In this document: one piece after another, positions 1 through 64,000 of the stretch
Position numbering within the stretch: position 1 is the first letter of the stretch
Layout of the letters: each line of letters begins with the position of its first letter
Source of the DNA: a bacterium
Lineage (GTDB): Bacteria; SZUA-79; Acidulodesulfobacterales; Acidulodesulfobacteraceae
Reading direction: 5' to 3'
Assembly: GCA_021777135.1 (NCBI GenBank)
Contig: JAJYDX010000001.1
Location: forward strand, 310,001-374,000
DNA: 64,000 nucleotides
Translations under genes and position numbers: made by a program
The notes under the pieces: generated by a model
What the model saw: only the letters and a program-made list of their open reading frames with translations
Told to the model about the DNA's origin: nothing
Database searches by the model: none

Positions 1-354
1 ATCAAGCTTCCACATGAACAGACGCTTAATAAGTTTGCCGACGTCACTTTGGAATTCAGATATTTTTTTGTGAGAAAAGTAATGCTCGTCAGATATGCTT
101 CTGCATATATAATGATGCCAGGAGGGTTTGGTACTTTAGATGAACTCTTTGAAACGGTAGAACTAATCCAGACAAATAAGACTAAGCCGTTTCCGGTAAT
201 CTTATTTGGATCAAGCTACTGGAGAGGTTTGATAGACTGGATTAAAGGGAATACCTTACAAAATTCTTACATTTCGGAGGAAGATTTTAATATAATTAAG
301 ATAATGGACGATCCTGACGAAATAATTAATTATATATTAAATTTTAATTTGTAA
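1..354 (+). CDS. LOG-family (TIGR00730) Rossmann-fold protein, C-terminal part
   Basis: The reading frame is open from base 1, so the gene starts before the window. The visible part carries PGGFGTLDE (from about base 118), the nucleotide-binding PGGxGTxxE motif of the LOG/lysine-decarboxylase-like family. The helix after it (LFETVELIQTNK) and PFPVILFGSSYW are also typical. Characterised members are cytokinin riboside 5'-monophosphate phosphoribohydrolases; most bacterial ones are general nucleotide 5'-monophosphate phosphoribohydrolases of uncertain physiological role. The gene ends 32 bases before dcd on the same strand, so the two may be co-transcribed. Its stop codon overlaps a small palindrome, TAACCG-TTG-CGGTTA (352-366). 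The family call is firm; the true start and N-terminal half are not visible. Confidence 0.85.
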   Translation: MKLPHEQTLNKFADVTLEFRYFFVRKVMLVRYASAYIMMPGGFGTLDELFETVELIQTNKTKPFPVILFGSSYWRGLIDWIKGNTLQNSYISEEDFNIIKIMDDPDEIINYILNFNL

Positions 355-386
355 CCGTTGCGGTTAAGTGAAAATAAAGGCAAAAG

Positions 387-932
387 ATGATTAAGAACGA
401 TAAGTGGATAGAAAAAATGGCTAAGGACGGCATGATAAGTCCTTTTGAAAATTCTCAGGTAAGGGATGGCGTTATATCTTATGGGGTATCTTCTTTTGGG
501 TATGATTTAAGGATATCTAACGAGTTTAAAATATTTACCAATATAAATAGCACTGTTGTCGATCCTAAGAATTTTGATCCCAAATCGTTTGTTGATTTAA
601 TATCAGATATTTGCATCGTTCCACCAAATTCTTTCGCACTAGGCAGATCTGTAGAATATTTTAAAATCCCAAGAAACGTGGTAACAGTTTGTCTGGGTAA
701 ATCCACATATGCAAGATGCGGCATAGTGGTAAATGTTACGCCGTTCGAACCGGAATGGGAAGGATATGTTACATTGGAGATTTCGAACACCACACCTCTT
801 CCTGCCAAAATTTATGCAAATGAAGGCATTGCGCAGGTTCTTTTTTTTGAAGGAGAAGAGCCTAGAATATCATATAAAGATAAAAAAGGTAAATATCAGT
901 CGCAGGTTGGCATAACCCTACCACGTCTTTAA
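387..932 (+). CDS. dcd: dCTP deaminase
   Basis: This 181-residue protein matches dCTP deaminase, which converts dCTP to dUTP as the first step of dUMP supply for thymidylate synthesis. The N-terminal [10 protein letters not shown] (residues 33-42) and the nucleotide-binding GKSTYARCG segment (104-112) are present. The VTLEISNT stretch carries Glu131, which aligns with the catalytic glutamate. Length is close to the usual 175-195. The GKSTYAR form, rather than the enterobacterial GRSSLAR, is common in the deltaproteobacterial type. Whether it also has dUTPase activity (a DCD-DUT bifunctional form) cannot be settled by eye. The ATG start follows a weak AAAGG signal. No terminator is visible before the convergent ABC transporter operon. 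Confidence 0.95.
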
Positions 933-959
933 AATTAAATAAATATTAAATTAACGGTT

Positions 960-1757
960 TTATTTTATCACCCTTTTTCTTATAAAAAAAACTGAAGCGT
1001 AAAAGAATATAAGGGCAAATAATATTATTACCGATAAATATGATGACAAAATCAAAGGGTGAATTATGCCTTCATCAAGCATTCTTATTATGCTGACAGT
1101 ATAATATAAAGGCATAATATAGACAAAGTATTTTACTAAATAAGGAAGTGAAGAAATAGGATAAAATACTCCAGAAAACAAGAACATCGTAGATACGACA
1201 ATTGTGAAGTAATAAGAAAAAAAATCATAAGATGGAGAAAACGAAGTTATCAAAAGAGACAGCGAAGAAAATAAAATACCGTTAAGTATAATAATTACTG
1301 GAATAAAAAATGAGAAAGGAGAGATAGTCCATCTAAAAGCTATTCCAATTATTAAAACAGCCATTCCGCTCATAAATGCTTTTGCAGTTCCCCAAAGAAC
1401 TTCCCCCAAAACGATGTCCTCTATCCCGACCGGGGTCAGAAGAATGGCCTCGTATATTCCGTTGGTAACCATTCTCGTGTATGCGCCGAACGTAGATTCA
1501 AATGCAGCTGCGTACATAGACGAAGATGCTATTATTCCAGGAACAATATACTTGAGGTAAGATATGCCGTCTATGTTGTGTATAAACTTGCCAACGCCGA
1601 ATCCTAGTGCTGCCAGATATAAAAGTGGCTCAAGGATATCGCCAATCACGCCAGGTTTATAATATTTAAGCCATACCATATAGTTTCTATAAAAAACGGT
1701 AAACGACCTTAGGCTTAAATTTGAATTTATATTTTTTATTTTTCTTATTATTTTCAC
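960..1757 (-). CDS. ABC-2 type transporter permease
   Basis: A 265-residue integral membrane protein with about six hydrophobic segments. It has the ABC-2 permease pattern also seen in NodJ/DrrB: a long N-terminal cytoplasmic start, the segment YLKYIVPGIIASSSMYAA, and a cytoplasmic loop TRMVTNGIYEAILLTPV that probably contacts the ATPase. Together with the ATP-binding gene directly upstream (the start here abuts the stop there with no gap) it forms a two-component exporter. Substrate is unknown; relatives export lipo-oligosaccharides, polysaccharides, drugs or heme-pathway compounds. Family is clear, function is only general. Confidence 0.9.
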   Translation of the reverse strand: MKIIRKIKNINSNLSLRSFTVFYRNYMVWLKYYKPGVIGDILEPLLYLAALGFGVGKFIHNIDGISYLKYIVPGIIASSSMYAAAFESTFGAYTRMVTNGIYEAILLTPVGIEDIVLGEVLWGTAKAFMSGMAVLIIGIAFRWTISPFSFFIPVIIILNGILFSSLSLLITSFSPSYDFFSYYFTIVVSTMFLFSGVFYPISSLPYLVKYFVYIMPLYYTVSIIRMLDEGIIHPLILSSYLSVIILFALIFFYASVFFIRKRVIK

Positions 1758-2480
1758 TTAATTTTTAGCAATATTCAGAAAAATCTCTTCCAAAGATTTT
1801 TTATTTAAAGTTATTTCTTTAATAGAACCGTTAAGAACTATATTTCCATGGTTCAATATTATCACGTTTTTGAATAGTTTTTCGGCTTCTTCCATATAGT
1901 GGGTAGACATAAGAATAGTAACACCGCTTTCATTTAGCGCTCTCAATCTTGACCAAATATTTTGCCTGTATTCAGGATCTAATCCGCTTGTAGGTTCATC
2001 TAATATGATTAAAGAAGGATTATTTATTAAAGCTCTTGCGATCATTAGCCGCCTTCTTAGTCCGCCTGACAAATCAGCAACCTTCGAATTTTTTTTATCT
2101 TCTAAATTAAAAAAAGTTAAAAGCTCGACAGATTTTTTTATAGACTCTTTTTTTGGTATTCCAAAATACATTGCGTATATAATAAGGTTTTCATAAACGC
2201 TAAGATCTTCGTCTAAATTATCATCCTGAGGAACAATACCTAGGCCATACTTAATTTTTTTATAATCATATTGAAGATTTAAACCTGATATAAATGTATC
2301 TCCCGCTTCAGGAATTACTATTCCGTAAAGTATCTTTAAAAGAGTAGATTTTCCAGCCCCGTTTGGTCCTATAAGTCCGAAAAAATCGCCATATTTTATA
2401 TTGAACGTAATTTTGTTTAAAGCATGGATATGTCCAAAATTTTTGGTTAGGTCTTTCACGGTTAAAATATAATTTTCCAT
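1758..2480 (-). CDS. ABC-2 type transporter ATP-binding protein
   Basis: This 240-residue nucleotide-binding subunit pairs with the ABC-2 permease next to it. It has Walker A GPNGAGKST (about residues 38-46), a Q-loop (VPQDDNLDEDL), the signature LSGGLRRRLMIARAL, Walker B LIILDEPTSGLDP and the switch histidine in MSTHYMEEAEKL. It resembles NodI/DrrA-type exporters. The start is an ATG with no visible Shine-Dalgarno sequence. A perfect TATAAT with an extended TGC sits only 7 bases upstream, so the message may begin at or next to the start codon (see findings). The substrate cannot be told from sequence. Confidence 0.93.
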   Translation of the reverse strand: MENYILTVKDLTKNFGHIHALNKITFNIKYGDFFGLIGPNGAGKSTLLKILYGIVIPEAGDTFISGLNLQYDYKKIKYGLGIVPQDDNLDEDLSVYENLIIYAMYFGIPKKESIKKSVELLTFFNLEDKKNSKVADLSGGLRRRLMIARALINNPSLIILDEPTSGLDPEYRQNIWSRLRALNESGVTILMSTHYMEEAEKLFKNVIILNHGNIVLNGSIKEITLNKKSLEEIFLNIAKN

Positions 2481-2487
2481 TTGCTAC

Positions 2488-2496
2488 ATTATAGCA
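2488..2496 (-). promoter_or_regulatory. Extended -10 promoter of the ABC-2 operon, probably leaderless
   Basis: On the minus strand the sequence reads TGCTATAAT, a perfect -10 hexamer with the TGn extension, ending 7 bases before the ATG at 2480. There is no good -35 (TTTAAA at the right distance). A start site 6-7 bases after the -10 would coincide with the start codon, and no Shine-Dalgarno sequence is present. Confidence 0.5.
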
Positions 2497-2670
2497 TTTT
2501 TATTTTTGCCTTTAAAATATAATCATAAAAGTGACTAATTAAAAAATATAAAATAGAATAAAAATTATTAAATTTATGAAAAACTTTAAAAAATAAAGAA
2601 AATTTAATTTAAATTGATTTATTTTAAAAAATGCTTTATAATTCCAGTAATCATTAAAAGATTTATGCTA

Positions 2671-2699
2671 TTGTTTTTTTAAAAACATAAGTGTATATT
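2671..2699 (+). promoter_or_regulatory. Sigma-70 promoter of groESL
   Basis: TTGTTT at 2671-2676 and TATATT at 2694-2699 are separated by exactly 17 bases. The predicted start (about 2706) falls at the edge of the CIRCE operator, the usual arrangement for HrcA repression. Confidence 0.7.
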
Positions 2700-2707
2700 A
2701 AAGAGAG

Positions 2708-2734
2708 TTAGCACTCAATCATTATAAGTGCTAA
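2708..2734 (+). promoter_or_regulatory. CIRCE operator (HrcA binding site)
   Basis: Arms TTAGCACTC (2708-2716) and AAGTGCTAA (2726-2734) are separated by 9 bases. This matches the consensus TTAGCACTC-N9-GAGTGCTAA with one mismatch. It lies between the promoter and groES. HrcA itself is not in the window. Confidence 0.95.
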
Positions 2735-2777
2735 TTATTATAAAAATAAATTAATAACAAATAAGGAGAAGAAGTTT

Positions 2778-3068
2778 ATGAAAGTTAAACCATTACAGGA
2801 CAGAATTTTAGTAGAAAGGCTTCAGGAAGAAGAAAAAACTAAAGGCGGTTTGTTTATTCCTGATTCCGCTAAAGAAAAACCAATGCAGGGTAAAGTTGTA
2901 GCAGCGGGAAGCGGAAGAATGACCGAAGATGGAAAGAAAATACCTATGGAATTAAAAGTAGGCGATATCGTTTTATTTGCAAAATATTCAGGAAATGATG
3001 TTAAGATAGACGATAAGGAATATCTCATAATGAAAGAAGACGATATTCTTGCAATTGTAGAGAAATAA
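2778..3068 (+). CDS. groES: Co-chaperonin GroES
   Basis: The 96-residue protein is a full-length GroES: N-terminal [12 protein letters not shown], the mobile-loop region [16 protein letters not shown] that docks on GroEL, and the C-terminal [29 protein letters not shown]. It caps the GroEL chamber during ATP-driven protein folding in the cytoplasm. A good AAGGAG ribosome site precedes the ATG. It is the first gene of the groES-groEL operon, under a sigma-70 promoter and a CIRCE operator, so heat-shock control by HrcA is expected. Confidence 0.98.
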
Positions 3069-3114
3069 AAAGCTTTTTGAATTTATTAACATTTTTTAAA
3101 ATTAAATAATTTAA

Positions 3115-4776
<1,662 letters not shown>

Positions 4777-4813
4777 AATAAATTACTTGTTAATAGCTTC
4801 ATAATGAAGAAAA

Positions 4814-4854
4814 AAAAGGGAGCGGATTTTAAATCCGCTCCCTTTTACTTTTTT
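4814..4854 (+). terminator. Rho-independent terminator of groESL
   Basis: An almost perfect 16-bp stem (AAAAGGGAGCGGATTT with its complement) meets at a TTTTAAA centre and is followed by TTTTACTTTTTT. It has the same design as the terminators at 23061 and 43675. Confidence 0.93.
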
Positions 4855-4902
4855 AATCGCAGCATTTTCTGTGTTTTTACTTTATAAGATATTCCGCAAG
4901 AT

Positions 4903-4930
4903 TGACTTTTTTGCCATAATAGTTTAAAAT
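4903..4930 (+). promoter_or_regulatory. Promoter of the moaB-like gene, probably leaderless
   Basis: TTGACT (4903-4908), a 16-base spacer and TAAAAT (4925-4930). The expected start site (about 4937) is only 2-3 bases before the ATG at 4940, and no Shine-Dalgarno sequence is present. Confidence 0.5.
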
Positions 4931-4939
4931 TCAATTATT

Positions 4940-5467
4940 ATGGGGCATTTGGAGCACAAAAAAGATATAAAAGCCGGCAAACTTTTAAATATTTACATTA
5001 TAACATTAAGCGATACAAGAAAAGAAAAACAAGATGAAAGTGGTAATTATATAAAAGATAAACTTTTGTCAGTTTCCCATAAAGTATCCGGTTACAGTAT
5101 TATAAAAGATGATGGGGGCTTGCTCGAAAATCTTATCGTAAAAGTTTGCCTTCCAGATTCAAAACAAAAAACTGATGCTTTAATTATAAACGGTGGAACC
5201 GGAGTTTCCTTTAAAGATATAACTTACGAAACGTTAAAAGATTTATATGATAAGGAGATATACGGTTTCGGAGAGTTATTCAGAAATTTAAGCTATAATG
5301 AAATCGGACCTTCCGCAATTATGTCCCGTGCTTCCGCTGGCATATATAACGGTAAGATAATATTTTCCATCCCCGGCTCTTTAAATGCCGTAAAATTAGC
5401 TATGGATAAGATAATTCTAAGTGAAATTGGACATCTTTATTATGAAATTTCTAAACATCTCTATTAA
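4940..5467 (+). CDS. moaB: MoaB/Mog-type molybdopterin biosynthesis protein
   Basis: A 175-residue MogA/MoaB-fold protein. Markers are NIYIITLSDTRKEKQDESG near the N-terminus, the pterin-binding INGGTGVSFKDITYETL, and GFGELFRNLSYNEIGPSAIMSRASAG, followed by IPGSLNAVKLAMDKI. Mog adenylylates molybdopterin before molybdate insertion; MoaB is a close relative, with that activity shown in some organisms. The sequence is closest in length and detail to MoaB. It begins a molybdenum-cofactor pair with the MoaD-MoaE fusion 59 bases downstream. More cofactor genes lie at 55084-58724 and 63308. It is probably read from a leaderless message. Confidence 0.9.
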   Translation: MGHLEHKKDIKAGKLLNIYIITLSDTRKEKQDESGNYIKDKLLSVSHKVSGYSIIKDDGGLLENLIVKVCLPDSKQKTDALIINGGTGVSFKDITYETLKDLYDKEIYGFGELFRNLSYNEIGPSAIMSRASAGIYNGKIIFSIPGSLNAVKLAMDKIILSEIGHLYYEISKHLY

Positions 5468-5526
5468 ATTATTAGCATAATATTTAAAAATATGTTGTTT
5501 TAAAATTGTAGCAGTGTAAGATCGAT

Positions 5527-6210
5527 ATGATAAATATAAAAGTAAGACTCTTTGCGGCTCTTAAGGAAATAATAGGGAAAAATCATTTGGATTTACAGTT
5601 TAACGGCGACCCCTCATTAAAAGATGTTATTTCATTTATAATCGAGGCTTATCCCTCTGTAAAAGAAATAATCAAAATTTCTAAATACGCGGTAAATATG
5701 GAATATACAGATATAAACGATGGAAAACACTTGAACAACGGAGATGAAATAACTATTATTATGCCGGTTAGTGGAGGAACTTATAATATTTTGGAAGATA
5801 AAGCTTGCGTAGAAATAACCGAAGAAAAAATAGATTCAAATAAGGTTTTAGATTTTGTTTCAGATCCTTTGGCGGGTTCGGTTCTTTTATTTAATGGAAC
5901 CGTTAGGAATAACGACGACGGAAAACCGGTAGAATATTTATACTATGAGGCATATGAAGAAATGGCGGTTAAAGAAATTAATAAATTAATTGCTGACGCA
6001 TTTAGCAAGTATAATATTATAAAAATCTGCATAGTTCATAGAACAGGTAAAATAAATACCGGAGAAGTTTCAATCACAATAGGAATCTCAAGCCCGCATA
6101 GGGAAGATTCGTATATGGCGTCTAAATTTTTAATAGACAATATAAAGGAAACTGTGCCTATATGGAAAAAGGAAGCCTTTGAAGATGGCAGTCGATGGAA
6201 AAGATTATGA
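5527..6210 (+). CDS. MoaD-MoaE fusion (molybdopterin synthase)
   Basis: The 227-residue protein joins both subunits of molybdopterin synthase. Residues 1-84 are a MoaD ubiquitin-like domain (VRLFAALKEIIGK, ending NGDEITIIMPVSGG). The Gly83-Gly84 pair matches the thiocarboxylated C-terminus of free MoaD. Residues from about 93 are MoaE: GSVLLFNGTVRN, HRTGKINTGEVSITIGISSPHR and the catalytic-lysine segment PIWKKEAFEDGSRW. The enzyme converts cyclic pyranopterin monophosphate to molybdopterin using MoaD thiocarboxylate. For the MoaD part to work, cleavage after Gly84 is expected, as described for the fused MoaX of mycobacteria. Cleavage here is inference. Confidence 0.92.
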   Translation: MINIKVRLFAALKEIIGKNHLDLQFNGDPSLKDVISFIIEAYPSVKEIIKISKYAVNMEYTDINDGKHLNNGDEITIIMPVSGGTYNILEDKACVEITEEKIDSNKVLDFVSDPLAGSVLLFNGTVRNNDDGKPVEYLYYEAYEEMAVKEINKLIADAFSKYNIIKICIVHRTGKINTGEVSITIGISSPHREDSYMASKFLIDNIKETVPIWKKEAFEDGSRWKRL

Positions 6211-6236
6211 GAAGAATAATATGAGGTTTGCATATA

Positions 6237-9227
6237 ATGAAAGAAACAAATAAAGAGCTATATTTAGGAATAGATATAGGCTCAACCACTGTTAAATTTG
6301 CAATTTTAGATAAAAACCTGAAAGTTATTAAAAAAAATTATATAAGGTCTAACGGTGAATCTCTTAAGACGGCTTATAATGTTTTAAGAGATATTTTTAA
6401 TGAATTTTCTGAAGATTCTTTTGCCGGAATAGGTGCTACCGGTTCAGGTTCCCGGGTGCTTGGGGAAGTGCTGGGCATTCCTAATATAAATGAACTCGTA
6501 GCTCAGACAGAAGCCGTTAAATATTTCTATCCGAATGTCAGAACGGTTATAGAAATGGGCGGGCAGGATTCCAAATTTCTTATGCTTAGAAAAAATCGGG
6601 ATACCGGCCAGATTTTTCTGGAAGATTTTGGGCTTAATGATTTATGTGCGGCAGGGACGGGCTCTTTCTTAGACCAACAGGCGGAAAGACTTAGTATAAA
6701 CATAGAGGATGAATTTGGGCGTCTTGCCATGCAATCAAATAATCCTGCAAAAATAGCCGGAAGATGCACCGTGTTCGCTAAGTCCGATATGATTCATCTG
6801 CAACAGGTTTCAACGCCTATTCCCGATATTGTTGCTGGATTATGTTATGCCGTCGCAAGAACGTTTATAGGGACTATCGCTAAAGGGAAAAAATTTGAGA
6901 AGCCGGTTATTTTTCAAGGTGGAGTGGCATTTAATCAAGGCATGATAAGGGCGTTTAAAGATGTTTTGAATCTTGAAGACAATGAGCTTATTATACCGGA
7001 ACATCATACTGTTATGTCCGCTATAGGAATTGCCATTATATCGCAGAATGAAAAAAAATTTAAATTTAAAGGGCTAGAGCATCTTAAAGAATTTATAGAA
7101 AAAAACAAATTAACCGGCAGATATAGGGATAAGCTCAAGAATTATTCAATCGAAGACAAAAAAAAAGACAATTTAGCCGAAGATAATTTAACTGCCGTTA
7201 AATGTTTTTCTGGTCTTAATGTACCAGTCTATATCGGCGTTGATACGGGTTCTGTTTCTACTAATGTAGTATTAATGGATGAGAATAAGCGGCTTTTAAT
7301 TAAAAAATATAAGAAAACAAAAGGTAAGCCGATAGAGATTGTCAGGGATACCCTGCGCGAAATACATTTGGAATTAAAAAAATTTAACGTGGATGTTTCA
7401 GTTAAAGGAGTTTGCACTACTGGTTCAGGAAGATATTTAATTGCGGATTATATAGGGGCAGATATAGTAAAAAATGAAATAACGGCACAGGCGGCGGCAT
7501 CTATTTTTATAGACGAAAATGTAGATACGGTTTTTGAAATAGGCGGACAGGATTCAAAATATATAAGGATTAAAAATGGCGTGGTAATAGATTTTGAAAT
7601 GAATAAAGCATGTGCCGCCGGTACTGGTTCATTCCTGGAAGAGCAGGCGCAAAAACTAAATATAGACATTATCGAGGAATTCGCGAATAAAGCTTTTAAC
7701 GCTTCTAGTTCTTGTAATCTTGGAGATAGATGTACAGTATTTATGGAATCCGATCTCGTGTCACATCAGCAGAAAGGTGCAAATAAAGACCAGCTTATCG
7801 CCGGACTAGCATATTCAATTGTCGAGAACTATCTAAATAAAGTGGTTTTAGGAAAACCCGTTGGCGAAAGGATTCTTTTTCAAGGCGGCGTGGCATTAAA
7901 TAAAGCAGTCGTGAGTGCTTTTGAAACTATTTTGGGTAAAAAAATAGTCGTTCCCGAACATAATGAAGTGACAGGGGCGATAGGTAGCGCTATTATAGCC
8001 TTTCAAAATACTGGAAAATCAAAATTTGCCGGCTTCGATCTTACGAACAGGAAATATTTTCAAGAATCCTTTGAATGTAAAAAATGCTCTAATTTATGTG
8101 ACGTAAATAAAGTTAGCGTTGAAAGCGAACCCCCGCATTATTATGGTGCAAGATGTGATATATTTGAAATAGATAAAACTAAAATAAGGAAAGGAGAAAA
8201 TTTTTTTAAATTCAGAAAAGAGCTTTTATTCGATGAATATTCAACTGAGAATGAGACTGATTATTCAAAGCCGCGTATTGGTATTCCGTTATGTTTGGAA
8301 ACATACGATCTTTTTCCGTTCTATAACGAATTTTTTACAAAATTAGGATTTAACGTAATTTTATCTGACGAAACTAACAGACAGATTATTAATACTTCTA
8401 ATATGCTTTCCGTAACAGATACTTGTTTCCCAGTTAAAGTCCTTACTGGACACGTAAAAAGTTTGATAGACAAAAATGTTGATGCAGTTTTTCTACCTGC
8501 CTTAGTAAACAGAGAAAAAAATCACGAATTTCAGGAAAATACCTATCAATGTCCTTATATTCAAGGTGTTCCATATATAGCAAAGTCGCTTTTAGAGTTT
8601 GACAGGATAAAAATTATTTCACCTGAATTAAGGATGCTAGGAGATGGTTCGGATTATAACCTGACCGTGGATAATCTATACAAAAATCTCAAAAATTTTG
8701 GCATATCAAAAAATAAGATTGTTAATGCCTTTAACTCGGCTTTTCAAAAACAAAAAAGTTTTTTTGAAAAATTAAAAATTAAAGGAAAAGAAGTTATAGA
8801 AAAATACAATGATATTACCGTATTAGTCGGCAGACCTTATAATACCCAAGACGATGGTATTAATTTGGCTATTTCTGGTAAAATAGCGTCTTTAGGTATA
8901 ACCGTTATTCCGATGGATTTCCTTGATATAGGAGAAGTGTCTATTTACGAAGAACATGATAATATGTTCTGGCATTCAGGCCATAAAATTTTATCCGCGG
9001 CGAAGATAATAATGAATAATCCGAAACTTAATGTCGTTTACGTTACTAATTACGCATGCGGTCCAGATTCATTTATTAAAACTTTTTTTGCAGAATATAT
9101 GAAATATAAGCCTTATCTTGAAATAGAAATAGATGAACATAATGCAGATGCGGGCTACATAACAAGGTTAGAAGCTTTTTTTGACAGCATAGAAAGTTTT
9201 AAGCCTGAAACTTTTGACTTTAATTAA
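6237..9227 (+). CDS. Two-headed BadF/BcrA-type ASKHA ATPase with DUF2229 domain
   Basis: A cytoplasmic protein of about 996 residues with two tandem ASKHA ATPase modules. Each has a phosphate-1 loop (YLGIDIGSTTVKFAILD; YIGVDTGSVSTNVVLMD), a GGQDSK motif, and the two cluster cysteines of 2-hydroxyacyl-CoA dehydratase activators (LCAAGTGSFLDQQ with RCTVFAKSD; ACAAGTGSFLEEQ with RCTVFMESD). The C-terminal third is a DUF2229-like domain with further cysteines (CKKCSNLC, TDTCFP, YACGPDSF). Activators of this type use ATP to push one low-potential electron onto a partner enzyme. Many relatives are about 1,400 residues and carry an extra dehydratase-like part that is absent here. The ATG at 6237 was chosen because GAGG lies 10 bases upstream. 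Substrate unknown. Confidence 0.88.
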   Translation: MKETNKELYLGIDIGSTTVKFAILDKNLKVIKKNYIRSNGESLKTAYNVLRDIFNEFSEDSFAGIGATGSGSRVLGEVLGIPNINELVAQTEAVKYFYPNVRTVIEMGGQDSKFLMLRKNRDTGQIFLEDFGLNDLCAAGTGSFLDQQAERLSINIEDEFGRLAMQSNNPAKIAGRCTVFAKSDMIHLQQVSTPIPDIVAGLCYAVARTFIGTIAKGKKFEKPVIFQGGVAFNQGMIRAFKDVLNLEDNELIIPEHHTVMSAIGIAIISQNEKKFKFKGLEHLKEFIEKNKLTGRYRDKLKNYSIEDKKKDNLAEDNLTAVKCFSGLNVPVYIGVDTGSVSTNVVLMDENKRLLIKKYKKTKGKPIEIVRDTLREIHLELKKFNVDVSVKGVCTTGSGRYLIADYIGADIVKNEITAQAAASIFIDENVDTVFEIGGQDSKYIRIKNGVVIDFEMNKACAAGTGSFLEEQAQKLNIDIIEEFANKAFNASSSCNLGDRCTVFMESDLVSHQQKGANKDQLIAGLAYSIVENYLNKVVLGKPVGERILFQGGVALNKAVVSAFETILGKKIVVPEHNEVTGAIGSAIIAFQNTGKSKFAGFDLTNRKYFQESFECKKCSNLCDVNKVSVESEPPHYYGARCDIFEIDKTKIRKGENFFKFRKELLFDEYSTENETDYSKPRIGIPLCLETYDLFPFYNEFFTKLGFNVILSDETNRQIINTSNMLSVTDTCFPVKVLTGHVKSLIDKNVDAVFLPALVNREKNHEFQENTYQCPYIQGVPYIAKSLLEFDRIKIISPELRMLGDGSDYNLTVDNLYKNLKNFGISKNKIVNAFNSAFQKQKSFFEKLKIKGKEVIEKYNDITVLVGRPYNTQDDGINLAISGKIASLGITVIPMDFLDIGEVSIYEEHDNMFWHSGHKILSAAKIIMNNPKLNVVYVTNYACGPDSFIKTFFAEYMKYKPYLEIEIDEHNADAGYITRLEAFFDSIESFKPETFDFN

Positions 9228-9249
9228 TTTTTATCCGGAGTTACTTGGT

Positions 9250-9714
9250 ATGATTTTAAAAACAAGATTTAAAGCTATAGTTTCAAAAATTAAAAAAATG
9301 GGTTATAGTCTTACTCCACAGAGACTTGAAATTATTAAAATTATTTCGGAGTCAAAAAACCATCCGTCCGCTGCAGATGTATATAATAAGCTGAAAAAAT
9401 TGTACCCGATGGTTTCTTTGAATACTGTTTATAAAAATCTTTCAATGTTAGCATCACTGCATGAAGTAAGAGAAATTAAAACAATGCAAAATTCAGTACA
9501 TTATGACGGAGATATTTCTTTACACGGACATGCAATATGTGAAAAATGTGGAAAAATAATAGATGTTGAAATAAACGAGCTTGATTTTAAGGGATTTTTT
9601 GAAACTAAAATAAAGAAAAAATTAACAGAGAACTACAATATAAGTAATTACGGGATCGAGTTTTACGGTTTGTGCGCAGGTTGCGGAAAAAAAGCAGTTA
9701 GTGTTGTAGGCTAA
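9250..9714 (+). CDS. Fur/PerR-family metal-dependent repressor
   Basis: The protein (154 residues from the ATG at 9250, with CCGGAG upstream) has the Fur-family layout. An N-terminal winged helix contains SLTPQRLEIIKII, HPSAADVYNKL and the recognition segment SLNTVYKNLSML. A dimerisation and metal domain follows with HYDGDISLHGHAICEKCGKIIDVE and a second CxxC (CAGC). Two CxxC pairs form the structural zinc site, and NTVYKNL resembles PerR-type peroxide sensors more than Fur. The start just follows the activase gene, so they may be co-transcribed. Its targets are not evident; no clear operator was found in the window. Confidence 0.88.
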   Translation: MILKTRFKAIVSKIKKMGYSLTPQRLEIIKIISESKNHPSAADVYNKLKKLYPMVSLNTVYKNLSMLASLHEVREIKTMQNSVHYDGDISLHGHAICEKCGKIIDVEINELDFKGFFETKIKKKLTENYNISNYGIEFYGLCAGCGKKAVSVVG

Positions 9715-9735
9715 TAAATATGAAACATATTTTAA

Positions 9736-10335
9736 TCATTCACTAACATAATCATATCCTTTTAAAATTACCTGAATAGCATTTTTCTTTTCCGCGTCAT
9801 TTTTAGAAAACAATGCTGTCTGCCTACATACCGAATCAACGTCTAAGAGATTGCTTTTTGCAATAAAAGCCCCAACTAGCCCAATATAAGCGCTTACCTT
9901 GTTTTTTCCCATAGCATCCATATCAATTATGTTTTTAAGAGGTATTTTATAAACGTTTGCAGTCTTTTCATTTAATTTACTGGAAACAGTATCGTTATCG
10001 GTAAGCCAATAATCGCAAACGTTAAACGCGGAATAGTCAGACAATATCAAAGTATTTTTGTTTATATAAGGAAGAAAATTTAACGTAGATTGATAATCTA
10101 AACTGATAATTGCATCTATGTTTTGCATACAGCTTAATGATTCAAATTTCCCTACTTTTATAACCGAGTATGTAAGGCTGTAGTTTGATATATTTGATGC
10201 AGATTTTATTAAAAGTGAAACGTTAAAATTTTCGCTCTTTAAAGAAGAGTATATAAATTTGCTTAAATATTTAATTTCTTTAAAGTCGGCACCGTTTAAT
10301 ATCAGGTTATAGTTTATATTTTCCATATTATTCAA
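9736..10335 (-). CDS. Divergent indolepyruvate ferredoxin oxidoreductase beta-like protein (IorB-like)
   Basis: A 199-residue protein whose place next to an IorA-like gene and overall pattern point to the gamma-type domain of 2-oxoacid:ferredoxin oxidoreductases. Supporting segments are NIDAIISLDYQSTLNFLPYI, NTLILSDY and the C-terminal NKVSAYIGLVGAFIAKSNLLDVD. The usual N-terminal glycine motif (GxGGQG) is absent: the matching place reads LNGADFKEIKYL. The start is a TTG with AGGA 7 bases upstream, and the TTGA overlaps the stop of the IorA-like gene by 4 bases, so the two are translationally coupled. The family call depends partly on the neighbour. A decayed or repurposed function is likely. 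Confidence 0.6.
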   Translation of the reverse strand: MNNMENINYNLILNGADFKEIKYLSKFIYSSLKSENFNVSLLIKSASNISNYSLTYSVIKVGKFESLSCMQNIDAIISLDYQSTLNFLPYINKNTLILSDYSAFNVCDYWLTDNDTVSSKLNEKTANVYKIPLKNIIDMDAMGKNKVSAYIGLVGAFIAKSNLLDVDSVCRQTALFSKNDAEKKNAIQVILKGYDYVSE

Positions 10336-12086
10336 AGATTAATCCTGCTTTCCAAAGATTTTTTAAACTTAATTTTTTTTCTTTTTTTTGATTTTATAGC
10401 TTTATTGGGACATATATCTATACATAGTTTGCAGAAATTACATATCTCAGCGTCTATAAATATATTTTTATTATCTGTAATTTTAATTGCGGTACATCTT
10501 GTTTTTTGATAGCATAATCTGCACTCAAATTTTTCACATATAGAATTATTAATGTATAAATATGATGTATAATTTAAATTTCGTCCTGATTGCGCGATAT
10601 TATTACAGTCATTATCGATAAATATAAGGTTTGCGCTGTTCTTAATATTTAAATCTTTCAAGCGGGTCGCTTTTTTAACTATCATTTTTTTGAAAGATTT
10701 TAAAAGCGGATGGGAAAATAAAGTTTTTATGGCATAATCAAAATCATGTATTGATTTATAAACGACAAATACAATTTTATGATTAAGATTTAATTCGTTG
10801 CTTATTTTATTAAACTTATCTATCTGTTCAGAAAATCTTAAGGATGGAATAAAAATGTATAAATTTTTATTTAAATCTTTAGAATATAAATTAAATGATA
10901 AAAAAAGAGGGTTTTCCGTGAGCATTATGTTTTGAAATGAAAACCTTAATGCGCTTGAATTCAAAAGTGAAAAACACCCTTCTCCGCCTATTAATATGGA
11001 ATCTTCGGAAGCCTCTGGTTTTTTTTCAAGCCCCTGTAAAAAAGTAAATAAAGTGCAACCAGCGCAAAAAGATTTAGGTGACTTTATCTCTGTTATAACA
11101 AAGTCATCGGTACAAAATCCAAATTCTATGGCTTTATTGTTATCCGCTCCAATAAACTTTATATTTTTATATGTTAATAAGGTCTTATCGTCTTCTAAAA
11201 TATCTTTTACCGATTGTCCTAATAAACCTTTGCTGTCAAATATAAATATATTTTCATAATTATTGCCGCCGTCGGATCTAATTAATTCAATAAAACCGAT
11301 AGAATCAACAGGATTAATAAGATTAAATAAAATAATATCAGAATTGTCAGATAAATTTTTGTTTTCTATTATTTTATTAAAATATTCGGCATCTGTTAAA
11401 ATAAGATTATTTTGAGTTTTTCCTTTAAACAATTCTATATATTTCCCTGTATTTTTAAAAAATTGAATATTATTCCTTAACTCATAAGAAACAGTTTCCT
11501 TACCGTTATCCATTAAAGAAAAATTAGGTTTAGACGCGGTTCGTTCCGTATATTCTTTTTCTTCCTCAATGTTATATTCATTTATAATTGAGTCGTTAAG
11601 ATAAATAAGAACAGGTAGTTTTAATTTCTCAGAAAGTTCAAAATAATAAGGAAGGTGATCAATGAAACCTGATATTTTATGATAGTTGTATGTTGGAAAA
11701 ATACTTTCGAACGATAAGGAAAATTTATTAATCCCAGGTTTTTTAAAAAGGAATAAAACAATACCCCCGTTTAAATTTTTATTGGATATAAAATATTTTT
11801 CTAAAAATATAAAATTCAGAAAAGACTGATCATAGACAAATGCCATGGCTCTACGATTAGTTATTGAAAGAGAATAAACTTCAGTCCACAAAAGATCCAT
11901 ATCCGGCTGAATTTTTAATGAAAAATTCTTATCGATTTCAGCAAGCTTATCCGTGAGATTAGCGTCCAAAAAAGTATTGTTGATACCGTTATTTGAGGCT
12001 CTTTTCAGGATAAATTCTATACCGCCGGTAATATTATAACCTTTATCTCTATATAAAATATTTTTATTTCTATTAAGAATCCTCAT
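10332..12086 (-). CDS. Degenerate indolepyruvate ferredoxin oxidoreductase alpha-like protein (IorA-like)
   Basis: This 584-residue frame has the size and order of IorA. It has an N-terminal pyrimidine-type domain (NGGIVLFLFKKPGINKF, FELSEKLKLPVLIYL), a TPP-type domain start (SFCAGCTLFTFLQGL, LIGGEGCFSLLNS), and a C-terminal ferredoxin with C-x4-C-x2-C-x5-C then CNFCKLCIDICPNKAI. The thiamine-diphosphate/Mg motif of active enzymes (GDSTFxHxG...NN) is not recognisable; the region reads IFIPSLRFSEQ and HKIVFVVYK. The iron-sulfur cysteines are largely kept. The frame is intact over its full length, so this is a diverged protein rather than an obvious pseudogene. It is third in the aspS operon. 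Confidence 0.68.
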   Translation of the reverse strand: MRILNRNKNILYRDKGYNITGGIEFILKRASNNGINNTFLDANLTDKLAEIDKNFSLKIQPDMDLLWTEVYSLSITNRRAMAFVYDQSFLNFIFLEKYFISNKNLNGGIVLFLFKKPGINKFSLSFESIFPTYNYHKISGFIDHLPYYFELSEKLKLPVLIYLNDSIINEYNIEEEKEYTERTASKPNFSLMDNGKETVSYELRNNIQFFKNTGKYIELFKGKTQNNLILTDAEYFNKIIENKNLSDNSDIILFNLINPVDSIGFIELIRSDGGNNYENIFIFDSKGLLGQSVKDILEDDKTLLTYKNIKFIGADNNKAIEFGFCTDDFVITEIKSPKSFCAGCTLFTFLQGLEKKPEASEDSILIGGEGCFSLLNSSALRFSFQNIMLTENPLFLSFNLYSKDLNKNLYIFIPSLRFSEQIDKFNKISNELNLNHKIVFVVYKSIHDFDYAIKTLFSHPLLKSFKKMIVKKATRLKDLNIKNSANLIFIDNDCNNIAQSGRNLNYTSYLYINNSICEKFECRLCYQKTRCTAIKITDNKNIFIDAEICNFCKLCIDICPNKAIKSKKRKKIKFKKSLESRINL

Positions 12087-12100
12087 AATTTTTAATTTAA

Positions 12101-13600
12101 TTACATTAAATCTATGGGTTCCGCGCCTTCTATTTTTTTTAATTTTACGTCTTTTTTAGCAACGGATATAATGGTCGCGAATATATTGATGGCAACGAGT
12201 GAAATCATAACTATTGCAAATCCATGCATAAATGCAGAAATGTAAATATGTTCAGGTATAGCCGAATGTACAGTAGTGCCGGTATGGGACATCTCGTATC
12301 CGTGTTTGAGATATGTAAAGATAAGTCCGGATATTGCGACGCCGAAAATGAGACCTAATGCCCTCATCATATTTAGTATCCCTCCGGCCACTCCAAGTCT
12401 TTCAGGTGGTGCGGACAGCATTATCGCGCTGTTGTTTGGAGGAGTGAAAATACCCATTCCGACTCCTAGTATAATAAATTCAAAAATTAAAAGATATATA
12501 TTTACTGCCGGAGTTATGAATGTTAAAAGTAATGTTGAAATTGCGCAGATAAACATTCCGGTAGTAGTCATGATACGCGAGCCTAATTTATCAGAGATCG
12601 CTCCTGCAAATGGAGCGATAATAGCCATAGAAAGCGGTATAGGGGTTAGAATAGAACCGGTTACCGCGGCATTATAATGTAGTACTTCTTCTAAATAGAA
12701 AGGCATAAGAAATAAAACTGCGAAAAGAACATAATAAGATAAAAGACCTGTAGTATTGCCAGCCGAAAACCCCCATTTTTTAAACATTTTCAGGTCAATC
12801 ATAGGGTGTTTGACTTTTAATTCCGTATATACAAATAGCGGCAATAATACCATAGCAATAAAGAAATAAATGAGGATTACCGGAGAACTCCATCCAAGTT
12901 TTTCTCCCTGGTTAACTGCTAAAACTAATGAAGCTAAGCCGGCAGCAAAAAAAGATATGCCCAAATAGTCAATTTTCTCCTTTTTCGCGGATATCTTGGC
13001 TTTGCTGGACGGAAGTATAAAAAGAGCCATAAATGTTCCTATTATTCCTATCGGGACATTTACGTAAAATATTAATCGCCAGTTCACGGCTGCTATAAGC
13101 ACGCCGCCGACAAATGGGCCAACAGACATTGCTATAGCTTGTATGGAACCCTGAAGACCTATGGCTTTTCCTAATTCGTTTGAAGGAAAAGCCTGCGTTA
13201 TTATAGCAACGGAATTTGCCTGAAGCAAGCCTGCGCCTACAGCCTGAAGCACGCGTGAAAATATAAGAAAATTTGCGTTAGGGGAAATTCCGCATAGTGC
13301 AGAGCCCACAGTAAAAACTACGAATCCGATATTATACATCTTTGTTCTTCCGAACATATCAGCAAGCCTGCCGAATAGAGGTAAAAAAACTGTCAATGTT
13401 AACATATATGCCATCGCAACCCATTCTATTGTAGACATAGGAACTGCAAAGCCGTGTTGCATAGTCGGCATCGCGACGTTAACTATGCTGACGTCTAAAG
13501 CAGACATGGTTGCTCCGACGAGGACCGTTGTAAGAATAAACCACTTCCAGTTAGGATGAGATTCAAAGTATGGATGTGGGAATGTAGATTTTTTTTCCAA
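12101..13600 (-). CDS. MFS drug exporter, DHA2 (EmrB/QacA) type
   Basis: The 499-residue membrane protein shows about 14 hydrophobic segments, the DHA2 hallmark. The first helix motif is GATMSALDVSIVNVAMPTM, motif A is GRLADMFGRTKMYNIG, and motif C-like glycines occur around SVGPFVGGVLIAAVNWRLIFYVNVPIG. Such proteins use the proton gradient to export hydrophobic or cationic compounds. No membrane-fusion partner (EmrA) is adjacent. It starts 19 bases after aspS with a GGAG signal and probably belongs to the same transcript. Substrate unknown. Confidence 0.92.
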   Translation of the reverse strand: MEKKSTFPHPYFESHPNWKWFILTTVLVGATMSALDVSIVNVAMPTMQHGFAVPMSTIEWVAMAYMLTLTVFLPLFGRLADMFGRTKMYNIGFVVFTVGSALCGISPNANFLIFSRVLQAVGAGLLQANSVAIITQAFPSNELGKAIGLQGSIQAIAMSVGPFVGGVLIAAVNWRLIFYVNVPIGIIGTFMALFILPSSKAKISAKKEKIDYLGISFFAAGLASLVLAVNQGEKLGWSSPVILIYFFIAMVLLPLFVYTELKVKHPMIDLKMFKKWGFSAGNTTGLLSYYVLFAVLFLMPFYLEEVLHYNAAVTGSILTPIPLSMAIIAPFAGAISDKLGSRIMTTTGMFICAISTLLLTFITPAVNIYLLIFEFIILGVGMGIFTPPNNSAIMLSAPPERLGVAGGILNMMRALGLIFGVAISGLIFTYLKHGYEMSHTGTTVHSAIPEHIYISAFMHGFAIVMISLVAINIFATIISVAKKDVKLKKIEGAEPIDLM

Positions 13601-13619
13601 TTTAATACTCCTCCAGTTT

Positions 13620-15428
13620 TTATTCGGATTTTAAATTTTTACCTGCTGTTTCCCGCAATTTTATTCCGAGTTCTCTAAGTTGAATGTCTTTTACGACAGA
13701 AGGAGCATCGGTAAGAGGACAATAAGCTTTCTGCGTCTTAGGGAAAGCTATTACTTCTCTTATAGAATTTTCGTTTTTTAACAGCATTAATATTCTATCA
13801 ACGCCGAAGGCTATGCCTCCGTGAGGAGGCGCTCCAAAGCTTAAAGCATCAAGAAGGAATCCAAATTTAGCCTTTGCTTCTTCAGGCGATATGGAAAGAA
13901 TTTCAAAAATTTTACCCTGCAGTTTAGTATCGTGGATTCTTATACTGCCTCCGCCAATCTCTTCTCCGTTAAGAACAAGGTCGTAACTGTCCGATTTAAC
14001 CGAAAGAGGATTATTTTCAAGTTTGTTTAAATCTTTTTCTGCCGGTGAGGTAAAAGGGTGGTGGACGGAAACAATCTTTTTTTCTTCTTCGGAATATTCA
14101 AATAAAGGAAAATTAACGACCCATAAAATATCGAATCTGCCTTCGGGGATAAGGCCGTATGTTTTTGCAAGGTGGAGCCTAAGTCTGCCAAGGACACTTT
14201 CTGCAGTTTTTTTTGAATCTGACTGGTAAAAAATTATATCACCGTTTTTAGCGCCAAGCCTAGCAACAGTTTTTTCTCTTTCGTCGTCAGATATGAATTT
14301 TGCAATTCCCCCTTCAAGTAGCCCGTTTTCACCTACTTTAGTCCATGCGAGCCCTTTTGCACCAAAATCTTTAACAATATTTAAAAGTTCATCGATATCT
14401 TTTCTAGAAAGAAGATTTGACCCGTTAGGCAAGCAAATTGCTTTAATTACTCCGCCTTTTTGAATATTATCTTTAAATACGTTTAATGCCGAGTTTGTAA
14501 AAGTATCCGTCAAATTATTAATAAGCAGTTCAAATCTTGTGTCAGGTTTATCGCTGCCGTACTTGTCCATTGCTTCATCATAATCCAGAACTTTAAAGGG
14601 TTTTTCTAATTTTATATTAAGAAGCTTATTGAATATTAAAGCAAATAAATCTTCAGTAATTGAAATAATGTCTTCGGTTTCTACAAAAGACATTTCCATG
14701 TCTAGCTGGGTAAATTCTGGCTGTCTGTCCGATCTTAAATCTTCATCCCTAAAACAACGGACTATTTGGTAATATCTTTCGAATCCGCTGACCATAAGGA
14801 TTTGTTTAAACAACTGAGGAGATTGAGGAAGGGCGAAAAAATGCCCCTCGTTTAATCTTGAAGGCACTAAAAAGTCTCTGGAACCCTCTGGAGTGCTTTT
14901 TGTTAAAAAAGGAGTTTCTATATCGAAAAAACCTTTATTATTTAAAAAATCTCTAATGAGATAGGTAAAATTGGACCTGAATATTAAATTTTCCTTTAAC
15001 CGTTTACTTCTTAAATCTAGATATCTGTACTTAAGCCGCGTGAATTCGTTAACGTCGTTTTCTTCATCTATTTGAAATGGTAGGACTTCGCACGTGTTAA
15101 GAACATCAACAGATTCTGAAATAATTTCTATGCTGCCTGTTTTTAACCCTGTATTTTCAGTCCCTTGTGGTCTTTTTCTTACTGTTCCGGTGATAGAAAC
15201 GACATATTCATTTTTTAATTTTTTGGCTATTTTAAAAGATTCTTTATCTATGTTTTCGTCGAAAACTATTTGCAATATGCCTGAATAATCCCTTAAATCG
15301 ATAAATATTAAGCCTCCGTGGTCGCGATAATGCATTACCCATCCTTTAAAGGTAAACTTTTTACCTATGTCGGATTCCTGAATATCTTCACATAACGTTC
15401 TTAAGGTTTTATTTAAGTTTTGAGGCAT
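13620..15428 (-). CDS. aspS: Aspartyl-tRNA synthetase
   Basis: A 602-residue bacterial-type AspRS. It has an N-terminal OB-fold anticodon domain (FKGWVMHYRDHGGLIFIDLRDYSG), class II motif 1 around FFDIETPFLTKSTPEGSRDF, motif 2 YYQIVRCFRDEDLRSDRQPEFTQLDMEMSF, the GAD insertion, and motif 3 PPHGGIAFGVDRILML. It charges tRNA-Asp. Whether it also mischarges tRNA-Asn, as in organisms with GatCAB, depends on genes outside the window. It has its own good promoter, whose -35 lies inside the neighbouring hydrolase gene, and heads a four-gene minus-strand operon. Confidence 0.98.
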   Translation of the reverse strand: MPQNLNKTLRTLCEDIQESDIGKKFTFKGWVMHYRDHGGLIFIDLRDYSGILQIVFDENIDKESFKIAKKLKNEYVVSITGTVRKRPQGTENTGLKTGSIEIISESVDVLNTCEVLPFQIDEENDVNEFTRLKYRYLDLRSKRLKENLIFRSNFTYLIRDFLNNKGFFDIETPFLTKSTPEGSRDFLVPSRLNEGHFFALPQSPQLFKQILMVSGFERYYQIVRCFRDEDLRSDRQPEFTQLDMEMSFVETEDIISITEDLFALIFNKLLNIKLEKPFKVLDYDEAMDKYGSDKPDTRFELLINNLTDTFTNSALNVFKDNIQKGGVIKAICLPNGSNLLSRKDIDELLNIVKDFGAKGLAWTKVGENGLLEGGIAKFISDDEREKTVARLGAKNGDIIFYQSDSKKTAESVLGRLRLHLAKTYGLIPEGRFDILWVVNFPLFEYSEEEKKIVSVHHPFTSPAEKDLNKLENNPLSVKSDSYDLVLNGEEIGGGSIRIHDTKLQGKIFEILSISPEEAKAKFGFLLDALSFGAPPHGGIAFGVDRILMLLKNENSIREVIAFPKTQKAYCPLTDAPSVVKDIQLRELGIKLRETAGKNLKSE

Positions 15429-15488
15429 TTATATATTCTCTCCAAATTTTAAAAATAAACATGGTTGAATTTTAGTTCAATTTTAAAG

Positions 15489-15516
15489 TTTATAATTTTA
15501 GTGTTGCTTATGTCAA
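15489..15516 (-). promoter_or_regulatory. Sigma-70 promoter of the aspS operon
   Basis: On the minus strand: a perfect TTGACA (15511-15516), a 16-base spacer and TATAAA (15489-15494). The leader is about 55 bases and ends in a GGAGAG ribosome site. The -35 overlaps the 3' end of the hydrolase gene. Confidence 0.75.
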
Positions 15517-16344
15517 TAAAAATTTATCTATTTCTTTTTCCATAAGATAATTGTCATATAAAAAATCTACATGGTTTTTTACAGGTATTTGCAATATTAT
15601 CGCACTGTTTATTTTTCTATGTAATTCTATCATGCATTCTTCACGTATAATTAAATCGTTTTTGGAATATATAAGATTAAAAAAAATTCCGAATCTGTTA
15701 ATAACATTTATATCTGTTTCATAATTTTCGACGTAATATTTAGAATACTTGAAATCGTTTATCACTACTTGCATATTGGTTCTTTTTATATCTGTTAATG
15801 CTTTATCTATAATACTTTTATTTTTTGATGCAAGCGCATCTTTTAAAAAAAGAATAATAGTTCTTTCGAAAGATTTTTCTAAGCTTTTTATAAAACTATC
15901 GCTTATAAAGGTATTATGACATCCTGCAATAAGCATTGCCTTTTTGGTTTTATATGGAAATAATGACGCGTATTTGAGGCAAACTTGCGCCCCCATAGAA
16001 TGTCCTATTAATATATAATGGTTATTATCATCAAAAATTTTTGACAAAATTGAGTTCAAAATTTCAGCATAATAAGTTATGCCGCAAATATTTTTTTTGA
16101 ATAAATCTTGATTTAAGCTGTTTTCTAGGTCTGATGCAAACGATCTAAAATGAAACGGAAGGTCAAAAACCAATATATTAAAAATTGTGCCGTATTTTTT
16201 TTTTAAGTTATTAAAAATTGAAAGCATTGAAAGATGATTCCCACCGGCTCCGTGAATTAAAATTATGGATTCTGTTTTTTCCGGTAAATAAGATTTATGA
16301 AGTATGTAAAAAATTTCGACGTCGCTTGATTTGATATATGGCAT
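15508..16344 (-). CDS. Alpha/beta-hydrolase fold protein
   Basis: A 278-residue protein with the alpha/beta-hydrolase plan: oxyanion strand LIHGAGGNHLSML (about residues 29-41), nucleophile elbow GHSMG with Ser116, a probable acid in YSKNDLIIREE, and a late histidine in VKNHVDFLYDN. There is no signal peptide, so it should be cytoplasmic. The family covers esterases, haloperoxidases and C-C hydrolases; nothing nearby points to a substrate. The start ATG has little ribosome-site support. Confidence 0.85.
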   Translation of the reverse strand: MPYIKSSDVEIFYILHKSYLPEKTESIILIHGAGGNHLSMLSIFNNLKKKYGTIFNILVFDLPFHFRSFASDLENSLNQDLFKKNICGITYYAEILNSILSKIFDDNNHYILIGHSMGAQVCLKYASLFPYKTKKAMLIAGCHNTFISDSFIKSLEKSFERTIILFLKDALASKNKSIIDKALTDIKRTNMQVVINDFKYSKYYVENYETDINVINRFGIFFNLIYSKNDLIIREECMIELHRKINSAIILQIPVKNHVDFLYDNYLMEKEIDKFLLT

Positions 16345-16460
16345 AGATAATGAGAACTTTTAACGGCGCAGGTTCAAAAATTTAGCAAATTATGATATAT
16401 TAAAAGTAAAAAATATCAGAAATTATATATATTAATTAATTTATTATAACACAAGAAATA

Positions 16461-17354
16461 ATGACGTTCTTAAAAAAAATAATATATTTTTATTATAAAA
16501 AAGGGCTTAAAAAAGAAGTATTAAAAAATAAAATACCCGGTCATATAGGTATTATACTTGACGGCAATAGGAGATACGCAAAAAAACTCGGTTTAGAAGG
16601 TGCTTTTAGGGGGCATAAAAAAGGAGCGGATAAGCTTTATAAAGTTTTATCGTGGTGTATAGAATTAAATATTAAAGTCGTTACCGTGTGGGCTTTTTCT
16701 ACCGATAATTTCAAAAGAGAAAAGTACGAAGTGGACGGCTTATTAGATATAATAAAATCTCAACTTGAATTTTATATAAATTCAAAATTTATAAACGAAA
16801 ATAAGATAAGTATAAAGGTTATAGGCAAAAGAGAGCTTCTGCCAGACGATTTATTAGCTGTAATAGACGAACTTGAAAATAAAACAAAAAATTATCATAA
16901 TCTAAGGCTTTATATAGCTTTGGGATACGGAGGAAGGCAGGAAATATGCGATGCCATTATAAACTTCATTTCTGATAGTTCTTTTATAAAATCAAAATTG
17001 AGCCAAAAACATGACGTATTTAAAGAAGATGCTGAAGAAAATTGTTCCGACGTTTTATCTTCACCTGAAAATACAAAACATATCTGTTCTAATAGCTTTG
17101 TTGACGATTACGATTATTTGTCTAATATTATTACCGTGGAGAACATATCAAAATATCTTTATGCTAAAGGTTCCCCAGATCCTGACTTAATTATTAGGAC
17201 AAGCGGAGAAATAAGGCTTTCCGGTTTTCTGTTATGGCAGAGCGCATACAGCGAATTCTATTTTTGCGACGCTTACTGGCCGGAGTTCAGGGAAATCGAT
17301 TTTCTTAGGGCAATTAGAAGTTATCAATCTAGAAAAATAAGGGCGGGAAAGTAA
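16461..17354 (+). CDS. uppS: Undecaprenyl diphosphate synthase with central insertion
   Basis: This cis-prenyltransferase makes the C55 lipid carrier for peptidoglycan and other surface polymers. It has GHIGIILDGNRRYAKKLG with catalytic Asp34, RGHKKGADKL, TVWAFSTDNFKRE, and the C-terminal DPDLIIRTSGEIRLSGFLLWQSAYSEFYF. At 297 residues it is longer than the usual 240-260. The excess is mostly an acidic, polar insert of about 40 residues (roughly 175-215, including FKEDAEENCSDVLSSPEN). The RTSGExRLSGFLLWQSAYSEFYF version resembles archaeal and actinobacterial forms, so product chain length could differ. It is followed 1 base later by an MFS gene. Confidence 0.93.
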   Translation: MTFLKKIIYFYYKKGLKKEVLKNKIPGHIGIILDGNRRYAKKLGLEGAFRGHKKGADKLYKVLSWCIELNIKVVTVWAFSTDNFKREKYEVDGLLDIIKSQLEFYINSKFINENKISIKVIGKRELLPDDLLAVIDELENKTKNYHNLRLYIALGYGGRQEICDAIINFISDSSFIKSKLSQKHDVFKEDAEENCSDVLSSPENTKHICSNSFVDDYDYLSNIITVENISKYLYAKGSPDPDLIIRTSGEIRLSGFLLWQSAYSEFYFCDAYWPEFREIDFLRAIRSYQSRKIRAGK

Positions 17355-17355
17355 G

Positions 17356-18513
17356 ATGGCTTTTAATAAAACACAGAAAAAGACCATTGCAGCTATGAGT
17401 TCCGTGGTGGGGCTAAGGATGCTTGCCGTATTTATTGTTCTGCCAGTTTTTGTGCTGTTTGCCAAACAATTCTCGTCTAATTTTATTTTAATTGGCGTAG
17501 CTTTTGGGATTTACGGTTTGTCAAGAGCTATATTTCAAATACCTTTCGGCTATCTTTCGGACAAGATTGGAAGAAAAAACATCTTGTTTTTTGGGATGTT
17601 ATTGTTCGGAGTATTAACTTTTATAATTGGGTTTTCTTCCGATATTTATGAACTTATTTTATTGAGGTTTCTACAGGGAGTTGCTGCTGAAAGCTCGGTG
17701 GCGTTTGCGTTGGTGTCAGATACCGTTTCCGAAAACGACAGAGCTAAAGCGTTAGCATTTCTAGGTATACCGATAGGGCTCAGTTTTGTTGTGGGGATAG
17801 TAGCAGGACCTCTTCTTTCTTATTATTTCGGTTATTCTTTTTTGTTTTACTTCTCTGGCATTCTTGGCGTAATTTCAGCGTTTTTGATTCTTTTTTGGGT
17901 GGAAGAACCAAAGAGTAAAAAAATGTTAAAAGAAATCGAGGTTTCATTAAAAGATGCCGTGAAAGTACTTAAAAATAAAACGTTGGCAAATCTTTCTGTT
18001 CAGGGATTCTTACTTTCTTTTTTTATGACGGTCTTCTTTTTTGGCTTGCCTTTAATAGTTAAAAGCGAACTCGGAACGGGTTACTATTATAAAGTTTTAA
18101 TTCCTATGGTGATTTTTTCGCTTTTTGCCATGATGAAAGCGTCAAAAAAAGCAGATATGGGATACGAGGTTCATCTTTTAAAAGTCAGCTTTATATTAAT
18201 GGGTATTTCAAGTATTTTCATGTTTTCCAATTTCGGTAATTATGCGCTGCCTGCAATAATTATCGGAGGCATTATTTTTTTTACCGGTTTTTCCATTACA
18301 GAGCCCATAATGCCTTCCTTGGTAGCATCGTCGTCTGATAAATCTTTGGTTGGAACATCTATGGGAGTTTATAATACTCTACAATTTTCCGGAAGTTTCT
18401 TTGGCGGAAGCATTGCCGGTTTCTTGTACAAAAGTTATTATGGCTTAATGCCTGTGGTTTTAATTATATCTTCCATAGTATGTTATATTTTAATAACGAG
18501 GATTAGAAAATGA
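17356..18513 (+). CDS. MFS transporter (12-segment, sugar/drug efflux type)
   Basis: A 385-residue protein with about 12 hydrophobic segments and the MFS loop-2 signature GYLSDKIGRKNILFFG. It resembles the bacterial YajR/DHA1 efflux group in layout (FGIYGLSRAIFQIPFGYLSD). It lacks the C-terminal cytoplasmic domain of YajR. It lies 1 base after uppS and overlaps the CDGSH gene by 4 bases (ATGA), so the three are probably one operon. Substrate is not predictable. Confidence 0.88.
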   Translation: MAFNKTQKKTIAAMSSVVGLRMLAVFIVLPVFVLFAKQFSSNFILIGVAFGIYGLSRAIFQIPFGYLSDKIGRKNILFFGMLLFGVLTFIIGFSSDIYELILLRFLQGVAAESSVAFALVSDTVSENDRAKALAFLGIPIGLSFVVGIVAGPLLSYYFGYSFLFYFSGILGVISAFLILFWVEEPKSKKMLKEIEVSLKDAVKVLKNKTLANLSVQGFLLSFFMTVFFFGLPLIVKSELGTGYYYKVLIPMVIFSLFAMMKASKKADMGYEVHLLKVSFILMGISSIFMFSNFGNYALPAIIIGGIIFFTGFSITEPIMPSLVASSSDKSLVGTSMGVYNTLQFSGSFFGGSIAGFLYKSYYGLMPVVLIISSIVCYILITRIRK

Positions 18514-18722
18514 AAAATATAGATAAGGTAGATTTAGCCAAATTAAAATCAAAAGTAAAAGGAAGACCGTTGTACTTTTGCAAATGTGGATTATCAAAGA
18601 GACTTCCTTATTGTGACGGCAGACACGGTTGCGACGAATCTGTCGATAAAAATAATAAAGTTCGGACGGAGCAAGATATAATAAAAGATACCGGCGCTAA
18701 AGATAAAGCTGAAAGCGAATAA
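18510..18722 (+). CDS. CDGSH-type iron-sulfur protein
   Basis: A 70-residue protein with one CDGSH motif. The segment FCKCGLSKRLPYCDGRH fits C-x-C-x2-S-x3-P-x-C-D-G-x-H, the three-Cys one-His site for a [2Fe-2S] cluster, with Arg at the usual Ser/Ala/Thr place. There is no membrane anchor, so it is a soluble bacterial version. Roles proposed for the family include cluster transfer and redox sensing. It overlaps the MFS gene by 4 bases, so translation is probably coupled. The lysine-rich, acidic tail has no recognisable domain. Confidence 0.88.
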   Translation: MKNIDKVDLAKLKSKVKGRPLYFCKCGLSKRLPYCDGRHGCDESVDKNNKVRTEQDIIKDTGAKDKAESE

Positions 18723-18728
18723 TTATAC

Positions 18729-20294
18729 TTAAAACTCTTCCCCTATAAACTCCTCTTCTATTATCATTTGCATCTCTTCTTTGCTTATAGAAGTTTTAAT
18801 CGCAATGAAATAAAATAATATTGCGGTTATAATTGCCGCTATTGAATCGTAAGGAGCTCTAATGAAGTTATTGCCGCCGAAATTTTTGCTTCCGAAATAA
18901 GATATAATCAAGATAACCGCTATGTAAAATACAAACCAAAGTCCAGGATTTACAGTTTCTTTAAATTTAGTCTTAATTTTATTAATATTAGTTAAAATAA
19001 ATATAATTATTCCAGCAGATATGCCCAAGGATAATTTCCATAAGGTGGAAAAAGTAGACCAGTAAATAATCATAGTACCCACTATAAAAGCTGATAAAGA
19101 TATTATATTTGCAAAAGGCAGGTAAAAAGGACGTCTTCTATTAGGGTCTAATTTTCTGAAGGTCATTAGTCCTATTGGTCCAAGAATGTATGTGAAAACC
19201 ATTCCCGAAGTAATTATGCCTACTAAAGACTGCCAGCTTGGAAAAGGAAGAAGATACAACGCCGAAAGAACGAACGTAAAGGTCAATGATATATAGGCAG
19301 TGCCGTAACGGTTAAAATTTAAATGAAAACTTTTTGGCAAAAATTTCATCTTAGACATAGCAAAGGTAATCCTGGAAGTTGTTCCCATATACACCAGCCC
19401 TGTCGCAAAAGGCGAAATAACCGCGCCAATTATTACCATTAAGGCGAATGCCGGGAACCCGTATAAATTTAATAAATTTACGAAAGGAGAAGATAAATTT
19501 AACAAATTCCAAGAATTGTTATGAACAAGAGGAACCGATATTACAAAGCTAAAAGAAAGCAAAGCATAAACTATTATTCCTATTACGACCGATATTATAG
19601 TTGCTATAGGAACGTCTCTGCCGGGGTTTTTTGCTTCACCGGAAAGGTCTATCGCTTGCCTGAAGCCAAGATATGAAAATATTACGCCTCCCATGGATAT
19701 ACTTTTCATAATTCCGTCGTATCCGTAAGGCAATAAATTATAAACAAAAATATTTTTTATATTACCGTCTTTAACAGAAATAAAAATAAGCGCCGCAGAA
19801 GTCGCCAAAACTATGAAAATTTTAAAGTATGTAAGCAAAGTATTGGTTTTTGCAAATATTCTTGCACCGAAGAGATTTAGCAAAAAGAAAAAAATTAAAA
19901 TAAAGAAAGATAGGACTATCCCCCACGCGGTAAGCGATTTATTTAAAAAGAGGCCGTTTATATAAAAATTAAGATATTGGACGGTGGCTATAGTTTCTAT
20001 TGTGCTTACGGCTGCTCCGGCTATTATTAATATCCAGCTAGTTATAAATCCCAAAAACGCTCCGTGGGTATATTTTGGATATCTTGCTAAGCCTCCCGCA
20101 GCCGGAATCATTGCTCCAAGCTCGCTGTAAACAAGCGCTATAAGTATAACGGCAAATCCGCTGATAAGCCATGAAAATATAGATGCCGGACCGGCATATT
20201 TTGCGCTTTCGTAAATACCTAAAAGCCATCCAGAACCTATAATTGCGCTAGTTGAAGCAAATGTGAGCTGTAAAATATTTAAGGATTTTTTCAT
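18729..20294 (-). CDS. APC-superfamily amino-acid permease
   Basis: A 521-residue membrane protein with 12 or more hydrophobic segments. The N-terminal region SLNILQLTFASTSAIIGSGWLLG has the unwound helix-1 glycine motif of LeuT-fold APC carriers. Further marks are SELGAMIPAAGGLARYPKYTHG and SYLGFRQAIDLSGEAKNPGRDVPIAT in helices 3 and 6. Members import amino acids or polyamines by proton symport or exchange. The C-terminus ends in a short acidic stretch. It is convergent with the CDGSH gene (6-base gap, no hairpin) and divergent from trxB. Substrate unknown. Confidence 0.9.
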   Translation of the reverse strand: MKKSLNILQLTFASTSAIIGSGWLLGIYESAKYAGPASIFSWLISGFAVILIALVYSELGAMIPAAGGLARYPKYTHGAFLGFITSWILIIAGAAVSTIETIATVQYLNFYINGLFLNKSLTAWGIVLSFFILIFFFLLNLFGARIFAKTNTLLTYFKIFIVLATSAALIFISVKDGNIKNIFVYNLLPYGYDGIMKSISMGGVIFSYLGFRQAIDLSGEAKNPGRDVPIATIISVVIGIIVYALLSFSFVISVPLVHNNSWNLLNLSSPFVNLLNLYGFPAFALMVIIGAVISPFATGLVYMGTTSRITFAMSKMKFLPKSFHLNFNRYGTAYISLTFTFVLSALYLLPFPSWQSLVGIITSGMVFTYILGPIGLMTFRKLDPNRRRPFYLPFANIISLSAFIVGTMIIYWSTFSTLWKLSLGISAGIIIFILTNINKIKTKFKETVNPGLWFVFYIAVILIISYFGSKNFGGNNFIRAPYDSIAAIITAILFYFIAIKTSISKEEMQMIIEEEFIGEEF

Positions 20295-20392
20295 AATTAA
20301 GAGATTTGATTAATGCATATATATATGATTTAATGTATTATATTAATCATTTCTATATAAAACAACCCTAAAATTATAAGGAGGCAAATCGG

Positions 20393-21307
20393 ATGATTTA
20401 TGATTTAATTATAATCGGCGGCGGACCTGCCGGACTTTCTGCCGCAATTTATGCTCTTAGGGCACGTCTTAATATAATTTTAATAGAAAAAATGGCAGTA
20501 GGAGGGCAGATAGCCCTGACAGACAATATAGAAAATTACCCAGGATTCCCTTCTCTTTCAGGTGTAGAACTTATGCAGAAATTTGAAGAACATGCAAAAG
20601 GGTTGGGTTTGAATGTTATATATGACGAAATAAAAGATATAATTGATAATGGAGAACATAAAACATTAAGAGGCGTTAACGAAAGCTATAAGGCAAAGAC
20701 GGTTATAATTACGGTAGGAGCATCACCTAAAAGACTCAATATTCCAGGCGAAAGAGAGTTTACCGGTAGAGGCGTGTCTTATTGCGCTACCTGTGACGGA
20801 CCATTTTTTAGAGATCATGACATTGCTGTTATAGGCGGTGGCGACGCTGCTTTAAAAGAAGCCAACTATCTTACTAAAATCGTTAAATCCGTAGTTTTGG
20901 TTCATAGAAGAAAAGAATTCAGAGCAGAAAAAATAATACAGGAAAAACTGCATAACGCAAAAAATATAACTATGGAGTTGGAACATTCGCCCGTTTCGAT
21001 AAACGGCGGTAAGGCGGTGGAGTCTATAACTATAGAAAATGTTAAAACCAAGGAAAGGAGAACTATTCCAGTTACAGGAGTTTTTATTTTTATAGGAATC
21101 AATCCCCAAACATCTTTTTTAAAAAATATCAATAAAGATGAATACGGTTTTATAAAAACTGACCCCTTTACATTGATGACATCAATGCCTGGCGTGTTTT
21201 GCGCAGGCGACGCTCATTCCAAAAAATTACTTCAGGTAGCTACCGCGGTAGGTGAAGGTGCTCTTGCGGCCACATCCGCTGAAGAGTTCGTATGTGATAT
21301 TTGTTGA
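20393..21307 (+). CDS. trxB: Thioredoxin reductase
   Basis: A 304-residue low-molecular-weight thioredoxin reductase: FAD-binding GGGPAGLSAAIYALR (about 9-23), redox-active CATC (Cys131, Cys134), NADPH-binding GGGDAALKEANYL followed by VHRRKEFRA, and C-terminal FCAGDAHSK. It passes NADPH electrons to thioredoxin. A strong AGGAGG precedes the ATG. The 98-base gap to the divergent permease is very AT-rich and contains TGATTAAT/ATTAATCA arms (20307-20314, 20342-20349) and a loose TTGATT-17-TTTAAT promoter. The downstream pair at 21401-23025 may depend on low-potential redox chemistry. Confidence 0.96.
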   Translation: MIYDLIIIGGGPAGLSAAIYALRARLNIILIEKMAVGGQIALTDNIENYPGFPSLSGVELMQKFEEHAKGLGLNVIYDEIKDIIDNGEHKTLRGVNESYKAKTVIITVGASPKRLNIPGEREFTGRGVSYCATCDGPFFRDHDIAVIGGGDAALKEANYLTKIVKSVVLVHRRKEFRAEKIIQEKLHNAKNITMELEHSPVSINGGKAVESITIENVKTKERRTIPVTGVFIFIGINPQTSFLKNINKDEYGFIKTDPFTLMTSMPGVFCAGDAHSKKLLQVATAVGEGALAATSAEEFVCDIC

Positions 21308-21400
21308 TTTTTGTGACAAAAGTCATTTATTAATTCTTTTGAATCCGGTAATATAAATTATCAATAATTCAAGACGGCTATTAAGAGAGGTGTGTATAAG

Positions 21401-22315
21401 TTGGGAAACGGCGGAAATCCGGACAATAATTACAACTCTATGCAGGATATGGTTTTAACAAGGCACGGATTTGTAAAAGGTAAAGACAAATCTTTTCTTA
21501 AAAATCCTAAAGACAAACCTTTTGTCGGAATAATCGGGATACCTCCTAAAGAAGTCATGGAAGAACTGATTCAAGAAAGCGCCGTAATACTTTCTTTAGA
21601 TATGTATAAAGTAGACCAACTTATTACGGAACCTACGGAAAATATTCTTCCAAAGGCTTATTGCGCACAAATTAAGAGAATAATAGCAAATATTTTATCA
21701 GTAACGGATTACTGGAACGAAGACGTTATGGATTCAGTTTTAGTGGGAAGGAATCCTATATCGGAAATAATAATCGAGGATTCTGAAATTTGCCGATGCA
21801 ACGAAATGGGCTTTGTAGCAGATTATATCGAAAACGAACTTAAAATTAAATTAAGGCGCGTAAAAAATAACGATATCGAAAGAAAGGGCGATTATATTTG
21901 TAAAAGCGGTATTCCTTTAGACGAAAAGTTCGGCAAAATAGCCGGTTATTTTTACCGCGATATTGAAAGAAAAAAGCCGTTTAAACCGGAATATGTTAAA
22001 CCTAAATGCGCTTTTTGGGGAACTCCGCCATGGGGGGATTTTTCTATATCTAATTATTTTCCTGACGAAACCCATATATATGGCTGGACTAGATGCGTAG
22101 AGAATCTTACGCCCGGCGACCTTAAACTAGAGTTGGAATTTGATCCGGATATTCCTACGGTTTTCTTTTCACAGAGTTTTTGTCCAAAAGCAGGTCTGGC
22201 ATCATATCTTGCGAGCAAGCATCCTAGAGGGATTTTTATAGATATGGATATAGGGCTGACTAGAAGCACTGTTGCAAAACTTACCGCATTTTTGCAATTA
22301 AATAATGTTATTTGA
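21401..22315 (+). CDS. Unrecognised cysteine-containing protein paired with an ASKHA ATPase
   Basis: I do not recognise this protein (about 304 residues). It has no signal peptide or membrane segment and has well-spaced cysteines in AYCAQI, SEICRCNEMG, DYICKSG, PKCAFWGTPPWG, TRCVENL and SQSFCPKAG. The C-terminal part (IPTVFFSQSFCPKAG, GIFIDMDIGLTRSTV) reads like a Rossmann-type strand-turn-helix. A TTG start at 21401 is preferred because GAGAGG lies 10 bases upstream; the GTG at 21392 would be only 1 base from it. The next gene is a small BadF/BcrA-type activator. By analogy with activator-dehydratase pairs, this could be the partner that receives electrons. That is inference. Confidence 0.6.
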   Translation: MGNGGNPDNNYNSMQDMVLTRHGFVKGKDKSFLKNPKDKPFVGIIGIPPKEVMEELIQESAVILSLDMYKVDQLITEPTENILPKAYCAQIKRIIANILSVTDYWNEDVMDSVLVGRNPISEIIIEDSEICRCNEMGFVADYIENELKIKLRRVKNNDIERKGDYICKSGIPLDEKFGKIAGYFYRDIERKKPFKPEYVKPKCAFWGTPPWGDFSISNYFPDETHIYGWTRCVENLTPGDLKLELEFDPDIPTVFFSQSFCPKAGLASYLASKHPRGIFIDMDIGLTRSTVAKLTAFLQLNNVI

Positions 22316-22377
22316 AATTCTATTTATATATTATGGCGAAAAATTAATGCCTGTTAAGGATTGAAGACTAAAAAAAA

Positions 22378-23025
22378 ATGATATTACTCGATGCTGGAAC
22401 AACCTATGCGAAAATATTAAATACCGAAACAGATGAAAGAACTGTTAAAAGGATATCCGAACTTGAAAAAACTTTCCGGGCAGATGTAGGAACTGGACAT
22501 AATATAAGCAGGTTTTCTAAACGTTCGATAAATGAAATTATAGCGCTTGCGAACGCCGGCAGAAGTCTTATAAATGAAAACACTTTTACTCTTTTGGACG
22601 TCGGTTCTAGAGACGCTAAATTCGTAGTATTTGAGGGTGGAAATTTTGTTCATTCCGACTGGAATACTGAATGCGGCGCATTTACAGGGCAAGCATTAGA
22701 AATTCTAGGTAACTATTTAAATGTAGATTATTCTAAAGTAGAGCCTCAAAAGGAATTTATAACTGCGACGTGCGGACTTCTTGGGATGGGTCATGTTTTT
22801 GATATGGTAGCCGGCGGCATCGAACCGGAAACTGCCGCCGCTAGATTAATCAAAGGCGTGTGTATTTCGATGTACAGGTTTACAAGAAAACCAAAAAAAA
22901 TATATCTTACGGGAGGGCTTGTCCAAAACAGTCTTTTTATTAAATCTATGCCTTGCGAAACAATTACGTTGGATAGGTTTACTTTATTGGAAGGAGTTAA
23001 GGAATATGCACTTTCGTTAAATTAA
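22378..23025 (+). CDS. Small BadF/BcrA/HgdC-type ASKHA ATPase
   Basis: A 215-residue single-module relative of the 2-hydroxyglutaryl-CoA dehydratase activator HgdC (about 260 residues). The first phosphate loop is MILLDAGTTYAK, the second LLDVGSRDAKFVVF, and the C-terminal IYLTGGLVQNSLF matches the adenosine loop. Cys99 (NTECGAFTG) and Cys132 (ATCGLLGMG) fall where HgdC holds its dimer-bridging [4Fe-4S] cluster (NDKCAAGTG, SSTCTVFAE). An ATP-driven electron donor is therefore plausible. It follows the unrecognised gene by 62 bases and ends at a hairpin terminator. Partner and substrate are unknown. Confidence 0.78.
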   Translation: MILLDAGTTYAKILNTETDERTVKRISELEKTFRADVGTGHNISRFSKRSINEIIALANAGRSLINENTFTLLDVGSRDAKFVVFEGGNFVHSDWNTECGAFTGQALEILGNYLNVDYSKVEPQKEFITATCGLLGMGHVFDMVAGGIEPETAAARLIKGVCISMYRFTRKPKKIYLTGGLVQNSLFIKSMPCETITLDRFTLLEGVKEYALSLN

Positions 23026-23060
23026 TTATTGCGTAAATTGTAAATTACGTAAATCATATA

Positions 23061-23095
23061 AAAAGGGGTCAAATTTTAAATTTGGCCCCTTTTTA
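23061..23095. terminator. Bidirectional terminator between the ASKHA gene and DsrE-family gene
   Basis: AAAAGGGGTCAAATTT and its complement (one G-T pair) form a 16-bp stem with A and T runs on the two sides, so it can stop the convergent transcripts from both directions. Confidence 0.88.
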
Positions 23096-23130
23096 TAAAA
23101 AACTGATTTTTTCATTTTTCAGTTAGTATT

Positions 23131-23508
23131 TTAATACGACAACGTTTTTACGTTGTCATCCATAACCATCTCCACGACGTATGCCCCGCCAACTACTCCG
23201 CTGCATTCTTCTATAAGTTCGTCTTTATTAAAATTGTTTAATTCTAAAGCTGGAGTACATACTTTAAAAACTACGCCTGCTTCGTAAGCGTCTTTAATAA
23301 AATCATATACCGATTTAGGACTTCCCTCTTTAACCCTCAGATTTTCAGCAACGCCTTTTTTCATTAAAAGACCGGCATCAGCGGTAAGTACGACTTCTAC
23401 TTCGTAATCCATAGTGGCAGCCGCCGCAGCTTGAAAAAATGGGGCTCCAAGTGCGTGTGGATTTGATGGGGAAGTGTTTTGAAGCATGATAAAAAGTTTG
23501 TTCGCCAT
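23131..23508 (-). CDS. DsrE-family sulfur-carrier-like protein
   Basis: A protein of about 125 residues with the DsrE/DsrF-like fold: N-terminal KLFIMLQNTS, a hydrophobic alanine-rich helix FFQAAAAATMDYEVEVVLTADAG, and a single conserved-place cysteine in GVVFKVCTPALEL. In the sulfur-oxidation DsrEFH and TusBCD systems such a cysteine carries persulfide sulfur. This one stands alone with no dsr or rhodanese neighbours, so peroxiredoxin-like or sulfur-transfer roles are both possible. The start at 23508 (MANK) is preferred because GGAGG lies 11 bases before it. A TTGCAA-18-TATTCT pair upstream may be its promoter. Confidence 0.8.
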   Translation of the reverse strand: MANKLFIMLQNTSPSNPHALGAPFFQAAAAATMDYEVEVVLTADAGLLMKKGVAENLRVKEGSPKSVYDFIKDAYEAGVVFKVCTPALELNNFNKDELIEECSGVVGGAYVVEMVMDDNVKTLSY

Positions 23509-23647
23509 TTTTAATAATTCCTCCATTGTTTTTAAATATAGAATAACATTAAAAAAGGATTACTTGCAATAGACAATCTATTTGCCTTAATTTTGCATAA
23601 TAATCTTATATCAGCAATGGGTTATATAATTTTTTATATTGCAGAAT

Positions 23648-24694
23648 TCATGACCTTGGAAAATATAATATTTTCATAGAATCTTTAACTTCTTTGATGA
23701 CTTCCGAAGCTATTTTTTCAGCTTTTTTAGTTCCGGCAATCAGAATGTCCCATATTTCATCTGTATTTTTTAAGTAATAAGCCCTTCTCTCATTCATTGG
23801 TTCTAATAAATTCTTAATAACAGAGAAAAGGTTGTCTTTGCATTTTACGCATCCAATTTTTCCGTTTCTGCAATTATATTCAGTTTCTTCTACAAGATTT
23901 TCGTTAGAAAAAGCCATGTGATAAGAATATATAGTGCATATTTCGGGATTCCCCTTGTCGCTGGGATGTATTCTGTTTTTGTCGGTCAAAGCCGATTTTA
24001 TTTTAGTTTTTATAAGGTCGAAATCATCGGAAAGATTAATTGCGTTTCCGTAAGACTTGCTCATTTTAAGGTTTCCGTCTAGCCCTACTAAACGTGGAAA
24101 TTTATCTATAAGGGCAAATGGTTCTATTAATTTACCGCCGTATAATTCATTGAATTTCCTAATTATTTTTCGTGAGAGTTCTATATGCGGAAGCTGGTCT
24201 ATTCCCACCGGAACTAAATCAGCTTTGAAGACGGATATATCTGCTGTCTGACTTACCGGATAACCAAGAAAACCGTATGTTAATTCCTTGTATCCTCTTT
24301 CTTTTGCTTCGGTTTTAATCGTAGGATTATGCTTTAAAGGATTTATAGAAATAAACATTGAAAAAAAAGTGGTAAGCTCTGCGATTTCCGGTATCATTGA
24401 TTGAATAATTATGGTAGATAAATCAGGGTCTATTCCAGCGGAAAGATAGTCTAACGCAACCAGGAGTATGTTTTCCTTAAGTTTTTCTGGATGTTCGAAA
24501 TTGGTCGTTAAAGCCTGAATATCGGCTATTAAAATGAAAGTTTCATATTTATCCTGAAGCCTTATCCTATTTTTAAGCGAGCCGGCGTAGTGACCTAAAT
24601 GTAATGGTCCGGTCGGCCTGTCTCCAGTTAATATTCTCTTGTAGCTGAATTTCGATTCGTCGGCTATAGCCGTATTTTCAGTTTTTAAATCCAT
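23648..24694 (-). CDS. trpS: Tryptophanyl-tRNA synthetase
   Basis: A 348-residue class I synthetase with TGDRPTGPLHLGHYAGSL (HIGH equivalent), the tryptophan-pocket region, and KMSKSYGNAI (KMSKS). A Cys-rich stretch YNCRNGKIGCVKCKDNL in the C-terminal half could bind a metal or [4Fe-4S] cluster, as reported for some bacterial TrpRS. It charges tRNA-Trp. It has its own TTGTTT-17-TATAAT promoter and is divergent from nadA. Confidence 0.97.
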   Translation of the reverse strand: MDLKTENTAIADESKFSYKRILTGDRPTGPLHLGHYAGSLKNRIRLQDKYETFILIADIQALTTNFEHPEKLKENILLVALDYLSAGIDPDLSTIIIQSMIPEIAELTTFFSMFISINPLKHNPTIKTEAKERGYKELTYGFLGYPVSQTADISVFKADLVPVGIDQLPHIELSRKIIRKFNELYGGKLIEPFALIDKFPRLVGLDGNLKMSKSYGNAINLSDDFDLIKTKIKSALTDKNRIHPSDKGNPEICTIYSYHMAFSNENLVEETEYNCRNGKIGCVKCKDNLFSVIKNLLEPMNERRAYYLKNTDEIWDILIAGTKKAEKIASEVIKEVKDSMKILYFPRS

Positions 24695-24734
24695 AGCTTT
24701 ATGCCGTTTTGTGCGTTTTTGCGTTCAGTTTTTA

Positions 24735-24763
24735 ATTATAATATGTTATAATATTATAAACAA
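24735..24763 (-). promoter_or_regulatory. Sigma-70 promoter of trpS
   Basis: On the minus strand: TTGTTT (24758-24763), 17 bases, TATAAT (24735-24740). The leader is about 35 bases. The nearby repeated TTATAAT units are probably explained by this promoter rather than by a repressor site. Confidence 0.7.
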
Positions 24764-24866
24764 GTTAAAAAAGATTAATATTTATAAATCATTGTCTTAG
24801 CGTTAACAACTTTGCCGGTTTTAACTTTATAATAATTAATGAATTTAGGCGCAATAAAAAACTAAA

Positions 24867-25787
24867 ATGGCTATCGATTACAAAAATATAGAAATAAAAC
24901 AAAGAAGAGTTAAAGAACTCTTAAAAGAAAAAAACGCTATACTGCTTGCTCACAACTACCAGAGAGATGAAATTCAGGAAATCGCCGATTTCCAAGGCGA
25001 TTCCTTAGAACTTTCCATTAAAGCTAATAAAACAGATGCCGATATTATAGTATTTTGCGGCGTTCGTTTTATGGCTGAAAGCGCGGCTATTATGAACCCA
25101 TATAAAACAGTTATACTTCCAAACGAAAATGCCGGATGTCCTATGGTCGATATGATAACCGCAAAGGACATAATTAATTTGAAAGCAGACTATCCTGATG
25201 CTCCGGTTGTCGCTTATGTTAATACTTCGGCGGAGTGCAAGGCCGTTTCAGATATCTGCTGTACTTCTGCAAATGCTGTAAAAGTAGTGAATTCTCTGCC
25301 GGCTAAAAGGGTTATTATGGTTCCTGATAAAAATCTCGGAAACTATGTACAAAGATTTACCGATAAAGATGTGATTAGCTGGCCAGGATATTGTCCGCCT
25401 CATAAAAGAACAATTCCAGAAGATATAAAAAAACTTAAAGAAAAATACCCGGCAGCCTTATTTGTAGCTCATCCAGAGTCCACGCCAGAAGCTATAGACG
25501 TAGCAGATCATGTTTCTTCTACTTCGGGAATGTATAAATTTGTAAAGGAATCGGCTGCGAAATATTTTATTATAGGAACAGAAAGAGGCATAATGTATAA
25601 AATGAAAAAAGAAAATCCCGATAAGGTTTTTATTTCTTCCAATAGTGGGCTCGTCTGCCCTAATATGAAAAAAACCCATCTGGACGACGTAATAGATTCT
25701 TTAGAGAATATGAAAAATATTATAAAAATTCCTGAAGAAATTAGAATTAAAGCAAGAAAATCTATTGAAAATATGCTTTCCCTTTAG
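24867..25787 (+). CDS. nadA: Quinolinate synthase
   Basis: A 306-residue NadA, which condenses iminoaspartate with dihydroxyacetone phosphate to quinolinate for NAD synthesis. It has LLAHNYQRDEIQEIADFQGDSLELS at the N-terminus and the three [4Fe-4S] ligands Cys91 (NAGCPM), Cys176 (PGYCPPH) and Cys264 (GLVCPNM) at family spacing. The enzyme is oxygen-sensitive. Neither nadB nor nadC is adjacent. A TATAAT at 24828-24833 without a clear -35 may serve as its promoter. The glyQ promoter overlaps the stop codon region. Confidence 0.97.
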   Translation: MAIDYKNIEIKQRRVKELLKEKNAILLAHNYQRDEIQEIADFQGDSLELSIKANKTDADIIVFCGVRFMAESAAIMNPYKTVILPNENAGCPMVDMITAKDIINLKADYPDAPVVAYVNTSAECKAVSDICCTSANAVKVVNSLPAKRVIMVPDKNLGNYVQRFTDKDVISWPGYCPPHKRTIPEDIKKLKEKYPAALFVAHPESTPEAIDVADHVSSTSGMYKFVKESAAKYFIIGTERGIMYKMKKENPDKVFISSNSGLVCPNMKKTHLDDVIDSLENMKNIIKIPEEIRIKARKSIENMLSL

Positions 25788-25793
25788 TATAAT
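25765..25793 (+). promoter_or_regulatory. Sigma-70 promoter of glyQS
   Basis: TTGAAA (25765-25770), exactly 17 bases, then a perfect TATAAT (25788-25793), overlapping the end of nadA. It gives a leader of about 58 bases before glyQ. Confidence 0.75.
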
Positions 25794-25857
25794 AAATCTT
25801 CCTAAACAAATATAAAAAGAGGACGGGCTCAAACCTGTTCCTTGAGAAAGAGGAAAA

Positions 25858-26739
25858 ATTATCGAAACCCCGGATTTTCAGCAATTAATATTCAAACTCC
25901 AAAAGTTCTGGTCCGATTTTGGATGTTTAATTTTAGAACCATACGATATCGAGGTGGGGGCTGCTACTTTTGCGCCTTACACGTTTCTCAAATGCCTTGA
26001 CTGCGAAGACTGGAAAGTTGCCTACGTTCAACCTTCAAGAAGACCTACAGACGGAAGATACGGTCAAAATCCTAATAGGTTAGGGCGTTATTACCAGTTT
26101 CAGGTAATTATACAACCTTATATTAATAAAATTCAAGAAATTTATTTAGACAGCCTTAAAAGTTTCGGCATAGACCCCGTTATGCATGACATAAGATTCG
26201 TGGAGGACGATTGGGAATCTCCCACGCTTGGAGCATGGGGGCTAGGCTGGGAAGTTTGGCTTGACGGCATGGAAGTTACCCAGTTTACTTATTTTCAGCA
26301 GATAGGCGGAATAGAACTTTCAAAGCCGGCAATAGAGATTACTTACGGATTAGAAAGAATAGCCATGTTTCTTCAAGACAAAGACAATGTTTTCGAACTA
26401 AGGTGGAACGATTCCTTTAAATACGGCGATATACACAAGAACGACGAATTCCAATTTTCTAAATATAATTTTGAATATTCAGACGGAGAAATCTTATATA
26501 AATTATTTAACGCCTACGAAGCGGAATCTAAAAAACTGCTTTCATTTAAGCTTAAAGAACTTGTAAAACCAGCTTACGAATATTGCCTTAAGTGTTCTAA
26601 CGCATTCAATCTGTTAGATGCAAGAGGTCTTATCAGCGTATCGGAAAGGATGAATTATATATTAAGAGTAAGGTCCCTCGCAGAAGGTTGTGCAAGACTT
26701 TATATTGGTGAGGACGAAAAGGTTCAAGCTAAGAGCTGA
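25858..26739 (+). CDS. glyQ: Glycyl-tRNA synthetase alpha subunit, non-AUG start
   Basis: Alpha subunit of the bacterial alpha2-beta2 Gly[59 protein letters not shown], and [22 protein letters not shown]. The conserved N-terminal region is in frame from base 25861. Between the in-frame stop at 25843-25845 and that region there is no ATG, GTG or TTG. The first usual codon, GTG at 25954, would delete about 32 conserved residues. Initiation is therefore predicted at ATT (25858) or ATC (25861), 4 or 7 bases after AGAGG (25849-25853). From 25858 the protein has 293 residues, the normal length. It is followed by glyS, and has its own promoter. Confidence 0.93.
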
Positions 26740-26789
26740 ATAAAATTTTCTATTTTGAAACATATTTATATTAAATCAGGTTATTTACG

Positions 26790-28901
26790 GTGAGCGAATA
26801 TTTATTGGAAATAGGTTCTGGGGAGCTTCCATACGACGAGGTAAGAAAGATATCCGTCGAATTGAAGAATATTCTTCAAAACTTTTTAGAAAGCGAAATA
26901 ATGCTTCACGAAAAACCGGACTTAGAAGTGTTTTCTACCCCGAGACGCACCGTTGTTTTTATTAAAGGGCTGCCTTTAAAAACGCCTGACAGAGAATTTG
27001 AAATAATCGGTCCGCCTGTTGGCATATCTTATAATGGGGGAGTTCCAACCCTTCCGCTTGTTCAATTTATGAAAAAAAATGGAATTACCGACCATAAAAA
27101 AATATACGTAGTAAATCAAAAGAAAGGGGCTTATACCGCTTACAAAAAAACGGTAAAAGGCGTGCCGGTAAAAAAAATGCTGACTGCCAATATTCATGAA
27201 TTCATAAAGCAGGTTCCTTTCAGGAAAACGATGTTCTGGCTTAATAGAGAAATACGTTTTCCGAGACCTGTCTTATGGATTTTATCGTTATTTGACGGTA
27301 AAACTGCATCATTCGATTTTGGAAACATTAAGGCGTCCAATAGAACCTATATTAAAGACCGTTTATCTTATAAAATGAAATCTGTTAAAATATCTAATTC
27401 CACGGATTATTTTGACATTATTTCTTCCAACGGGATTATTTTGAGAAATAGCGAAAGAAAAAAATATATAGAAAGTAAATTAGAAACTTTGTCAAAGAAA
27501 ATAAACGCCGATATGCCAGAATACGACGAGGATTTTATAGACGAGATAACTGGTCTGACCGAAACCCCTCATGCTTTGTTGTGTGGATTTGACAAAAGAT
27601 TTTTGTCTGTCCCTAAAGAACTGTTGTCAGTGGTTATGCGCAAACATCAGAGATTTTTCCCTTTAAACGGTGCGGACGGATTATTGCCATTTTTTATAGC
27701 TGTAGCCGACGTTAATCCTGTTCCTGCGATTAAAGATTCTTTGGAAAACAATATAAAATCAGGTTATTCTAAAGTTTTAACAGCCCGTCTTTCTGACGCG
27801 GAATTTTTTTTCAAAGAAGATATTAAGAAGCACCCGTCTTTTTTTGTAGAGGAAACAAAAAATATCTTATTTTACGAGGGTCTGGGTTCATATTTCGATA
27901 AAATGGCGCGGATTAGAAAACTAGGAATTTTTATAGCAGAAAAGCTTAATTTTTCGCCAGATGTTTTGTCTGATTTTAAAACAGCCGCCGGTTTGTTAAA
28001 ATTCGATCTTGCGACTCACGCCGTATTCGAGTTTCCTGAAATGCAGGGAATAATGGGAAGGATTTACTCAAAAGAGGCAAAAGAAAATAATACCGTATCT
28101 TTAGCCATAGAAGAACATTATTATCCGGTTTCTAAAGTAAAAAAAAGGGTTCTGCCTTCAAACGATTTATCTTCGCTTTGCGCATTATCCGATAAATTAG
28201 ACACTGTTTTTTCTTTTACTATGTTAAAAAAACTGCCTACAGGAGAATCTGATCCTTTTTATTTACGCAGAGCCATGATAGGCATAATAGAAATTATCCT
28301 GAATAAAAAATATAAAATTAATTTAAGGGATATATCTGATTTTTATTTTAATATTTTTTTTAAAGAACGCAATTTAAATATAGTTGATTTAAAAAATACT
28401 TTCATGAATTTTGCCGATGTAAGATTTAAAAATTTTCTTCTTTCTCAAGGTTATAAATCTGACGAAATAACATCGGCGCTTGCAGTAGAAACCCCCGGCG
28501 GCTTTTATTCCTCTTTTTTGAAAATAGATTTTCTTTCAAAATTCAAACTGCATGAAAAAATTTTCGATCTTGCTCAAATATTTAAGAGGATAAATAATAT
28601 CACCTATAAATATTCAGATATAATTAATTTCGATAAAAATAAATTAACTTCGACAGAAGAAGTTAGGCTGATTTCCGTTTTTGAACCTGTAAGAAAAAAT
28701 ACTCTTGACTTACTTGAGATAAACGATTTTAATGCGGCGGTGGATGAAATGTATAAATTAGTAAGTCCTATTAACGATTTCTTCGATAAAGTTATGGTTT
28801 TAGCAGAGGAAGAATCTATCAAAAATTCAAGAATTGGATTATTAAATAATATGCTGAATATCCTTAAAAATTTTTGTGATTTTTCCTTTTTAGATTTATA
28901 A
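26790..28901 (+). CDS. glyS: Glycyl-tRNA synthetase beta subunit
   Basis: A 703-residue GlyS, the tRNA-binding partner of GlyQ: N-terminal YLLEIGSGELP, IIGPPVGISY, FRKTMFWLNREIRFPRPVLWI, the HD-like region VVMRKHQRFFPL, and the C-terminal anticodon-binding helical part. It starts at GTG with a weak AGG signal 50 bases after glyQ. The order glyQ-glyS-ppdK matches deltaproteobacterial chromosomes. Confidence 0.96.
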   Translation: MSEYLLEIGSGELPYDEVRKISVELKNILQNFLESEIMLHEKPDLEVFSTPRRTVVFIKGLPLKTPDREFEIIGPPVGISYNGGVPTLPLVQFMKKNGITDHKKIYVVNQKKGAYTAYKKTVKGVPVKKMLTANIHEFIKQVPFRKTMFWLNREIRFPRPVLWILSLFDGKTASFDFGNIKASNRTYIKDRLSYKMKSVKISNSTDYFDIISSNGIILRNSERKKYIESKLETLSKKINADMPEYDEDFIDEITGLTETPHALLCGFDKRFLSVPKELLSVVMRKHQRFFPLNGADGLLPFFIAVADVNPVPAIKDSLENNIKSGYSKVLTARLSDAEFFFKEDIKKHPSFFVEETKNILFYEGLGSYFDKMARIRKLGIFIAEKLNFSPDVLSDFKTAAGLLKFDLATHAVFEFPEMQGIMGRIYSKEAKENNTVSLAIEEHYYPVSKVKKRVLPSNDLSSLCALSDKLDTVFSFTMLKKLPTGESDPFYLRRAMIGIIEIILNKKYKINLRDISDFYFNIFFKERNLNIVDLKNTFMNFADVRFKNFLLSQGYKSDEITSALAVETPGGFYSSFLKIDFLSKFKLHEKIFDLAQIFKRINNITYKYSDIINFDKNKLTSTEEVRLISVFEPVRKNTLDLLEINDFNAAVDEMYKLVSPINDFFDKVMVLAEEESIKNSRIGLLNNMLNILKNFCDFSFLDL

Positions 28902-28949
28902 TTATTTTTTAAATTTTATATTATTTTATTTACTTGGAGGATGCCAATT

Positions 28950-31610
28950 ATGGGCAAGTATGTTTATTTTTTCGGTAACAAGCATGCGGACGGAGACGGT
29001 TCTATGAAAAATCTTCTTGGAGGAAAAGGTGCGGGTCTTGCCGAAATGACTAATCTTGGCATAAGAGTTCCTGCCGGATTCACTATTACTACGGATGTCT
29101 GCACATACTATTATGATCATAATAAAAAATACCCGGATGAATTAAAAAAAGAGGTAAGAGATAATATAAAAAAAATGGAAGACGCAATGGGGTCTAAGTT
29201 CGGAGATGCCCAAAATCCGCTTTTAGTTTCCGTAAGAAGCGGAGCAAGGGTTTCTATGCCGGGAATGATGGATACCGTTTTAAATCTTGGACTAAACGAA
29301 GATACTATTAAAGGACTTATAAGCAAATCTGGCAATAGAAGATTTGCCTACGATACTTACAGAAGATTTATTCAGATGTTTTCAAACGTAGTACTTGGAA
29401 TAGATTCAAGTATTATGGAATCTCTTTTAGAAAACAAAAAGAGAGAAAAATCGGTAAAAAATGACAATGAATTAACTGATACAGATCTAGAAACCCTAGT
29501 GACGGAATTCAAAAACATAGTCAAAAAAGAAAAAGGCATAAAATTTCCGGATGACCCGGAGGAGCAGTTGTGGATGGGCATTTCTGCAGTGTTTGAATCA
29601 TGGAACGTGCCTAGGGCTATAACCTATAGAAAACTGAACAAAATTCCTGAAAATTGGGGAACAGCTGTAAACGTGGTTTCTATGGTTTACGGAAATATGG
29701 GGGAAACTTCTGCTACAGGCGTAGCTTTTACAAGAAATCCTTCTACCGGGGAAAATGGTTTTTACGGGGAATATCTTATCAATGCTCAGGGAGAAGATGT
29801 CGTGGCAGGAATAAGGACTCCTCAGCCTCTAAACGAGTTTTCCAAAAAAAACCATGCTGATATTTCGCTAGAAAAGGCCATGCCCGCTGTTTATAAAGAC
29901 CTTTTGGAGTACGCCGGGCTATTGGAAAAACATTATAAAAATATGCTCGATTTAGAATTTACTATCCAGGAAAATATACTTTATATGCTTCAAGTCAGAA
30001 CAGGAAAAAGAACGGCAAAAGCCGCGGTAAAAATTGCAGTTGACATGGAAAAAGAAGGCATGATAGACAAAAAAACCGCCATATTAAGAATAGACCCATA
30101 TTCAATTGCCCAGCTTATGTATCCGGCTGTTGATCTTGAAGCCAAAAAAGACGTTATTGCGAAAGGATTGCCCGCATCTCCGGGTGCGGCAAGCGGTGAA
30201 GTCGTTTTTTCTGCTGAGGAAGCTGAAGAAGAGGTAAAAAAAGGCAAAAAAGTTATATTGGTTAGGATGGAAACTTCCCCGGAAGATATTCACGGAATGA
30301 GCGTATCAGAGGGAATTCTTACGGCAAGGGGTGGAATGACGTCCCATGCGGCAGTTGTGGCCAGAGGAATGGGTAAATGCGCCGTAACCGGGTGTTCAAT
30401 TCTTGAAATAAACGAAAAAAAAGGAGAAATATTAGTTGGAAGCAGGGAAATAAAAAGAGGCGACATTATAACGTTAAATGGTTCTAACGGTGAAATTTAT
30501 TCCGGCTACGTAAAAATGATTACGCCTGAGATTAACGAAGATTTTAGAACTATAATGAAATTTGCGGACGGATTTAGAAAACTTCACGTCAGGGCCAATG
30601 CAGATACGCCTGAAGACGCTAAAGTCGCAAGGGGCTATGGGGCGGAAGGTATCGGGTTATGCAGAACTGAACATATGTTTTTTAAAGGAGACAGGATAAA
30701 AGCTGTTAGGGAAATGATACTTTCGGATAATGTTGACGATAGGCAAAAAGCTCTTGCTAAACTTCTTCCAATGCAAAAATCCGACTTTATAGAATTATAT
30801 AAAGAGATGAAAGGATATTCGGTAAATATAAGGCTTCTCGACCCGCCGCTTCATGAATTCCTTCCTAAAACCGAGAAGGATATAAAAGAGCTTTCTGAAA
30901 TTATGGGAATTTCGTATGAAAAGTTAAAAACAAAAGTTAATTCGCTTCATGAAGTGAACCCTATGCTTGGACACAGAGGTTGCAGGCTTGGAGTAAGTTA
31001 TCCAGAAATTTATGAAATGCAGGTGCAGGCTATTATGGAAGCTGCCTGTGAATTTCATAATAGCGGAAACAAGATAATGCCGGAAATTATGATTCCCGTA
31101 GTAGGTATATATGAAGAGATAAGATTATTAAAGGAACTCGTCGATAAAAAAGCCGTCGAGGTAATGCAAAAATATGGCTTAAAACTTAAATATCTTGTCG
31201 GAACGATGATAGAGCTTCCTAGAGCTTGCATGATTGCAGATGAAATAGCAAAAGAGGCTGAGTTTTTCTCGTTTGGGACAAATGACCTTACTCAAACCAC
31301 TTTCGGTTTCTCAAGAGACGATATAGGTTCTTTTTTGCCGGATTATTTAAACAAAAACATAATTAAGACCGACCCGTTTATGGAATTAGACAGAAACGGC
31401 GTAGGAGAACTTATGAAAATTGCCGTAAGTAAGGGAAAAGCCGCAAGAGCGGATATTAAATTAGGAATTTGCGGGGAACACGGCGGAGATCCAAGTTCAA
31501 TAGAATTTTGTCACAATTTAAATCTGCACTATGTCAGTTGTTCTCCTTATAGGGTTCCGGTTGCAATTATTTCTGCAGCGCAGGCTTCTATTAATGAGGC
31601 AAAACTTTAA
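28950..31610 (+). CDS. ppdK: Pyruvate, phosphate dikinase
   Basis: An 886-residue PPDK that interconverts pyruvate, ATP and phosphate with PEP, AMP and PPi. Domains in order: nucleotide-binding part (GGKGAGLAEM, SVRSGARVSMPGMMDTVLNLG), the phosphohistidine swivel domain with GGMTSHAAVVARGMG (His466), and the PEP/pyruvate barrel ending in LGICGEHGGDPSS with the catalytic Cys. Length matches the family. The ATG at 28950 is chosen because TTGGAGG is 9 bases upstream; the ATG at 28941 directly abuts it. With no pyruvate kinase nearby, either glycolytic or gluconeogenic use is possible. Confidence 0.97.
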   Translation: MGKYVYFFGNKHADGDGSMKNLLGGKGAGLAEMTNLGIRVPAGFTITTDVCTYYYDHNKKYPDELKKEVRDNIKKMEDAMGSKFGDAQNPLLVSVRSGARVSMPGMMDTVLNLGLNEDTIKGLISKSGNRRFAYDTYRRFIQMFSNVVLGIDSSIMESLLENKKREKSVKNDNELTDTDLETLVTEFKNIVKKEKGIKFPDDPEEQLWMGISAVFESWNVPRAITYRKLNKIPENWGTAVNVVSMVYGNMGETSATGVAFTRNPSTGENGFYGEYLINAQGEDVVAGIRTPQPLNEFSKKNHADISLEKAMPAVYKDLLEYAGLLEKHYKNMLDLEFTIQENILYMLQVRTGKRTAKAAVKIAVDMEKEGMIDKKTAILRIDPYSIAQLMYPAVDLEAKKDVIAKGLPASPGAASGEVVFSAEEAEEEVKKGKKVILVRMETSPEDIHGMSVSEGILTARGGMTSHAAVVARGMGKCAVTGCSILEINEKKGEILVGSREIKRGDIITLNGSNGEIYSGYVKMITPEINEDFRTIMKFADGFRKLHVRANADTPEDAKVARGYGAEGIGLCRTEHMFFKGDRIKAVREMILSDNVDDRQKALAKLLPMQKSDFIELYKEMKGYSVNIRLLDPPLHEFLPKTEKDIKELSEIMGISYEKLKTKVNSLHEVNPMLGHRGCRLGVSYPEIYEMQVQAIMEAACEFHNSGNKIMPEIMIPVVGIYEEIRLLKELVDKKAVEVMQKYGLKLKYLVGTMIELPRACMIADEIAKEAEFFSFGTNDLTQTTFGFSRDDIGSFLPDYLNKNIIKTDPFMELDRNGVGELMKIAVSKGKAARADIKLGICGEHGGDPSSIEFCHNLNLHYVSCSPYRVPVAIISAAQASINEAKL

Positions 31611-31708
31611 ACCGGCAATTTAATTCCGCGAAATAGAATATTTAAATATTTCTTCGCTTAAGCTACTGGCTGGAATTACTATGGAGCATTGATTTCGCAA
31701 TAGAAAAA

Positions 31709-31824
31709 TATAACCGTTGGCTATATATAATTTGCGCGTTCAAAACTTGTGCGCAACGGTTATAAGCCAGTTTAATCCTAAAATATAAGTTTTTAGTTTA
31801 GCACAAGTTTTGAACGCGCAAATT
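31709..31824. repeat. Interlocking long inverted repeats before mfd
   Basis: Two inverted repeats cross each other. TATAACCGTTG (31709-31719) is complementary to CAACGGTTATA (31754-31764). A perfect 24-bp arm (31729-31752, starting AATTTGCGCG) is complementary to 31801-31824 (ending CGCGCAAATT), with a 48-base loop. A small CTAAAA/TTTTAG hairpin lies inside. Both pairings cannot fully form at once. There is no T-run, so this is not a standard terminator. Confidence 0.85.
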
Positions 31825-31859
31825 CGATTCTAATGCAAAATTAAGTATAGAGCATTTAT

Positions 31860-34800
31860 TTGAACCAGAAAAAATTAAAAATGCCCGTTGTATTTTCTTT
31901 AGATATTTCCTTATCTATAGGAGATAAAAACGGAATATATGTTTTTTTATGCGACAACTACTCCTCGGCTAAAGATTTATATAAAAATATTTCATTTTTT
32001 TTGCCCAATAAAGAAATATTTTTTTGCGAAGAAATAATACCGATAAGTCTCCTGTATAATTTAAGGTCGAATAATAATGCCATCGTAATTTTGACCCCGC
32101 TTTCTTTTTTCTCGAAAGTTCCAGAGCCCGGCGGCCTTTTAAATTCTTTTGTAAATATTAAAAAAGGATTAAGCTTTTCAAGAGAAAAACTTATAGAAAC
32201 TTTAATTTCTTATGGGTATGAGAAAACAATACAAATAGAAAATGAAAACGAATTTTCGGTAAGAGGCGGCATCATAGATATATTTAACGAAAATAATCCT
32301 TATCCGGTCAGGATAGATTTTTTCGATGAAATCGCCGAAGATATAAGGTATTTTGATCTAAATACTCAAATAAGTTTTAAGAATATAGACGGTTTTAGTA
32401 TATTTCCGGTAAGGCCTGATTATTACGAAAAGAAGCTTAATATTTTAAATGTGTTAGAAAATCCTGTTTTATATATAGAAGAACCTGAAACAGAACTCTT
32501 AAACATCCTTAAACGCGACACAATTAATGAAAGTCTTTTAAATTCAGTTTTAGATAATTTAGATGAATTTTATTATTTTAATTATAAAAGATCTGCAGTA
32601 TATAGTGGCGTCAAAAATCCAGAAAATCATATAGGAGGCTTATTATCCGCCATAGAATCCGATAATATCGATTTTATTTCTAAATTAAAGCATAAAGACG
32701 GAAGATTAAATTTAACATTAATTAAAAAAATTTTTATTAATTTAATAGAAAAAGGATACAGGATAATAATAGCATCAAAAAATGAAATTCATGGAAAAAG
32801 AATAAAAACGATTTTCGAGTCTATAGGTTTAGACTTGGATAGGACAGAAGGAAGATTTCAAATCTCTAACGGTGATATTTCCTCAGGAATTATATCTAAG
32901 AAACATAAGTTATTTATAATTAAGGATGAAGAACTTTTCATAGAGCACTTGGATTTGACTTCTGAATCCGGTCGCAGATCGTCAGGCGCCGATTACTTCA
33001 AAGGTATAGAAGAGCTTAACCCGGGAGATTTTGTAGTCCACGATGAATTTGGGATAGCAAAATTTATTGAAATAAAAAATATAATTCTTAACGGAATTTC
33101 ATCAGATTATTTTTCTCTTCTTTTTGAAGGAGGAGACAAGCTTTTTGTTCCGGCAGATAAAATATATTTGTTGCACAAGTATATCGCTGCTTCAGAAGAA
33201 AATTATCCGACATTAAGCAGGCTCGGCAATAAATCATGGGAAAAGGCAAAGCTTAAAGCGAAAAAAAAGGTTGAAGAGATAGCCGACGATTTAAAAGTTT
33301 TATATGCTAAAAGAATGACTGAAAGAGGATTTGCATTTTCAGAGGAAGATGAGGAATACAGGGAGTTTGAGGAAAGTTTTGAATTTGAAGAAACAGACGA
33401 TCAGGACAAAGCAATAAAAGAAGTTCTGTCAGATATGCGCGGTAATAAGCCTATGGATAGGTTAATCTGTGGAGACGTAGGTTTCGGAAAGACTGAAGTT
33501 GCAATAAGGGCGGCATTTAAAGCCGCTATGGACGGCAAACAGGTTGTTTTATTATCGCCCACAACCCTTTTAGCAGACCAGCATTACAAGAATTTTAAAA
33601 AAAGATTTGAAAAATATCCGGTGAAAGTAGCTTGTATTTCAAGGTTTATTAAGAAAAACGAGGAAAAGGAGATAATTAAAGGCATCAAAGACGGTAGCAT
33701 CGATATAATAATAGGAACGCATAAACTATTATCGGAGAATATTGCGTATAACGATATAGGTCTTTTAATTATAGACGAAGAGCAAAAATTTGGCGCTCTT
33801 CAAAAAGAAAAGATAAAAAAGATAAGATATTCCATAGATGTGCTTGCAATGAGCGCTACGCCAATACCAAGGACGCTTTACCTTTCGATGTCAGGAATAA
33901 GAGATTTAAGTATTATCAGCACCCCGCCTTCAGGCAGAAAAAATGTTATTACGGATATAGCGTCATTCGAAGATGGGATTATTAAAGATATCGTTTTTAA
34001 AGAATTAAGCAGAGGCGGACAGGTTTATTTTATCGATAACAAGATTTCACACTTAGATTCTGTTTATGACAGCCTAAAAAAAATAATGCCCGATATCAGG
34101 ATAGGGGTTGTGCATGGGCGGTTAGATTCCGAAGAAATAATGAATATTATGCATGTATTCTATGATAAAGGCTATGATATGCTTCTTTCTACGGCTATAA
34201 TAGAATCAGGCCTAGACAATCCTAACGTGAATACGATTATCATAAATAATGCCGAAAAATTTGGTCTAAGCCAGTTGTATCAGCTTAGAGGAAGAGTCGG
34301 CAGATCTCATATACAGGCGTACTGCCTACTTCTTATAGGAACCGAAAAGGATAGTTTAAGCATCGAGCAAAGAAAGAGGCTTGACGCGATTAAAGAATAC
34401 AGCGAACTCAGTTCCGGTTTTAAGCTTGCAATGGCCGATTTGGAAATAAGAGGGGCAGGAAATGTTTTAGGCGGTGCGCAATCCGGGCACATTAACGCGG
34501 TTGGACTAGAAATGTGCATGCAGATGCTAAAAGAAGAGATAGAAAAAATACAGGGGATTGTTTTACCGGTTCAAATTATTCCCGAGATAAAAGTAAATTT
34601 ATCGGTTAATATTCCTGATTCTTACATAAGCGATGGAAAGACCAAGATGTCTATATATAGAAAACTTTCTAATTGCAATACAATAGACGACGTAGATAAA
34701 ATAAGAATTGAACTTAAAGACAGGTTTGGAAAGATTGAAGATTCCGTTTCTAATCTTTTAAAAATAACGGAACTAAAAAAATATATGCGAAACTCAAAAA

Positions 34801-35039
34801 TCAGTTTCCTAGAAATAAAAGAAAAAGAATTTATTTTAGAATTTCATGAATCTGCGGGAACGGTTTTTGAAGCGTTGGTAAAATTAGTAAACGACAAGGA
34901 ATTTTCGTCATTATATATGTTTAATTTTACGGGAGAGTTCAAAATAAGAATTAGACCGAAGAAAGATATGCCTACGCCAGACAAATTAGAAGAGGTTAAA
35001 ATTATCTTGCAACGTTTATATGGCTATGTTAATATTTAA
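31860..35039 (+). CDS. mfd: Transcription-repair coupling factor Mfd
   Basis: A 1,059-residue Mfd that removes stalled RNA polymerase and recruits UvrA. Parts in order: UvrB-like N-terminal module (FSVRGGIIDIFNENNPYPVRIDFFDE), RNA-polymerase-binding CarD-like domain (GDFVVHDEFGIAKFIEIKN, near 385), and the RecG-like translocase with GDVGFGKTEVA (near 540), IIDEEQKFG, SATPIPRTLYLSMSG and LRGRVGR. The C-terminal TRCF domain completes it. It is about 90 residues shorter than E. coli Mfd, mostly at the N-terminus. A TTG start fits, with AGAG 7 bases upstream. It heads the conserved order mfd-ppiC-surA-pdxA-uvrA. Confidence 0.96.
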   Translation: MNQKKLKMPVVFSLDISLSIGDKNGIYVFLCDNYSSAKDLYKNISFFLPNKEIFFCEEIIPISLLYNLRSNNNAIVILTPLSFFSKVPEPGGLLNSFVNIKKGLSFSREKLIETLISYGYEKTIQIENENEFSVRGGIIDIFNENNPYPVRIDFFDEIAEDIRYFDLNTQISFKNIDGFSIFPVRPDYYEKKLNILNVLENPVLYIEEPETELLNILKRDTINESLLNSVLDNLDEFYYFNYKRSAVYSGVKNPENHIGGLLSAIESDNIDFISKLKHKDGRLNLTLIKKIFINLIEKGYRIIIASKNEIHGKRIKTIFESIGLDLDRTEGRFQISNGDISSGIISKKHKLFIIKDEELFIEHLDLTSESGRRSSGADYFKGIEELNPGDFVVHDEFGIAKFIEIKNIILNGISSDYFSLLFEGGDKLFVPADKIYLLHKYIAASEENYPTLSRLGNKSWEKAKLKAKKKVEEIADDLKVLYAKRMTERGFAFSEEDEEYREFEESFEFEETDDQDKAIKEVLSDMRGNKPMDRLICGDVGFGKTEVAIRAAFKAAMDGKQVVLLSPTTLLADQHYKNFKKRFEKYPVKVACISRFIKKNEEKEIIKGIKDGSIDIIIGTHKLLSENIAYNDIGLLIIDEEQKFGALQKEKIKKIRYSIDVLAMSATPIPRTLYLSMSGIRDLSIISTPPSGRKNVITDIASFEDGIIKDIVFKELSRGGQVYFIDNKISHLDSVYDSLKKIMPDIRIGVVHGRLDSEEIMNIMHVFYDKGYDMLLSTAIIESGLDNPNVNTIIINNAEKFGLSQLYQLRGRVGRSHIQAYCLLLIGTEKDSLSIEQRKRLDAIKEYSELSSGFKLAMADLEIRGAGNVLGGAQSGHINAVGLEMCMQMLKEEIEKIQGIVLPVQIIPEIKVNLSVNIPDSYISDGKTKMSIYRKLSNCNTIDDVDKIRIELKDRFGKIEDSVSNLLKITELKKYMRNSKISFLEIKEKEFILEFHESAGTVFEALVKLVNDKEFSSLYMFNFTGEFKIRIRPKKDMPTPDKLEEVKIILQRLYGYVNI

Positions 35040-35084
35040 AGATGTACTTTATTAATCTTAACTTTTATGTATTAAGAGGGGAAA

Positions 35085-36020
35085 ATGAAAAAGTTTAAAG
35101 GTTCTATTTTATTAATTGCCTTATTTTTTATTGTTATATCGATGGGTTTATACGGATGCGCAAAAAAACCGTCGTCATCTTCGAAAGTTATAGCTAAAGT
35201 TAACGGAAAAGCTATCACCGTGGCTAAATTTAATGAAGAAATGTCCAAATTTCCGCCGGCACTAAGGTCTTACCTTCAGACGCCTGCAGGAGAAAAAAGG
35301 TTGTTAAAAAGTCTTGTGGATAGACAGATTTTAGTCAATGAGGCATTAAAGAAAGGCGTAAATAAATCAAAGTCATATAGAACTCAGGTTTCAGATTTTA
35401 AAAAAGGCCTGCTAGTTCAACTTTTATTACATAAAGAGGTGGCAAACAAAGTTAAAGTTACCGATGCTGACGCGAAAGCATATTACAAAAAGCATTATTT
35501 ATCCTTTAACCTGCCATCAAAAATTAACGTAAGCTATATTCAGCTAAATTCTCCAAAACAGGCGCAGATTGTTTACAAAATGTTAAGCGGAGGCAAGTCA
35601 TTCGCGGCTGCTGCCCAGAAATATTCTACGGCTCCCAACGGTAAAAAAGGCGGAGTTTTAGGCTGGATAAAATTTCAGGAAACGACACCGTCTTTTAACA
35701 ACGCTGCTTTTGGTATTTCAAAAGTAGGCGGCATTTCAAAAATAGTTAAGGTCGGCGACCATTTCGACATAATAAAGTTAAATAATGTTGTAACCGGCAA
35801 ACCAAAGCCTTTTTCCGCTATAAAAAGTGAGATAGTCATGATGATGAAGCAAAAGGAAGCTTCAAAAATCCTAAAGGCTTTTGTGAAAAATTTAAGAAAA
35901 AAATCAAAAGTAAAGTATTTTTATAAAAATCTGCCAGCTGCGAATGCTGCTCTCAGCCCAAGCGCCCCTGCTCAAAAAAAGGTTTCGGCTCCTACGGCAA
36001 CAGGCAAGAAGCAGGGATAA
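35085..36020 (+). CDS. PpiC-type peptidyl-prolyl isomerase lipoprotein
   Basis: A 311-residue exported foldase. The N-terminus has a lipoprotein signal (MKKFKGSILLIALFFIVISMGLYGC) with the lipobox cysteine at residue 25. A SurA/PrsA-like chaperone helix region follows (VIAKVNGKAITVAKFNEEM). The PpiC parvulin domain comes next (INVSYIQLNSPKQAQ, FAAAAQKYSTAPNGKKGGVLGWIKF). The tail is Ala/Pro-rich and lysine-rich. It should be lipid-anchored and help fold secreted or outer-membrane proteins. It sits between mfd and a SurA-like gene. Confidence 0.9.
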   Translation: MKKFKGSILLIALFFIVISMGLYGCAKKPSSSSKVIAKVNGKAITVAKFNEEMSKFPPALRSYLQTPAGEKRLLKSLVDRQILVNEALKKGVNKSKSYRTQVSDFKKGLLVQLLLHKEVANKVKVTDADAKAYYKKHYLSFNLPSKINVSYIQLNSPKQAQIVYKMLSGGKSFAAAAQKYSTAPNGKKGGVLGWIKFQETTPSFNNAAFGISKVGGISKIVKVGDHFDIIKLNNVVTGKPKPFSAIKSEIVMMMKQKEASKILKAFVKNLRKKSKVKYFYKNLPAANAALSPSAPAQKKVSAPTATGKKQG

Positions 36021-36040
36021 CGAACAGTAATTATACCGCA

Positions 36041-36101
36041 TAACGGCTATCCAGGCATGTAGATTAAATATTGACAATTATGTTTACTGGAATAGCCGTT
36101 A
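36041..36101. repeat. Inverted repeat before the SurA-like gene
   Basis: TAACGGCTATCCAG (36041-36054) is complementary to CTGGAATAGCCGTTA (36087-36101) with a one-base bulge. The 32-base loop contains a perfect TTGACA. No T-run follows. The AACGG-YTAT arm resembles those at 31754 and 48316. Confidence 0.8.
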
Positions 36102-36117
36102 ATGCAAAAAAATAAGT

Positions 36118-37149
36118 ATGTTTATAAAAAATATAATAAAAAAGATTGCGGTTACTTTATCGATATCAGTCATTATTTTTACGCTAGTTTTATTTTCGGC
36201 TGTATTAAGAAGCGCTAATGCGATAATAATTGACCAGGTAATTGCGGTAGTTAATAAGACCCCAATAACGCTGTATGAATTTGCAAAATTTAACAGGCAG
36301 GCGTTTGAAGATTATGAACAAATGCAGAACGAAGCATCGCAGGGAATTTTTACGCAGTCGGATTCCGCAACTATGTCGAAAACCAAAGACGTTTTAAATC
36401 TTTTAATTAATAATATTCTCATTAAGCAGGAAGAAGAGAAAGCGGCTATATATATATCGCATAAACAATTAAATGCATATATAAAAGCAGTGGCACTCGC
36501 AAACAACCTCACTGTAAGCCAATTTTTCAATTTTCTTGCCAAAAGAGGGATTAATAAGAAAGCCTACATAAAACAGGTTAAAAGCCACTTTTCCGAGATA
36601 GAACTCTTAAGAAAAGTATACGGCAATAAAATGGTTATATCTAAACGGCAGCTTGTCGATTATTATAAAAAAAATATAGAAGAATTCAGGGGCGAGCCGA
36701 AGGTCGATTTAAAACTTATATTTTTATCTGTTCCTTCAAATGCAAATAAGAAAATAAAAGAGGATATATATAAAAAAATTTCCAAGATAAGAGAAAATGC
36801 TATTAACGGAAGTGAAAGTTTTTCTGCTTTGGCAAGAAAATATTCTGAAGATCCTTCCGAGAAAAATGGAGGGAGGATAGGTTATATATATAAAAATAAA
36901 TTATCCCCAGATTTTTCGGATGCAGCTTTTAAACTTCACGTTGGCGAAGTTAGCGGCATTATAAGAACTAAATTTGGTTACGCAGTATTAAAATCGGTTG
37001 GAAAAAAAATGGGTTCATTTAAAACTTTTAAACAGGCAAGACCCGAAATATTTTCTATTTTAGAAAAATATAAAACGAATAAATACCTTGAAAAAATTTT
37101 AAAAAAAGCAAGAAAAAATTCTTACGTCAAGATATTTATAGCGGCATAA
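36118..37149 (+). CDS. SurA-like periplasmic peptidyl-prolyl isomerase
   Basis: A 343-residue protein with a long signal peptide ending SAVLRSANA (about residue 35). It has a SurA N-terminal chaperone domain (IIDQVIAVVNKTPITLYEF, about 38-185) and one PpiC domain (PKVDLKLIFLSVPSNANKK to FGYAVLKSVGKK). E. coli SurA has two parvulin domains; this has one, as is usual in deltaproteobacteria. Its expected role is delivery of outer-membrane proteins. It follows the PpiC lipoprotein and precedes pdxA. Confidence 0.88.
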   Translation: MFIKNIIKKIAVTLSISVIIFTLVLFSAVLRSANAIIIDQVIAVVNKTPITLYEFAKFNRQAFEDYEQMQNEASQGIFTQSDSATMSKTKDVLNLLINNILIKQEEEKAAIYISHKQLNAYIKAVALANNLTVSQFFNFLAKRGINKKAYIKQVKSHFSEIELLRKVYGNKMVISKRQLVDYYKKNIEEFRGEPKVDLKLIFLSVPSNANKKIKEDIYKKISKIRENAINGSESFSALARKYSEDPSEKNGGRIGYIYKNKLSPDFSDAAFKLHVGEVSGIIRTKFGYAVLKSVGKKMGSFKTFKQARPEIFSILEKYKTNKYLEKILKKARKNSYVKIFIAA

Positions 37150-37165
37150 TAAATAAAAATTTAAA

Positions 37166-38194
37166 TTGTCTAAAAAAAACTGCTTTATAGGTATTACAAT
37201 GGGGGATCCCGGCGGCGTGGGACCCGAGATAGCAATAAAATCGTCGGAGTATCTTGTTAAGAAACACGGACAAATTAAACCAGTTATCTTCGGTTCGTTT
37301 GAACATATTGAAAATATTGCGAAAAAAATAATAAAAACAAAAACCCCGCTAAATTTAATAAGACCCGAGTTATCTCTCGAATCATCATATAAAAAAGAAG
37401 AAATTAACATAATAGATTTATCCTTAAAGTCTTACAATCATGTTAAATTAGGCTATAATAATCCGGAATACGCAAAAGATGTCGAAAGTTATATAAAAAC
37501 AGCTGTTGATTTTTCTGTTGCCGCCAAAATATGTGGTTTTGCAACAGCTCCTATCAATAAAGATATGATGCTCCAAGGAGGAGCAAAGTTTGGGGGGCAT
37601 ACGGAGTTTTTAGGGCATCTAACTGATTCCAAAGATTTTGTAATGCTCTTTTATTCAAAAAAAATTATAACGGTTCTTGCTACTATTCATATTCCGTTAT
37701 CAAAAGTTCATAATATGATAACGAAAGATTTATTAACTAAAATTATAAATATTTCGATAAACTGGATAAAAGTTGATTTAGGAAAAAAAAATCCGCGTAT
37801 TGCGGTATTGGGTTTAAATCCACATGCTGGAGAGAACGGTAGAATTGGAAATGAGGAAAAAACAATTATATTGCCGGTAATAAAAGAATTTCAGGAAAAA
37901 AACGAAAAAATAGAAGGTCCGTTTCCTGCCGACAGTTTTTTTGCAAAAAAATATAAAGATTTCGATTTAATTGTTTCCATGTATCATGACCAGGCGCTTA
38001 TTCCGTTTAAATTTCTTGCTTTTAATAAAGGTGTTAACGTTACAGCCGGCCTTAAAATTATTAGAACGTCTCCAGTGCATGGGACTGCCTACGATATAGC
38101 AGGTAAAAATACCGCTGATTTTGGAAGCATGGTAGAATCGATAGAATTAGTACACAGGATATCCGAGAACAGAAACAAATGGAAAGAAAAATAA
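37166..38194 (+). CDS. pdxA: 4-hydroxythreonine-4-phosphate dehydrogenase
   Basis: A 342-residue PdxA of the DXP-dependent pyridoxal phosphate pathway: ITMGDPGGVGPEIAIKS near the N-terminus, metal-binding histidines in GGHTEFLGHLT and MYHDQALIPFK, and SPVHGTAYDIAGKN. The chosen start is TTG at 37166; there is no good ribosome site, but the next in-frame ATG falls inside the conserved MGDPGG. It overlaps uvrA by 16 bases, so the two are translationally linked. Confidence 0.95.
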   Translation: MSKKNCFIGITMGDPGGVGPEIAIKSSEYLVKKHGQIKPVIFGSFEHIENIAKKIIKTKTPLNLIRPELSLESSYKKEEINIIDLSLKSYNHVKLGYNNPEYAKDVESYIKTAVDFSVAAKICGFATAPINKDMMLQGGAKFGGHTEFLGHLTDSKDFVMLFYSKKIITVLATIHIPLSKVHNMITKDLLTKIINISINWIKVDLGKKNPRIAVLGLNPHAGENGRIGNEEKTIILPVIKEFQEKNEKIEGPFPADSFFAKKYKDFDLIVSMYHDQALIPFKFLAFNKGVNVTAGLKIIRTSPVHGTAYDIAGKNTADFGSMVESIELVHRISENRNKWKEK

Positions 38195-40992
38195 TAATAA
38201 AAGGCGCAAGACAGCATAATTTAAAAAATATAAGCTTAGAAATTCCTAAAGATAAAATTGTCGTGATAACTGGACTTTCTGGTTCCGGCAAGTCATCTTT
38301 GGCATTTGATACCATATTTGCCGAAGGGCAGAGGAGATATTTAGAATCTCTGTCCTCTTACGCAAGGCAATTTATGGAGCAAATGGATAAGCCCGACGTA
38401 GATTCCGTAGAAGGACTTTCACCGGCTATATCAATAGAGCAAAAATCTGTAAGCAAAAATCCTCGTTCCACCGTAGGAACTATTACTGAGATTTATGATT
38501 ACTTAAGGGTTCTTTTTGCGAGAATTGGAATTCCTTACTGCTATAAATGTGGTAAAAAAATAGAGCCTAAAACGGTCGATCAAATGGTTGAATCGGTTTA
38601 TTCCAATAAAATAGGGGAAAAATTGATAATTTTGTCTCCTGTAGCTATTGGAAGAAAGGGTGAGTTCAAGGCAAAATTCGAAGATTATCTAAAGCACGGA
38701 TTTTATAGAATATATGCTGACGGCATAGAATATAATCTTGACGAACCCGTTAATCTCGACAAGAAAAAGAAACATAATATTGATTTAGTTATCGATAGGT
38801 TAGTCATAAAAGAAGAAAATAAAAAAAGATTATTTGATTCTATTGAGCTTGCTTTAAAACTGTCTTCTGGCATTTTAAAACTTAAATATGAAGACAGAGA
38901 AGAGATATTGACTGAAAACTCAGTCTGTTTTGACTGTAATATAAGTTATGGTAAGCCTGAACCTGCGGTTTTTTCTTTTAACAGTCCTCAGGGCGCCTGC
39001 CCCGAATGCGGTGGATTAGGATACAAAGAATATTTTGACGAAGACCTTATTATTCCGGACAAAAATCTTTCCTTAAAAGAAGACGCAATAATTATTTTTA
39101 AAAATTCTACTCCGGTTTATAAAAATCAAATAATTCATGCATTAGCCAGACACTACGAATTTAATCCTAATACGCCGTATGCAGATTTAAGCCAAGATAT
39201 AAAACAAGCTCTATTATACGGTTCTGACGGGGAAAAAATAAAGTTTTTTGATGCGGCTGAGAGCGATAAAGCTTTTCATTTAAAATATTGGGAAGGGCTA
39301 ATACCATTGCTTGAAAGAAATATAGCAGAAGGTAATTATCTGATTGACCCTAAAAAATTTAAATCAGAAAAAATTTGCCCGGAATGCGGTGGATTCAGAC
39401 TCAGGAAAGAGTCTTTAAGCTATAGAATAGGCGGGCTTAATATAGCCGAAATTGTAAACTTATCTGTTAAAGATGCGCTAAATTTTTTTAAAAATTTAGA
39501 TTTAAGCGACTATGAAACAGGCATTGCCGCAAAAATTTTAAACGAGGTCAAAGACAGATTGCAATTTTTGGTCAATGTTGGACTTGATTATCTAACTCTT
39601 TCTAGGCAGGCGCAAACGCTTTCTGGCGGTGAATCTCAAAGGATAAGACTTGCTTCTCAAATAGGCTCCGGTTTAACAGGCGTTCTATATGTCATGGACG
39701 AACCAAGCATAGGTTTGCATATGAGGGACAATGAGCGGCTTCTTAAAACTATTTTTGATTTGCGCGATAAAGGTAATACTCTTATCGTCGTAGAGCATGA
39801 TGAATCTACTATGCTTAAGTCAGACTATATAATAGATATGGGACCAGGTGCTGGAAAAAACGGAGGATATATAGTAGCCGAAGGTACGCCAGTCGAAATA
39901 ATGAAAAATCCAAATTCATTGACAGGTAAATATTTATCTGGAGATTTAAAAATAAATATGCCGGACTACAGAAGGAATAATTTATCAGGTTTTTTGGAAA
40001 TAATAGGCGCAAAAATGAACAATCTTAAAAATATAAACGTTCAAATTCCATTAAACAATTTTATATGCGTAACCGGCGTATCAGGTTCTGGAAAGAGTAC
40101 GTTAATAATTGATACGCTATATCAAGCGATGTCAGCTTATAAGAACGGGTATATAGCGGATTTTAAAAAGTTTGAAGTAGACGATATAAAGAACATAAAA
40201 TATTTTGACAGAGTAGTAAATATAGATCAGTCGCCAATAGGCAGGACGCCGAGATCCAATCCGGCGACCTATACAGGAATTTTTACCCTAATAAGGGACA
40301 TTTTTGCCGGTACAAAAGAAGCAAGGATAAGAGGCTACGACCCTGGCAGGTTCAGTTTTAATGTAAAAGGAGGCAGGTGTGAAGCTTGCAGCGGGGATGG
40401 AGTAAAAAAAATAGAAATGCTTTTTATGCCCGATGTTTATGTAATGTGCGATATATGTAAAGGCAAAAGATATAACAGGCCTACTTTAGAAATTACATAC
40501 AAAAATAAAAATATTTATGATGTCTTGAATATGACGGTAAAAGAAGCCTATGATTTTTTTGATGCCGTTCCGGCGCTTTCGCATAAATTAAAGTTTTTAA
40601 TCGATGTAGGATTGGATTATATAAATTTAGGACAGCTTGCTACTACATTGTCCGGCGGCGAAGCGCAAAGGATAAAACTTTCAAAAGAATTATCAAGACC
40701 AGGACAGTATAAAACCCTTTATATTCTAGACGAACCTACCACAGGACTTCATTTTGACGACATAAGCAAACTTTTAAGCATATTAAATCTTTTAGTTGAA
40801 GCGGGAAATACCGTTATAGTGATAGAACATAATTTAGATGTAATAAAATCCGCCGATTACATAATAGACATCGGACCTGAAGGCGGAGACGAAGGCGGCA
40901 GAATAATAGCATATGGAACGCCGGAGGAAATTTCTATTAACAAAAATTCGTCCATAGGCTCATATTTAGCCGCATTACCTGATTTTAGTTAA
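38179..40992 (+). CDS. uvrA: Excinuclease ABC subunit A
   Basis: A 937-residue UvrA, the damage-recognition ATPase of nucleotide excision repair. It has two ABC modules: Walker A GLSGSGKSSLAF (near 31) and GVSGSGKSTLII (near 632), with signatures LSGGESQRIRLA and LSGGEAQRIKLS. It also has zinc-binding CxxC groups (CYKCGKK, CPECGG, CEACSGDG). Its location near mfd brings coupled-repair genes together. Length is typical. Confidence 0.98.
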   Translation: MERKIIIKGARQHNLKNISLEIPKDKIVVITGLSGSGKSSLAFDTIFAEGQRRYLESLSSYARQFMEQMDKPDVDSVEGLSPAISIEQKSVSKNPRSTVGTITEIYDYLRVLFARIGIPYCYKCGKKIEPKTVDQMVESVYSNKIGEKLIILSPVAIGRKGEFKAKFEDYLKHGFYRIYADGIEYNLDEPVNLDKKKKHNIDLVIDRLVIKEENKKRLFDSIELALKLSSGILKLKYEDREEILTENSVCFDCNISYGKPEPAVFSFNSPQGACPECGGLGYKEYFDEDLIIPDKNLSLKEDAIIIFKNSTPVYKNQIIHALARHYEFNPNTPYADLSQDIKQALLYGSDGEKIKFFDAAESDKAFHLKYWEGLIPLLERNIAEGNYLIDPKKFKSEKICPECGGFRLRKESLSYRIGGLNIAEIVNLSVKDALNFFKNLDLSDYETGIAAKILNEVKDRLQFLVNVGLDYLTLSRQAQTLSGGESQRIRLASQIGSGLTGVLYVMDEPSIGLHMRDNERLLKTIFDLRDKGNTLIVVEHDESTMLKSDYIIDMGPGAGKNGGYIVAEGTPVEIMKNPNSLTGKYLSGDLKINMPDYRRNNLSGFLEIIGAKMNNLKNINVQIPLNNFICVTGVSGSGKSTLIIDTLYQAMSAYKNGYIADFKKFEVDDIKNIKYFDRVVNIDQSPIGRTPRSNPATYTGIFTLIRDIFAGTKEARIRGYDPGRFSFNVKGGRCEACSGDGVKKIEMLFMPDVYVMCDICKGKRYNRPTLEITYKNKNIYDVLNMTVKEAYDFFDAVPALSHKLKFLIDVGLDYINLGQLATTLSGGEAQRIKLSKELSRPGQYKTLYILDEPTTGLHFDDISKLLSILNLLVEAGNTVIVIEHNLDVIKSADYIIDIGPEGGDEGGRIIAYGTPEEISINKNSSIGSYLAALPDFS

Positions 40993-41011
40993 ATTCATAA
41001 TATCCCACCTT

Positions 41012-41036
41012 ATTTCATTTCATTTCATTTCATTTT
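41012..41036 (+). repeat. ATTTC pentanucleotide tandem repeat
   Basis: Four perfect ATTTC units and a fifth degenerate one (ATTTT) lie between uvrA and the proton ATPase, about 75 bases upstream of the sigma-54-type promoter. Confidence 0.85.
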
Positions 41037-41111
41037 AGAAAATATCATATTTATTTTAAGTATTAGCGTTATTCAAACGAAACACATCTGAATATGCTGA
41101 ATAAAATTATA

Positions 41112-41127
41112 TGGCATAAAAAATGCT
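41112..41127 (+). promoter_or_regulatory. Sigma-54 (-24/-12) promoter of proton ATPase 1
   Basis: TGGCATAAAAAATGCT has GG (41113-41114) and GC (41125-41126) at exactly the spacing of the consensus TGGCACG-N4-TTGCW. It is the best such match I found in the intergenic regions. CTGAATA direct repeats (41088-41094 and 41097-41103) lie just upstream. A sigma-54 activator gene follows this transcription unit. Confidence 0.65.
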
Positions 41128-41211
41128 TATCTATAATTTGCTCTTATTGATATCTTCGTTACTTAATTTAGCTTTTAAATTAACTGTATTTTTAAACAAA
41201 TTGGGGGGTAC

Positions 41212-43644
41212 ATGACCAAAGAAAAGGAAACTGTATGCGAGTATGTCTGCCTTACTACAGAACAGGCAAATCAAAAAATTGAAGTATGCGGTTTAAACTG
41301 CGTAGAGGAAGAAAAAAGAAATCCAGTAAAAGAATTTTTAAAGAGGTTTTGGGGGCCTATTCCATGGATGCTCGAGTTTGCGGCATTGCTGGAAATTATA
41401 GTAGGAATAACTAGAAAGCAGGACGTAAAATTTATTGAAGCGGCAATTATACTCGCACTTTTAGTATTTAATAGCATTATGTCTTTTATGCATGAAGGCA
41501 AGGCACAGCAGGCGCTTGAGCTTTTAAAACAACGTCTTGCCGTTAAGGCAAAGGTTATGAGGGACGATAAATGGACTATACTGGATGCGAAATACCTTGT
41601 TCCTGAAGACGTCGTTCATTTGAGGATGGGCGATTTTGTTCCTGCGGATATTAAAATTCTGGACAGCCAGATACAGCTTGACCAGTCTGCGCTTACCGGC
41701 GAGTCTCTTCCTATAGAGGCAGAAAAAGGAAGCGTAGCTTTTTCAGGCTCCGTAGTAAAAAGAGGCGAGGCGACAGGAATAGTCGTTGCTACTGGTAAAG
41801 AAAGTTATTTTGGAAAGACTGCCGAACTTGTTAAAATCGCAAAGACAAAGAGCAATCTTTCGAAGCTTATATTTAAAATCGTCAAATATATGATGTATAT
41901 GGATTTTATTCTTTTAGCTTTTTTTCTAGTTTATGCTCTTTCGCATGGTTTTAGCCCTGCAGACACGATAGTATTTATACTCGTTATTTTAATAGCTGCC
42001 ATTCCTATCGCACTGCCAGCCACTTATACGCTTTCCACGGCGCTAGGCGCTCTTGAGCTTTCAAAAAAAGGAGTTCTTACTACCAAACTTTCTGCTATCG
42101 AAGAGTCGGCGGCAATGACCGTGTTGTGCTCAGATAAGACAGGTACTCTGACTGAGAATAAAGTTATACTTGAAGATATAACACCGGTCGAGGGGCATAC
42201 TAAGGAAGAACTGCTTACTTACTCCATTATGGCAAGTGACGAAAAAAGTCAGGATGCTCTGGACGATGCGATATTTAAAGTTACTAATCCAATGAATTTG
42301 AAACCTGAAGGAGATAAGATTACTTTCACGCCGTTTGACCCAGCTACTAAAAGAACAGAGGGGTTATATAAGGTTAACGGCGAAGAAGTCAGGATATTTA
42401 AAGGGCAGCCCGGAACAATATGGAATCTTACCCAGCAAAATTCAGAAGCAGCATATAAATATGAAAATATTGAAAGAGAACTTGCCCAGAAAGGCGAAAG
42501 GGTCCTTGCGGCTGCTTACGAAAAAGGCGGTAAGTATGAATTTCTAGGTTTCTTAGGTTTTATGGATCCAGAAAGAGAAGATTCCAAGCCTCTTGTTCAT
42601 GAACTTCGCAAACTTGGCGTAAGAGTTATAATGCTTACAGGCGATACCGCTATTACCGCTAAAACAATCGCTAAAAGACTGGATATAGGCGAAAGAGTGT
42701 GTGAAAGGAAAGAACTTATAGAAATGAGCAAAGATAAAGAAAAAGAAAAAGGTCTTGCGGATTACGACGTATTTGGAGGGATTTATCCTGAAGACAAATA
42801 TAATATAGTTAAGGCATTACAAGACAACAACTTTATAGTCGGTATGACCGGAGACGGTGTCAATGATTCTCCAGCCCTTAAACAGGCAGAGGTCGGCATT
42901 GCGGTTTCCGGTTCGACTGATGTCGCAAAAGCGGCAGCCAGCATCGTTCTTACTGACCCTGGTTTATCCGATATCGTTTCAGCGATAAAAACCAGCAGGG
43001 AAATATTTCAAAGAATGGCTACTTGGGTGCTTAATAAGATAGCTAAAACCATAGAAATCTCATTCTTTACGATATTCGGGATTATTCTTATGAACTATTA
43101 TTATAATACGCCGGCGAAAAATTCCTTTATAATCACGCCAGTGCTTGTTATTTTATTGCTTTTCACCAACGATTTTGTGACTATGTCTATTTCCACAGAT
43201 AATGTTAAACATTCATTGAAGCCAAATGAATGGAGAATTAAAAATATGGTAATAGGTTCTGTAGCTATGGGTATTTTTCAGCTGATTTTCTCTTTTGGCG
43301 CCCTTGTTTATTATAAAATGCAGGGTCATTACGATATGAGCCAGATTGCAACAATAGTTTTTTTAATAATGGTATTTACCGGACAGGGAGTTCTTTATTT
43401 GGTCAGAACGGCAGACTATTTTTATAAAAGTTCGCCTTCCAAATATATGCTTATTGCAACTTTAGCAGATTTAATAGTAGTTTCTTTTCTTGCATGGATG
43501 GGAGTAAAGTTCGAAGGACATCCTCTTATAGCGCGGATTCCTCTTACGGAGATAATCCGTCTTTATGTATTTGGAGCGGTTTATCTGTTCTTGGTAGATA
43601 TAGTAAAGGTATGGATTTTCAAGAAATACAACGTCAGGCCTTAA
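41212..43644 (+). CDS. Plasma-membrane proton-efflux P-type ATPase 1
   Basis: An 810-residue P3A-type ATPase. It has an N-terminal cation-ATPase domain, about ten membrane segments, the actuator motif LTGESLP, phosphorylation site CSDKTGTLTEN with Asp308, KGQPGTI nucleotide domain, and hinge MTGDGVNDSPALKQAEVGIAV. The family pumps protons out of the cell using ATP, as in fungal Pma1. In bacteria it is frequent in acidophiles. A strong GGGGGG ribosome site precedes the ATG. It is monocistronic, between a -24/-12 promoter and a terminator. A second copy at 60847-63159 is shorter and diverged. Direction and ion are inferred from family. Confidence 0.92.
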   Translation: MTKEKETVCEYVCLTTEQANQKIEVCGLNCVEEEKRNPVKEFLKRFWGPIPWMLEFAALLEIIVGITRKQDVKFIEAAIILALLVFNSIMSFMHEGKAQQALELLKQRLAVKAKVMRDDKWTILDAKYLVPEDVVHLRMGDFVPADIKILDSQIQLDQSALTGESLPIEAEKGSVAFSGSVVKRGEATGIVVATGKESYFGKTAELVKIAKTKSNLSKLIFKIVKYMMYMDFILLAFFLVYALSHGFSPADTIVFILVILIAAIPIALPATYTLSTALGALELSKKGVLTTKLSAIEESAAMTVLCSDKTGTLTENKVILEDITPVEGHTKEELLTYSIMASDEKSQDALDDAIFKVTNPMNLKPEGDKITFTPFDPATKRTEGLYKVNGEEVRIFKGQPGTIWNLTQQNSEAAYKYENIERELAQKGERVLAAAYEKGGKYEFLGFLGFMDPEREDSKPLVHELRKLGVRVIMLTGDTAITAKTIAKRLDIGERVCERKELIEMSKDKEKEKGLADYDVFGGIYPEDKYNIVKALQDNNFIVGMTGDGVNDSPALKQAEVGIAVSGSTDVAKAAASIVLTDPGLSDIVSAIKTSREIFQRMATWVLNKIAKTIEISFFTIFGIILMNYYYNTPAKNSFIITPVLVILLLFTNDFVTMSISTDNVKHSLKPNEWRIKNMVIGSVAMGIFQLIFSFGALVYYKMQGHYDMSQIATIVFLIMVFTGQGVLYLVRTADYFYKSSPSKYMLIATLADLIVVSFLAWMGVKFEGHPLIARIPLTEIIRLYVFGAVYLFLVDIVKVWIFKKYNVRP

Positions 43645-43674
43645 TTTTATTTCATATGCCTGCTGTAAAAAAGT

Positions 43675-43716
43675 AAAAAAATGGGACGGATTTAAAATCC
43701 GTCCCATTTTTTTTAA
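43675..43716. terminator. Bidirectional terminator between proton ATPase 1 and the sigma-54 activator
   Basis: The stem ATGGGACGGATTT with its complement AAATCCGTCCCAT, flanked by an A run and an 8-T run, serves both convergent genes. Confidence 0.92.
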
Positions 43717-43719
43717 ATA

Positions 43720-44805
43720 TCACTGAAGTTTTTCGTAAATTTCGTATCTTTTTAATTTTCGCCAGAGCGTGGAGTACGAAATATCCAATATTTTGCAAGC
43801 CCTGTTTCTTTTATATTTTGCTTTTTTTAATGCGTATATAATTCTGTTTTTTTCAGAAGTTATATCGAAAATATCTTCCTCATCGTTTTTTAGTTCTACG
43901 CTTTGTTCGCAATTTTTCCAACCCCTTATAGATAGGCTTTCATTTTTAGATTTATCCAAATAAACATCCTTACTATTTCTATATATTAAATCTTCGCGCT
44001 TTCTATCTTGCCTACCGCTGTAAGTTCCGGCATTCGCCCTTTCTTTATATTCTATGGCGCATTCTTTAAGGGATTGAACTTTCTTGCAGCCGTCATAATT
44101 CAAAATCCTGATTCTATCGAGGGCTGAAGTCATTTCTCTTATGTTCCCTGGCCATGTATATTGAAGACACTCTTCCATAAATTGTTTACTGTGGGAAATT
44201 TTTAAATTTTCTAAATAATTTGAAATAAAAAATTTAATAAAGTGGGGTCTTTCCCTTAAAGGCGGTATGTCAACCTTAATAGTAGATATCCTGTAATAAA
44301 AATCCTCTCTCATAAAACCGTCAGTTATTTTCTCGTCAATATTGGAATTTGTAGAAAATACCGTCCATAAATTAAGTAATTCAGGTATTGTGCTGCCGAC
44401 TTTTTCGCATACGTGATAATCCAGAAAATATAAAAGCTTAGACTGGTTATCTATGGTAAGCGTATCAACGTCATCAAAAAAAAGTACTCCGTTATTGGCA
44501 GTTTGAGCTTTCCCTTCGGTTGTTTCTACGGCGCCGGTAAATGCACCCTTCAGGTGGCCGCAAAGCATAGATTGAAACAGTTCTCCTGATAAGTTGAAGC
44601 AAGAAACAGTTACGATAGGCTTTGTCGGAAAAATTTTTTTTCCGACAAAATTAATAAGAGTGGTTTTACCTGTGCCGGTTTCCCCATAAATTAAGAGGTT
44701 TGTTTTAGTTTTTGCAGCCCGTTCTATTATTTTTATGCATTTCCCGATTTTAGAATCGGGGAATTGCTCAGCATAACGTTCTATCAATGCATTTTGTAAG
44801 TTCAT
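43720..44805 (-). CDS. Sigma-54-dependent transcriptional activator without receiver domain
   Basis: A 361-residue enhancer-binding protein. The AAA+ domain starts almost at once: Walker A GETGTGKTT (41-49), sigma-54-contact loop GAFTGA (87-92), Walker B VLFFDDVD (107-114), and FYYRISTIKVDIPPLRER. A polar linker with Lys/Ser/Glu leads to a Fis-type helix-turn-helix (YALKKAKYKRNRACKILDISYSTLWRKLKRY). There is no N-terminal receiver, GAF or PAS domain. As with PspF, activity would have to be set by another protein or by level. It lies convergent to proton ATPase 1, which has a -24/-12 promoter, and is the natural candidate regulator. That link is inferred. Confidence 0.9.
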   Translation of the reverse strand: MNLQNALIERYAEQFPDSKIGKCIKIIERAAKTKTNLLIYGETGTGKTTLINFVGKKIFPTKPIVTVSCFNLSGELFQSMLCGHLKGAFTGAVETTEGKAQTANNGVLFFDDVDTLTIDNQSKLLYFLDYHVCEKVGSTIPELLNLWTVFSTNSNIDEKITDGFMREDFYYRISTIKVDIPPLRERPHFIKFFISNYLENLKISHSKQFMEECLQYTWPGNIREMTSALDRIRILNYDGCKKVQSLKECAIEYKERANAGTYSGRQDRKREDLIYRNSKDVYLDKSKNESLSIRGWKNCEQSVELKNDEEDIFDITSEKNRIIYALKKAKYKRNRACKILDISYSTLWRKLKRYEIYEKLQ

Positions 44806-44905
44806 TTTTTAGGTAGGTATAATTATTATTCAAAACAAATTAATATAAAACGCTTTTTTATTTTTTATACATCATTTTAAATTAAAAATCAAATTATAAT
44901 TAAAG

Positions 44906-44977
44906 CGGTAAAAAATATATTGACTTTTTAACTTCATAGTGATAAAAATTTATATTTAATGCTTTATAATTTTACCG
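44906..44977 (+). promoter_or_regulatory. Possible promoter of the Rieske operon inside an inverted repeat
   Basis: TTGACT (44920-44925) with a poor -10 (GATAAA/TAAAAA near 44941-44948) lies between CGGTAAAA (44906-44913) and TTTTACCG (44970-44977). The start site is about 90 bases before the gene. Weak evidence. Confidence 0.3.
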
Positions 44978-45049
44978 ACTGATATTAAACATTATCATTA
45001 AACAATTTAATACAAAAAAGTTATAAGTCTAAATTAAAGGGGGGGTAAA

Positions 45050-45571
45050 ATGACTAAAAGTTCAGAAGAGTCGCCGTCAAGGCGAACTTTTATGATGGTT
45101 GTAATCGGCTTAATTTCTGCTATAGTCGGCGTTGCACTTGCAGTTCCGATTCTTGGGGAAGTTTTAAGCCCTTTGTTTAAGAAGAGAGATATAGTGTGGA
45201 CAGAGCTTGGTAAAGTCAGTGACTTAGAAAATATAGAGCCATTGGTTCCAAAGTTTGTTCCAGTATATTTCAGGGTTAAAGAAGGTTGGACTGTAAACAC
45301 GCTTCCGAGACAGGTTATAGTGGTTAAGGATATAACCGGCAAACTTTATTTTTTCTCTAATCAATGCACTCATTTAGGATGTCCCTTGCACTGGATGCCT
45401 GCAAGACAAAAATTTATGTGTCCGTGCCACGGTGGCATGTTTAACGTTCTTGGCAAAGTCGTAGGGGGTCCTCCGCCCAGACCTTTATTTGTTTGGGTTC
45501 ATAAGATAGAAAACGGCACTGTATTAATCCAAAATAAGTTCCTAGATAATCCAAAAGAAAGGGGGGTCTAA
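45050..45571 (+). CDS. qcrA: Rieske [2Fe-2S] subunit of a cytochrome bc complex
   Basis: A 173-residue Rieske protein. The N-terminus has SRRTFMMVVIG followed by a single membrane anchor, consistent with Tat export. The cluster boxes are C106-T-H108-L-G-C111 and C124-P-C126-H127-G. Cys106, His108, Cys124 and His127 bind the cluster, and Cys111 with Cys126 form the disulfide. It takes electrons from quinol in complex III. It overlaps the cytochrome b gene by 1 base and has a strong GGGGGG ribosome site. Confidence 0.95.
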   Translation: MTKSSEESPSRRTFMMVVIGLISAIVGVALAVPILGEVLSPLFKKRDIVWTELGKVSDLENIEPLVPKFVPVYFRVKEGWTVNTLPRQVIVVKDITGKLYFFSNQCTHLGCPLHWMPARQKFMCPCHGGMFNVLGKVVGGPPPRPLFVWVHKIENGTVLIQNKFLDNPKERGV

Positions 45572-46677
45572 TGTTAAAAAAAATTCAAAATTGGTTTGAC
45601 GAAAGAATAGAGCTCACCGAATTAATAAATGAATTCAACGGAGAGAGGATTCCAAGAAGAGGCGGCTGGGCATATACTTTCGGAAGTTTGCTCGCGTTTC
45701 TTTTCACCGTTCAGGTTACTACGGGGATATTCTTGTTATTCTATTATGTTCCTTATTTTCCTATGGCAAGAAATGCGACCTATTATATAAAGCATCACGT
45801 TCTTCTCGGAAATATTCTGCTAGGCATACATCTTTGGGGTGCTTTTACAATGATATTTTTTCTTCTTGTACATATGGCCAGAGTTTATTTTTCTGGAGCA
45901 TATAAGAAACCAAGGGAACTTCAATGGGTTGCCGGTATGGTCTTGTTTTCGGTAGTAGTAGTCCTTGGATTAACGGGTTATATGCTGATAGGAAACGAAA
46001 ACTCATGGTGGACGATTAATGTTCTTACTAATGTTGCCGCCCATACACCTGTTATCGGAGGGTTCCTTAGAATTATCGTAAGAGGTGGAACCCAGACTTC
46101 CGTTATAACAATGCAGCATATATTTGCCGTTCACGTTTGGCTTTTGCCGATAGTAGTCATTATGTTTATCCCGATACACTTGTTCTTAATAAGAAAGACC
46201 GGTCATCAGGGAATGGCATTGGAATATAATAAAAGCAAATTATCAGACGATGATATAAACAAATGGAAACATCCGGATGCCACTATTCCGTTTTTTCCAG
46301 ATCAATTTTATAAGGATATGATAGTCGCCTTAGCCGTATTTGTCGTAATTTATCTACTTGCGGTAGTTTACGGGGCAGAAATAGGTCCAATGTATAGACC
46401 ATTGGCTTTAAATTTTGCTCCAGAGGCTGACTGGTATTTCCTTGCAAACGAAGAATTGCTCAAATATTTCCCGGGTCACGGGCTTATTATATTCTCTACT
46501 TTCCTTGTTCCCTCTATAGGGTTTGCGATACTTTTCGCATTGCCTTTCATAGACAGAGGGCATGATAGAAGCCCTTTTAAAAGACCTGCTGCAACGGTTC
46601 TTGGGATTTTGTTTCTTCTTTTGTTAGTTTATTTAACATTAATCGGCGGCGAACCAAAAGCGCCTGCTACCGTATAA
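45571..46677 (+). CDS. qcrB: Cytochrome b subunit of the bc complex
   Basis: A 368-residue cytochrome b with the N- and C-terminal parts in one chain. Heme-binding histidines lie in HLWGAFTMIFFLLVHMARVY and MQHIFAVHVWLLP...IPIHLF. The quinol-site signature appears as PEADWYF in place of the usual PEWY. About eight hydrophobic segments are visible. It is the core of the quinol-oxidising complex together with the Rieske protein and the membrane-bound cytochrome c subunit that follows 22 bases later. Confidence 0.94.
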   Translation: MLKKIQNWFDERIELTELINEFNGERIPRRGGWAYTFGSLLAFLFTVQVTTGIFLLFYYVPYFPMARNATYYIKHHVLLGNILLGIHLWGAFTMIFFLLVHMARVYFSGAYKKPRELQWVAGMVLFSVVVVLGLTGYMLIGNENSWWTINVLTNVAAHTPVIGGFLRIIVRGGTQTSVITMQHIFAVHVWLLPIVVIMFIPIHLFLIRKTGHQGMALEYNKSKLSDDDINKWKHPDATIPFFPDQFYKDMIVALAVFVVIYLLAVVYGAEIGPMYRPLALNFAPEADWYFLANEELLKYFPGHGLIIFSTFLVPSIGFAILFALPFIDRGHDRSPFKRPAATVLGILFLLLLVYLTLIGGEPKAPATV

Positions 46678-46699
46678 AATCAAAAGAGGAGTGAATACG

Positions 46700-48232
46700 A
46701 TGAATTTAGGTACTATAGATATAGTAAATTTATTTATAAACAGGCTTGCGCTTGGATTTATGGGTATTGCCTTTATATCTCAGTATATCGGGATTTTTAA
46801 AAAGGAAGACAGATATTTCAGGCTTGCAAAGCCCCTTATAATGTGCGCTTTGGTAATAGGCACTGTTCAAACCATAGTATATTTTTATTTTTTAAGCCTT
46901 CTTAAAAACGGAATCCCAAATTTTTGGATTCTTATGAATAAACTTCAGCCAGGAGTCATAGGCTATTCTATGGAGTTTTTACTGCTGTTTCTTATTCTTG
47001 GAGCCATATATTATGCCGGTTTTGACAGAAAGGGTTTAGGAAAACATCAGGGCTGGAATTTTTTTATAGGCATAATCTCTTTTCTAGCCGGTTTTACCTC
47101 CGATATTTTTTATACAATTTCGGAAAGTTATACTATTGGACCGTCGCCTGATACAGCTATAAGGACTCCAATGGTTTTGCTATTAATAATTGAGAAGAAT
47201 ATCGAGATTTTTGCTCTTGCCGGCGCATTGCTTGCAATATGGGCCGGAATTAGGTATATTTTTTCTTCAAAACAGGAAGACAAAGAGTTCTATGACTGGC
47301 TTGGGTCTTTTGCTAGCATTATAACCGTTATGTTTTTGGTAATGTATCCAATAATATATTTCGGCTGGTTTAAGCACTTCAGAGCTACCGCCAGTTCCGG
47401 ATTTAACAGAATAATGCTCGGTAAGTATCAGTGGATTATGTATGTGTTTCTGGGAACGAATGGAGCAGCTTTAATACTGGAATTCATATATATGCTGTGG
47501 AAGCTGATAAATGGAAGAGATAAATCAAGACCAACTGTCTCGGTCGGACTGATAATATTTTTTATAATAGTCGGTCTCGTTTCTTTAGGTTTTGGATTGC
47601 TTCCTCCTACTATGGGTATTCTTGGAAATATGCAGCCGGTAAAATATTTATCGCTGGCAGGACTCTTTCTAACCGGTTTTTTAGTTTTAGGCTATTATCT
47701 AAAAGACCTTACGCCTAATTTCAAATTCGGAAATATTTCAAAATTTCCGCAGATATTTTTAATATTTGCCGGACTTTGTGTTGCGGTTAATGTGCCGGTT
47801 ATGGGTTATATGAAAATAGCGGCAAGGGGAACTAACAGGATAATATATCAAACAATGAATTTAAACGGTACAAATTATGTTCCGCCTGTTGTTTATCCAT
47901 GGCCAGTTAAGAAAGGGTTTAGCCTTTTGAATGATAAGTGCGTGATTTGCCACACGTTAAACAGAGTTGAAAGATATAACGGAAAATCTTACGGCGACTG
48001 GAAAAAAGTTGTAATTAATGTAATGAAAAATGTTAACGGTTGCCCTGTAACTAATGCAGAAGGAAAGCAAATAGTCGATTATCTGAATTCGTTGAATATA
48101 ATCGCCTATAATCAGCACCTTGCAAAAGAGCATAAAAAATGGACACCGCCGGCTTCTTTACCATGGGGCACTCCAGCTTCAGCCTCAAAACCGGCTAAAT
48201 CGAAAAAAGCAGAAAAAACCGTTAAAAAATAA
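46700..48232 (+). CDS. Polytopic membrane protein with C-terminal cytochrome c domain (bc-complex third subunit)
   Basis: A 510-residue protein of about nine to ten hydrophobic segments followed by a periplasmic mono-heme domain with CVICH (414-418) and a possible methionine ligand in VVINVMKNV. A Lys/Ala-rich tail follows. The membrane part has no name I can give with confidence. Phrases such as NFWILMNKLQPGVIGY and NMQPVKYL recall CydA of cytochrome bd, but the usual CydA heme histidines are not evident. Its place in the operon makes it the electron acceptor of the bc complex. The ATG at 46700 is 9 bases after AGAGGAG; the upstream GTG (46691) overlaps that signal. Confidence 0.78.
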   Translation: MNLGTIDIVNLFINRLALGFMGIAFISQYIGIFKKEDRYFRLAKPLIMCALVIGTVQTIVYFYFLSLLKNGIPNFWILMNKLQPGVIGYSMEFLLLFLILGAIYYAGFDRKGLGKHQGWNFFIGIISFLAGFTSDIFYTISESYTIGPSPDTAIRTPMVLLLIIEKNIEIFALAGALLAIWAGIRYIFSSKQEDKEFYDWLGSFASIITVMFLVMYPIIYFGWFKHFRATASSGFNRIMLGKYQWIMYVFLGTNGAALILEFIYMLWKLINGRDKSRPTVSVGLIIFFIIVGLVSLGFGLLPPTMGILGNMQPVKYLSLAGLFLTGFLVLGYYLKDLTPNFKFGNISKFPQIFLIFAGLCVAVNVPVMGYMKIAARGTNRIIYQTMNLNGTNYVPPVVYPWPVKKGFSLLNDKCVICHTLNRVERYNGKSYGDWKKVVINVMKNVNGCPVTNAEGKQIVDYLNSLNIIAYNQHLAKEHKKWTPPASLPWGTPASASKPAKSKKAEKTVKK

Positions 48233-48262
48233 TTTTCGGTTAAATAAAAAGTAGTTTATTTT

Positions 48263-48332
48263 AAAGGCATTTACCGTTTCGTTATATTTTATTGCATAAA
48301 TAGGATATAATTATAAAACGGTAAATGCCTTT
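48263..48332. repeat. Perfect 17-bp inverted repeat before the F0 operon
   Basis: AAAGGCATTTACCGTTT (48263-48279) is complementary to AAACGGTAAATGCCTTT (48316-48332), with a 36-base loop that contains TATAAT (48306-48311). TTTTGTTTATT follows, so it might end the bc operon transcript. The long loop and the -10-like element inside are unusual for a terminator. Confidence 0.85.
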
Positions 48333-48359
48333 TGTTTATTTGGAGCATTCTAATAAAAA

Positions 48360-48575
48360 ATGGATAAAGAATTTATCAAACAGATTGCAAGAATGAGTTC
48401 ATTAGGATTAAATTTAATCGTATCCGTTCTAATAGGAATTTTTATAGGAATAGAAATAGACAAATATTTAGGCTTTAAATATATTTTTCTTATAATCTTT
48501 TTTATTTTAGGTTTTACGGCGGGAATTTATGAAATATATAAGGCAGTTAAAAAAGAGCTTAATAATAAAATTTAA
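48360..48575 (+). CDS. atpZ: AtpZ-like F0-associated small membrane protein
   Basis: A 71-residue protein with two membrane segments (LGLNLIVSVLIGIFIGIEIDKYLG and FIFLIIFFILGFTAG) and a basic tail. This is the AtpZ/AtpI-like protein found at the head of F0 clusters, where it is linked to ion uptake and assembly of the c-ring. The reading frame overlaps the next gene by 47 bases. Call rests on topology, the GIEIDKYLG motif and context. Confidence 0.8.
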   Translation: MDKEFIKQIARMSSLGLNLIVSVLIGIFIGIEIDKYLGFKYIFLIIFFILGFTAGIYEIYKAVKKELNNKI

Positions 48576-48957
48576 TAAATCGTTAAGACTAAATATAATT
48601 TTGCGGGTGTTTGCTTTAGGGTTGTTTTTAGCATTGATTTTCAGTGCTGTAATGAAACTATTTTATTATAATGCCGATAACTTAATCAGTATATTCATTG
48701 GCTTTGCGGTTTCTTATTTTCTTTTTGCGGACTCATCTTTATATCTGTTAAAAAATATTAAAAAAATAAATATAATAAAATTTAATTTGAACGCAATAAA
48801 GGACTTGCTCATCATACTGTTTTTTTTTATAATATCTTATAAATTAATCAACTTTAATTTTATTTTAGTAGCGGCAGGAATTACGATAACCCCGGTTTCA
48901 ATGGCAATATTGCAGATATTCTTTCCGTTTAATATTAATAATCAAATTGACTCCTGA
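48529..48957 (+). CDS. atpI: ATP synthase protein I-like membrane protein
   Basis: A 142-residue protein with four hydrophobic segments after a basic N-terminus, the layout of ATP synthase subunit I, an accessory factor for c-ring assembly. Sequence is weakly conserved in this family, so the call depends on the order atpZ-atpI-atpB-atpE. The ATG at 48529 makes a 47-base overlap with atpZ. A shorter form from TTG (codon 25) or GTG (codon 27) is possible. Confidence 0.7.
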   Translation: MKYIRQLKKSLIIKFNKSLRLNIILRVFALGLFLALIFSAVMKLFYYNADNLISIFIGFAVSYFLFADSSLYLLKNIKKINIIKFNLNAIKDLLIILFFFIISYKLINFNFILVAAGITITPVSMAILQIFFPFNINNQIDS

Positions 48958-49001
48958 AACGACGTCATATTAATTATTTAAACGATGGAAATTAAAAAAT
49001 A

Positions 49002-49658
49002 ATGTTAAAATCCCCTATTCTAATAAATATTCATGGAATACCAGTTTACTGGACGATGACGATTCTCGTAATGGGTTTGATACTATTTACGGCATTCATT
49101 GTTGGCAGAAGTTTAAAGGTCGTGCCTGGCGGAATACAAAGTTTTTTTGAACTTATATTTATAATGACCGAATATTTTCTGAAAGAAATTATTGGAGAAG
49201 AAGGCTCGGTATATTTGCCGCTTATAGCTTCTTTTGCGGTTTTTATTCTTTTTTCTAATTTAATAGGTAGTATTCCTGGTTTTACTTCGCCTACAGCAAC
49301 AATTGATACAACTGCCGTTTTAGCCCTTATCGTATTTTTCCTTTCGCACGCTGTAGGAATTAAAAAGCATAGAGCTAGATATATAAAAAAATTCCTTGGT
49401 CCGCTTATAATAATCGCGCCTATAATGATAATAATAGAAGTGATGTCGGCATTATCGCGTCCTTTTTCTCATGCCCTGAGGTTATTTGCGAATATATTTG
49501 CTGAAGAGTTTATGGTTACTGTTCTTTTATTCTTACTTCCATGGGCAATTCCTGCAATTATGATGTATATGCAGGTTTTTACGGATCTAATGCAGGCATT
49601 TGTTTTTTATCTTTTATCAATAATATATATAGCGCTTTCTCTTGAGGAAACACATTAA
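49002..49658 (+). CDS. atpB: ATP synthase F0 subunit a
   Basis: A 218-residue subunit a with the essential arginine in SHALRLFANIFAEEF and the C-terminal LMQAFVFYLLSIIYIALSLEETH. It forms the half-channels for ions next to the c-ring. The start ATG has no clear ribosome site. The F1 genes are not in the window, so F0 and F1 are in separate clusters, as in Geobacter. Confidence 0.95.
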   Translation: MLKSPILINIHGIPVYWTMTILVMGLILFTAFIVGRSLKVVPGGIQSFFELIFIMTEYFLKEIIGEEGSVYLPLIASFAVFILFSNLIGSIPGFTSPTATIDTTAVLALIVFFLSHAVGIKKHRARYIKKFLGPLIIIAPIMIIIEVMSALSRPFSHALRLFANIFAEEFMVTVLLFLLPWAIPAIMMYMQVFTDLMQAFVFYLLSIIYIALSLEETH

Positions 49659-49691
49659 GATTAATAATAAAATTATACCTGGGGGTATTAA

Positions 49692-50084
49692 ATGTTCAAG
49701 TATTTAATCTCGTTTTTTACATTTTTATTGGCATCTATTTTTAACGTTAAAGCTTTTGCTGCTAAAGCGGTAAACACTACTATACCGCTTCATCATCACA
49801 TAGTAAATAATTCAGCTTTATTATCTAAAAGCCTGTTTTTCGGTTTGTCAGCCCTTGGAGGCGGTCTTGCGATAGGTTTGGGGGTTATAGGCGCTGGTGT
49901 AGGCATGGGTAATGCCGTTAGAGGCGCGCTCGAATCTATGGGAAGAAATCCTGGGATGGAAAAAAAACTTATAGTCTGGATGATAACCGGTATGGCAATT
50001 ATGGAATCTTTAGCCCTTTATGCCCTATTGATAACTTTCATACTGTTTTACGCAAATCCATTCAAAGCGATATTTATAAAATAA
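49692..50084 (+). CDS. atpE: ATP synthase F0 subunit c with N-terminal leader
   Basis: A 130-residue proteolipid. A leader-like N-terminus (MFKYLISFFTFLLASIFNVKAFA) and a short polar stretch precede the usual hairpin. Helix 1 is GGGLAIGLGVIGAGVGMGNAVRGALESMGRNP; helix 2 is WMITGMAIMESLALYALLITFIL with the ion-binding glutamate. The Glu-Ser-x3-Tyr pattern of sodium-type rings is present, but the helix-1 glutamine is Met (GVGMGNA), so proton coupling is more likely. A GGGGG ribosome site precedes it. The extra N-terminus is probably cut off or helps insertion. Confidence 0.92.
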   Translation: MFKYLISFFTFLLASIFNVKAFAAKAVNTTIPLHHHIVNNSALLSKSLFFGLSALGGGLAIGLGVIGAGVGMGNAVRGALESMGRNPGMEKKLIVWMITGMAIMESLALYALLITFILFYANPFKAIFIK

Positions 50085-50120
50085 AGCCCAAAAATTTATA
50101 AACTATCGATTAAAAAACAT

Positions 50121-50149
50121 TTGTATTACTGTAAATTTTATGATAGTAT
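50121..50149 (+). promoter_or_regulatory. Promoter of tRNA-Phe
   Basis: TTGTAT (50121-50126), 17 bases, TAGTAT (50144-50149) with TGA as an extended -10. The tRNA begins 31 bases later. Confidence 0.6.
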
Positions 50150-50180
50150 AAATAATCTTAATTTAATACCTGCATTTTAT

Positions 50181-50256
<76 letters not shown>

Positions 50257-50402
50257 CCTCTTTTCTTTAATATCATTTTTATTGTATTCTTTTTAATTTA
50301 AAAATAACATTGTGTATGCGTGCATTTTTTTATTTCTTTCATTATAAGTACGCTTCCTAAAAATAACGATGTTATATTTTAATGTACCAATAAAAAAAGT
50401 TC

Positions 50403-50432
50403 TTGATTTATTTCCTTCCTTTATACTAAAAT
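50403..50432 (+). promoter_or_regulatory. Candidate promoter of the molybdenum-enzyme island
   Basis: TTGATT (50403-50408), 18 bases, TAAAAT (50427-50432), about 95 bases before the HdrB-like gene. Moderate match in an AT-rich gap. Confidence 0.35.
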
Positions 50433-50528
50433 ATATTAACCTCATAATTATTGCCTTGATTTTAAAAATTTGAAAAATTAAACTTTAAGGAATTTTTTGT
50501 CTAAAAATAAAATATAGGTTTAAGATCA

Positions 50529-51407
50529 TTGGAAAAAAATATTACCTATTTTCCTGGCTGCTTAGATTCTCAGACTAAAATAAAATCACATGAAATATTA
50601 GAAAGGCTTGGTTTCAATGTAAGCTCGGTTTCTGAATGGAATTGCTGCGGCGCGCCGCCATCCCAGTACAAGCCAGATTTTTTTAATAAAGTAGTCATGC
50701 CTCTTAGAAATCTCGGAATATCACAGCAAAAAGGCGGGAATTTTTTGTATTCCGGCTGTCAGGTATGCGTTAAACATATAAATGAAGCTGTTAAAATAAT
50801 TAATTCCGATTCGATGTTTAAAAATCAAGCCGATTACAGCCTCAATCCTTTTAATGCAAGTCTTAAAGAAACTAAACCCGGCTCAACAGGGTCGATACAT
50901 CTTTTAGATATTATAACCGACCCGGATATAGAAAACGTTATCTTAAATAATATTTCAAAAAATATAAACAACGATTCTATACTGTTTTATACCGGGTGTT
51001 ATCCAAATAAAGAAAATATTAATCGTTTTAAAAATATATTACATAATTTAGGAGCGAAAGTAAGCATTTTTAATGAATGTTGCGGAGGAGAAAAACTTAG
51101 AAATGCTACGCCGGTGCATTCTAAAAGAATGGAAAATGCCAATATAATCGACAGGTTTTTTAAATTAATAAATCAAAAAGCTGACGAAACAGGTTCGGAT
51201 TATATACTGTCGATATGCTCAATGTGTGAAAAAAATATAAACGACGGAATAGATTTGTCAGACCTGAATATTTTTGCTCCAGTAATAGGCTTAAATGAGT
51301 TCACAGGATTTTTATTAGGCATAAAAGGATGCGGTGATTTAATATCCGGTGAAAATAATATTGTCAAAGATAATAAAACTAAAGCTTTACAGGAATACTG
51401 CATATAG
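50529..51407 (+). CDS. HdrB-like CCG-domain protein
   Basis: A 292-residue protein with two CCG cysteine motifs as in heterodisulfide reductase subunit B and its relatives. The first is PGC11...NCC(39-40)G...GCQVC; the second TGC...NECCGG...ICSMC. In HdrB each motif binds a non-cubane [4Fe-4S] cluster that handles disulfide or two-electron chemistry. The start is TTG with AGG about 9 bases upstream. No HdrA or HdrC is adjacent. The next gene is a molybdopterin oxidoreductase, 37 bases on, so an electron-transfer role in that complex is likely. Confidence 0.85.
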   Translation: MEKNITYFPGCLDSQTKIKSHEILERLGFNVSSVSEWNCCGAPPSQYKPDFFNKVVMPLRNLGISQQKGGNFLYSGCQVCVKHINEAVKIINSDSMFKNQADYSLNPFNASLKETKPGSTGSIHLLDIITDPDIENVILNNISKNINNDSILFYTGCYPNKENINRFKNILHNLGAKVSIFNECCGGEKLRNATPVHSKRMENANIIDRFFKLINQKADETGSDYILSICSMCEKNINDGIDLSDLNIFAPVIGLNEFTGFLLGIKGCGDLISGENNIVKDNKTKALQEYCI

Positions 51408-51444
51408 AAAAACAAAATATAAAATATTTAAATGGAGGTAAATA

Positions 51445-53988
51445 ATGGATTTTGAGGAGCAAAAAAACGAGAAATTCCTTAGGGTGAAAGATAACAGACT
51501 CATGAAGATAAAACCTGACCATCGCCCCCAGGAATCATCTAAAGATTACGATACCGTCCGCTATTCGACATGCACTAATATGTGCGAGAGCGGCTGCGGG
51601 CTTAAAATATTCTTAAAAGACGGCAAAATCGTTGATGTAATGGGTGATGCTGAACACCCGCAGAACAGAGGCGGTCTTTGCTCTAAAGGTGTGGGGCAGA
51701 TTCAATGGTGGTACGACCCTCTTAGGGTTCATCATCCTATGATGAGAAAATCTTTGACGGATGATTTTAAAAGAGTTTCATGGGACGATGCGCTTGATTT
51801 TGCCGCCGAAAGATTAATTAAACTGCACGACGAATTTGGTCCGGAAGCGCTTACCGTTTTCAGGACAGGGCGGTCTTCTTTCGGAAATAAAGAAGGGGGA
51901 GCTAGGTTCGGCAGAATATTTGGAACTCCTAATGTTTATGGACAGGGTCCTATATGTTGTGAAAGCCCTGGGGTATCAATGAATTATGTTTTTGGTGCAA
52001 AAGGTTTAGGCAGGCTTATGAATCCTACGCAGGACTGGAAGAATTCAAAGTGTATACTTGTCGTAGGAACAAATATGGCGGCGCAGGAAACTATTACAAT
52101 GACCCACCTTCTAGATGCTAGGGATAACGGCGCATTTTTAATAGGGGTTGACCCCAGGTTTAATGCGACACTTTCTAAATGTGACATAGGCATGAGGATA
52201 CGCTCGGGTTCGGATGCCATATTATTTCTTGCTATGGGAAATATAATCATCAAAGAAAAATTGTATGATAAAGAATTCGTGGACAAATGGGTTACTGGAT
52301 TTGAAGAGTATTCTAAAGAGTGTGCGCAATGGACGCCGGAAAGAGCGGAAAAACTTACGTATGTTCCTAAAGAAATGATTATAGAGGCTGCAAGAAGATT
52401 CGGCTCGGCACGGCCTGCATCTGTAACTGGAAATTTAGGCACCGCGCAGATATATAACTCAAACAACGTCAACAGGTCTATAGCAGCTCTTTTAGCGCTT
52501 ACCGGTTCCATAGGGGTAAAAGGTGGTGGCTGGAACTGGCTTCATAACTGCCGTCCGCCCTTAAATTATGGAAACGATTTAAAAGTATTACCAGATTTTA
52601 AAAGACCACAGATAACTGATAAATTAATATCGTGGGGAGATAGTTCGGTTCCTTGCATCATAAATGCAATGATGTACGAAAAGCCGTATCCGGTTAAGGG
52701 TATTATATGGAATGGCGACCATTTGCCACAGTTTCCCAACTCTTGGAAGATGGAAGAAGCTATGAAGAAAAATATAATAAATATACATCTTTCAATATAT
52801 CCTAATCATACTTATATGTTTAGTCATGTAGCTTTTCCAATAGCCATTTCAGTAGAGACAGACAGTGTTTGTCATCACGGCAATAATAGACTCATACAAT
52901 GGCACAATAAAATAATACCATATCAGCATGAACATAGACCCGATATAGACGTTTTCGACGGTCTTGCTAAAAGGCTTAAGGGGCATGCAGGTTATTTCGA
53001 CAAAGTTGAGTTTAACCCTTGGGGTTATTACGAAGACGGTCCTGATAAAGGAAGAGTCAACGAAATTAAGATGACGGATTTCTTTAACGAACAGGAGCCT
53101 TTCACTAGAGGTATTACTTATGAATTGCTTAATCCCGAGAAAAACCCCAAAGGTGGTTTGATGTGGCCTGTAATGTCAAAAGAAGAAGCGACATTCCAAG
53201 ATGACGAAGCTGTTTTAAGAGGAAAGTGGATAATGTACAAAGAAGGCGAGAATTATCCGGAAACCGATAAAAGGTTCCCTACTCCTTCGGGAAAAATAGA
53301 AATAGCTTCTGATGCTCTAGAAAAAGTAGGTTGGTATAAAGTTCCTACTCAGGTAGAAGGTTCCGAATCTCCTATCGGTAATTTTGAAAGGGCAAAAAAA
53401 TATCCTTTGGTTTTAAATACTACACGTATAGCGCAGTCATTTCATGAAGGCGGGCACTGGTGGCCGTGGAACGACGAACTGGAACCTGACAGAAACATAG
53501 AGATAAATCCGGCTACAGCAGCTGTTATGGGTATAGAAGACGGAGATATGGTTATAGTTGAAAACGACAGGGGTTGGGTTGAGGGTCCGGCTTGGGTTAC
53601 GGAGATGGTTCCAGAGGATGGAATATGGGCAAATTTTGGATTTGACAGATATCAGCCGTTTCATCCATATGAGTCAATCAATACCGTAATAGACGATATA
53701 ATAAAAGACCCTGTTTACGGCCAGATACAGTTTAAAGCCGTTCTTTGCAGGGTTTACAGGAAAGGCGACCCTGATCCGGAGGCTACCGCCAAGAACGCTT
53801 TGGAATTTTTACAGAAAAAATTTCCTGAAGTTTGGGATCCAAGACTTCAGGATAAAAATGTAATCGTCGGAAAATGGAAAGACCACTGGAAAGAATATCA
53901 CGAATTGAGTATTGGATGGAAAAAACTCGTTAATTTTAAAGAGCCTGTGGAATGCACGCCAGATTCATGCGATGTTCGCAGATATTAA
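51445..53988 (+). CDS. Cytoplasmic molybdopterin oxidoreductase catalytic subunit
   Basis: An 847-residue DMSO-reductase-superfamily protein. The N-terminal cluster motif is C43-x3-C47-x3-C51-x27-C79, followed by SKG with Lys81 on the usual electron path. The Mo/W ligand is probably one of Cys171-Cys172 in GQGPICCESPGVSMNY. Pterin-binding marks include LVVGTNMAAQE, GVDPRFNAT, GNLGTAQIYNSNNVNRS and the C-terminal domain (EINPATAAVMGIEDGDMVIVENDRG). No Tat or Sec signal is present, so it works in the cytoplasm. No in-frame TGA occurs, so it is not a selenoprotein. The four-cluster subunit follows. The substrate cannot be named; formate, sulfur-compound and hydratase relatives all share this frame. 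Confidence 0.9.
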   Translation: MDFEEQKNEKFLRVKDNRLMKIKPDHRPQESSKDYDTVRYSTCTNMCESGCGLKIFLKDGKIVDVMGDAEHPQNRGGLCSKGVGQIQWWYDPLRVHHPMMRKSLTDDFKRVSWDDALDFAAERLIKLHDEFGPEALTVFRTGRSSFGNKEGGARFGRIFGTPNVYGQGPICCESPGVSMNYVFGAKGLGRLMNPTQDWKNSKCILVVGTNMAAQETITMTHLLDARDNGAFLIGVDPRFNATLSKCDIGMRIRSGSDAILFLAMGNIIIKEKLYDKEFVDKWVTGFEEYSKECAQWTPERAEKLTYVPKEMIIEAARRFGSARPASVTGNLGTAQIYNSNNVNRSIAALLALTGSIGVKGGGWNWLHNCRPPLNYGNDLKVLPDFKRPQITDKLISWGDSSVPCIINAMMYEKPYPVKGIIWNGDHLPQFPNSWKMEEAMKKNIINIHLSIYPNHTYMFSHVAFPIAISVETDSVCHHGNNRLIQWHNKIIPYQHEHRPDIDVFDGLAKRLKGHAGYFDKVEFNPWGYYEDGPDKGRVNEIKMTDFFNEQEPFTRGITYELLNPEKNPKGGLMWPVMSKEEATFQDDEAVLRGKWIMYKEGENYPETDKRFPTPSGKIEIASDALEKVGWYKVPTQVEGSESPIGNFERAKKYPLVLNTTRIAQSFHEGGHWWPWNDELEPDRNIEINPATAAVMGIEDGDMVIVENDRGWVEGPAWVTEMVPEDGIWANFGFDRYQPFHPYESINTVIDDIIKDPVYGQIQFKAVLCRVYRKGDPDPEATAKNALEFLQKKFPEVWDPRLQDKNVIVGKWKDHWKEYHELSIGWKKLVNFKEPVECTPDSCDVRRY

Positions 53989-54016
53989 ACAATTAATTTA
54001 ATTATAATAAAAATAT

Positions 54017-54058
54017 CCGGTAACCCGCCGCTTGTTAAGCGACGGGGCAACCTGGTAA
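54017..54058 (+). repeat. GC-rich hairpin flanked by CC(T)GGTAA repeats
   Basis: CCCGCCGCTT (54024-54033) pairs with AAGCGACGGG (54037-54046) around a GTT loop, with one C-A mismatch. Direct repeats CCGGTAA (54017-54023) and CCTGGTAA (54051-54058) flank it. It stands out in an AT-rich 100-base gap between the catalytic and iron-sulfur subunit genes. No T-run follows. Confidence 0.75.
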
Positions 54059-54088
54059 TTATAAACTATAAAGAATAGGAGCATAAAT

Positions 54089-54742
54089 ATGTCTTCGGAA
54101 TACGGATTCGATAGATTTCATCTTGGAGAGGAAAGGGCTTCCAGGGTCACTTTAAAATCATCCACTCCAAAATATTCAATGAAGGTAAACACCGATAGGT
54201 GTATAGGCTGCATGTCTTGCGAAGTGTCCTGTAAAAAAGAGCATAATCTTCCAGTCGGACCACGCAGGATGAGGGTTATACAGGTGGGACCTTATTTTGT
54301 TAAAAAAGGACAATTAAAAACTGTTTACCTCCCAATGAACTGCTTTCATTGTGACGATGCCGCATGCGTAAAGTCCTGCCCGACGGGTTCTATGCAAAAA
54401 AGAGCTGACGGCATAGTTTTTAACGACCCGAATACTTGCATAGGGTGTAAGTCTTGCATACACGCTTGCCCTTTTGGTTCTCCCCAGTTTAACGAAGCAA
54501 CCGGAAAAGTTACAAAATGCGATTATTGCAAACACAGGGTTGACGAAGGGCTTTTACCTGCGTGCGTTACGTTATGTTCGACAGATGCGCTTTGGTTTGG
54601 AAATATAAATAGAATATCCACCATTGACAGGGAAAAAACGGCAAGAAAATTAACTGAGCATCTATTTGGCTTTATTGCTCCTCATGCGCCTATGGGCACA
54701 TCTTCGACTAACGATACGGACAATTCCGTGAAAGTCGGTTAA
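54089..54742 (+). CDS. Four-cluster iron-sulfur electron-transfer subunit
   Basis: A 217-residue DmsB/PsrB-like ferredoxin with 16 cysteines in four sets. They are CIGCMSCEVSCKKEH, CFHCDDAACVKSCP, CIGCKSCIHACPFGSP and CDYCKHRVDEGLLPACVTLC. It passes electrons to or from the molybdopterin subunit encoded before it. No signal peptide and no membrane-anchor gene are present, which again indicates a soluble cytoplasmic enzyme. It has a TAGGAG ribosome site. Confidence 0.92.
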   Translation: MSSEYGFDRFHLGEERASRVTLKSSTPKYSMKVNTDRCIGCMSCEVSCKKEHNLPVGPRRMRVIQVGPYFVKKGQLKTVYLPMNCFHCDDAACVKSCPTGSMQKRADGIVFNDPNTCIGCKSCIHACPFGSPQFNEATGKVTKCDYCKHRVDEGLLPACVTLCSTDALWFGNINRISTIDREKTARKLTEHLFGFIAPHAPMGTSSTNDTDNSVKVG

Positions 54743-54775
54743 TTTTAATATATATTATAAAAATACGGAGGTTTT

Positions 54776-55021
54776 ATGGCAGATATATTAGCCGCTGGAA
54801 CCGTTTATAATGCGCCTATAAGAGTAGAATATATAAACGGTGACTTTGATAAAGCGGAGGAAATTCTTAAAAAAGCTGATATTCATATTTTAGGCAGAAA
54901 TGTTGCAAGCGTAACACCTTACCATGCAACAATATTCGTTGGACTTAAAGATGAAAGCAAGGCATTGAGTTTAATTAAAAAATCGGGAATAAAGACGTAT
55001 CCTGTCGAACCTTATTTTTAA
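54776..55021 (+). CDS. Unrecognised 81-residue protein in the molybdenum-enzyme island
   Basis: I do not recognise this protein. It is soluble, with alternating strand-like and helix-like stretches: IRVEYINGDFDKAEEILKKA, then TPYHATIFVGLKDESKALSLIKKSGI, and ending YPVEPYF. The beta-alpha-beta rhythm recalls small ferredoxin-like or ACT-like folds. It has a good GGAGG ribosome site and sits between the iron-sulfur subunit and moeA. A maturation or regulatory role for the enzyme is possible. It has no cysteines. Confidence 0.75.
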   Translation: MADILAAGTVYNAPIRVEYINGDFDKAEEILKKADIHILGRNVASVTPYHATIFVGLKDESKALSLIKKSGIKTYPVEPYF

Positions 55022-55083
55022 TTTTTTAATTAATATATTAACATATTATTTGAATGAAATGCCGTCTGTTTATAAATTAAATT

Positions 55084-56367
55084 ATGCAAGATAGAACAGC
55101 CGATAAATTATTAAATATAGCCGGGGCAAATATTAAAAAAATTACGGCATCTGAAAGTATACCGGTAGAAGACGGCATAGGAAGGATTATATCTGAAAAT
55201 ATAACCCCAGCAGTTGATGTTCCGCCGTTTGTTAGGTCTGCGGTCGATGGATTTGCCTTAGTATATTCGGATTTTTCTGAAAAAAAAATAGAAACATTTA
55301 AGGTTAAAAACAAAATTACCGCCGGATATTCAAAAACGATTGAACCTCTGAAGATCGGAGAAGCTGCTTTTGTAACAACTGGAGCGCCTATTCCACCTAA
55401 TGCCGATACCGTTGTCTTAATAGAAGATACCGAAGAATATGCCGGAGGGCATATGACGTATAAAAAAACGGCTGAAAAGGGTTCTTATATTTCGCCTGTA
55501 GGAGACGATATTAAAAAAGGCGAAATATTATTTAATAAAGGACATAGAATAAGATTTTGCGATATTGCGGCTCTATCGGGCATCGGCCTAAATTTTGTTT
55601 CGGTATATAAAAAACCTGTTATCGGTATATTGTCCGGCGGAAATGAATTAACTGCACCCGGAGTAAAACTCGCTTCCGGCAAAATATATGATATAAATAC
55701 TAACGTGTTAAAATCTTTAATAAAAGATGCGGGAGGAATCCCTGAAATAATAGGTGTTGTCGAGGACAAATTAGAAAAGCTGGTCGAAATTTTAGAAAAT
55801 GCAGATAACTCTGGGAAATATGATTTATTAATTTCAACCGGCGGAACGGGTGCCAGTTTTTTAGTTTTAGAAAATAAAGAAATTACTAATTTTTACGATT
55901 TGATTCCTTCCGCTGTCGAAAAAACCGGTAAATTATTATTTCACGGCGTTAAGCTTATACCTGGAAAACCTACTTCATTTGGTGTTTTGAACGGTGGAAC
56001 ACCCATATTTGCACTTGCAGGTTGGCCGTATTCAGTTTTGATAACCTTTGATCTTTTTATAAGGCCGTCTATACAGGAAATGACCAATTCGGCAAATATT
56101 TACAAAAGATACGCTTCTTTAAAGGCTATTTTAAAACATAGAGTTACCAAGGAAGAGGGTACTAGAAAATATTTTCAAGTAAAATTGTCAAAAGAAAACG
56201 ACTATCTGTGGGCATCGGTAATAGCAGCGCCTAAGCCGCCTTCGGCTGCAAGATCTTTAAGCCCAATAATAAATGCGGACGGCAGTTTCGTTATGGAAGA
56301 AGAAACAACAGTTATAGAGGCAGGCAGCCTAATATCGGTCACGTTAAACGATTATGAAATTTTATAA
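55084..56367 (+). CDS. moeA: Molybdopterin molybdotransferase MoeA
   Basis: A 427-residue MoeA that inserts molybdate (or tungstate) into adenylylated molybdopterin. It has PVEDGIGRIISENI, DVPPFVRSAVDGFAL, GEAAFVTTGAPIPPNADTVV, GDDIKKGEIL, GILSGGNEL, the MogA-like core motif STGGTGAS, and PGKPTSFGVLNG...ALAGWPYSV. The C-terminal domain IV follows. It starts the cofactor-making part of the island. No tight ribosome site is seen. Confidence 0.95.
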   Translation: MQDRTADKLLNIAGANIKKITASESIPVEDGIGRIISENITPAVDVPPFVRSAVDGFALVYSDFSEKKIETFKVKNKITAGYSKTIEPLKIGEAAFVTTGAPIPPNADTVVLIEDTEEYAGGHMTYKKTAEKGSYISPVGDDIKKGEILFNKGHRIRFCDIAALSGIGLNFVSVYKKPVIGILSGGNELTAPGVKLASGKIYDINTNVLKSLIKDAGGIPEIIGVVEDKLEKLVEILENADNSGKYDLLISTGGTGASFLVLENKEITNFYDLIPSAVEKTGKLLFHGVKLIPGKPTSFGVLNGGTPIFALAGWPYSVLITFDLFIRPSIQEMTNSANIYKRYASLKAILKHRVTKEEGTRKYFQVKLSKENDYLWASVIAAPKPPSAARSLSPIINADGSFVMEEETTVIEAGSLISVTLNDYEIL

Positions 56368-56392
56368 ATAATAAAAATAGCGAGATTTTTTA

Positions 56393-57238
56393 ATGAAACC
56401 TTATATATTTAAAATGTTTAACGATAAAGAATACGAATTTGGCCGAGGGAGATTTGAATTTAAAATTCCGTCTTTAAGAGTGTCCCTGGTAAGCAGATGT
56501 AACGCGCGCTGTTTTTATTGCCACAACGAAGGAATATCTAAGAAAATGACTTCGGTTATTCAAACCGGGGACATAATAAATACCATATCCCTATTAAAGG
56601 AGTTCGGACTTAAAAAGATAAAAATTACCGGTGGAGAGCCGCTGTTGTTTGAAGATTTTAAAAATCTTATATATAAAATAAAACACATAGCAGATGTGGA
56701 AATTTTTATAACCACAAACGGCACACTTGTTAAAAAAAGGATAAAGGACCTTAGTCCAAATGTAATAAATAAAATATCTGTAAGCCTGGATACGCTAGAC
56801 CCTAATATTTATAAGTATATTACCGGAAAGAATCTACTCGAAGAAGTTGTTTCTGGGCTCAATATGTTAAAAAAAAATGGATATAGCGTTGAAATAAACA
56901 ATCTATTACTTAAAGGTTTAAATACAAATAAAAAATGTTTGCAAAATATGATTAATTATTGTACTGAAAATGGATTTGATTTGCAGTTTATAGAAATGTC
57001 AGATAAAACGCCGCAGTCTTTTTATTCCAAATACTATGCGGAGCCCTATAAAACTTTACAAAGATGCGGTTTTGACTTTAATAAAGGTAAATCTAACGAT
57101 AGACAGTTTTTTAAAATAAAGGGTTCTAAAGTTACTCTTTGCAGGAATGTTAAAGATGTTTGCGAATCTTCCGGCGATAGATGTGGCGGTTTAAGACTTT
57201 TGCCTAACGGCGTACTTAAAAATTTTCTTTACGAGTAA
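56393..57238 (+). CDS. MoaA-like radical SAM protein with altered C-terminal cysteines
   Basis: A 281-residue radical SAM enzyme. The first cluster motif is C36-x3-C40-x2-C43 in SRCNARCFYCHNEG, followed by KITGGEPLL and SVSLDTLDP. This is closest to MoaA, which with MoaC makes cyclic pyranopterin monophosphate from GTP. The CHNEG form resembles archaeal MoaA. The usual second-cluster motif C-x2-C-x13-C is replaced by Cys250-x6-Cys257-x6-Cys264, and the last MoaA cysteine place is Phe (LKNFLYE). It is shorter than the usual 320-340 and lacks the C-terminal GG. It may be an unusual MoaA or act on another pterin step. Confidence 0.75.
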   Translation: MKPYIFKMFNDKEYEFGRGRFEFKIPSLRVSLVSRCNARCFYCHNEGISKKMTSVIQTGDIINTISLLKEFGLKKIKITGGEPLLFEDFKNLIYKIKHIADVEIFITTNGTLVKKRIKDLSPNVINKISVSLDTLDPNIYKYITGKNLLEEVVSGLNMLKKNGYSVEINNLLLKGLNTNKKCLQNMINYCTENGFDLQFIEMSDKTPQSFYSKYYAEPYKTLQRCGFDFNKGKSNDRQFFKIKGSKVTLCRNVKDVCESSGDRCGGLRLLPNGVLKNFLYE

Positions 57239-57258
57239 CTTAAGAGGTTAAATATTAT

Positions 57259-57747
57259 ATGATAGTAGAACTGATAGGTAAAGAAGCAGGTTTAACCTTT
57301 GAATGTATGCATATAGTGCCCGGCAGAGGTGATTGTTCGCGGATACATCCGCATTTTCATTATGTAGATGTTCTGGTTGACGGGGAATTCGACGAAAAGA
57401 GGCGGATAGTTCATTTATACAATTTAAAAGCAGTCATAATGAGGATATGTTCCGCGTTTGAAGATAAAATTTTAATAGCTGATTATCCTGAAAGCGTTCA
57501 AAAAATTACTATTGAAGATATGCATTATAAAATAGAGATAAATAATAAACTTTATCTTATACCTAAATCCGATATTTTTAAAATAAAAAGTCCTTCTTTA
57601 AACATAGAAGATTTAACGGTTTATTTCGGAAATGAGCTTGCTTTAGATTTACAAAATAAAGAAATGTTTAATTCATTAAAATATTTCGAGGTTACTCTAA
57701 GCGAAGGGCATGGTCAGAGAGGAAAATTAAGGATGGATTTGAAATAA
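57259..57747 (+). CDS. 6-pyruvoyl-tetrahydropterin synthase/QueD-like protein
   Basis: A 162-residue member of the PTPS fold. The zinc histidines appear as His18 (FECMHIVPG) and His30, His32, with the catalytic-cysteine signature Cys26-x3-His-Pro-His in GDCSRIHPHFHYVDVLVDGEF. This matches CxxxHGH of PTPS-I/QueD with Pro for Gly. VHLYNLKAVI and DKILIADYP match the usual VVDFGDLK and LDHKxLND region. Relatives act on dihydroneopterin triphosphate to make tetrahydropterin, queuosine precursors or folate intermediates. It sits directly after the MoaA-like gene, where moaC might be expected, so a role in this pathway is tempting but unproven. Confidence 0.75.
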   Translation: MIVELIGKEAGLTFECMHIVPGRGDCSRIHPHFHYVDVLVDGEFDEKRRIVHLYNLKAVIMRICSAFEDKILIADYPESVQKITIEDMHYKIEINNKLYLIPKSDIFKIKSPSLNIEDLTVYFGNELALDLQNKEMFNSLKYFEVTLSEGHGQRGKLRMDLK

Positions 57748-57749
57748 TA

Positions 57750-58724
57750 ATGAATGAAACAAGCAGTATAATACTTGCTGGTGGAGAGTCCAAAAGATTT
57801 GGAGAGGATAAGATTTTTTTTGATTTTAGGGGAAAATCTTTTTTGGAAAGGGCTCTGGATGTTGCAACGGAAATAGGCGGAGATATTGTAATATGCGTCA
57901 GGGAAAATGATAAGATAAGAAAATATTTTACTGAGACTAAAAAAATTTTAAAAAAAAGAGAACAAGCAGGAAAAAAAATTGTAATGCCGCAGATAATCTC
58001 GGATGATAAAGATTGCGGTTTTAGGGGGCCTTTAAAAGGAATTTACAGTTCCATTAAAGTATTAAAAGGTAAAACGGCGTTAGTCATGGAATGCGATGCA
58101 CCTTTTTTTAATTTTGAAGCTGCAAGAGAACTCATAAAAAAGCTGAAATTGGAACAAGTTAACGCTGTCGTTCCAATGTGGTCAGATTCTACCGTGGAAC
58201 CCTTACTCGCATGTTATAGAACAAAAGAGACGACATTAATTCTTAAGATTCTTAACAATTATGCTTTAAATTTAAAAGAGCATTTCTTATTTACCGATGC
58301 GGTAAATATTTTACGGCTCTTATCCTCAGTTTATTATTATAATATTTTCGATATGATGAAAAATAATTCCAACTTAAAAGCAGAATTATTTATAAACATA
58401 AACTCAAAAAAAGATTTAGAAGAATATGGCTGCAATGAAAAAATAAATAATAAAGGTGTATCAAAAAGTGTTAAAATAAGAAAATCGAACAGATTTTTTA
58501 ATTTAAAGGATCCGGCAGGTAAGCCTTACGGCATACTCGCAAACGCATTATATTTTTGGTGGGTTTATGCCAAAACAGGCAATTTTATATATCTTAAAAA
58601 ATCCTTCGAGTATTTTAAAAAAGACAGCTTAGTTTATCGCAATAACGAATTACACTTCATGGGAAACAAAATTTTAAATCTTTTGCCCGATCCTTTCGAA
58701 GTATTGCGAATAAAAAATAAATAA
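57750..58724 (+). CDS. mobA: MobA-like guanylyltransferase with C-terminal extension
   Basis: A 324-residue protein. Residues 1 to about 210 are MobA: GTP-binding IILAGGESKRFGEDK (8-22), VMECDAPFF with the metal aspartate, and VVPMWSDSTVEPLLACYR. MobA joins GMP to molybdopterin to form the guanine dinucleotide. The last 110 residues (SKSVKIRKSNRFFNLKDPAG onward, with NALYFWWVYAKTGNFIYL) match nothing I know. Normal MobA is about 190-210 residues. The start is 2 bases after the PTPS-like gene, so the two are probably coupled. Confidence 0.85.
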   Translation: MNETSSIILAGGESKRFGEDKIFFDFRGKSFLERALDVATEIGGDIVICVRENDKIRKYFTETKKILKKREQAGKKIVMPQIISDDKDCGFRGPLKGIYSSIKVLKGKTALVMECDAPFFNFEAARELIKKLKLEQVNAVVPMWSDSTVEPLLACYRTKETTLILKILNNYALNLKEHFLFTDAVNILRLLSSVYYYNIFDMMKNNSNLKAELFININSKKDLEEYGCNEKINNKGVSKSVKIRKSNRFFNLKDPAGKPYGILANALYFWWVYAKTGNFIYLKKSFEYFKKDSLVYRNNELHFMGNKILNLLPDPFEVLRIKNK

Positions 58725-58738
58725 AAAAAGAGGCTATC

Positions 58739-59293
58739 ATGCATAAGAATAAGCTCACTAACTTAAAAGAAGATTTAAAGAAAAATCAGATAGAAATAAT
58801 GCTGTACCCTTCAAAATGCGACGGTTGCGAAAATGAAGGAGTTGCGGCATGCTTGAAAGCTTGTGAAACGCATATGGCTAGAAAATACGGTTCTAAATAT
58901 AAAGGTGCAAGAATTAATATAAAGAAAAAAGCAGGTAAATTTTTTCCAATAATATGTCATAACTGCGAAGAAGCTCCATGTGTAGATGCTTGTATGCCTG
59001 GTGCTAGATATAAAGATTTAGAATCTGGCTGGACGGTAACAAATTATAAAAAATGCGTAGGATGCTGGATGTGCGTTATGTCCTGTCCTTTCGGCGCAAT
59101 AGAAAGGATAGGAGAAGGTCATTTTGCTTCAAAATGTGACGGCTGCATAGACGAAGCTAATCCTAAATGTGTGGAAGCTTGTAAGAAAGGAGCGCTAAAA
59201 AGAACTGGCATTAAAAATTACTCATATGAAAGAAGGCTAATGGTTGCAAAAAAAATTTACGGTCCGTATATAAAATCCGTTACAGAGAAATAA
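58739..59293 (+). CDS. CooF/HycB-like four-cluster ferredoxin
   Basis: A 184-residue protein with four cysteine groups: CDGCENEGVAACLKAC, CHNCEEAPCVDAC, CVGCWMCVMSCPFGAI and CDGCIDEANPKCVEAC. Such proteins carry electrons between enzymes such as CO dehydrogenase, formate dehydrogenase or hydrogenase and a partner. There is no signal peptide. It is followed 15 bases later by an NAD(P)/FAD oxidoreductase, a pairing known beside CO dehydrogenase genes. No CO dehydrogenase is present here, so it more likely serves the molybdenum enzyme. Confidence 0.88.
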   Translation: MHKNKLTNLKEDLKKNQIEIMLYPSKCDGCENEGVAACLKACETHMARKYGSKYKGARINIKKKAGKFFPIICHNCEEAPCVDACMPGARYKDLESGWTVTNYKKCVGCWMCVMSCPFGAIERIGEGHFASKCDGCIDEANPKCVEACKKGALKRTGIKNYSYERRLMVAKKIYGPYIKSVTEK

Positions 59294-59308
59294 AAAGGGG
59301 ATTGGATT

Positions 59309-60634
59309 ATGAAGTACGTTATTATAGGAAATTCATATGCCGGTTTGTCTTGCGCAGATTCAATAAGGCGTTTTGACAAATCGGGAGATGTCGTTATTAT
59401 ATCTGACGAAAATTACAAGGCTTACGCAAGACCTTTAATATCATATTACCTTGAAGGAAAAACTACCGATGAAACAATATGGTATAAAGAAGACGATTAT
59501 TATGAAAAGAATAATTTTAAGCTTATTCTTGGCAAAAAGGTAGTTTCTGTCGATACCGAATCAAAAAAAGTTTTTTTAGAAGACGGAAATATATTTGATT
59601 ACGACAAGCTTTTTATAGGTCCTGGAGGAACACCGTTTGTGCCTCCTACCGAAGGATTTAATGCAGACTCGCCTATGATGGGAACTTTCACTAGATTTGA
59701 CGATGCTAAAAAGATGGAAAAAGCTGCTAAGTTATCAAAAAACAAAGAAGCGATAGTCGTTGGAGGAGGACTTATTGGATTAAAGGCTTCTGAAGGTCTA
59801 AGGGCATTAGGTCTCCATGTTACTATTGTGGAATTGCTCCCGCGAGTTTTAGGTCTGGCTCTTGACGAAATATCCGGAAATATAACTTCTAAAAAACTTA
59901 ACGAGAACGGCATAGATACTGCTACCGGCGAGACGGTTACGAAAATTAATCTGGATGAATCTGGTAATCCGGTAAGCGTTATATTAAAAAGCGGAAAAGT
60001 GCTTACCGCCGATATTGTAGTAGTTGGAGTCGGTGTTAGGCCTAACGTTGGTTTCTTGGAAGGGAGCGGGATAAAAATAGACAGGGGCATTATAGTAGAT
60101 AAAACTATGATGACGAGTGTCAAAGACGTATATGCTGGCGGAGATGCCGCAGTAATTTACGATATATTAAACAAACGTCCAAATATTATTGCGATAGTGC
60201 CTCTGGCATGCGAAGAAGGACGGGTTGCCGGAACTAATATGGCTGGTGTTTATAGAGAATACCCTGGCGGAATGGGTTTGAATTCCGTTGAAATTTACGG
60301 ACTACCCATAGTAACTATAGGTTTAACTAACCCGTCAGACGAATCCCAAAAAGTATTTATTTTTCAGGATGAAAATATTTACAGAAAACTCGTGTATGAA
60401 AGTGAGATATTAGTAGGAGCAATTTTACTTGGGGATATTTCCGGCAGCGGAATATTATCTGCTATTATAAGGCAGGGTTTAAAATGTTTTAAATATAAAG
60501 ATGAATTTCTTAATGGAAACATCTATTCTTTCGTCATCGATAACGAATTTGAAATATATAATATTAACGAGGGATACGCTATAAGAGGCGATTTTGAAGA
60601 TTTACCTGAGTTTTCAAGAACTAACTGGCGTTAG
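59309..60634 (+). CDS. FAD-dependent NAD(P)H oxidoreductase
   Basis: A 441-residue flavoprotein of the pyridine-nucleotide-disulfide type (NADH oxidase / ferredoxin or rubredoxin reductase like). The FAD loop is YVIIGNSYAGLSCADSI, the NAD(P) loop IVVGGGLIGLKASEGLRALG with VTIVE, and the second FAD motif VYAGGDAAV. The ARPLISYYLEGKT region lacks the CxxC or sulfenic Cys of disulfide reductases and CoA-disulfide reductases. Together with the CooF-like ferredoxin it should link the enzyme to the NAD(P)H pool. It has a GGGGA ribosome site. Confidence 0.88.
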   Translation: MKYVIIGNSYAGLSCADSIRRFDKSGDVVIISDENYKAYARPLISYYLEGKTTDETIWYKEDDYYEKNNFKLILGKKVVSVDTESKKVFLEDGNIFDYDKLFIGPGGTPFVPPTEGFNADSPMMGTFTRFDDAKKMEKAAKLSKNKEAIVVGGGLIGLKASEGLRALGLHVTIVELLPRVLGLALDEISGNITSKKLNENGIDTATGETVTKINLDESGNPVSVILKSGKVLTADIVVVGVGVRPNVGFLEGSGIKIDRGIIVDKTMMTSVKDVYAGGDAAVIYDILNKRPNIIAIVPLACEEGRVAGTNMAGVYREYPGGMGLNSVEIYGLPIVTIGLTNPSDESQKVFIFQDENIYRKLVYESEILVGAILLGDISGSGILSAIIRQGLKCFKYKDEFLNGNIYSFVIDNEFEIYNINEGYAIRGDFEDLPEFSRTNWR

Positions 60635-60637
60635 ATT

Positions 60638-60850
60638 ATGAATAATAATATAAACAATGAAGATTCGTTGGAAAAGCCCCTGAACGCGTTGATAGAAGAA
60701 TTGCTTATAGAAGTTAAAGATATTCCTGAAACAGATTTCGGAAAATGGTATGAAAAAAAAAGAAAAGTTTTTAATATAGGTATTAAAAATTTTCCGACTA
60801 AAGAAGAATTCATTAAGTATCTGAATTATGCCTTGTCGATACGGTTTTAA
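60638..60850 (+). CDS. Hypothetical 70-residue acidic protein
   Basis: I do not recognise this product. It is acidic at the N-terminus (MNNNINNEDSLEKPLNALIEELLIEVKDIPETDFGKWYEKKRK) and ends in KEEFIKYLNYALSIRF. It has no membrane segment and no cysteine. It begins 3 bases after the flavoprotein stop and overlaps the end of the convergent proton ATPase 2 by 4 bases. Its position suggests it is the last gene of the island. No clear ribosome site is seen. Confidence 0.55.
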   Translation: MNNNINNEDSLEKPLNALIEELLIEVKDIPETDFGKWYEKKRKVFNIGIKNFPTKEEFIKYLNYALSIRF

Positions 60851-63159
60851 ATCAATTTTTTCATAACCGGAGCCTTTATAAAATCTAGTAATATCATATA
60901 GATAAACGTACTGGCAAACAGGATGGTTATGTCTTCAAGCGGAATTTTCTCCATCAGTATCCCAAAATATGCCATTAAAATTATTATTATTAAATCCAGA
61001 GCGCTTGCCAGCATTAAATAATTACCGGGTTTTGATTTATAAAAATGACCCTCCTCTCTTACTAAATAAACTGTTGCTTGAGCGCTGAATACCAATGACA
61101 GAAAAGCGAGGGTCTGAACCTGCGTAAGGCTCAGATTGATAATGTAATAGCCTATGTAATAAACTGCAAAAGAATAAATTAGCCATGCTCCAGCAATTAA
61201 AAGAGACGAAGAAACTATCAGCTTGATTTTCCATTTATCAGGTTTATTAGAATATACCGCGTTATCTTTTGCTATAGACATAGTAACAAAATCATTTGCA
61301 AAAATTAATATAAGGATTAGTTTAGGGGTAGTGACGAATTTACCGAAGAAGATTAAGCCTAAACTAAGAAAAAGAGCCACTTGGAAGGTTTTAGAAATTT
61401 TATTTAAAGTATACGTAAGCATTCTTCTATAAACTATTCTCCCATATTTTACTGCATCTACAATATTAGATAAGCCAGGTTCTGTTAGAATAAGGCTTGC
61501 CGCGGCTTTTGCAACGTCTGTCGCATTAGCAACAGCTATTCCTACTTCGGCCTGTTTAAGCGCGGGGGCATCGTTGACTCCGTCACCCGTCATGCCCGTA
61601 ATTTTTTTTAGTTTTTGAATTCCCTGTACCAGATGAAATTTGTCCTCTGGAAAAACTCCCGCAAATACGTCACATTCAGCAGGGTTTTTAAAGTTTTCGC
61701 GACCGCATACTTTTTCGCCTAGACCAATTAAATTTGCCGTGGTTTTTGCAGTGCGTTCGGTATCGCCTGTTACCATTCTAACCCTTATGCCTAAGCTTTT
61801 AAGTTCATCCAGCAATTTCTTAGAATCTTTTCTTGGAGGATCGGATAATCCTAAAATACCTACCGGTATAAATTGACTGGTTTTTTTATCTTCTATCATT
61901 ACGGCGATAACCCTGTAGCCCATATCTTCAAATTTTTCAGCTTCTTTAGAAACTTTATCGGCATCTGTATCATTTAAACTTTGAGATATTACTATTGGAG
62001 AGCCTTTAATTACGCTAATTTGCGTTCCTTCGTTTTTTTCTACTACGGCTTCCGCCCTTTTTGTTTGAGGGTCAAAAGGAATAAATTTTATTACATGTCC
62101 AATTTCAGGAATATTTATTTTATGTAATTTGACGTATGAAATTATAGAAAGGTCTATCGGATCCTGAGTCGATTCTTCTGAAGCCGCAGTTGCGTAAGCG
62201 AAAAGTTCTTCTGTCCCGAAAGGTTTTAAGGGTTTAAAATCGGTAAGAGCAAGCAAGTTTTCAGTTAACGTACCGGTTTTATCAGAGCATAATTCTTCCA
62301 TTGAAGCGATATCCTCTATTGCCGAAAGATGCGTAACAAGTATTCCCCTATTCGCAAGCCTCATAGAGGCTAATGCCGTTGCAAGTGTAAAAGTAACCGG
62401 AAGCGCTACAGGTATAGAAGCAACAAGAAGTATTAACGCGAATGGGAGTATTCCGGCAAAATTCATTTTATAGACCAATGCATAAACGAGTATCAAAGCT
62501 ACGAGAATACCGTCTATTATAATAAAATAGCGGACTATTTTAAGTATTAGTTCTTCCAGATGACCTTTAGTTTTAGCGGATTTTATTAATTCTGCAGTTT
62601 TTCCGAAATAGCTTGCCGCTCCAGTTGCCGTAACCTTACATGTAGCTTCGCCTCTTTTTATTATAGAACCAGAATAAACCGCTTCGCCATCGCTTCTATC
62701 GACCGGCTGGGATTCTCCGGTTAAAGCCGATTGGTCAACTAATGTATTTCCTGAAATAATTTTGATATCTGCCGGAACTAAATCGCCCATTCTTATATGA
62801 ATAACATCTCCGGGGAGCAATTCTTCGGCAGGCAGCTTAATCCACTTGCCGTCCCTTAATACCCTTGCGATAATTTTAAGCTGTTTTTTTAATAAATCGA
62901 GAGCTTTTTCAGCTTTATTTTCTTGCTTAAAAGAAATTGCCGCATTAAATAAAAGCAAGCCTATGATAATATATGCTTCTATGTGTTTCCCAAGTATTAA
63001 TTCTACAATAAAAGTAAACTCGAGCATCCAAGCAACAGGATTCCAGAATTTGGAAAGAAAAATAATAAACGGGTGCCTTTTTTGTTCCTTTATAGTGTTT
63101 AACCCGTATTGCACGGTTAATTTTTTGGCTTCTTCGGATGTCAGACCTTTAAAATCCAT
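60847..63159 (-). CDS. Plasma-membrane proton-efflux P-type ATPase 2
   Basis: A 770-residue P3A-type ATPase. It shares the layout of proton ATPase 1 but is about 40 residues shorter. It begins directly at the cation-ATPase N-domain (LTSEEAKKLTVQYGLN), with LTGESQP, CSDKTGTLTEN (Asp293), MTGDGVNDAPALKQAEVGIAV and about ten membrane segments. AGGA lies 9 bases before the ATG. No -24/-12 promoter is visible in front of it, unlike copy 1, so the two copies may be used under different conditions. Proton as the ion is inferred from family. Confidence 0.92.
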   Translation of the reverse strand: MDFKGLTSEEAKKLTVQYGLNTIKEQKRHPFIIFLSKFWNPVAWMLEFTFIVELILGKHIEAYIIIGLLLFNAAISFKQENKAEKALDLLKKQLKIIARVLRDGKWIKLPAEELLPGDVIHIRMGDLVPADIKIISGNTLVDQSALTGESQPVDRSDGEAVYSGSIIKRGEATCKVTATGAASYFGKTAELIKSAKTKGHLEELILKIVRYFIIIDGILVALILVYALVYKMNFAGILPFALILLVASIPVALPVTFTLATALASMRLANRGILVTHLSAIEDIASMEELCSDKTGTLTENLLALTDFKPLKPFGTEELFAYATAASEESTQDPIDLSIISYVKLHKINIPEIGHVIKFIPFDPQTKRAEAVVEKNEGTQISVIKGSPIVISQSLNDTDADKVSKEAEKFEDMGYRVIAVMIEDKKTSQFIPVGILGLSDPPRKDSKKLLDELKSLGIRVRMVTGDTERTAKTTANLIGLGEKVCGRENFKNPAECDVFAGVFPEDKFHLVQGIQKLKKITGMTGDGVNDAPALKQAEVGIAVANATDVAKAAASLILTEPGLSNIVDAVKYGRIVYRRMLTYTLNKISKTFQVALFLSLGLIFFGKFVTTPKLILILIFANDFVTMSIAKDNAVYSNKPDKWKIKLIVSSSLLIAGAWLIYSFAVYYIGYYIINLSLTQVQTLAFLSLVFSAQATVYLVREEGHFYKSKPGNYLMLASALDLIIIILMAYFGILMEKIPLEDITILFASTFIYMILLDFIKAPVMKKLI

Positions 63160-63307
63160 AATTTTTTATCCTAGTCTTAATTTTACGATACAAAAAATAT
63201 AAACTTTGCAGCAAAATAACTCTTTATTTGCTGTTGGCTTTATTTTAAATTTTATTATAAAATTATATAAATATTATATATATTTTATAATAATCTTTAT
63301 AAAAAAT

Positions 63308-63838
63308 ATGCGAACAAACGACAAAATGCCTAAAGCCGTTTCTTTTATAGCGATGTCCGGTACCGGTAAAACTACTTTAATAGTGAAGATTATAAAAATA
63401 CTTTCGGACAGGGGCTATAAGGTTTCTTCAGTTAAGCATACAGACCACGATTTTGAATCGGATATTCCAGGTAAAGATTCATGGAGGCATAAAAATGCAG
63501 GAGCATTTTCTACTATGCTCCTTTCGGGGGACAAAGCGGCGTTATTTACAGATATAGATACGTCTTTCAATATGGGAATAGATGCTATAATATCTAAATA
63601 TTTTATCGGTTCAGATATTGTTATAATCGAAGGATTTAAAGACTTAAAAATAAAAAAAATAGAACTGCTGAGAAAGGATATAACGCCTGATTTAAAACTG
63701 AGATTTAAAAACCACCAAGGTCTTATTCTTGTTTGCGCCGATGAATTCATAAAAGATATCGAAGTTCCTCAAATTAGTATCAACGATGCTGATAAAATCG
63801 CCGATTTTATAGAAAACAATATTATTAACGCAATTTAA
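63308..63838 (+). CDS. mobB: MobB-like molybdopterin-guanine dinucleotide adapter
   Basis: A protein of about 176 residues with P-loop AMSGTGKTTLIVKII, SVKHTDHDFESDIPGKDSWRHKNAG, and VIIEGFKDLKIKKIELLRK, all MobB marks. MobB is a GTPase that aids MobA. The frame is open further upstream (to 63206), but that part is a hydrophobic AT-rich stretch unlike MobB, so the ATG at 63308 (or 63326) is preferred; neither has a good ribosome site. It overlaps the next gene by 1 base (TAATG). Confidence 0.88.
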   Translation: MRTNDKMPKAVSFIAMSGTGKTTLIVKIIKILSDRGYKVSSVKHTDHDFESDIPGKDSWRHKNAGAFSTMLLSGDKAALFTDIDTSFNMGIDAIISKYFIGSDIVIIEGFKDLKIKKIELLRKDITPDLKLRFKNHQGLILVCADEFIKDIEVPQISINDADKIADFIENNIINAI

Positions 63839-64000
63839 TGGATAAAATTAATTTATGGCAGTGTATTCTTGCTCCCATGGCTGGAATAACCGGATTTCCT
63901 TTTAGAAAAACGGCCTTAAAATACGGCGCTGATTTTTGTTTTACAGAGATGATTAGCGCAGTAGGTTTTTTGCATAACGATAAAGGAACGCTGGAACTTT
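63838..64000 (+). CDS. tRNA-dihydrouridine synthase, N-terminal part
   Basis: The frame from the ATG at 63838 (overlapping the mobB stop) runs off the window end after 54 codons. LAPMAGITGFPFRKTALKYGADFCFTEMISA is the FMN-binding N-terminal signature of the Dus family, which reduces uridine in the tRNA D-loop. The subclass (DusA, DusB or other) cannot be set from this piece. Confidence 0.88.
   Translation, partial: MDKINLWQCILAPMAGITGFPFRKTALKYGADFCFTEMISAVGFLHNDKGTLEL

Follow-up and report, generated by a model that had tools for sequence, protein, structure and literature searches.

Analysis of a 64,000-nucleotide stretch of bacterial DNA (the window) indicates that a P-type ATPase gene and the activator gene facing it are a real, conserved two-gene cassette. 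From sequence comparison we hold with good confidence that this cassette is regulatory, the activator, a block of phased TCA half-sites and a sigma-54 promoter together switching the neighbouring P3A-type (H+-ATPase family) pump. The pump would very probably be switched on by its dedicated activator and not be always on. It is a protein of 810 aa encoded on the forward strand (41212-43644). The one-component sigma-54 activator (361 aa; 43720-44805, reverse strand) was assigned by Pfam, orthologue alignment and an AlphaFold2 model. The two open reading frames confirm that the activator gene is the convergent neighbour described in the initial annotation. Both genes lie tail to tail, with a terminator-like hairpin at 43675-43713 (18-pair stem, T/A tails) between them.

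A -24/-12 match 85 bases ahead of the pump had been proposed from the sequence of this one locus, and it proved to be real. The element TGGCATAAAAAATGC at 41112-41126 matches the GG-N10-GC form of sigma-54 elements exactly, with GG (41113-41114) and GC (41125-41126) separated by the standard 10 bases. Between its final C and the ATG of the pump gene (41212) lie 85 bases. The pattern TGGCAY-N6-TGC occurs only once in the window, at 41112-41126, and 35 times in the genome (2.1 Mb) versus 10 times for the reversed control. Some of the other sites precede NifH-, PII-, homocitrate synthase-, type IV pilin- and flagellar-type genes, as identified from their N-termini. Such genes are textbook sigma-54 targets, and therefore the pattern describes real sigma-54 promoters of this organism. 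The gene for sigma-54 itself, rpoN, was looked for and is present in the genome. A promoter match in one sequence would be modest evidence; here it is far more than chance, because the element is conserved before the orthologous pump in all genomes where pump and activator co-occur (9/9). The comparison set consisted of 30 genomes of one family of uncultured bacteria, and searches at class and phylum level gave the same 30; the nine genomes holding both genes share ancestry, so that counts among them overstate independence. Conservation of GG and GC before orthologous pumps, the key test suggested for the promoter, was thus seen in nine of nine genomes. The stretch TGGCATAAAAAATGCT (41112-41127, forward strand) is near-invariant among them. 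Within its 15-base core 13 positions are invariant and the other two are kept in eight of nine genomes, while the flanks diverge; the first base lies 85-130 bases ahead of the ATG. No sigma-54 element was found in the 350 bases upstream of 20 other pumps of the superfamily (46-66% identical).

The TGGCATAAAAAATGC core was also seen in other family genomes ahead of a conserved secreted DegP/HtrA-type protease-like protein (L134-L139, L158), whose counterpart in the window's own genome is L079. Judged by this core, the secreted protein is a possible sigma-54 target in envelope stress.

Pump and activator are inherited together. The pump of this type (type 1) is present in 10 of the 30 family genomes, with an identity of 78-100% across the aligned part; nine of these ten carry the activator. 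Conversely, the activator is confined to genomes with the type-1 pump (9/9 versus 10/30 overall; hypergeometric 7e-7, uncorrected for ancestry). Sixteen of the genomes lacking the pair have a Rieske gene immediately after uvrA. Where the pair is present, the uvrA tail lies ahead of the pump in the genomes read, and the activator adjoins the Rieske gene in G000 (the window), G013, G017, G018, G022 and G026. The pair lies between uvrA and Rieske, a site which is empty in the 16 genomes, and therefore pump and activator come or go together, be it by gain or by loss. The one type-1 pump without the activator, in G028, is 90% identical and has no sigma-54 element. Its upstream region aligns well with that of G013 only in the last ~45 bases ahead of the ATG, and the pump frame itself is interrupted close to its start, perhaps truly, perhaps through an assembly error. 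A scan of GTDB contigs with the activator returned seven close relatives, from MAGs, and two proteins of 30% identity in Desulfobacter. Compared over 41212-44805, the window and G017/G025 share 95-96% identity in the pump and 77% in the activator, with 83-99% in neighbouring genes. This mosaic suggests that pump alleles were also exchanged separately from the activator.

The activator consists of a Sigma54_activat domain, an AAA lid and a Fis-type HTH_8 domain in Pfam and nothing else. No receiver, PAS or GAF domain was found in its 361 residues, in line with the sensor-less layout noted before. An intact GAFTGA had likewise been read correctly (residues 87-92), and GETGTGKT (41-48) and REDFYYR (166-172) are further motifs. 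A stop codon lies directly upstream of the ATG, the open frame being 362 aa. Walker A, GAFTGA and the arginine fingers are invariant in orthologues, and the HTH is nearly so. The linker between AAA+ and HTH (about 256-316) varies in length among orthologues and is predicted to be disordered; the AlphaFold model (mean pLDDT 64.7, low confidence) was used for this linker only. Walker B reads Asp-Asp in all orthologues, versus Asp-Glu in the other activators of this genome for which the motif was inspected. A sigma-70-type promoter, TTGATT-N17-TATAAA, precedes the activator gene (44864-44892, reverse strand). Its sequence and spacing are kept in seven of nine genomes (in G022 it is cut by N, and G027 differs), and a sigma-54 element indicating autoregulation was found ahead of the activator in 0/9.

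Taken together, the protein looks like a working one-component activator, operating like PspF without being PspF. The earlier description as PspF-like holds for the domain layout (AAA+ and HTH only), but not for the remaining features: PspA is absent, the docking loop is missing, the AAA+ core is divergent and the scores fall far below the cut-offs of the PspF family models (TIGR02974, 139 versus 443.55 bits; PRK11608, 119 versus 529). As in E. coli PspF/PspA, a sigma-54 activator made of AAA+ and HTH is encoded beside its target. In contrast, identity is 29%, the target here is an ion pump, and the genes are convergent where those of the PspF system are divergent. The YLW loop of PspF is the docking site of PspA (PMC3791423); in the activator this loop is five residues shorter and lacks the YLW patch. 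The glutamate-switch pair of PspF, N64/E108, is replaced by S68/D112. In PspF, E108D, the change that corresponds to the Asp-Asp Walker B, leaves the protein active on duplex DNA, much as the wild type is, although its ATPase is reduced; the N64S variant escapes PspA (PMC4132715). PspA was ruled out as a partner, as the genome contains no PspA_IM30 match, and the cassette itself holds no kinase or PspA-type gene. The suggestion that a separate partner protein controls the activator therefore gained no positive evidence.

Directly after the uvrA stop, a putative enhancer (UAS) was located at 40991-41050 on the forward strand, where TCA half-sites follow a 10-base register. TCA recurs at exact 10-base steps between the uvrA stop and the pump promoter, with a repeat unit of approximately TATTTCATTT. 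Chains of four to six TCA were found in seven of the nine orthologous upstream regions (six in G013, G018 and G025, five in G017, four in G019, G022 and G027), and 0/2000 first-order Markov nulls per genome matched them. When steps of 4 to 24 bases were scanned, runs appeared only at 10, with companions at 5, 15 and 20. The 39 units were chosen for their TCA and so all contain it; the surrounding positions vary. In two genomes, that of the window and G026, the block is degenerate, with two strict steps each, which alone are not significant; the core of the window's block is TTATTTCATTTCATTTCATTTCATTTTA (41010-41037). A search of the window's own genome with the strict 35-base enhancer consensus gave no match, because its own block is degenerate. 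In the family search, pairs of 15-base matches at a distance of 20 bases occurred at pump loci only. Helical phasing between enhancer and promoter was weak (Rayleigh p 0.03-0.08, depending on the assumed repeat) and was not relied on. In G017 and G025 (L021, L022), a repeat of the CATTGCGAG/GCAAAGCGA type separates the TCA block from the pump promoter and provides a natural experiment on their spacing. The CATTGCGAG-type repeat in G017 shifts the last TCA to -177, with block and promoter both intact. The phased TCA block is likely the enhancer of the pump promoter, and we infer that the neighbouring activator binds it and acts on that promoter.

These observations fit the following mechanism. 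A housekeeping (sigma-70-type) promoter would drive the small one-component activator, a hexamer of which would bind the in-phase TCA half-sites found immediately after uvrA. From there the activator would reach, by looping, the sigma-54 RNA polymerase poised at TGGCATAAAAAATGC and, hydrolysing ATP, use its GAFTGA loop to open the pump promoter. This would switch on the P3A-type pump, which most likely exports H+ under acid or energy stress. Since the activator lacks a sensor domain and the genome lacks PspA, the simplest control would be by activator abundance, or by some ligand or partner that addresses the AAA+ core. The initial proposal that the switch may serve in acid or membrane stress is plausible. 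A fully specified version seems quite unlikely; it would have a free-running activator with a Ser/Asp switch, its hexamer placing one protomer on each of six in-phase direct half-sites, with the AAA+ domain sensing pH or ATP and a single proton pump as target.

Sigma-54 control of the pump by its neighbour is strongly supported by the conserved promoter, co-inheritance and rpoN, and further by G028, which lacks promoter and activator alike, and by the phased repeats upstream. That the -24/-12 match is chance A/T-rich sequence, with the pump on another promoter, is extremely improbable. With one mismatch allowed, the window shows no excess of matches over shuffles (15 versus 10.9), as such a reading predicts, but it is refuted in the main by the near-invariance of the element in nine of nine upstream regions with diverging flanks, by its absence before the 20 other pumps and by the genome-wide excess over the reversed control. 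It is also very unlikely that the pump, though sigma-54 dependent, is served by another activator, for example of the NtrC type, and that the neighbour acts mainly at other promoters. The genome encodes twelve full sigma-54 activators, eleven besides that of the cassette, and therefore activator and pump are paired by linkage only; the -24/-12 core names no activator and also precedes unrelated genes. Against this stand the joint inheritance of activator and pump, both missing at the 16 empty sites, the restriction of the paired half-site array to pump loci in the family search, and G028, where activator and promoter are both lacking.

The TCA block itself leaves more room for another reading. 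It could be an A/T-tract bend or the site of another protein, such as IHF, with the activator binding elsewhere or acting from solution; we regard this as possible, but doubtful. In its favour, the block has the A/T-richness and the helical-turn period expected of curved DNA, and it is degenerate in two genomes. Moreover, Fis-type HTHs usually have inverted-repeat sites, and the TCA units are direct repeats. However, the conserved core of the 39 units is TCA and not T-runs, and the block remained intact in G017 even though an insertion pushed it to -177. Binding of the block by the cassette's own activator is the reading we prefer.

The pump passes the NCBIfam model for proton-efflux ATPases (TIGR01647; 727 bits versus a cut-off of 615.5), and its closest solved structures are plant AHA2 and fungal Pma1. 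It shares with these homology over nearly the whole length, the phosphorylation motif DKTGT, the M6 Asp (D654, AHA2 D684) and the M2 Asn (N87, AHA2 N106). Family membership and the latter two residues lead us to infer that H+ is the substrate. The case for H+ transport is weakened by the replacement of the basic M5 residue of AHA2, R655, by Glu615. Plant and fungal pumps are described as having extended regulatory termini (PMC10654040), which the pump here lacks; its control appears to be transcriptional. None of the prokaryotic P3A pumps has a proven substrate (PMC10654040). The window contains a second P3A-type pump (60856-63162, reverse strand), 47% identical and of the kind carried by most family genomes. 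It has no sigma-54 element upstream, and therefore only one of two such pumps in the genome is part of a sigma-54 cassette. An extra pump in G027 (L047, G027:C79; 66% identical) lies near an ATP-synthase subunit gene and also lacks the element.

Sigma-54 control of a P-type ATPase is known from CorSR-CopA of Myxococcus xanthus; what appears to be new is the same control, as deduced here, for a P3A pump. In that system, too, the ATPase gene is under a sigma-54 activator of the same cluster, but the activator there, CorR, is a response regulator paired with a sensor kinase, the ATPase, CopA, is of the P1B type and pumps copper, and the putative sigma-54 promoters lie inside a nine-gene operon (PMC3707914). 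In the open-access literature we found no report of sigma-54 control of a P3A pump and none on the regulation of prokaryotic P3A pumps. The consulted part of a study on how Ca. Acidulodesulfobacterales respond to acid stress mentions K+ uptake as well as buffering and not a P3A-type pump (PMC6776010); judged by general gene content, the genome analysed here may lie near this acid-mine-drainage group. If true, a sigma-54 switch that is off by default would reveal when such a pump is needed, and the cassette would offer a minimal two-gene ion-pump module, testable in the laboratory. Next to the cassette lies an apparent bc-type complex operon (45050-48232, forward strand), whose products are a Rieske protein, cytochrome b and a membrane protein that carries a c-type cytochrome domain resembling SorB.

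Follow-up and report, generated by a model that had tools for sequence, protein, structure and literature searches.

The locus raises the question whether a run of co-directional genes around a molybdopterin oxidoreductase encodes a single enzyme system and, if so, of what kind. It occupies positions 50529-60850 (+) of a window of 64,000 nucleotides (the whole stretch of DNA that was analysed) from a MAG of Ca. Acidulodesulfobacteriota (SZUA-79). The catalytic subunit could belong to a known family, for example the formate dehydrogenases or the metal-oxyanion reductases, or represent a branch of its own; in turn, the neighbouring genes could encode subunits of the same enzyme or a loosely associated set.

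Table 1. Features of the eleven-gene block and its surroundings (window positions)
Feature	Position	Strand	Domain, motif or remark
MogA-like and MoaD-MoaE-like ORFs	4940-6210		ORF reading
tRNA, upstream of the block	50181-50253
HdrB-like protein, 292 aa, TTG start, two CCG domains	50529..51407	+	PF02754 (1.6e-12)
MolA, 847-aa Mo/W-bisPGD-type catalytic subunit	51445..53988	+	PF00384, PF01568, PF04879
MolB, four-cluster [4Fe-4S] subunit, PsrB/TtrB/DmsB type	54089..54742	+	PF13247
Small 81-aa protein	54776..55021	+	no Pfam or NCBIfam match
moeA-like molybdotransferase	55084..56367	+	PF03453, PF00994, PF03454
MoaA2, non-canonical MoaA-like radical SAM protein	56393..57238	+	CNxxCxYC kept
PTPS/QueD-like pterin enzyme	57259..57747	+	PF01242
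mobA-like guanylyltransferase, C-terminal extension	57750..58724	+	PF12804; MobA NCBIfam 91.8 bits, under cut-off
CooF/AorA/PadI-like four-cluster ferredoxin	58739..59293	+	PF13247; 16 Cys
AorC/PadH-like FAD-NAD(P) oxidoreductase	59309..60634	+	PF07992
Small 70-aa protein, last gene of the conserved block	60638..60850	+	no Pfam match
P-type ATPase, convergent, downstream edge of the block	60847-63159	-
MobB-like protein, outside the block, associated	63206..63838	+	ORF reading

The ORF list of the window contains eleven co-directional ORFs in this interval, not ten as in the preliminary description, and the parts named there were all recovered with their domains (Table 1). The gaps between the genes are 2-100 nt. 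The order and orientation of all eleven genes are kept in each of the 17 relatives with enough sequence (five genera), and in an 18th the contig stops after MolB, consistent with the same order. Thus, the arrangement is not a product of chance, and the expectation that these genes stay together in other genomes was borne out. The 70-aa protein is conserved wherever the sequence of a relative extends far enough, and the MobB-like gene is retained downstream of the block in 12 of 18 relatives. The ATP-synthase genes lying upstream of the window copy adjoin the block in few of the relatives' loci only. A promoter scan yielded chance-level results only.

MolA contains the Molybdop_Fe4S4, Molybdopterin and Molydop_binding domains in this order, all above the Pfam cut-offs, which places it in the DMSO-reductase superfamily. 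The cluster motif C43-x3-C47-x3-C51-x27-C79, followed by Lys81, is present as described earlier, and inspection of the N-terminus revealed no twin-arginine or other export motif, in agreement with a soluble enzyme. The motifs QGPxCCESPG and GGGWNWLHNCRP are invariant in MolA and common to the bacterial and archaeal orthologues; the active site reads C171-C172-E173, rather than a Sec/Cys-His pair, and is invariant in Bacteria and Archaea. MolA scores below every curated (NCBIfam) cut-off, the PhsA model included (229 bits, cut-off 694). In the tree, which took in no SoeA sequence, it forms its own clade (support 100/100) on the Psr/Dms side, and the separation from FDH/Nap is supported at 100/99; plasmid matches at 22-28% identity yielded no SoeA-like references. 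The earlier claim that no known family fits thus withstood the tree check, and MolA would represent a new clade of the superfamily. Among the Acidulodesulfobacteriota relatives MolA is 90-98% identical, and its mean identity over 18 genomes (93.9%) is comparable to that of GroEL (92.9%); hence it is a core enzyme. In the open-access literature we found no paper naming it and nothing on this set of subunits, and the main text of the Acidulodesulfobacterales paper is silent on molybdo-enzymes.

The FAD protein combines FAD and NAD(P) domains. Its best PDB match is AorC (8c0z_E, 4.1e-54), the capping subunit of the W enzyme with which Aromatoleum reduces NAD (PMC10413684), and its best NCBIfam match is PadH (284.9 bits, under the cut-off of 475). 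The adjacent ferredoxin, with enough cysteines for four [4Fe-4S] clusters, is best matched by the PadI model, and its PDB matches include HycB4 (7qv7_B) and AorA (8c0z_C). As the flavoprotein is AorC/PadH-like and the ferredoxin fits AorA/PadI, a NAD(P)H module and hence the proposed NAD(P)H link of the enzyme are likely, judging by homology. The protein previously described as a CooF-like ferredoxin is indeed a four-cluster ferredoxin, but it reads better as the partner of the flavoprotein, so that the separate low-potential ferredoxin branch suggested along with it is not implied. In AorABC (8c0z) a small four-cluster ferredoxin and a FAD subunit similarly tie a metal-pterin enzyme to NAD; however, AorB belongs to the AOR family, unrelated to MolA, and AorABC lacks MolB, HdrB and MoaA2/PTPS. 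PadHI of the NADH-dependent phenylglyoxylate dehydrogenase gives the best NCBIfam models for both proteins, but the cut-offs are missed and its catalytic partner, too, is unrelated to MolA.

Our preferred reading, with a probability of about 40%, is that the operon encodes an oxidoreductase of the Mo-bisPGD type, cytoplasmic and linked to NAD(P), which represents a new clade of the superfamily and comes with its own maturation set. Beyond the observed genes, motifs, conservation and clade, homology suggests an association of the subunits in which electrons would leave the [4Fe-4S] cluster of MolA, cross the four MolB clusters and the CooF/AorA-like wire, and reach first the FAD of the AorC/PadH-like subunit, then NAD(P). 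The HdrB-like subunit would be a putative second outlet, with a thiol-disulfide carrier or a quinone as its partner. As for the substrate and the direction, our best guess, a weak one, is a small sulfur compound, probably an oxyanion of sulfur or a compound with sulfane sulfur, which the Mo centre of MolA, with Cys171 as the probable ligand, would oxidise or reduce. The cofactor would be finished by MoeA and MobA, its pterin being supplied or modified by MoaA2 and the PTPS-like enzyme. The reading draws on the kept gene order, the GroEL-level conservation of MolA, the PsrB/TtrB type of MolB, the side of the tree on which MolA falls, the AorC- and AorA-like partners, the TauE/SafE and MOT1 genes at one archaeal locus and the DsrAB of both main host phyla; the missing Arg332 of PSR and the archaeal loci without HdrB and the NADH module speak against it. 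The central claim of the preliminary description, a cytoplasmic Mo/W-bisPGD-type enzyme with partner electron carriers, is supported: the genes are conserved as a unit and no curated family fits.

The second outlet could be of two kinds. The cysteines of both CCG motifs of the HdrB-like protein are conserved in the window copy and 10 aligned relatives, which agrees with its initial assignment and resembles both HdrB and SdhE; in the PDB, HdrB is matched with E 2e-4. If the protein linked the complex to the membrane or to quinone, as subunits of the SdhE/MfrE type do, electrons would move among NAD(P)H, the substrate and menaquinone, and no disulfide chemistry would be involved. This would explain why the SdhE-type anchor (48.6 bits, cut-off 500) is the top curated match, ahead of HdrB (TIGR03288, 37.9 bits, cut-off 345), why neither HdrA nor HdrC is present in the ORF list of the eleven-gene operon, and why the protein evolves much faster than MolA (48-76% identity among relatives). 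Vice versa, both scores are far below the cut-offs and the CCG cysteines are kept as in HdrB, so that we regard this variant as possible, if somewhat unlikely. No such protein was found in the archaeal loci carrying MolA.

These loci bear on how many of the genes belong to the enzyme. One archaeal phylum with DsrAB, probably Hydrothermarchaeota, has orthologues of MolA (49-52% identity) in 14 of 23 genomes; a further orthologue was found in a single bacterium outside the host phylum, and none in ~730 other genomes sampled. In the archaeal loci MolA is accompanied by two MolB copies and a TorD-like chaperone, and no HdrB, CooF-like or AorC-like genes were found beside it. Thus, HdrB and the NADH module seem to have been added in particular lineages, their association with MolA is read from gene neighbourhood alone, and the core of the system is apparently MolA-MolB, joined in Bacteria by the 81-aa protein. 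A homologue of the latter adjoins MolA-MolB in another bacterial phylum (L084), and its model (AF2 pLDDT 69; Foldseek matches to PII-like/ACT domains, E about 1e-3 to 1e-2) tentatively points to an ACT/ferredoxin-like fold. The enzyme could consist of this core only, the flanking genes being a loose maturation or housekeeping set and the NADH and HdrB modules serving other partners. The archaeal arrangement is what one would expect in this case, but the perfectly kept order in the 17 bacterial loci is not, and the CooF-like (78-89%) and FAD (81-94%) proteins evolve slowly, in step with MolA; we consider it unlikely. At one archaeal locus TauE/SafE and MOT1 molybdate transporter genes adjoin MolAB; TauE occurs in this locus only, and MOT1 is no more than a hint at Mo.

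MolB, with 16 cysteines, enough for the four clusters claimed earlier, has PsrB as its best PDB match (2vpw_B, 1.6e-31). The pair MolA-MolB resembles PsrAB/PhsAB (2vpw) in combining a catalytic Mo-bisPGD subunit with a four-cluster B subunit and in its side of the tree, but differs in that the operon has no NrfD-type membrane anchor, no Tat signal is seen in MolA, the known Arg332 of PSR is not conserved, Lys81 replaces Arg, and identity is ~29%. MolA could otherwise be a cytoplasmic, NADH-fed reductase of arsenate, selenate or another metal oxyanion, used in respiration or tolerance in metal-rich water. The host phylum does live in acid mine drainage (PMC6776010), and MolB also matches ArrB (6.2e-29); still, MolA matches ArrA (PDB, 1.5e-23) far more weakly than PsrA (2.3e-51), the block has no ars-type genes, and conservation at the GroEL level would be unusual for a tolerance gene, which makes this reading distinctly doubtful.

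DsrAB is carried by both main host phyla. A firm link to sulfate reduction was dropped, as MolA and DsrA do not co-occur significantly among genomes of the archaeal phylum (Fisher p 0.18) and six Acidulodesulfobacteriota genomes without a DsrA match keep MolA; a 99%-complete Acidulodesulfobacteriota genome with DsrA lacks MolA. The in-frame TAG in several DsrA matches looks like a natural stop at the match end, not recoding.

That MolA is a divergent formate dehydrogenase or CO2 reductase, in which the HdrB and NADH modules would link formate with NAD and with a disulfide in the manner of FdhAB-Hdr systems, is very improbable: the best NCBIfam match is Fdh-alpha (TIGR01591, 270 bits), the best PDB match is FdhF of HDCR (7qv7), which shares the fold and the Lys, not Arg, between cluster and pterin, and an archaeal paralogue (36% identity) adjoins FwdB, but the Fdh-alpha cut-off is 666 bits, the catalytic His is missing, WLHNCRP stands where formate dehydrogenase has the active-site Arg motif PLRGQNNVQG, the partners differ, the tree places MolA outside the FDH clade, and the other FDH-like protein of the genome (C54:116471) keeps both the Cys-His pair and the Arg motif. 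MolA is thus probably not a formate dehydrogenase.

Among the four genes initially assigned to the cofactor, moeA, the PTPS-like gene and mobA hold, whereas the MoaA-like gene encodes a non-canonical paralogue, MoaA2, rather than a standard cofactor enzyme. MoaA2 carries the radical-SAM CxxxCxxC motif (CNxxCxYC in all aligned sequences), as MoaA does, but has lost the C-terminal CxxC-x13-C set (third Cys replaced, first not aligned), the Arg of CNR and the GG tail; the canonical moaA elsewhere in the genome scores 375 bits, against 158 for MoaA2. In the PTPS-like protein the Zn-His triad of QueD/PTPS (H18, H30, H32) and the catalytic-type Cys26 (C-x3-H-P-H) are conserved in 10 relatives. The island is not self-contained for the cofactor, as had been supposed: moaC and the canonical moaA lie outside it, and the MogA-like and MoaD-MoaE-like ORFs are found elsewhere in the window (Table 1). 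As moaC is present, we rejected a replacement of MoaC by PTPS. We found nothing in the open-access literature on MoaA with PTPS. The two enzymes suggest cofactor work of a dedicated kind. It would be a long shot to propose that they make a distinct pterin and that MolA, with a modified metallopterin, catalyses a reaction undescribed for the superfamily and common to the acidophilic bacterial and the DsrAB-bearing archaeal phylum.

Across a whole phylum of uncultured bacteria from acid mines, a single cytoplasmic Mo-type enzyme is conserved to the same degree as a chaperonin, and the substrate of MolA, once known, would close a gap in models of the life of these hosts. The occurrence of this enzyme in archaea that carry DsrAB suggests that the gene has been transferred between domains, and the MoaA2/PTPS pair makes dedicated pterin chemistry a testable question.

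The block comprises eleven co-directional reading frames separated by gaps of 2-100 nt: an hdrB-like gene, molA (the 847-residue Mo/W-bisPGD-type catalytic subunit), molB (a four-cluster [4Fe-4S] subunit), sp81 (a small protein of 81 residues), moeA, moaA2 (a non-canonical MoaA-like radical SAM protein), a PTPS-like gene, mobA, a cooF-like ferredoxin gene, a FAD-NAD(P) oxidoreductase gene and sp70 (70 residues). The preliminary description had counted ten genes, one too few; its domain assignments agree with the domain searches. The host genome (MAG, 2.12 Mb) is closely related to Ca. Acididesulfobacter diazotrophicus AP1 and the isolate SZUA-79, both of Ca. Acidulodesulfobacteriota, a phylum known from acid mine drainage, likely autotrophic with nitrogen fixation and having DsrAB in most members (PMC6776010).

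Coordinates of the block and of other features observed in the window and elsewhere in the host genome (G000)
Location	Feature	Remark
50529-60850 (window)	eleven-gene block	plus strand
60847-63159 (window)	P-type ATPase, plasma-membrane proton-pump kind	ORF reading; bounds the operon
41212-43644 (window)	second P-type ATPase of the same kind	ORF reading
6228-9227 (window)	large protein resembling BadF/HgdC-type ATPase activators of acyl-CoA dehydratases/reductases	ORF reading
21392-23025 (window)	small protein resembling the same activators	ORF reading
G000:C54:116471-117766	large molybdopterin oxidoreductase	FDH active-site residues kept
G000:C92:6549-7844	another large molybdopterin oxidoreductase	

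MolA is present in 25 of the 30 genomes of the host family. Among 18 loci from five genera compared for gene order, 17 retain all eleven genes in identical order and direction, and the contig of the remaining one stops after MolB; a mobB-like gene is kept downstream in 12. Identity to the window copy is 90-98% for MolA, 87-98% for MolB, 81-94% for the FAD protein, 78-89% for the CooF-like protein, 69-90% for the PTPS-like protein, 48-76% for the HdrB-like protein and 35-78% for MobA. The mean for MolA (93.9%) is similar to that for GroEL (92.9%, over 18 of the same genomes), hence purifying selection acts on MolA as strongly as on a core chaperonin; conservation of the CooF-like and FAD proteins closely tracks that of MolA.

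The host genome encodes further Mo-family proteins. MolA itself has FdhF of HDCR and PsrA as top PDB matches, and it reaches the cut-off of no NCBIfam model (Fdh-alpha, 270 bits against 666; PhsA, 229 against 694; NasC, 185 against 1100). The Sec/Cys-His pair of formate dehydrogenases is replaced: MAFFT aligns C171 to Cys/Sec and C172 to His, phmmer aligns C172 to Cys and E173 to His. As a 36% identical archaeal paralogue keeps C171 and has Gly at 172, C171 is favoured as the probable metal ligand. MolA lacks the FDH Arg motif too, and Gly occupies the position of PSR Arg332. In an IQ-TREE phylogeny of 32 rows, with few named references, several long branches and SoeA, TtrA, ArrA and acetylene hydratase not included, MolA forms a clade (100/100) split from FDH/Nap at 100/99 and lies on the same side of the tree as PsrA, DmsA, TorA and NarG. 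By these sequence criteria (residues, scores and separate clade), MolA is unlikely to be a formate dehydrogenase.

The FAD protein matches AorC (PDB, 4e-54) and PadH (NCBIfam, 285 bits), and the CooF-like protein matches PadI, HycB4 and AorA. In the tungsten aldehyde oxidoreductase of Aromatoleum, AorC is the NAD-binding cap and AorA connects the W site to FAD and NAD (PMC10413684). PsrB is the nearest PDB match of MolB. For the HdrB-like protein, whose cysteines are conserved among relatives, the SdhE-type anchor model scores above HdrB, both weakly, and either disulfide or quinone chemistry would fit. For sp81, AlphaFold gave a modest model with a beta-alpha-beta-beta-alpha arrangement, whose structural matches, PII-like and ACT domains, are weak.

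The host genome carries moaC and a canonical moaA (375 bits) at other places. MoaA2 retains the radical-SAM motif and is devoid of the second-cluster motif, one basic residue and the GG tail; the PTPS-like protein retains the Zn His triad and the QueD-type Cys. Together the two appear to be functional enzymes, which may act on a different pterin-like compound.

Two peptide patterns run against 84,980 species genomes, an approach that can miss relatives, matched the host phylum as well as a pair of archaeal MAGs (51-53%). A profile search covering 386 genomes, of which 356 lie outside the host family, added one bacterium, G312, the only one of 19 genomes of its phylum with MolA; its 3.6-kb contig carries MolA (52% identical), MolB and an sp81 homologue, and being so short could be mis-binned. 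MolA orthologues occur in 14 of 23 genomes of one archaeal phylum and were not found in any other archaeon (about 370 sampled). Since its DsrAB, formylmethanofuran dehydrogenase and AOR genes match the published set (PMC6775978, PMC6759336), we infer that this phylum is Hydrothermarchaeota. The motifs QGPxCCESPG, GGGWNWLHNCRP and HHGNNR are, with small exceptions, shared by bacterial and archaeal MolA.

Archaeal loci usually have divergent mobA-moeA followed by MolA and MolB; after these, in some loci behind a small protein, come a second MolB-like protein and a TorD-like chaperone (PF02613). Within the stretches retrieved, neither HdrB nor PTPS nor a CooF-like/AorC-like pair was found beside MolA. 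A MoaA-like protein, 34% identical to MoaA2, adjoins MolA in locus L119, and others adjoin the 36% paralogue in L121 and L122. Like MoaA2, all three have Phe or another residue for the third Cys of the canonical C-terminal motif; they also pass one general MoaA cut-off and may be the ordinary MoaA of these archaea. In L121 and L122 the paralogue, with a single Cys (CGEN), additionally adjoins FwdB and two moeA. An AOR-family gene and a small Fe-S protein gene lie a few kb from MolA in L119, whose genome (G415) has two DsrA-like genes. Small ORFs and a cupin are seen near MolA in six archaeal loci, L110 among them.

A sulfur compound is the favoured substrate, because of the MolB type (PsrB/TtrB/DmsB), the side of the tree, the DsrAB background and TauE/SafE, which together with a MOT1 molybdate transporter gene is found in one archaeal locus. 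This preference is weakened by relatives that hold MolA without DsrA, and by the association of MolA with DsrA in the archaeal phylum, which is not significant. Overall, the genes tentatively predict an NAD(P)-linked soluble complex acting on a sulfur substrate (probability about 0.4), its architecture being more secure than its substrate.
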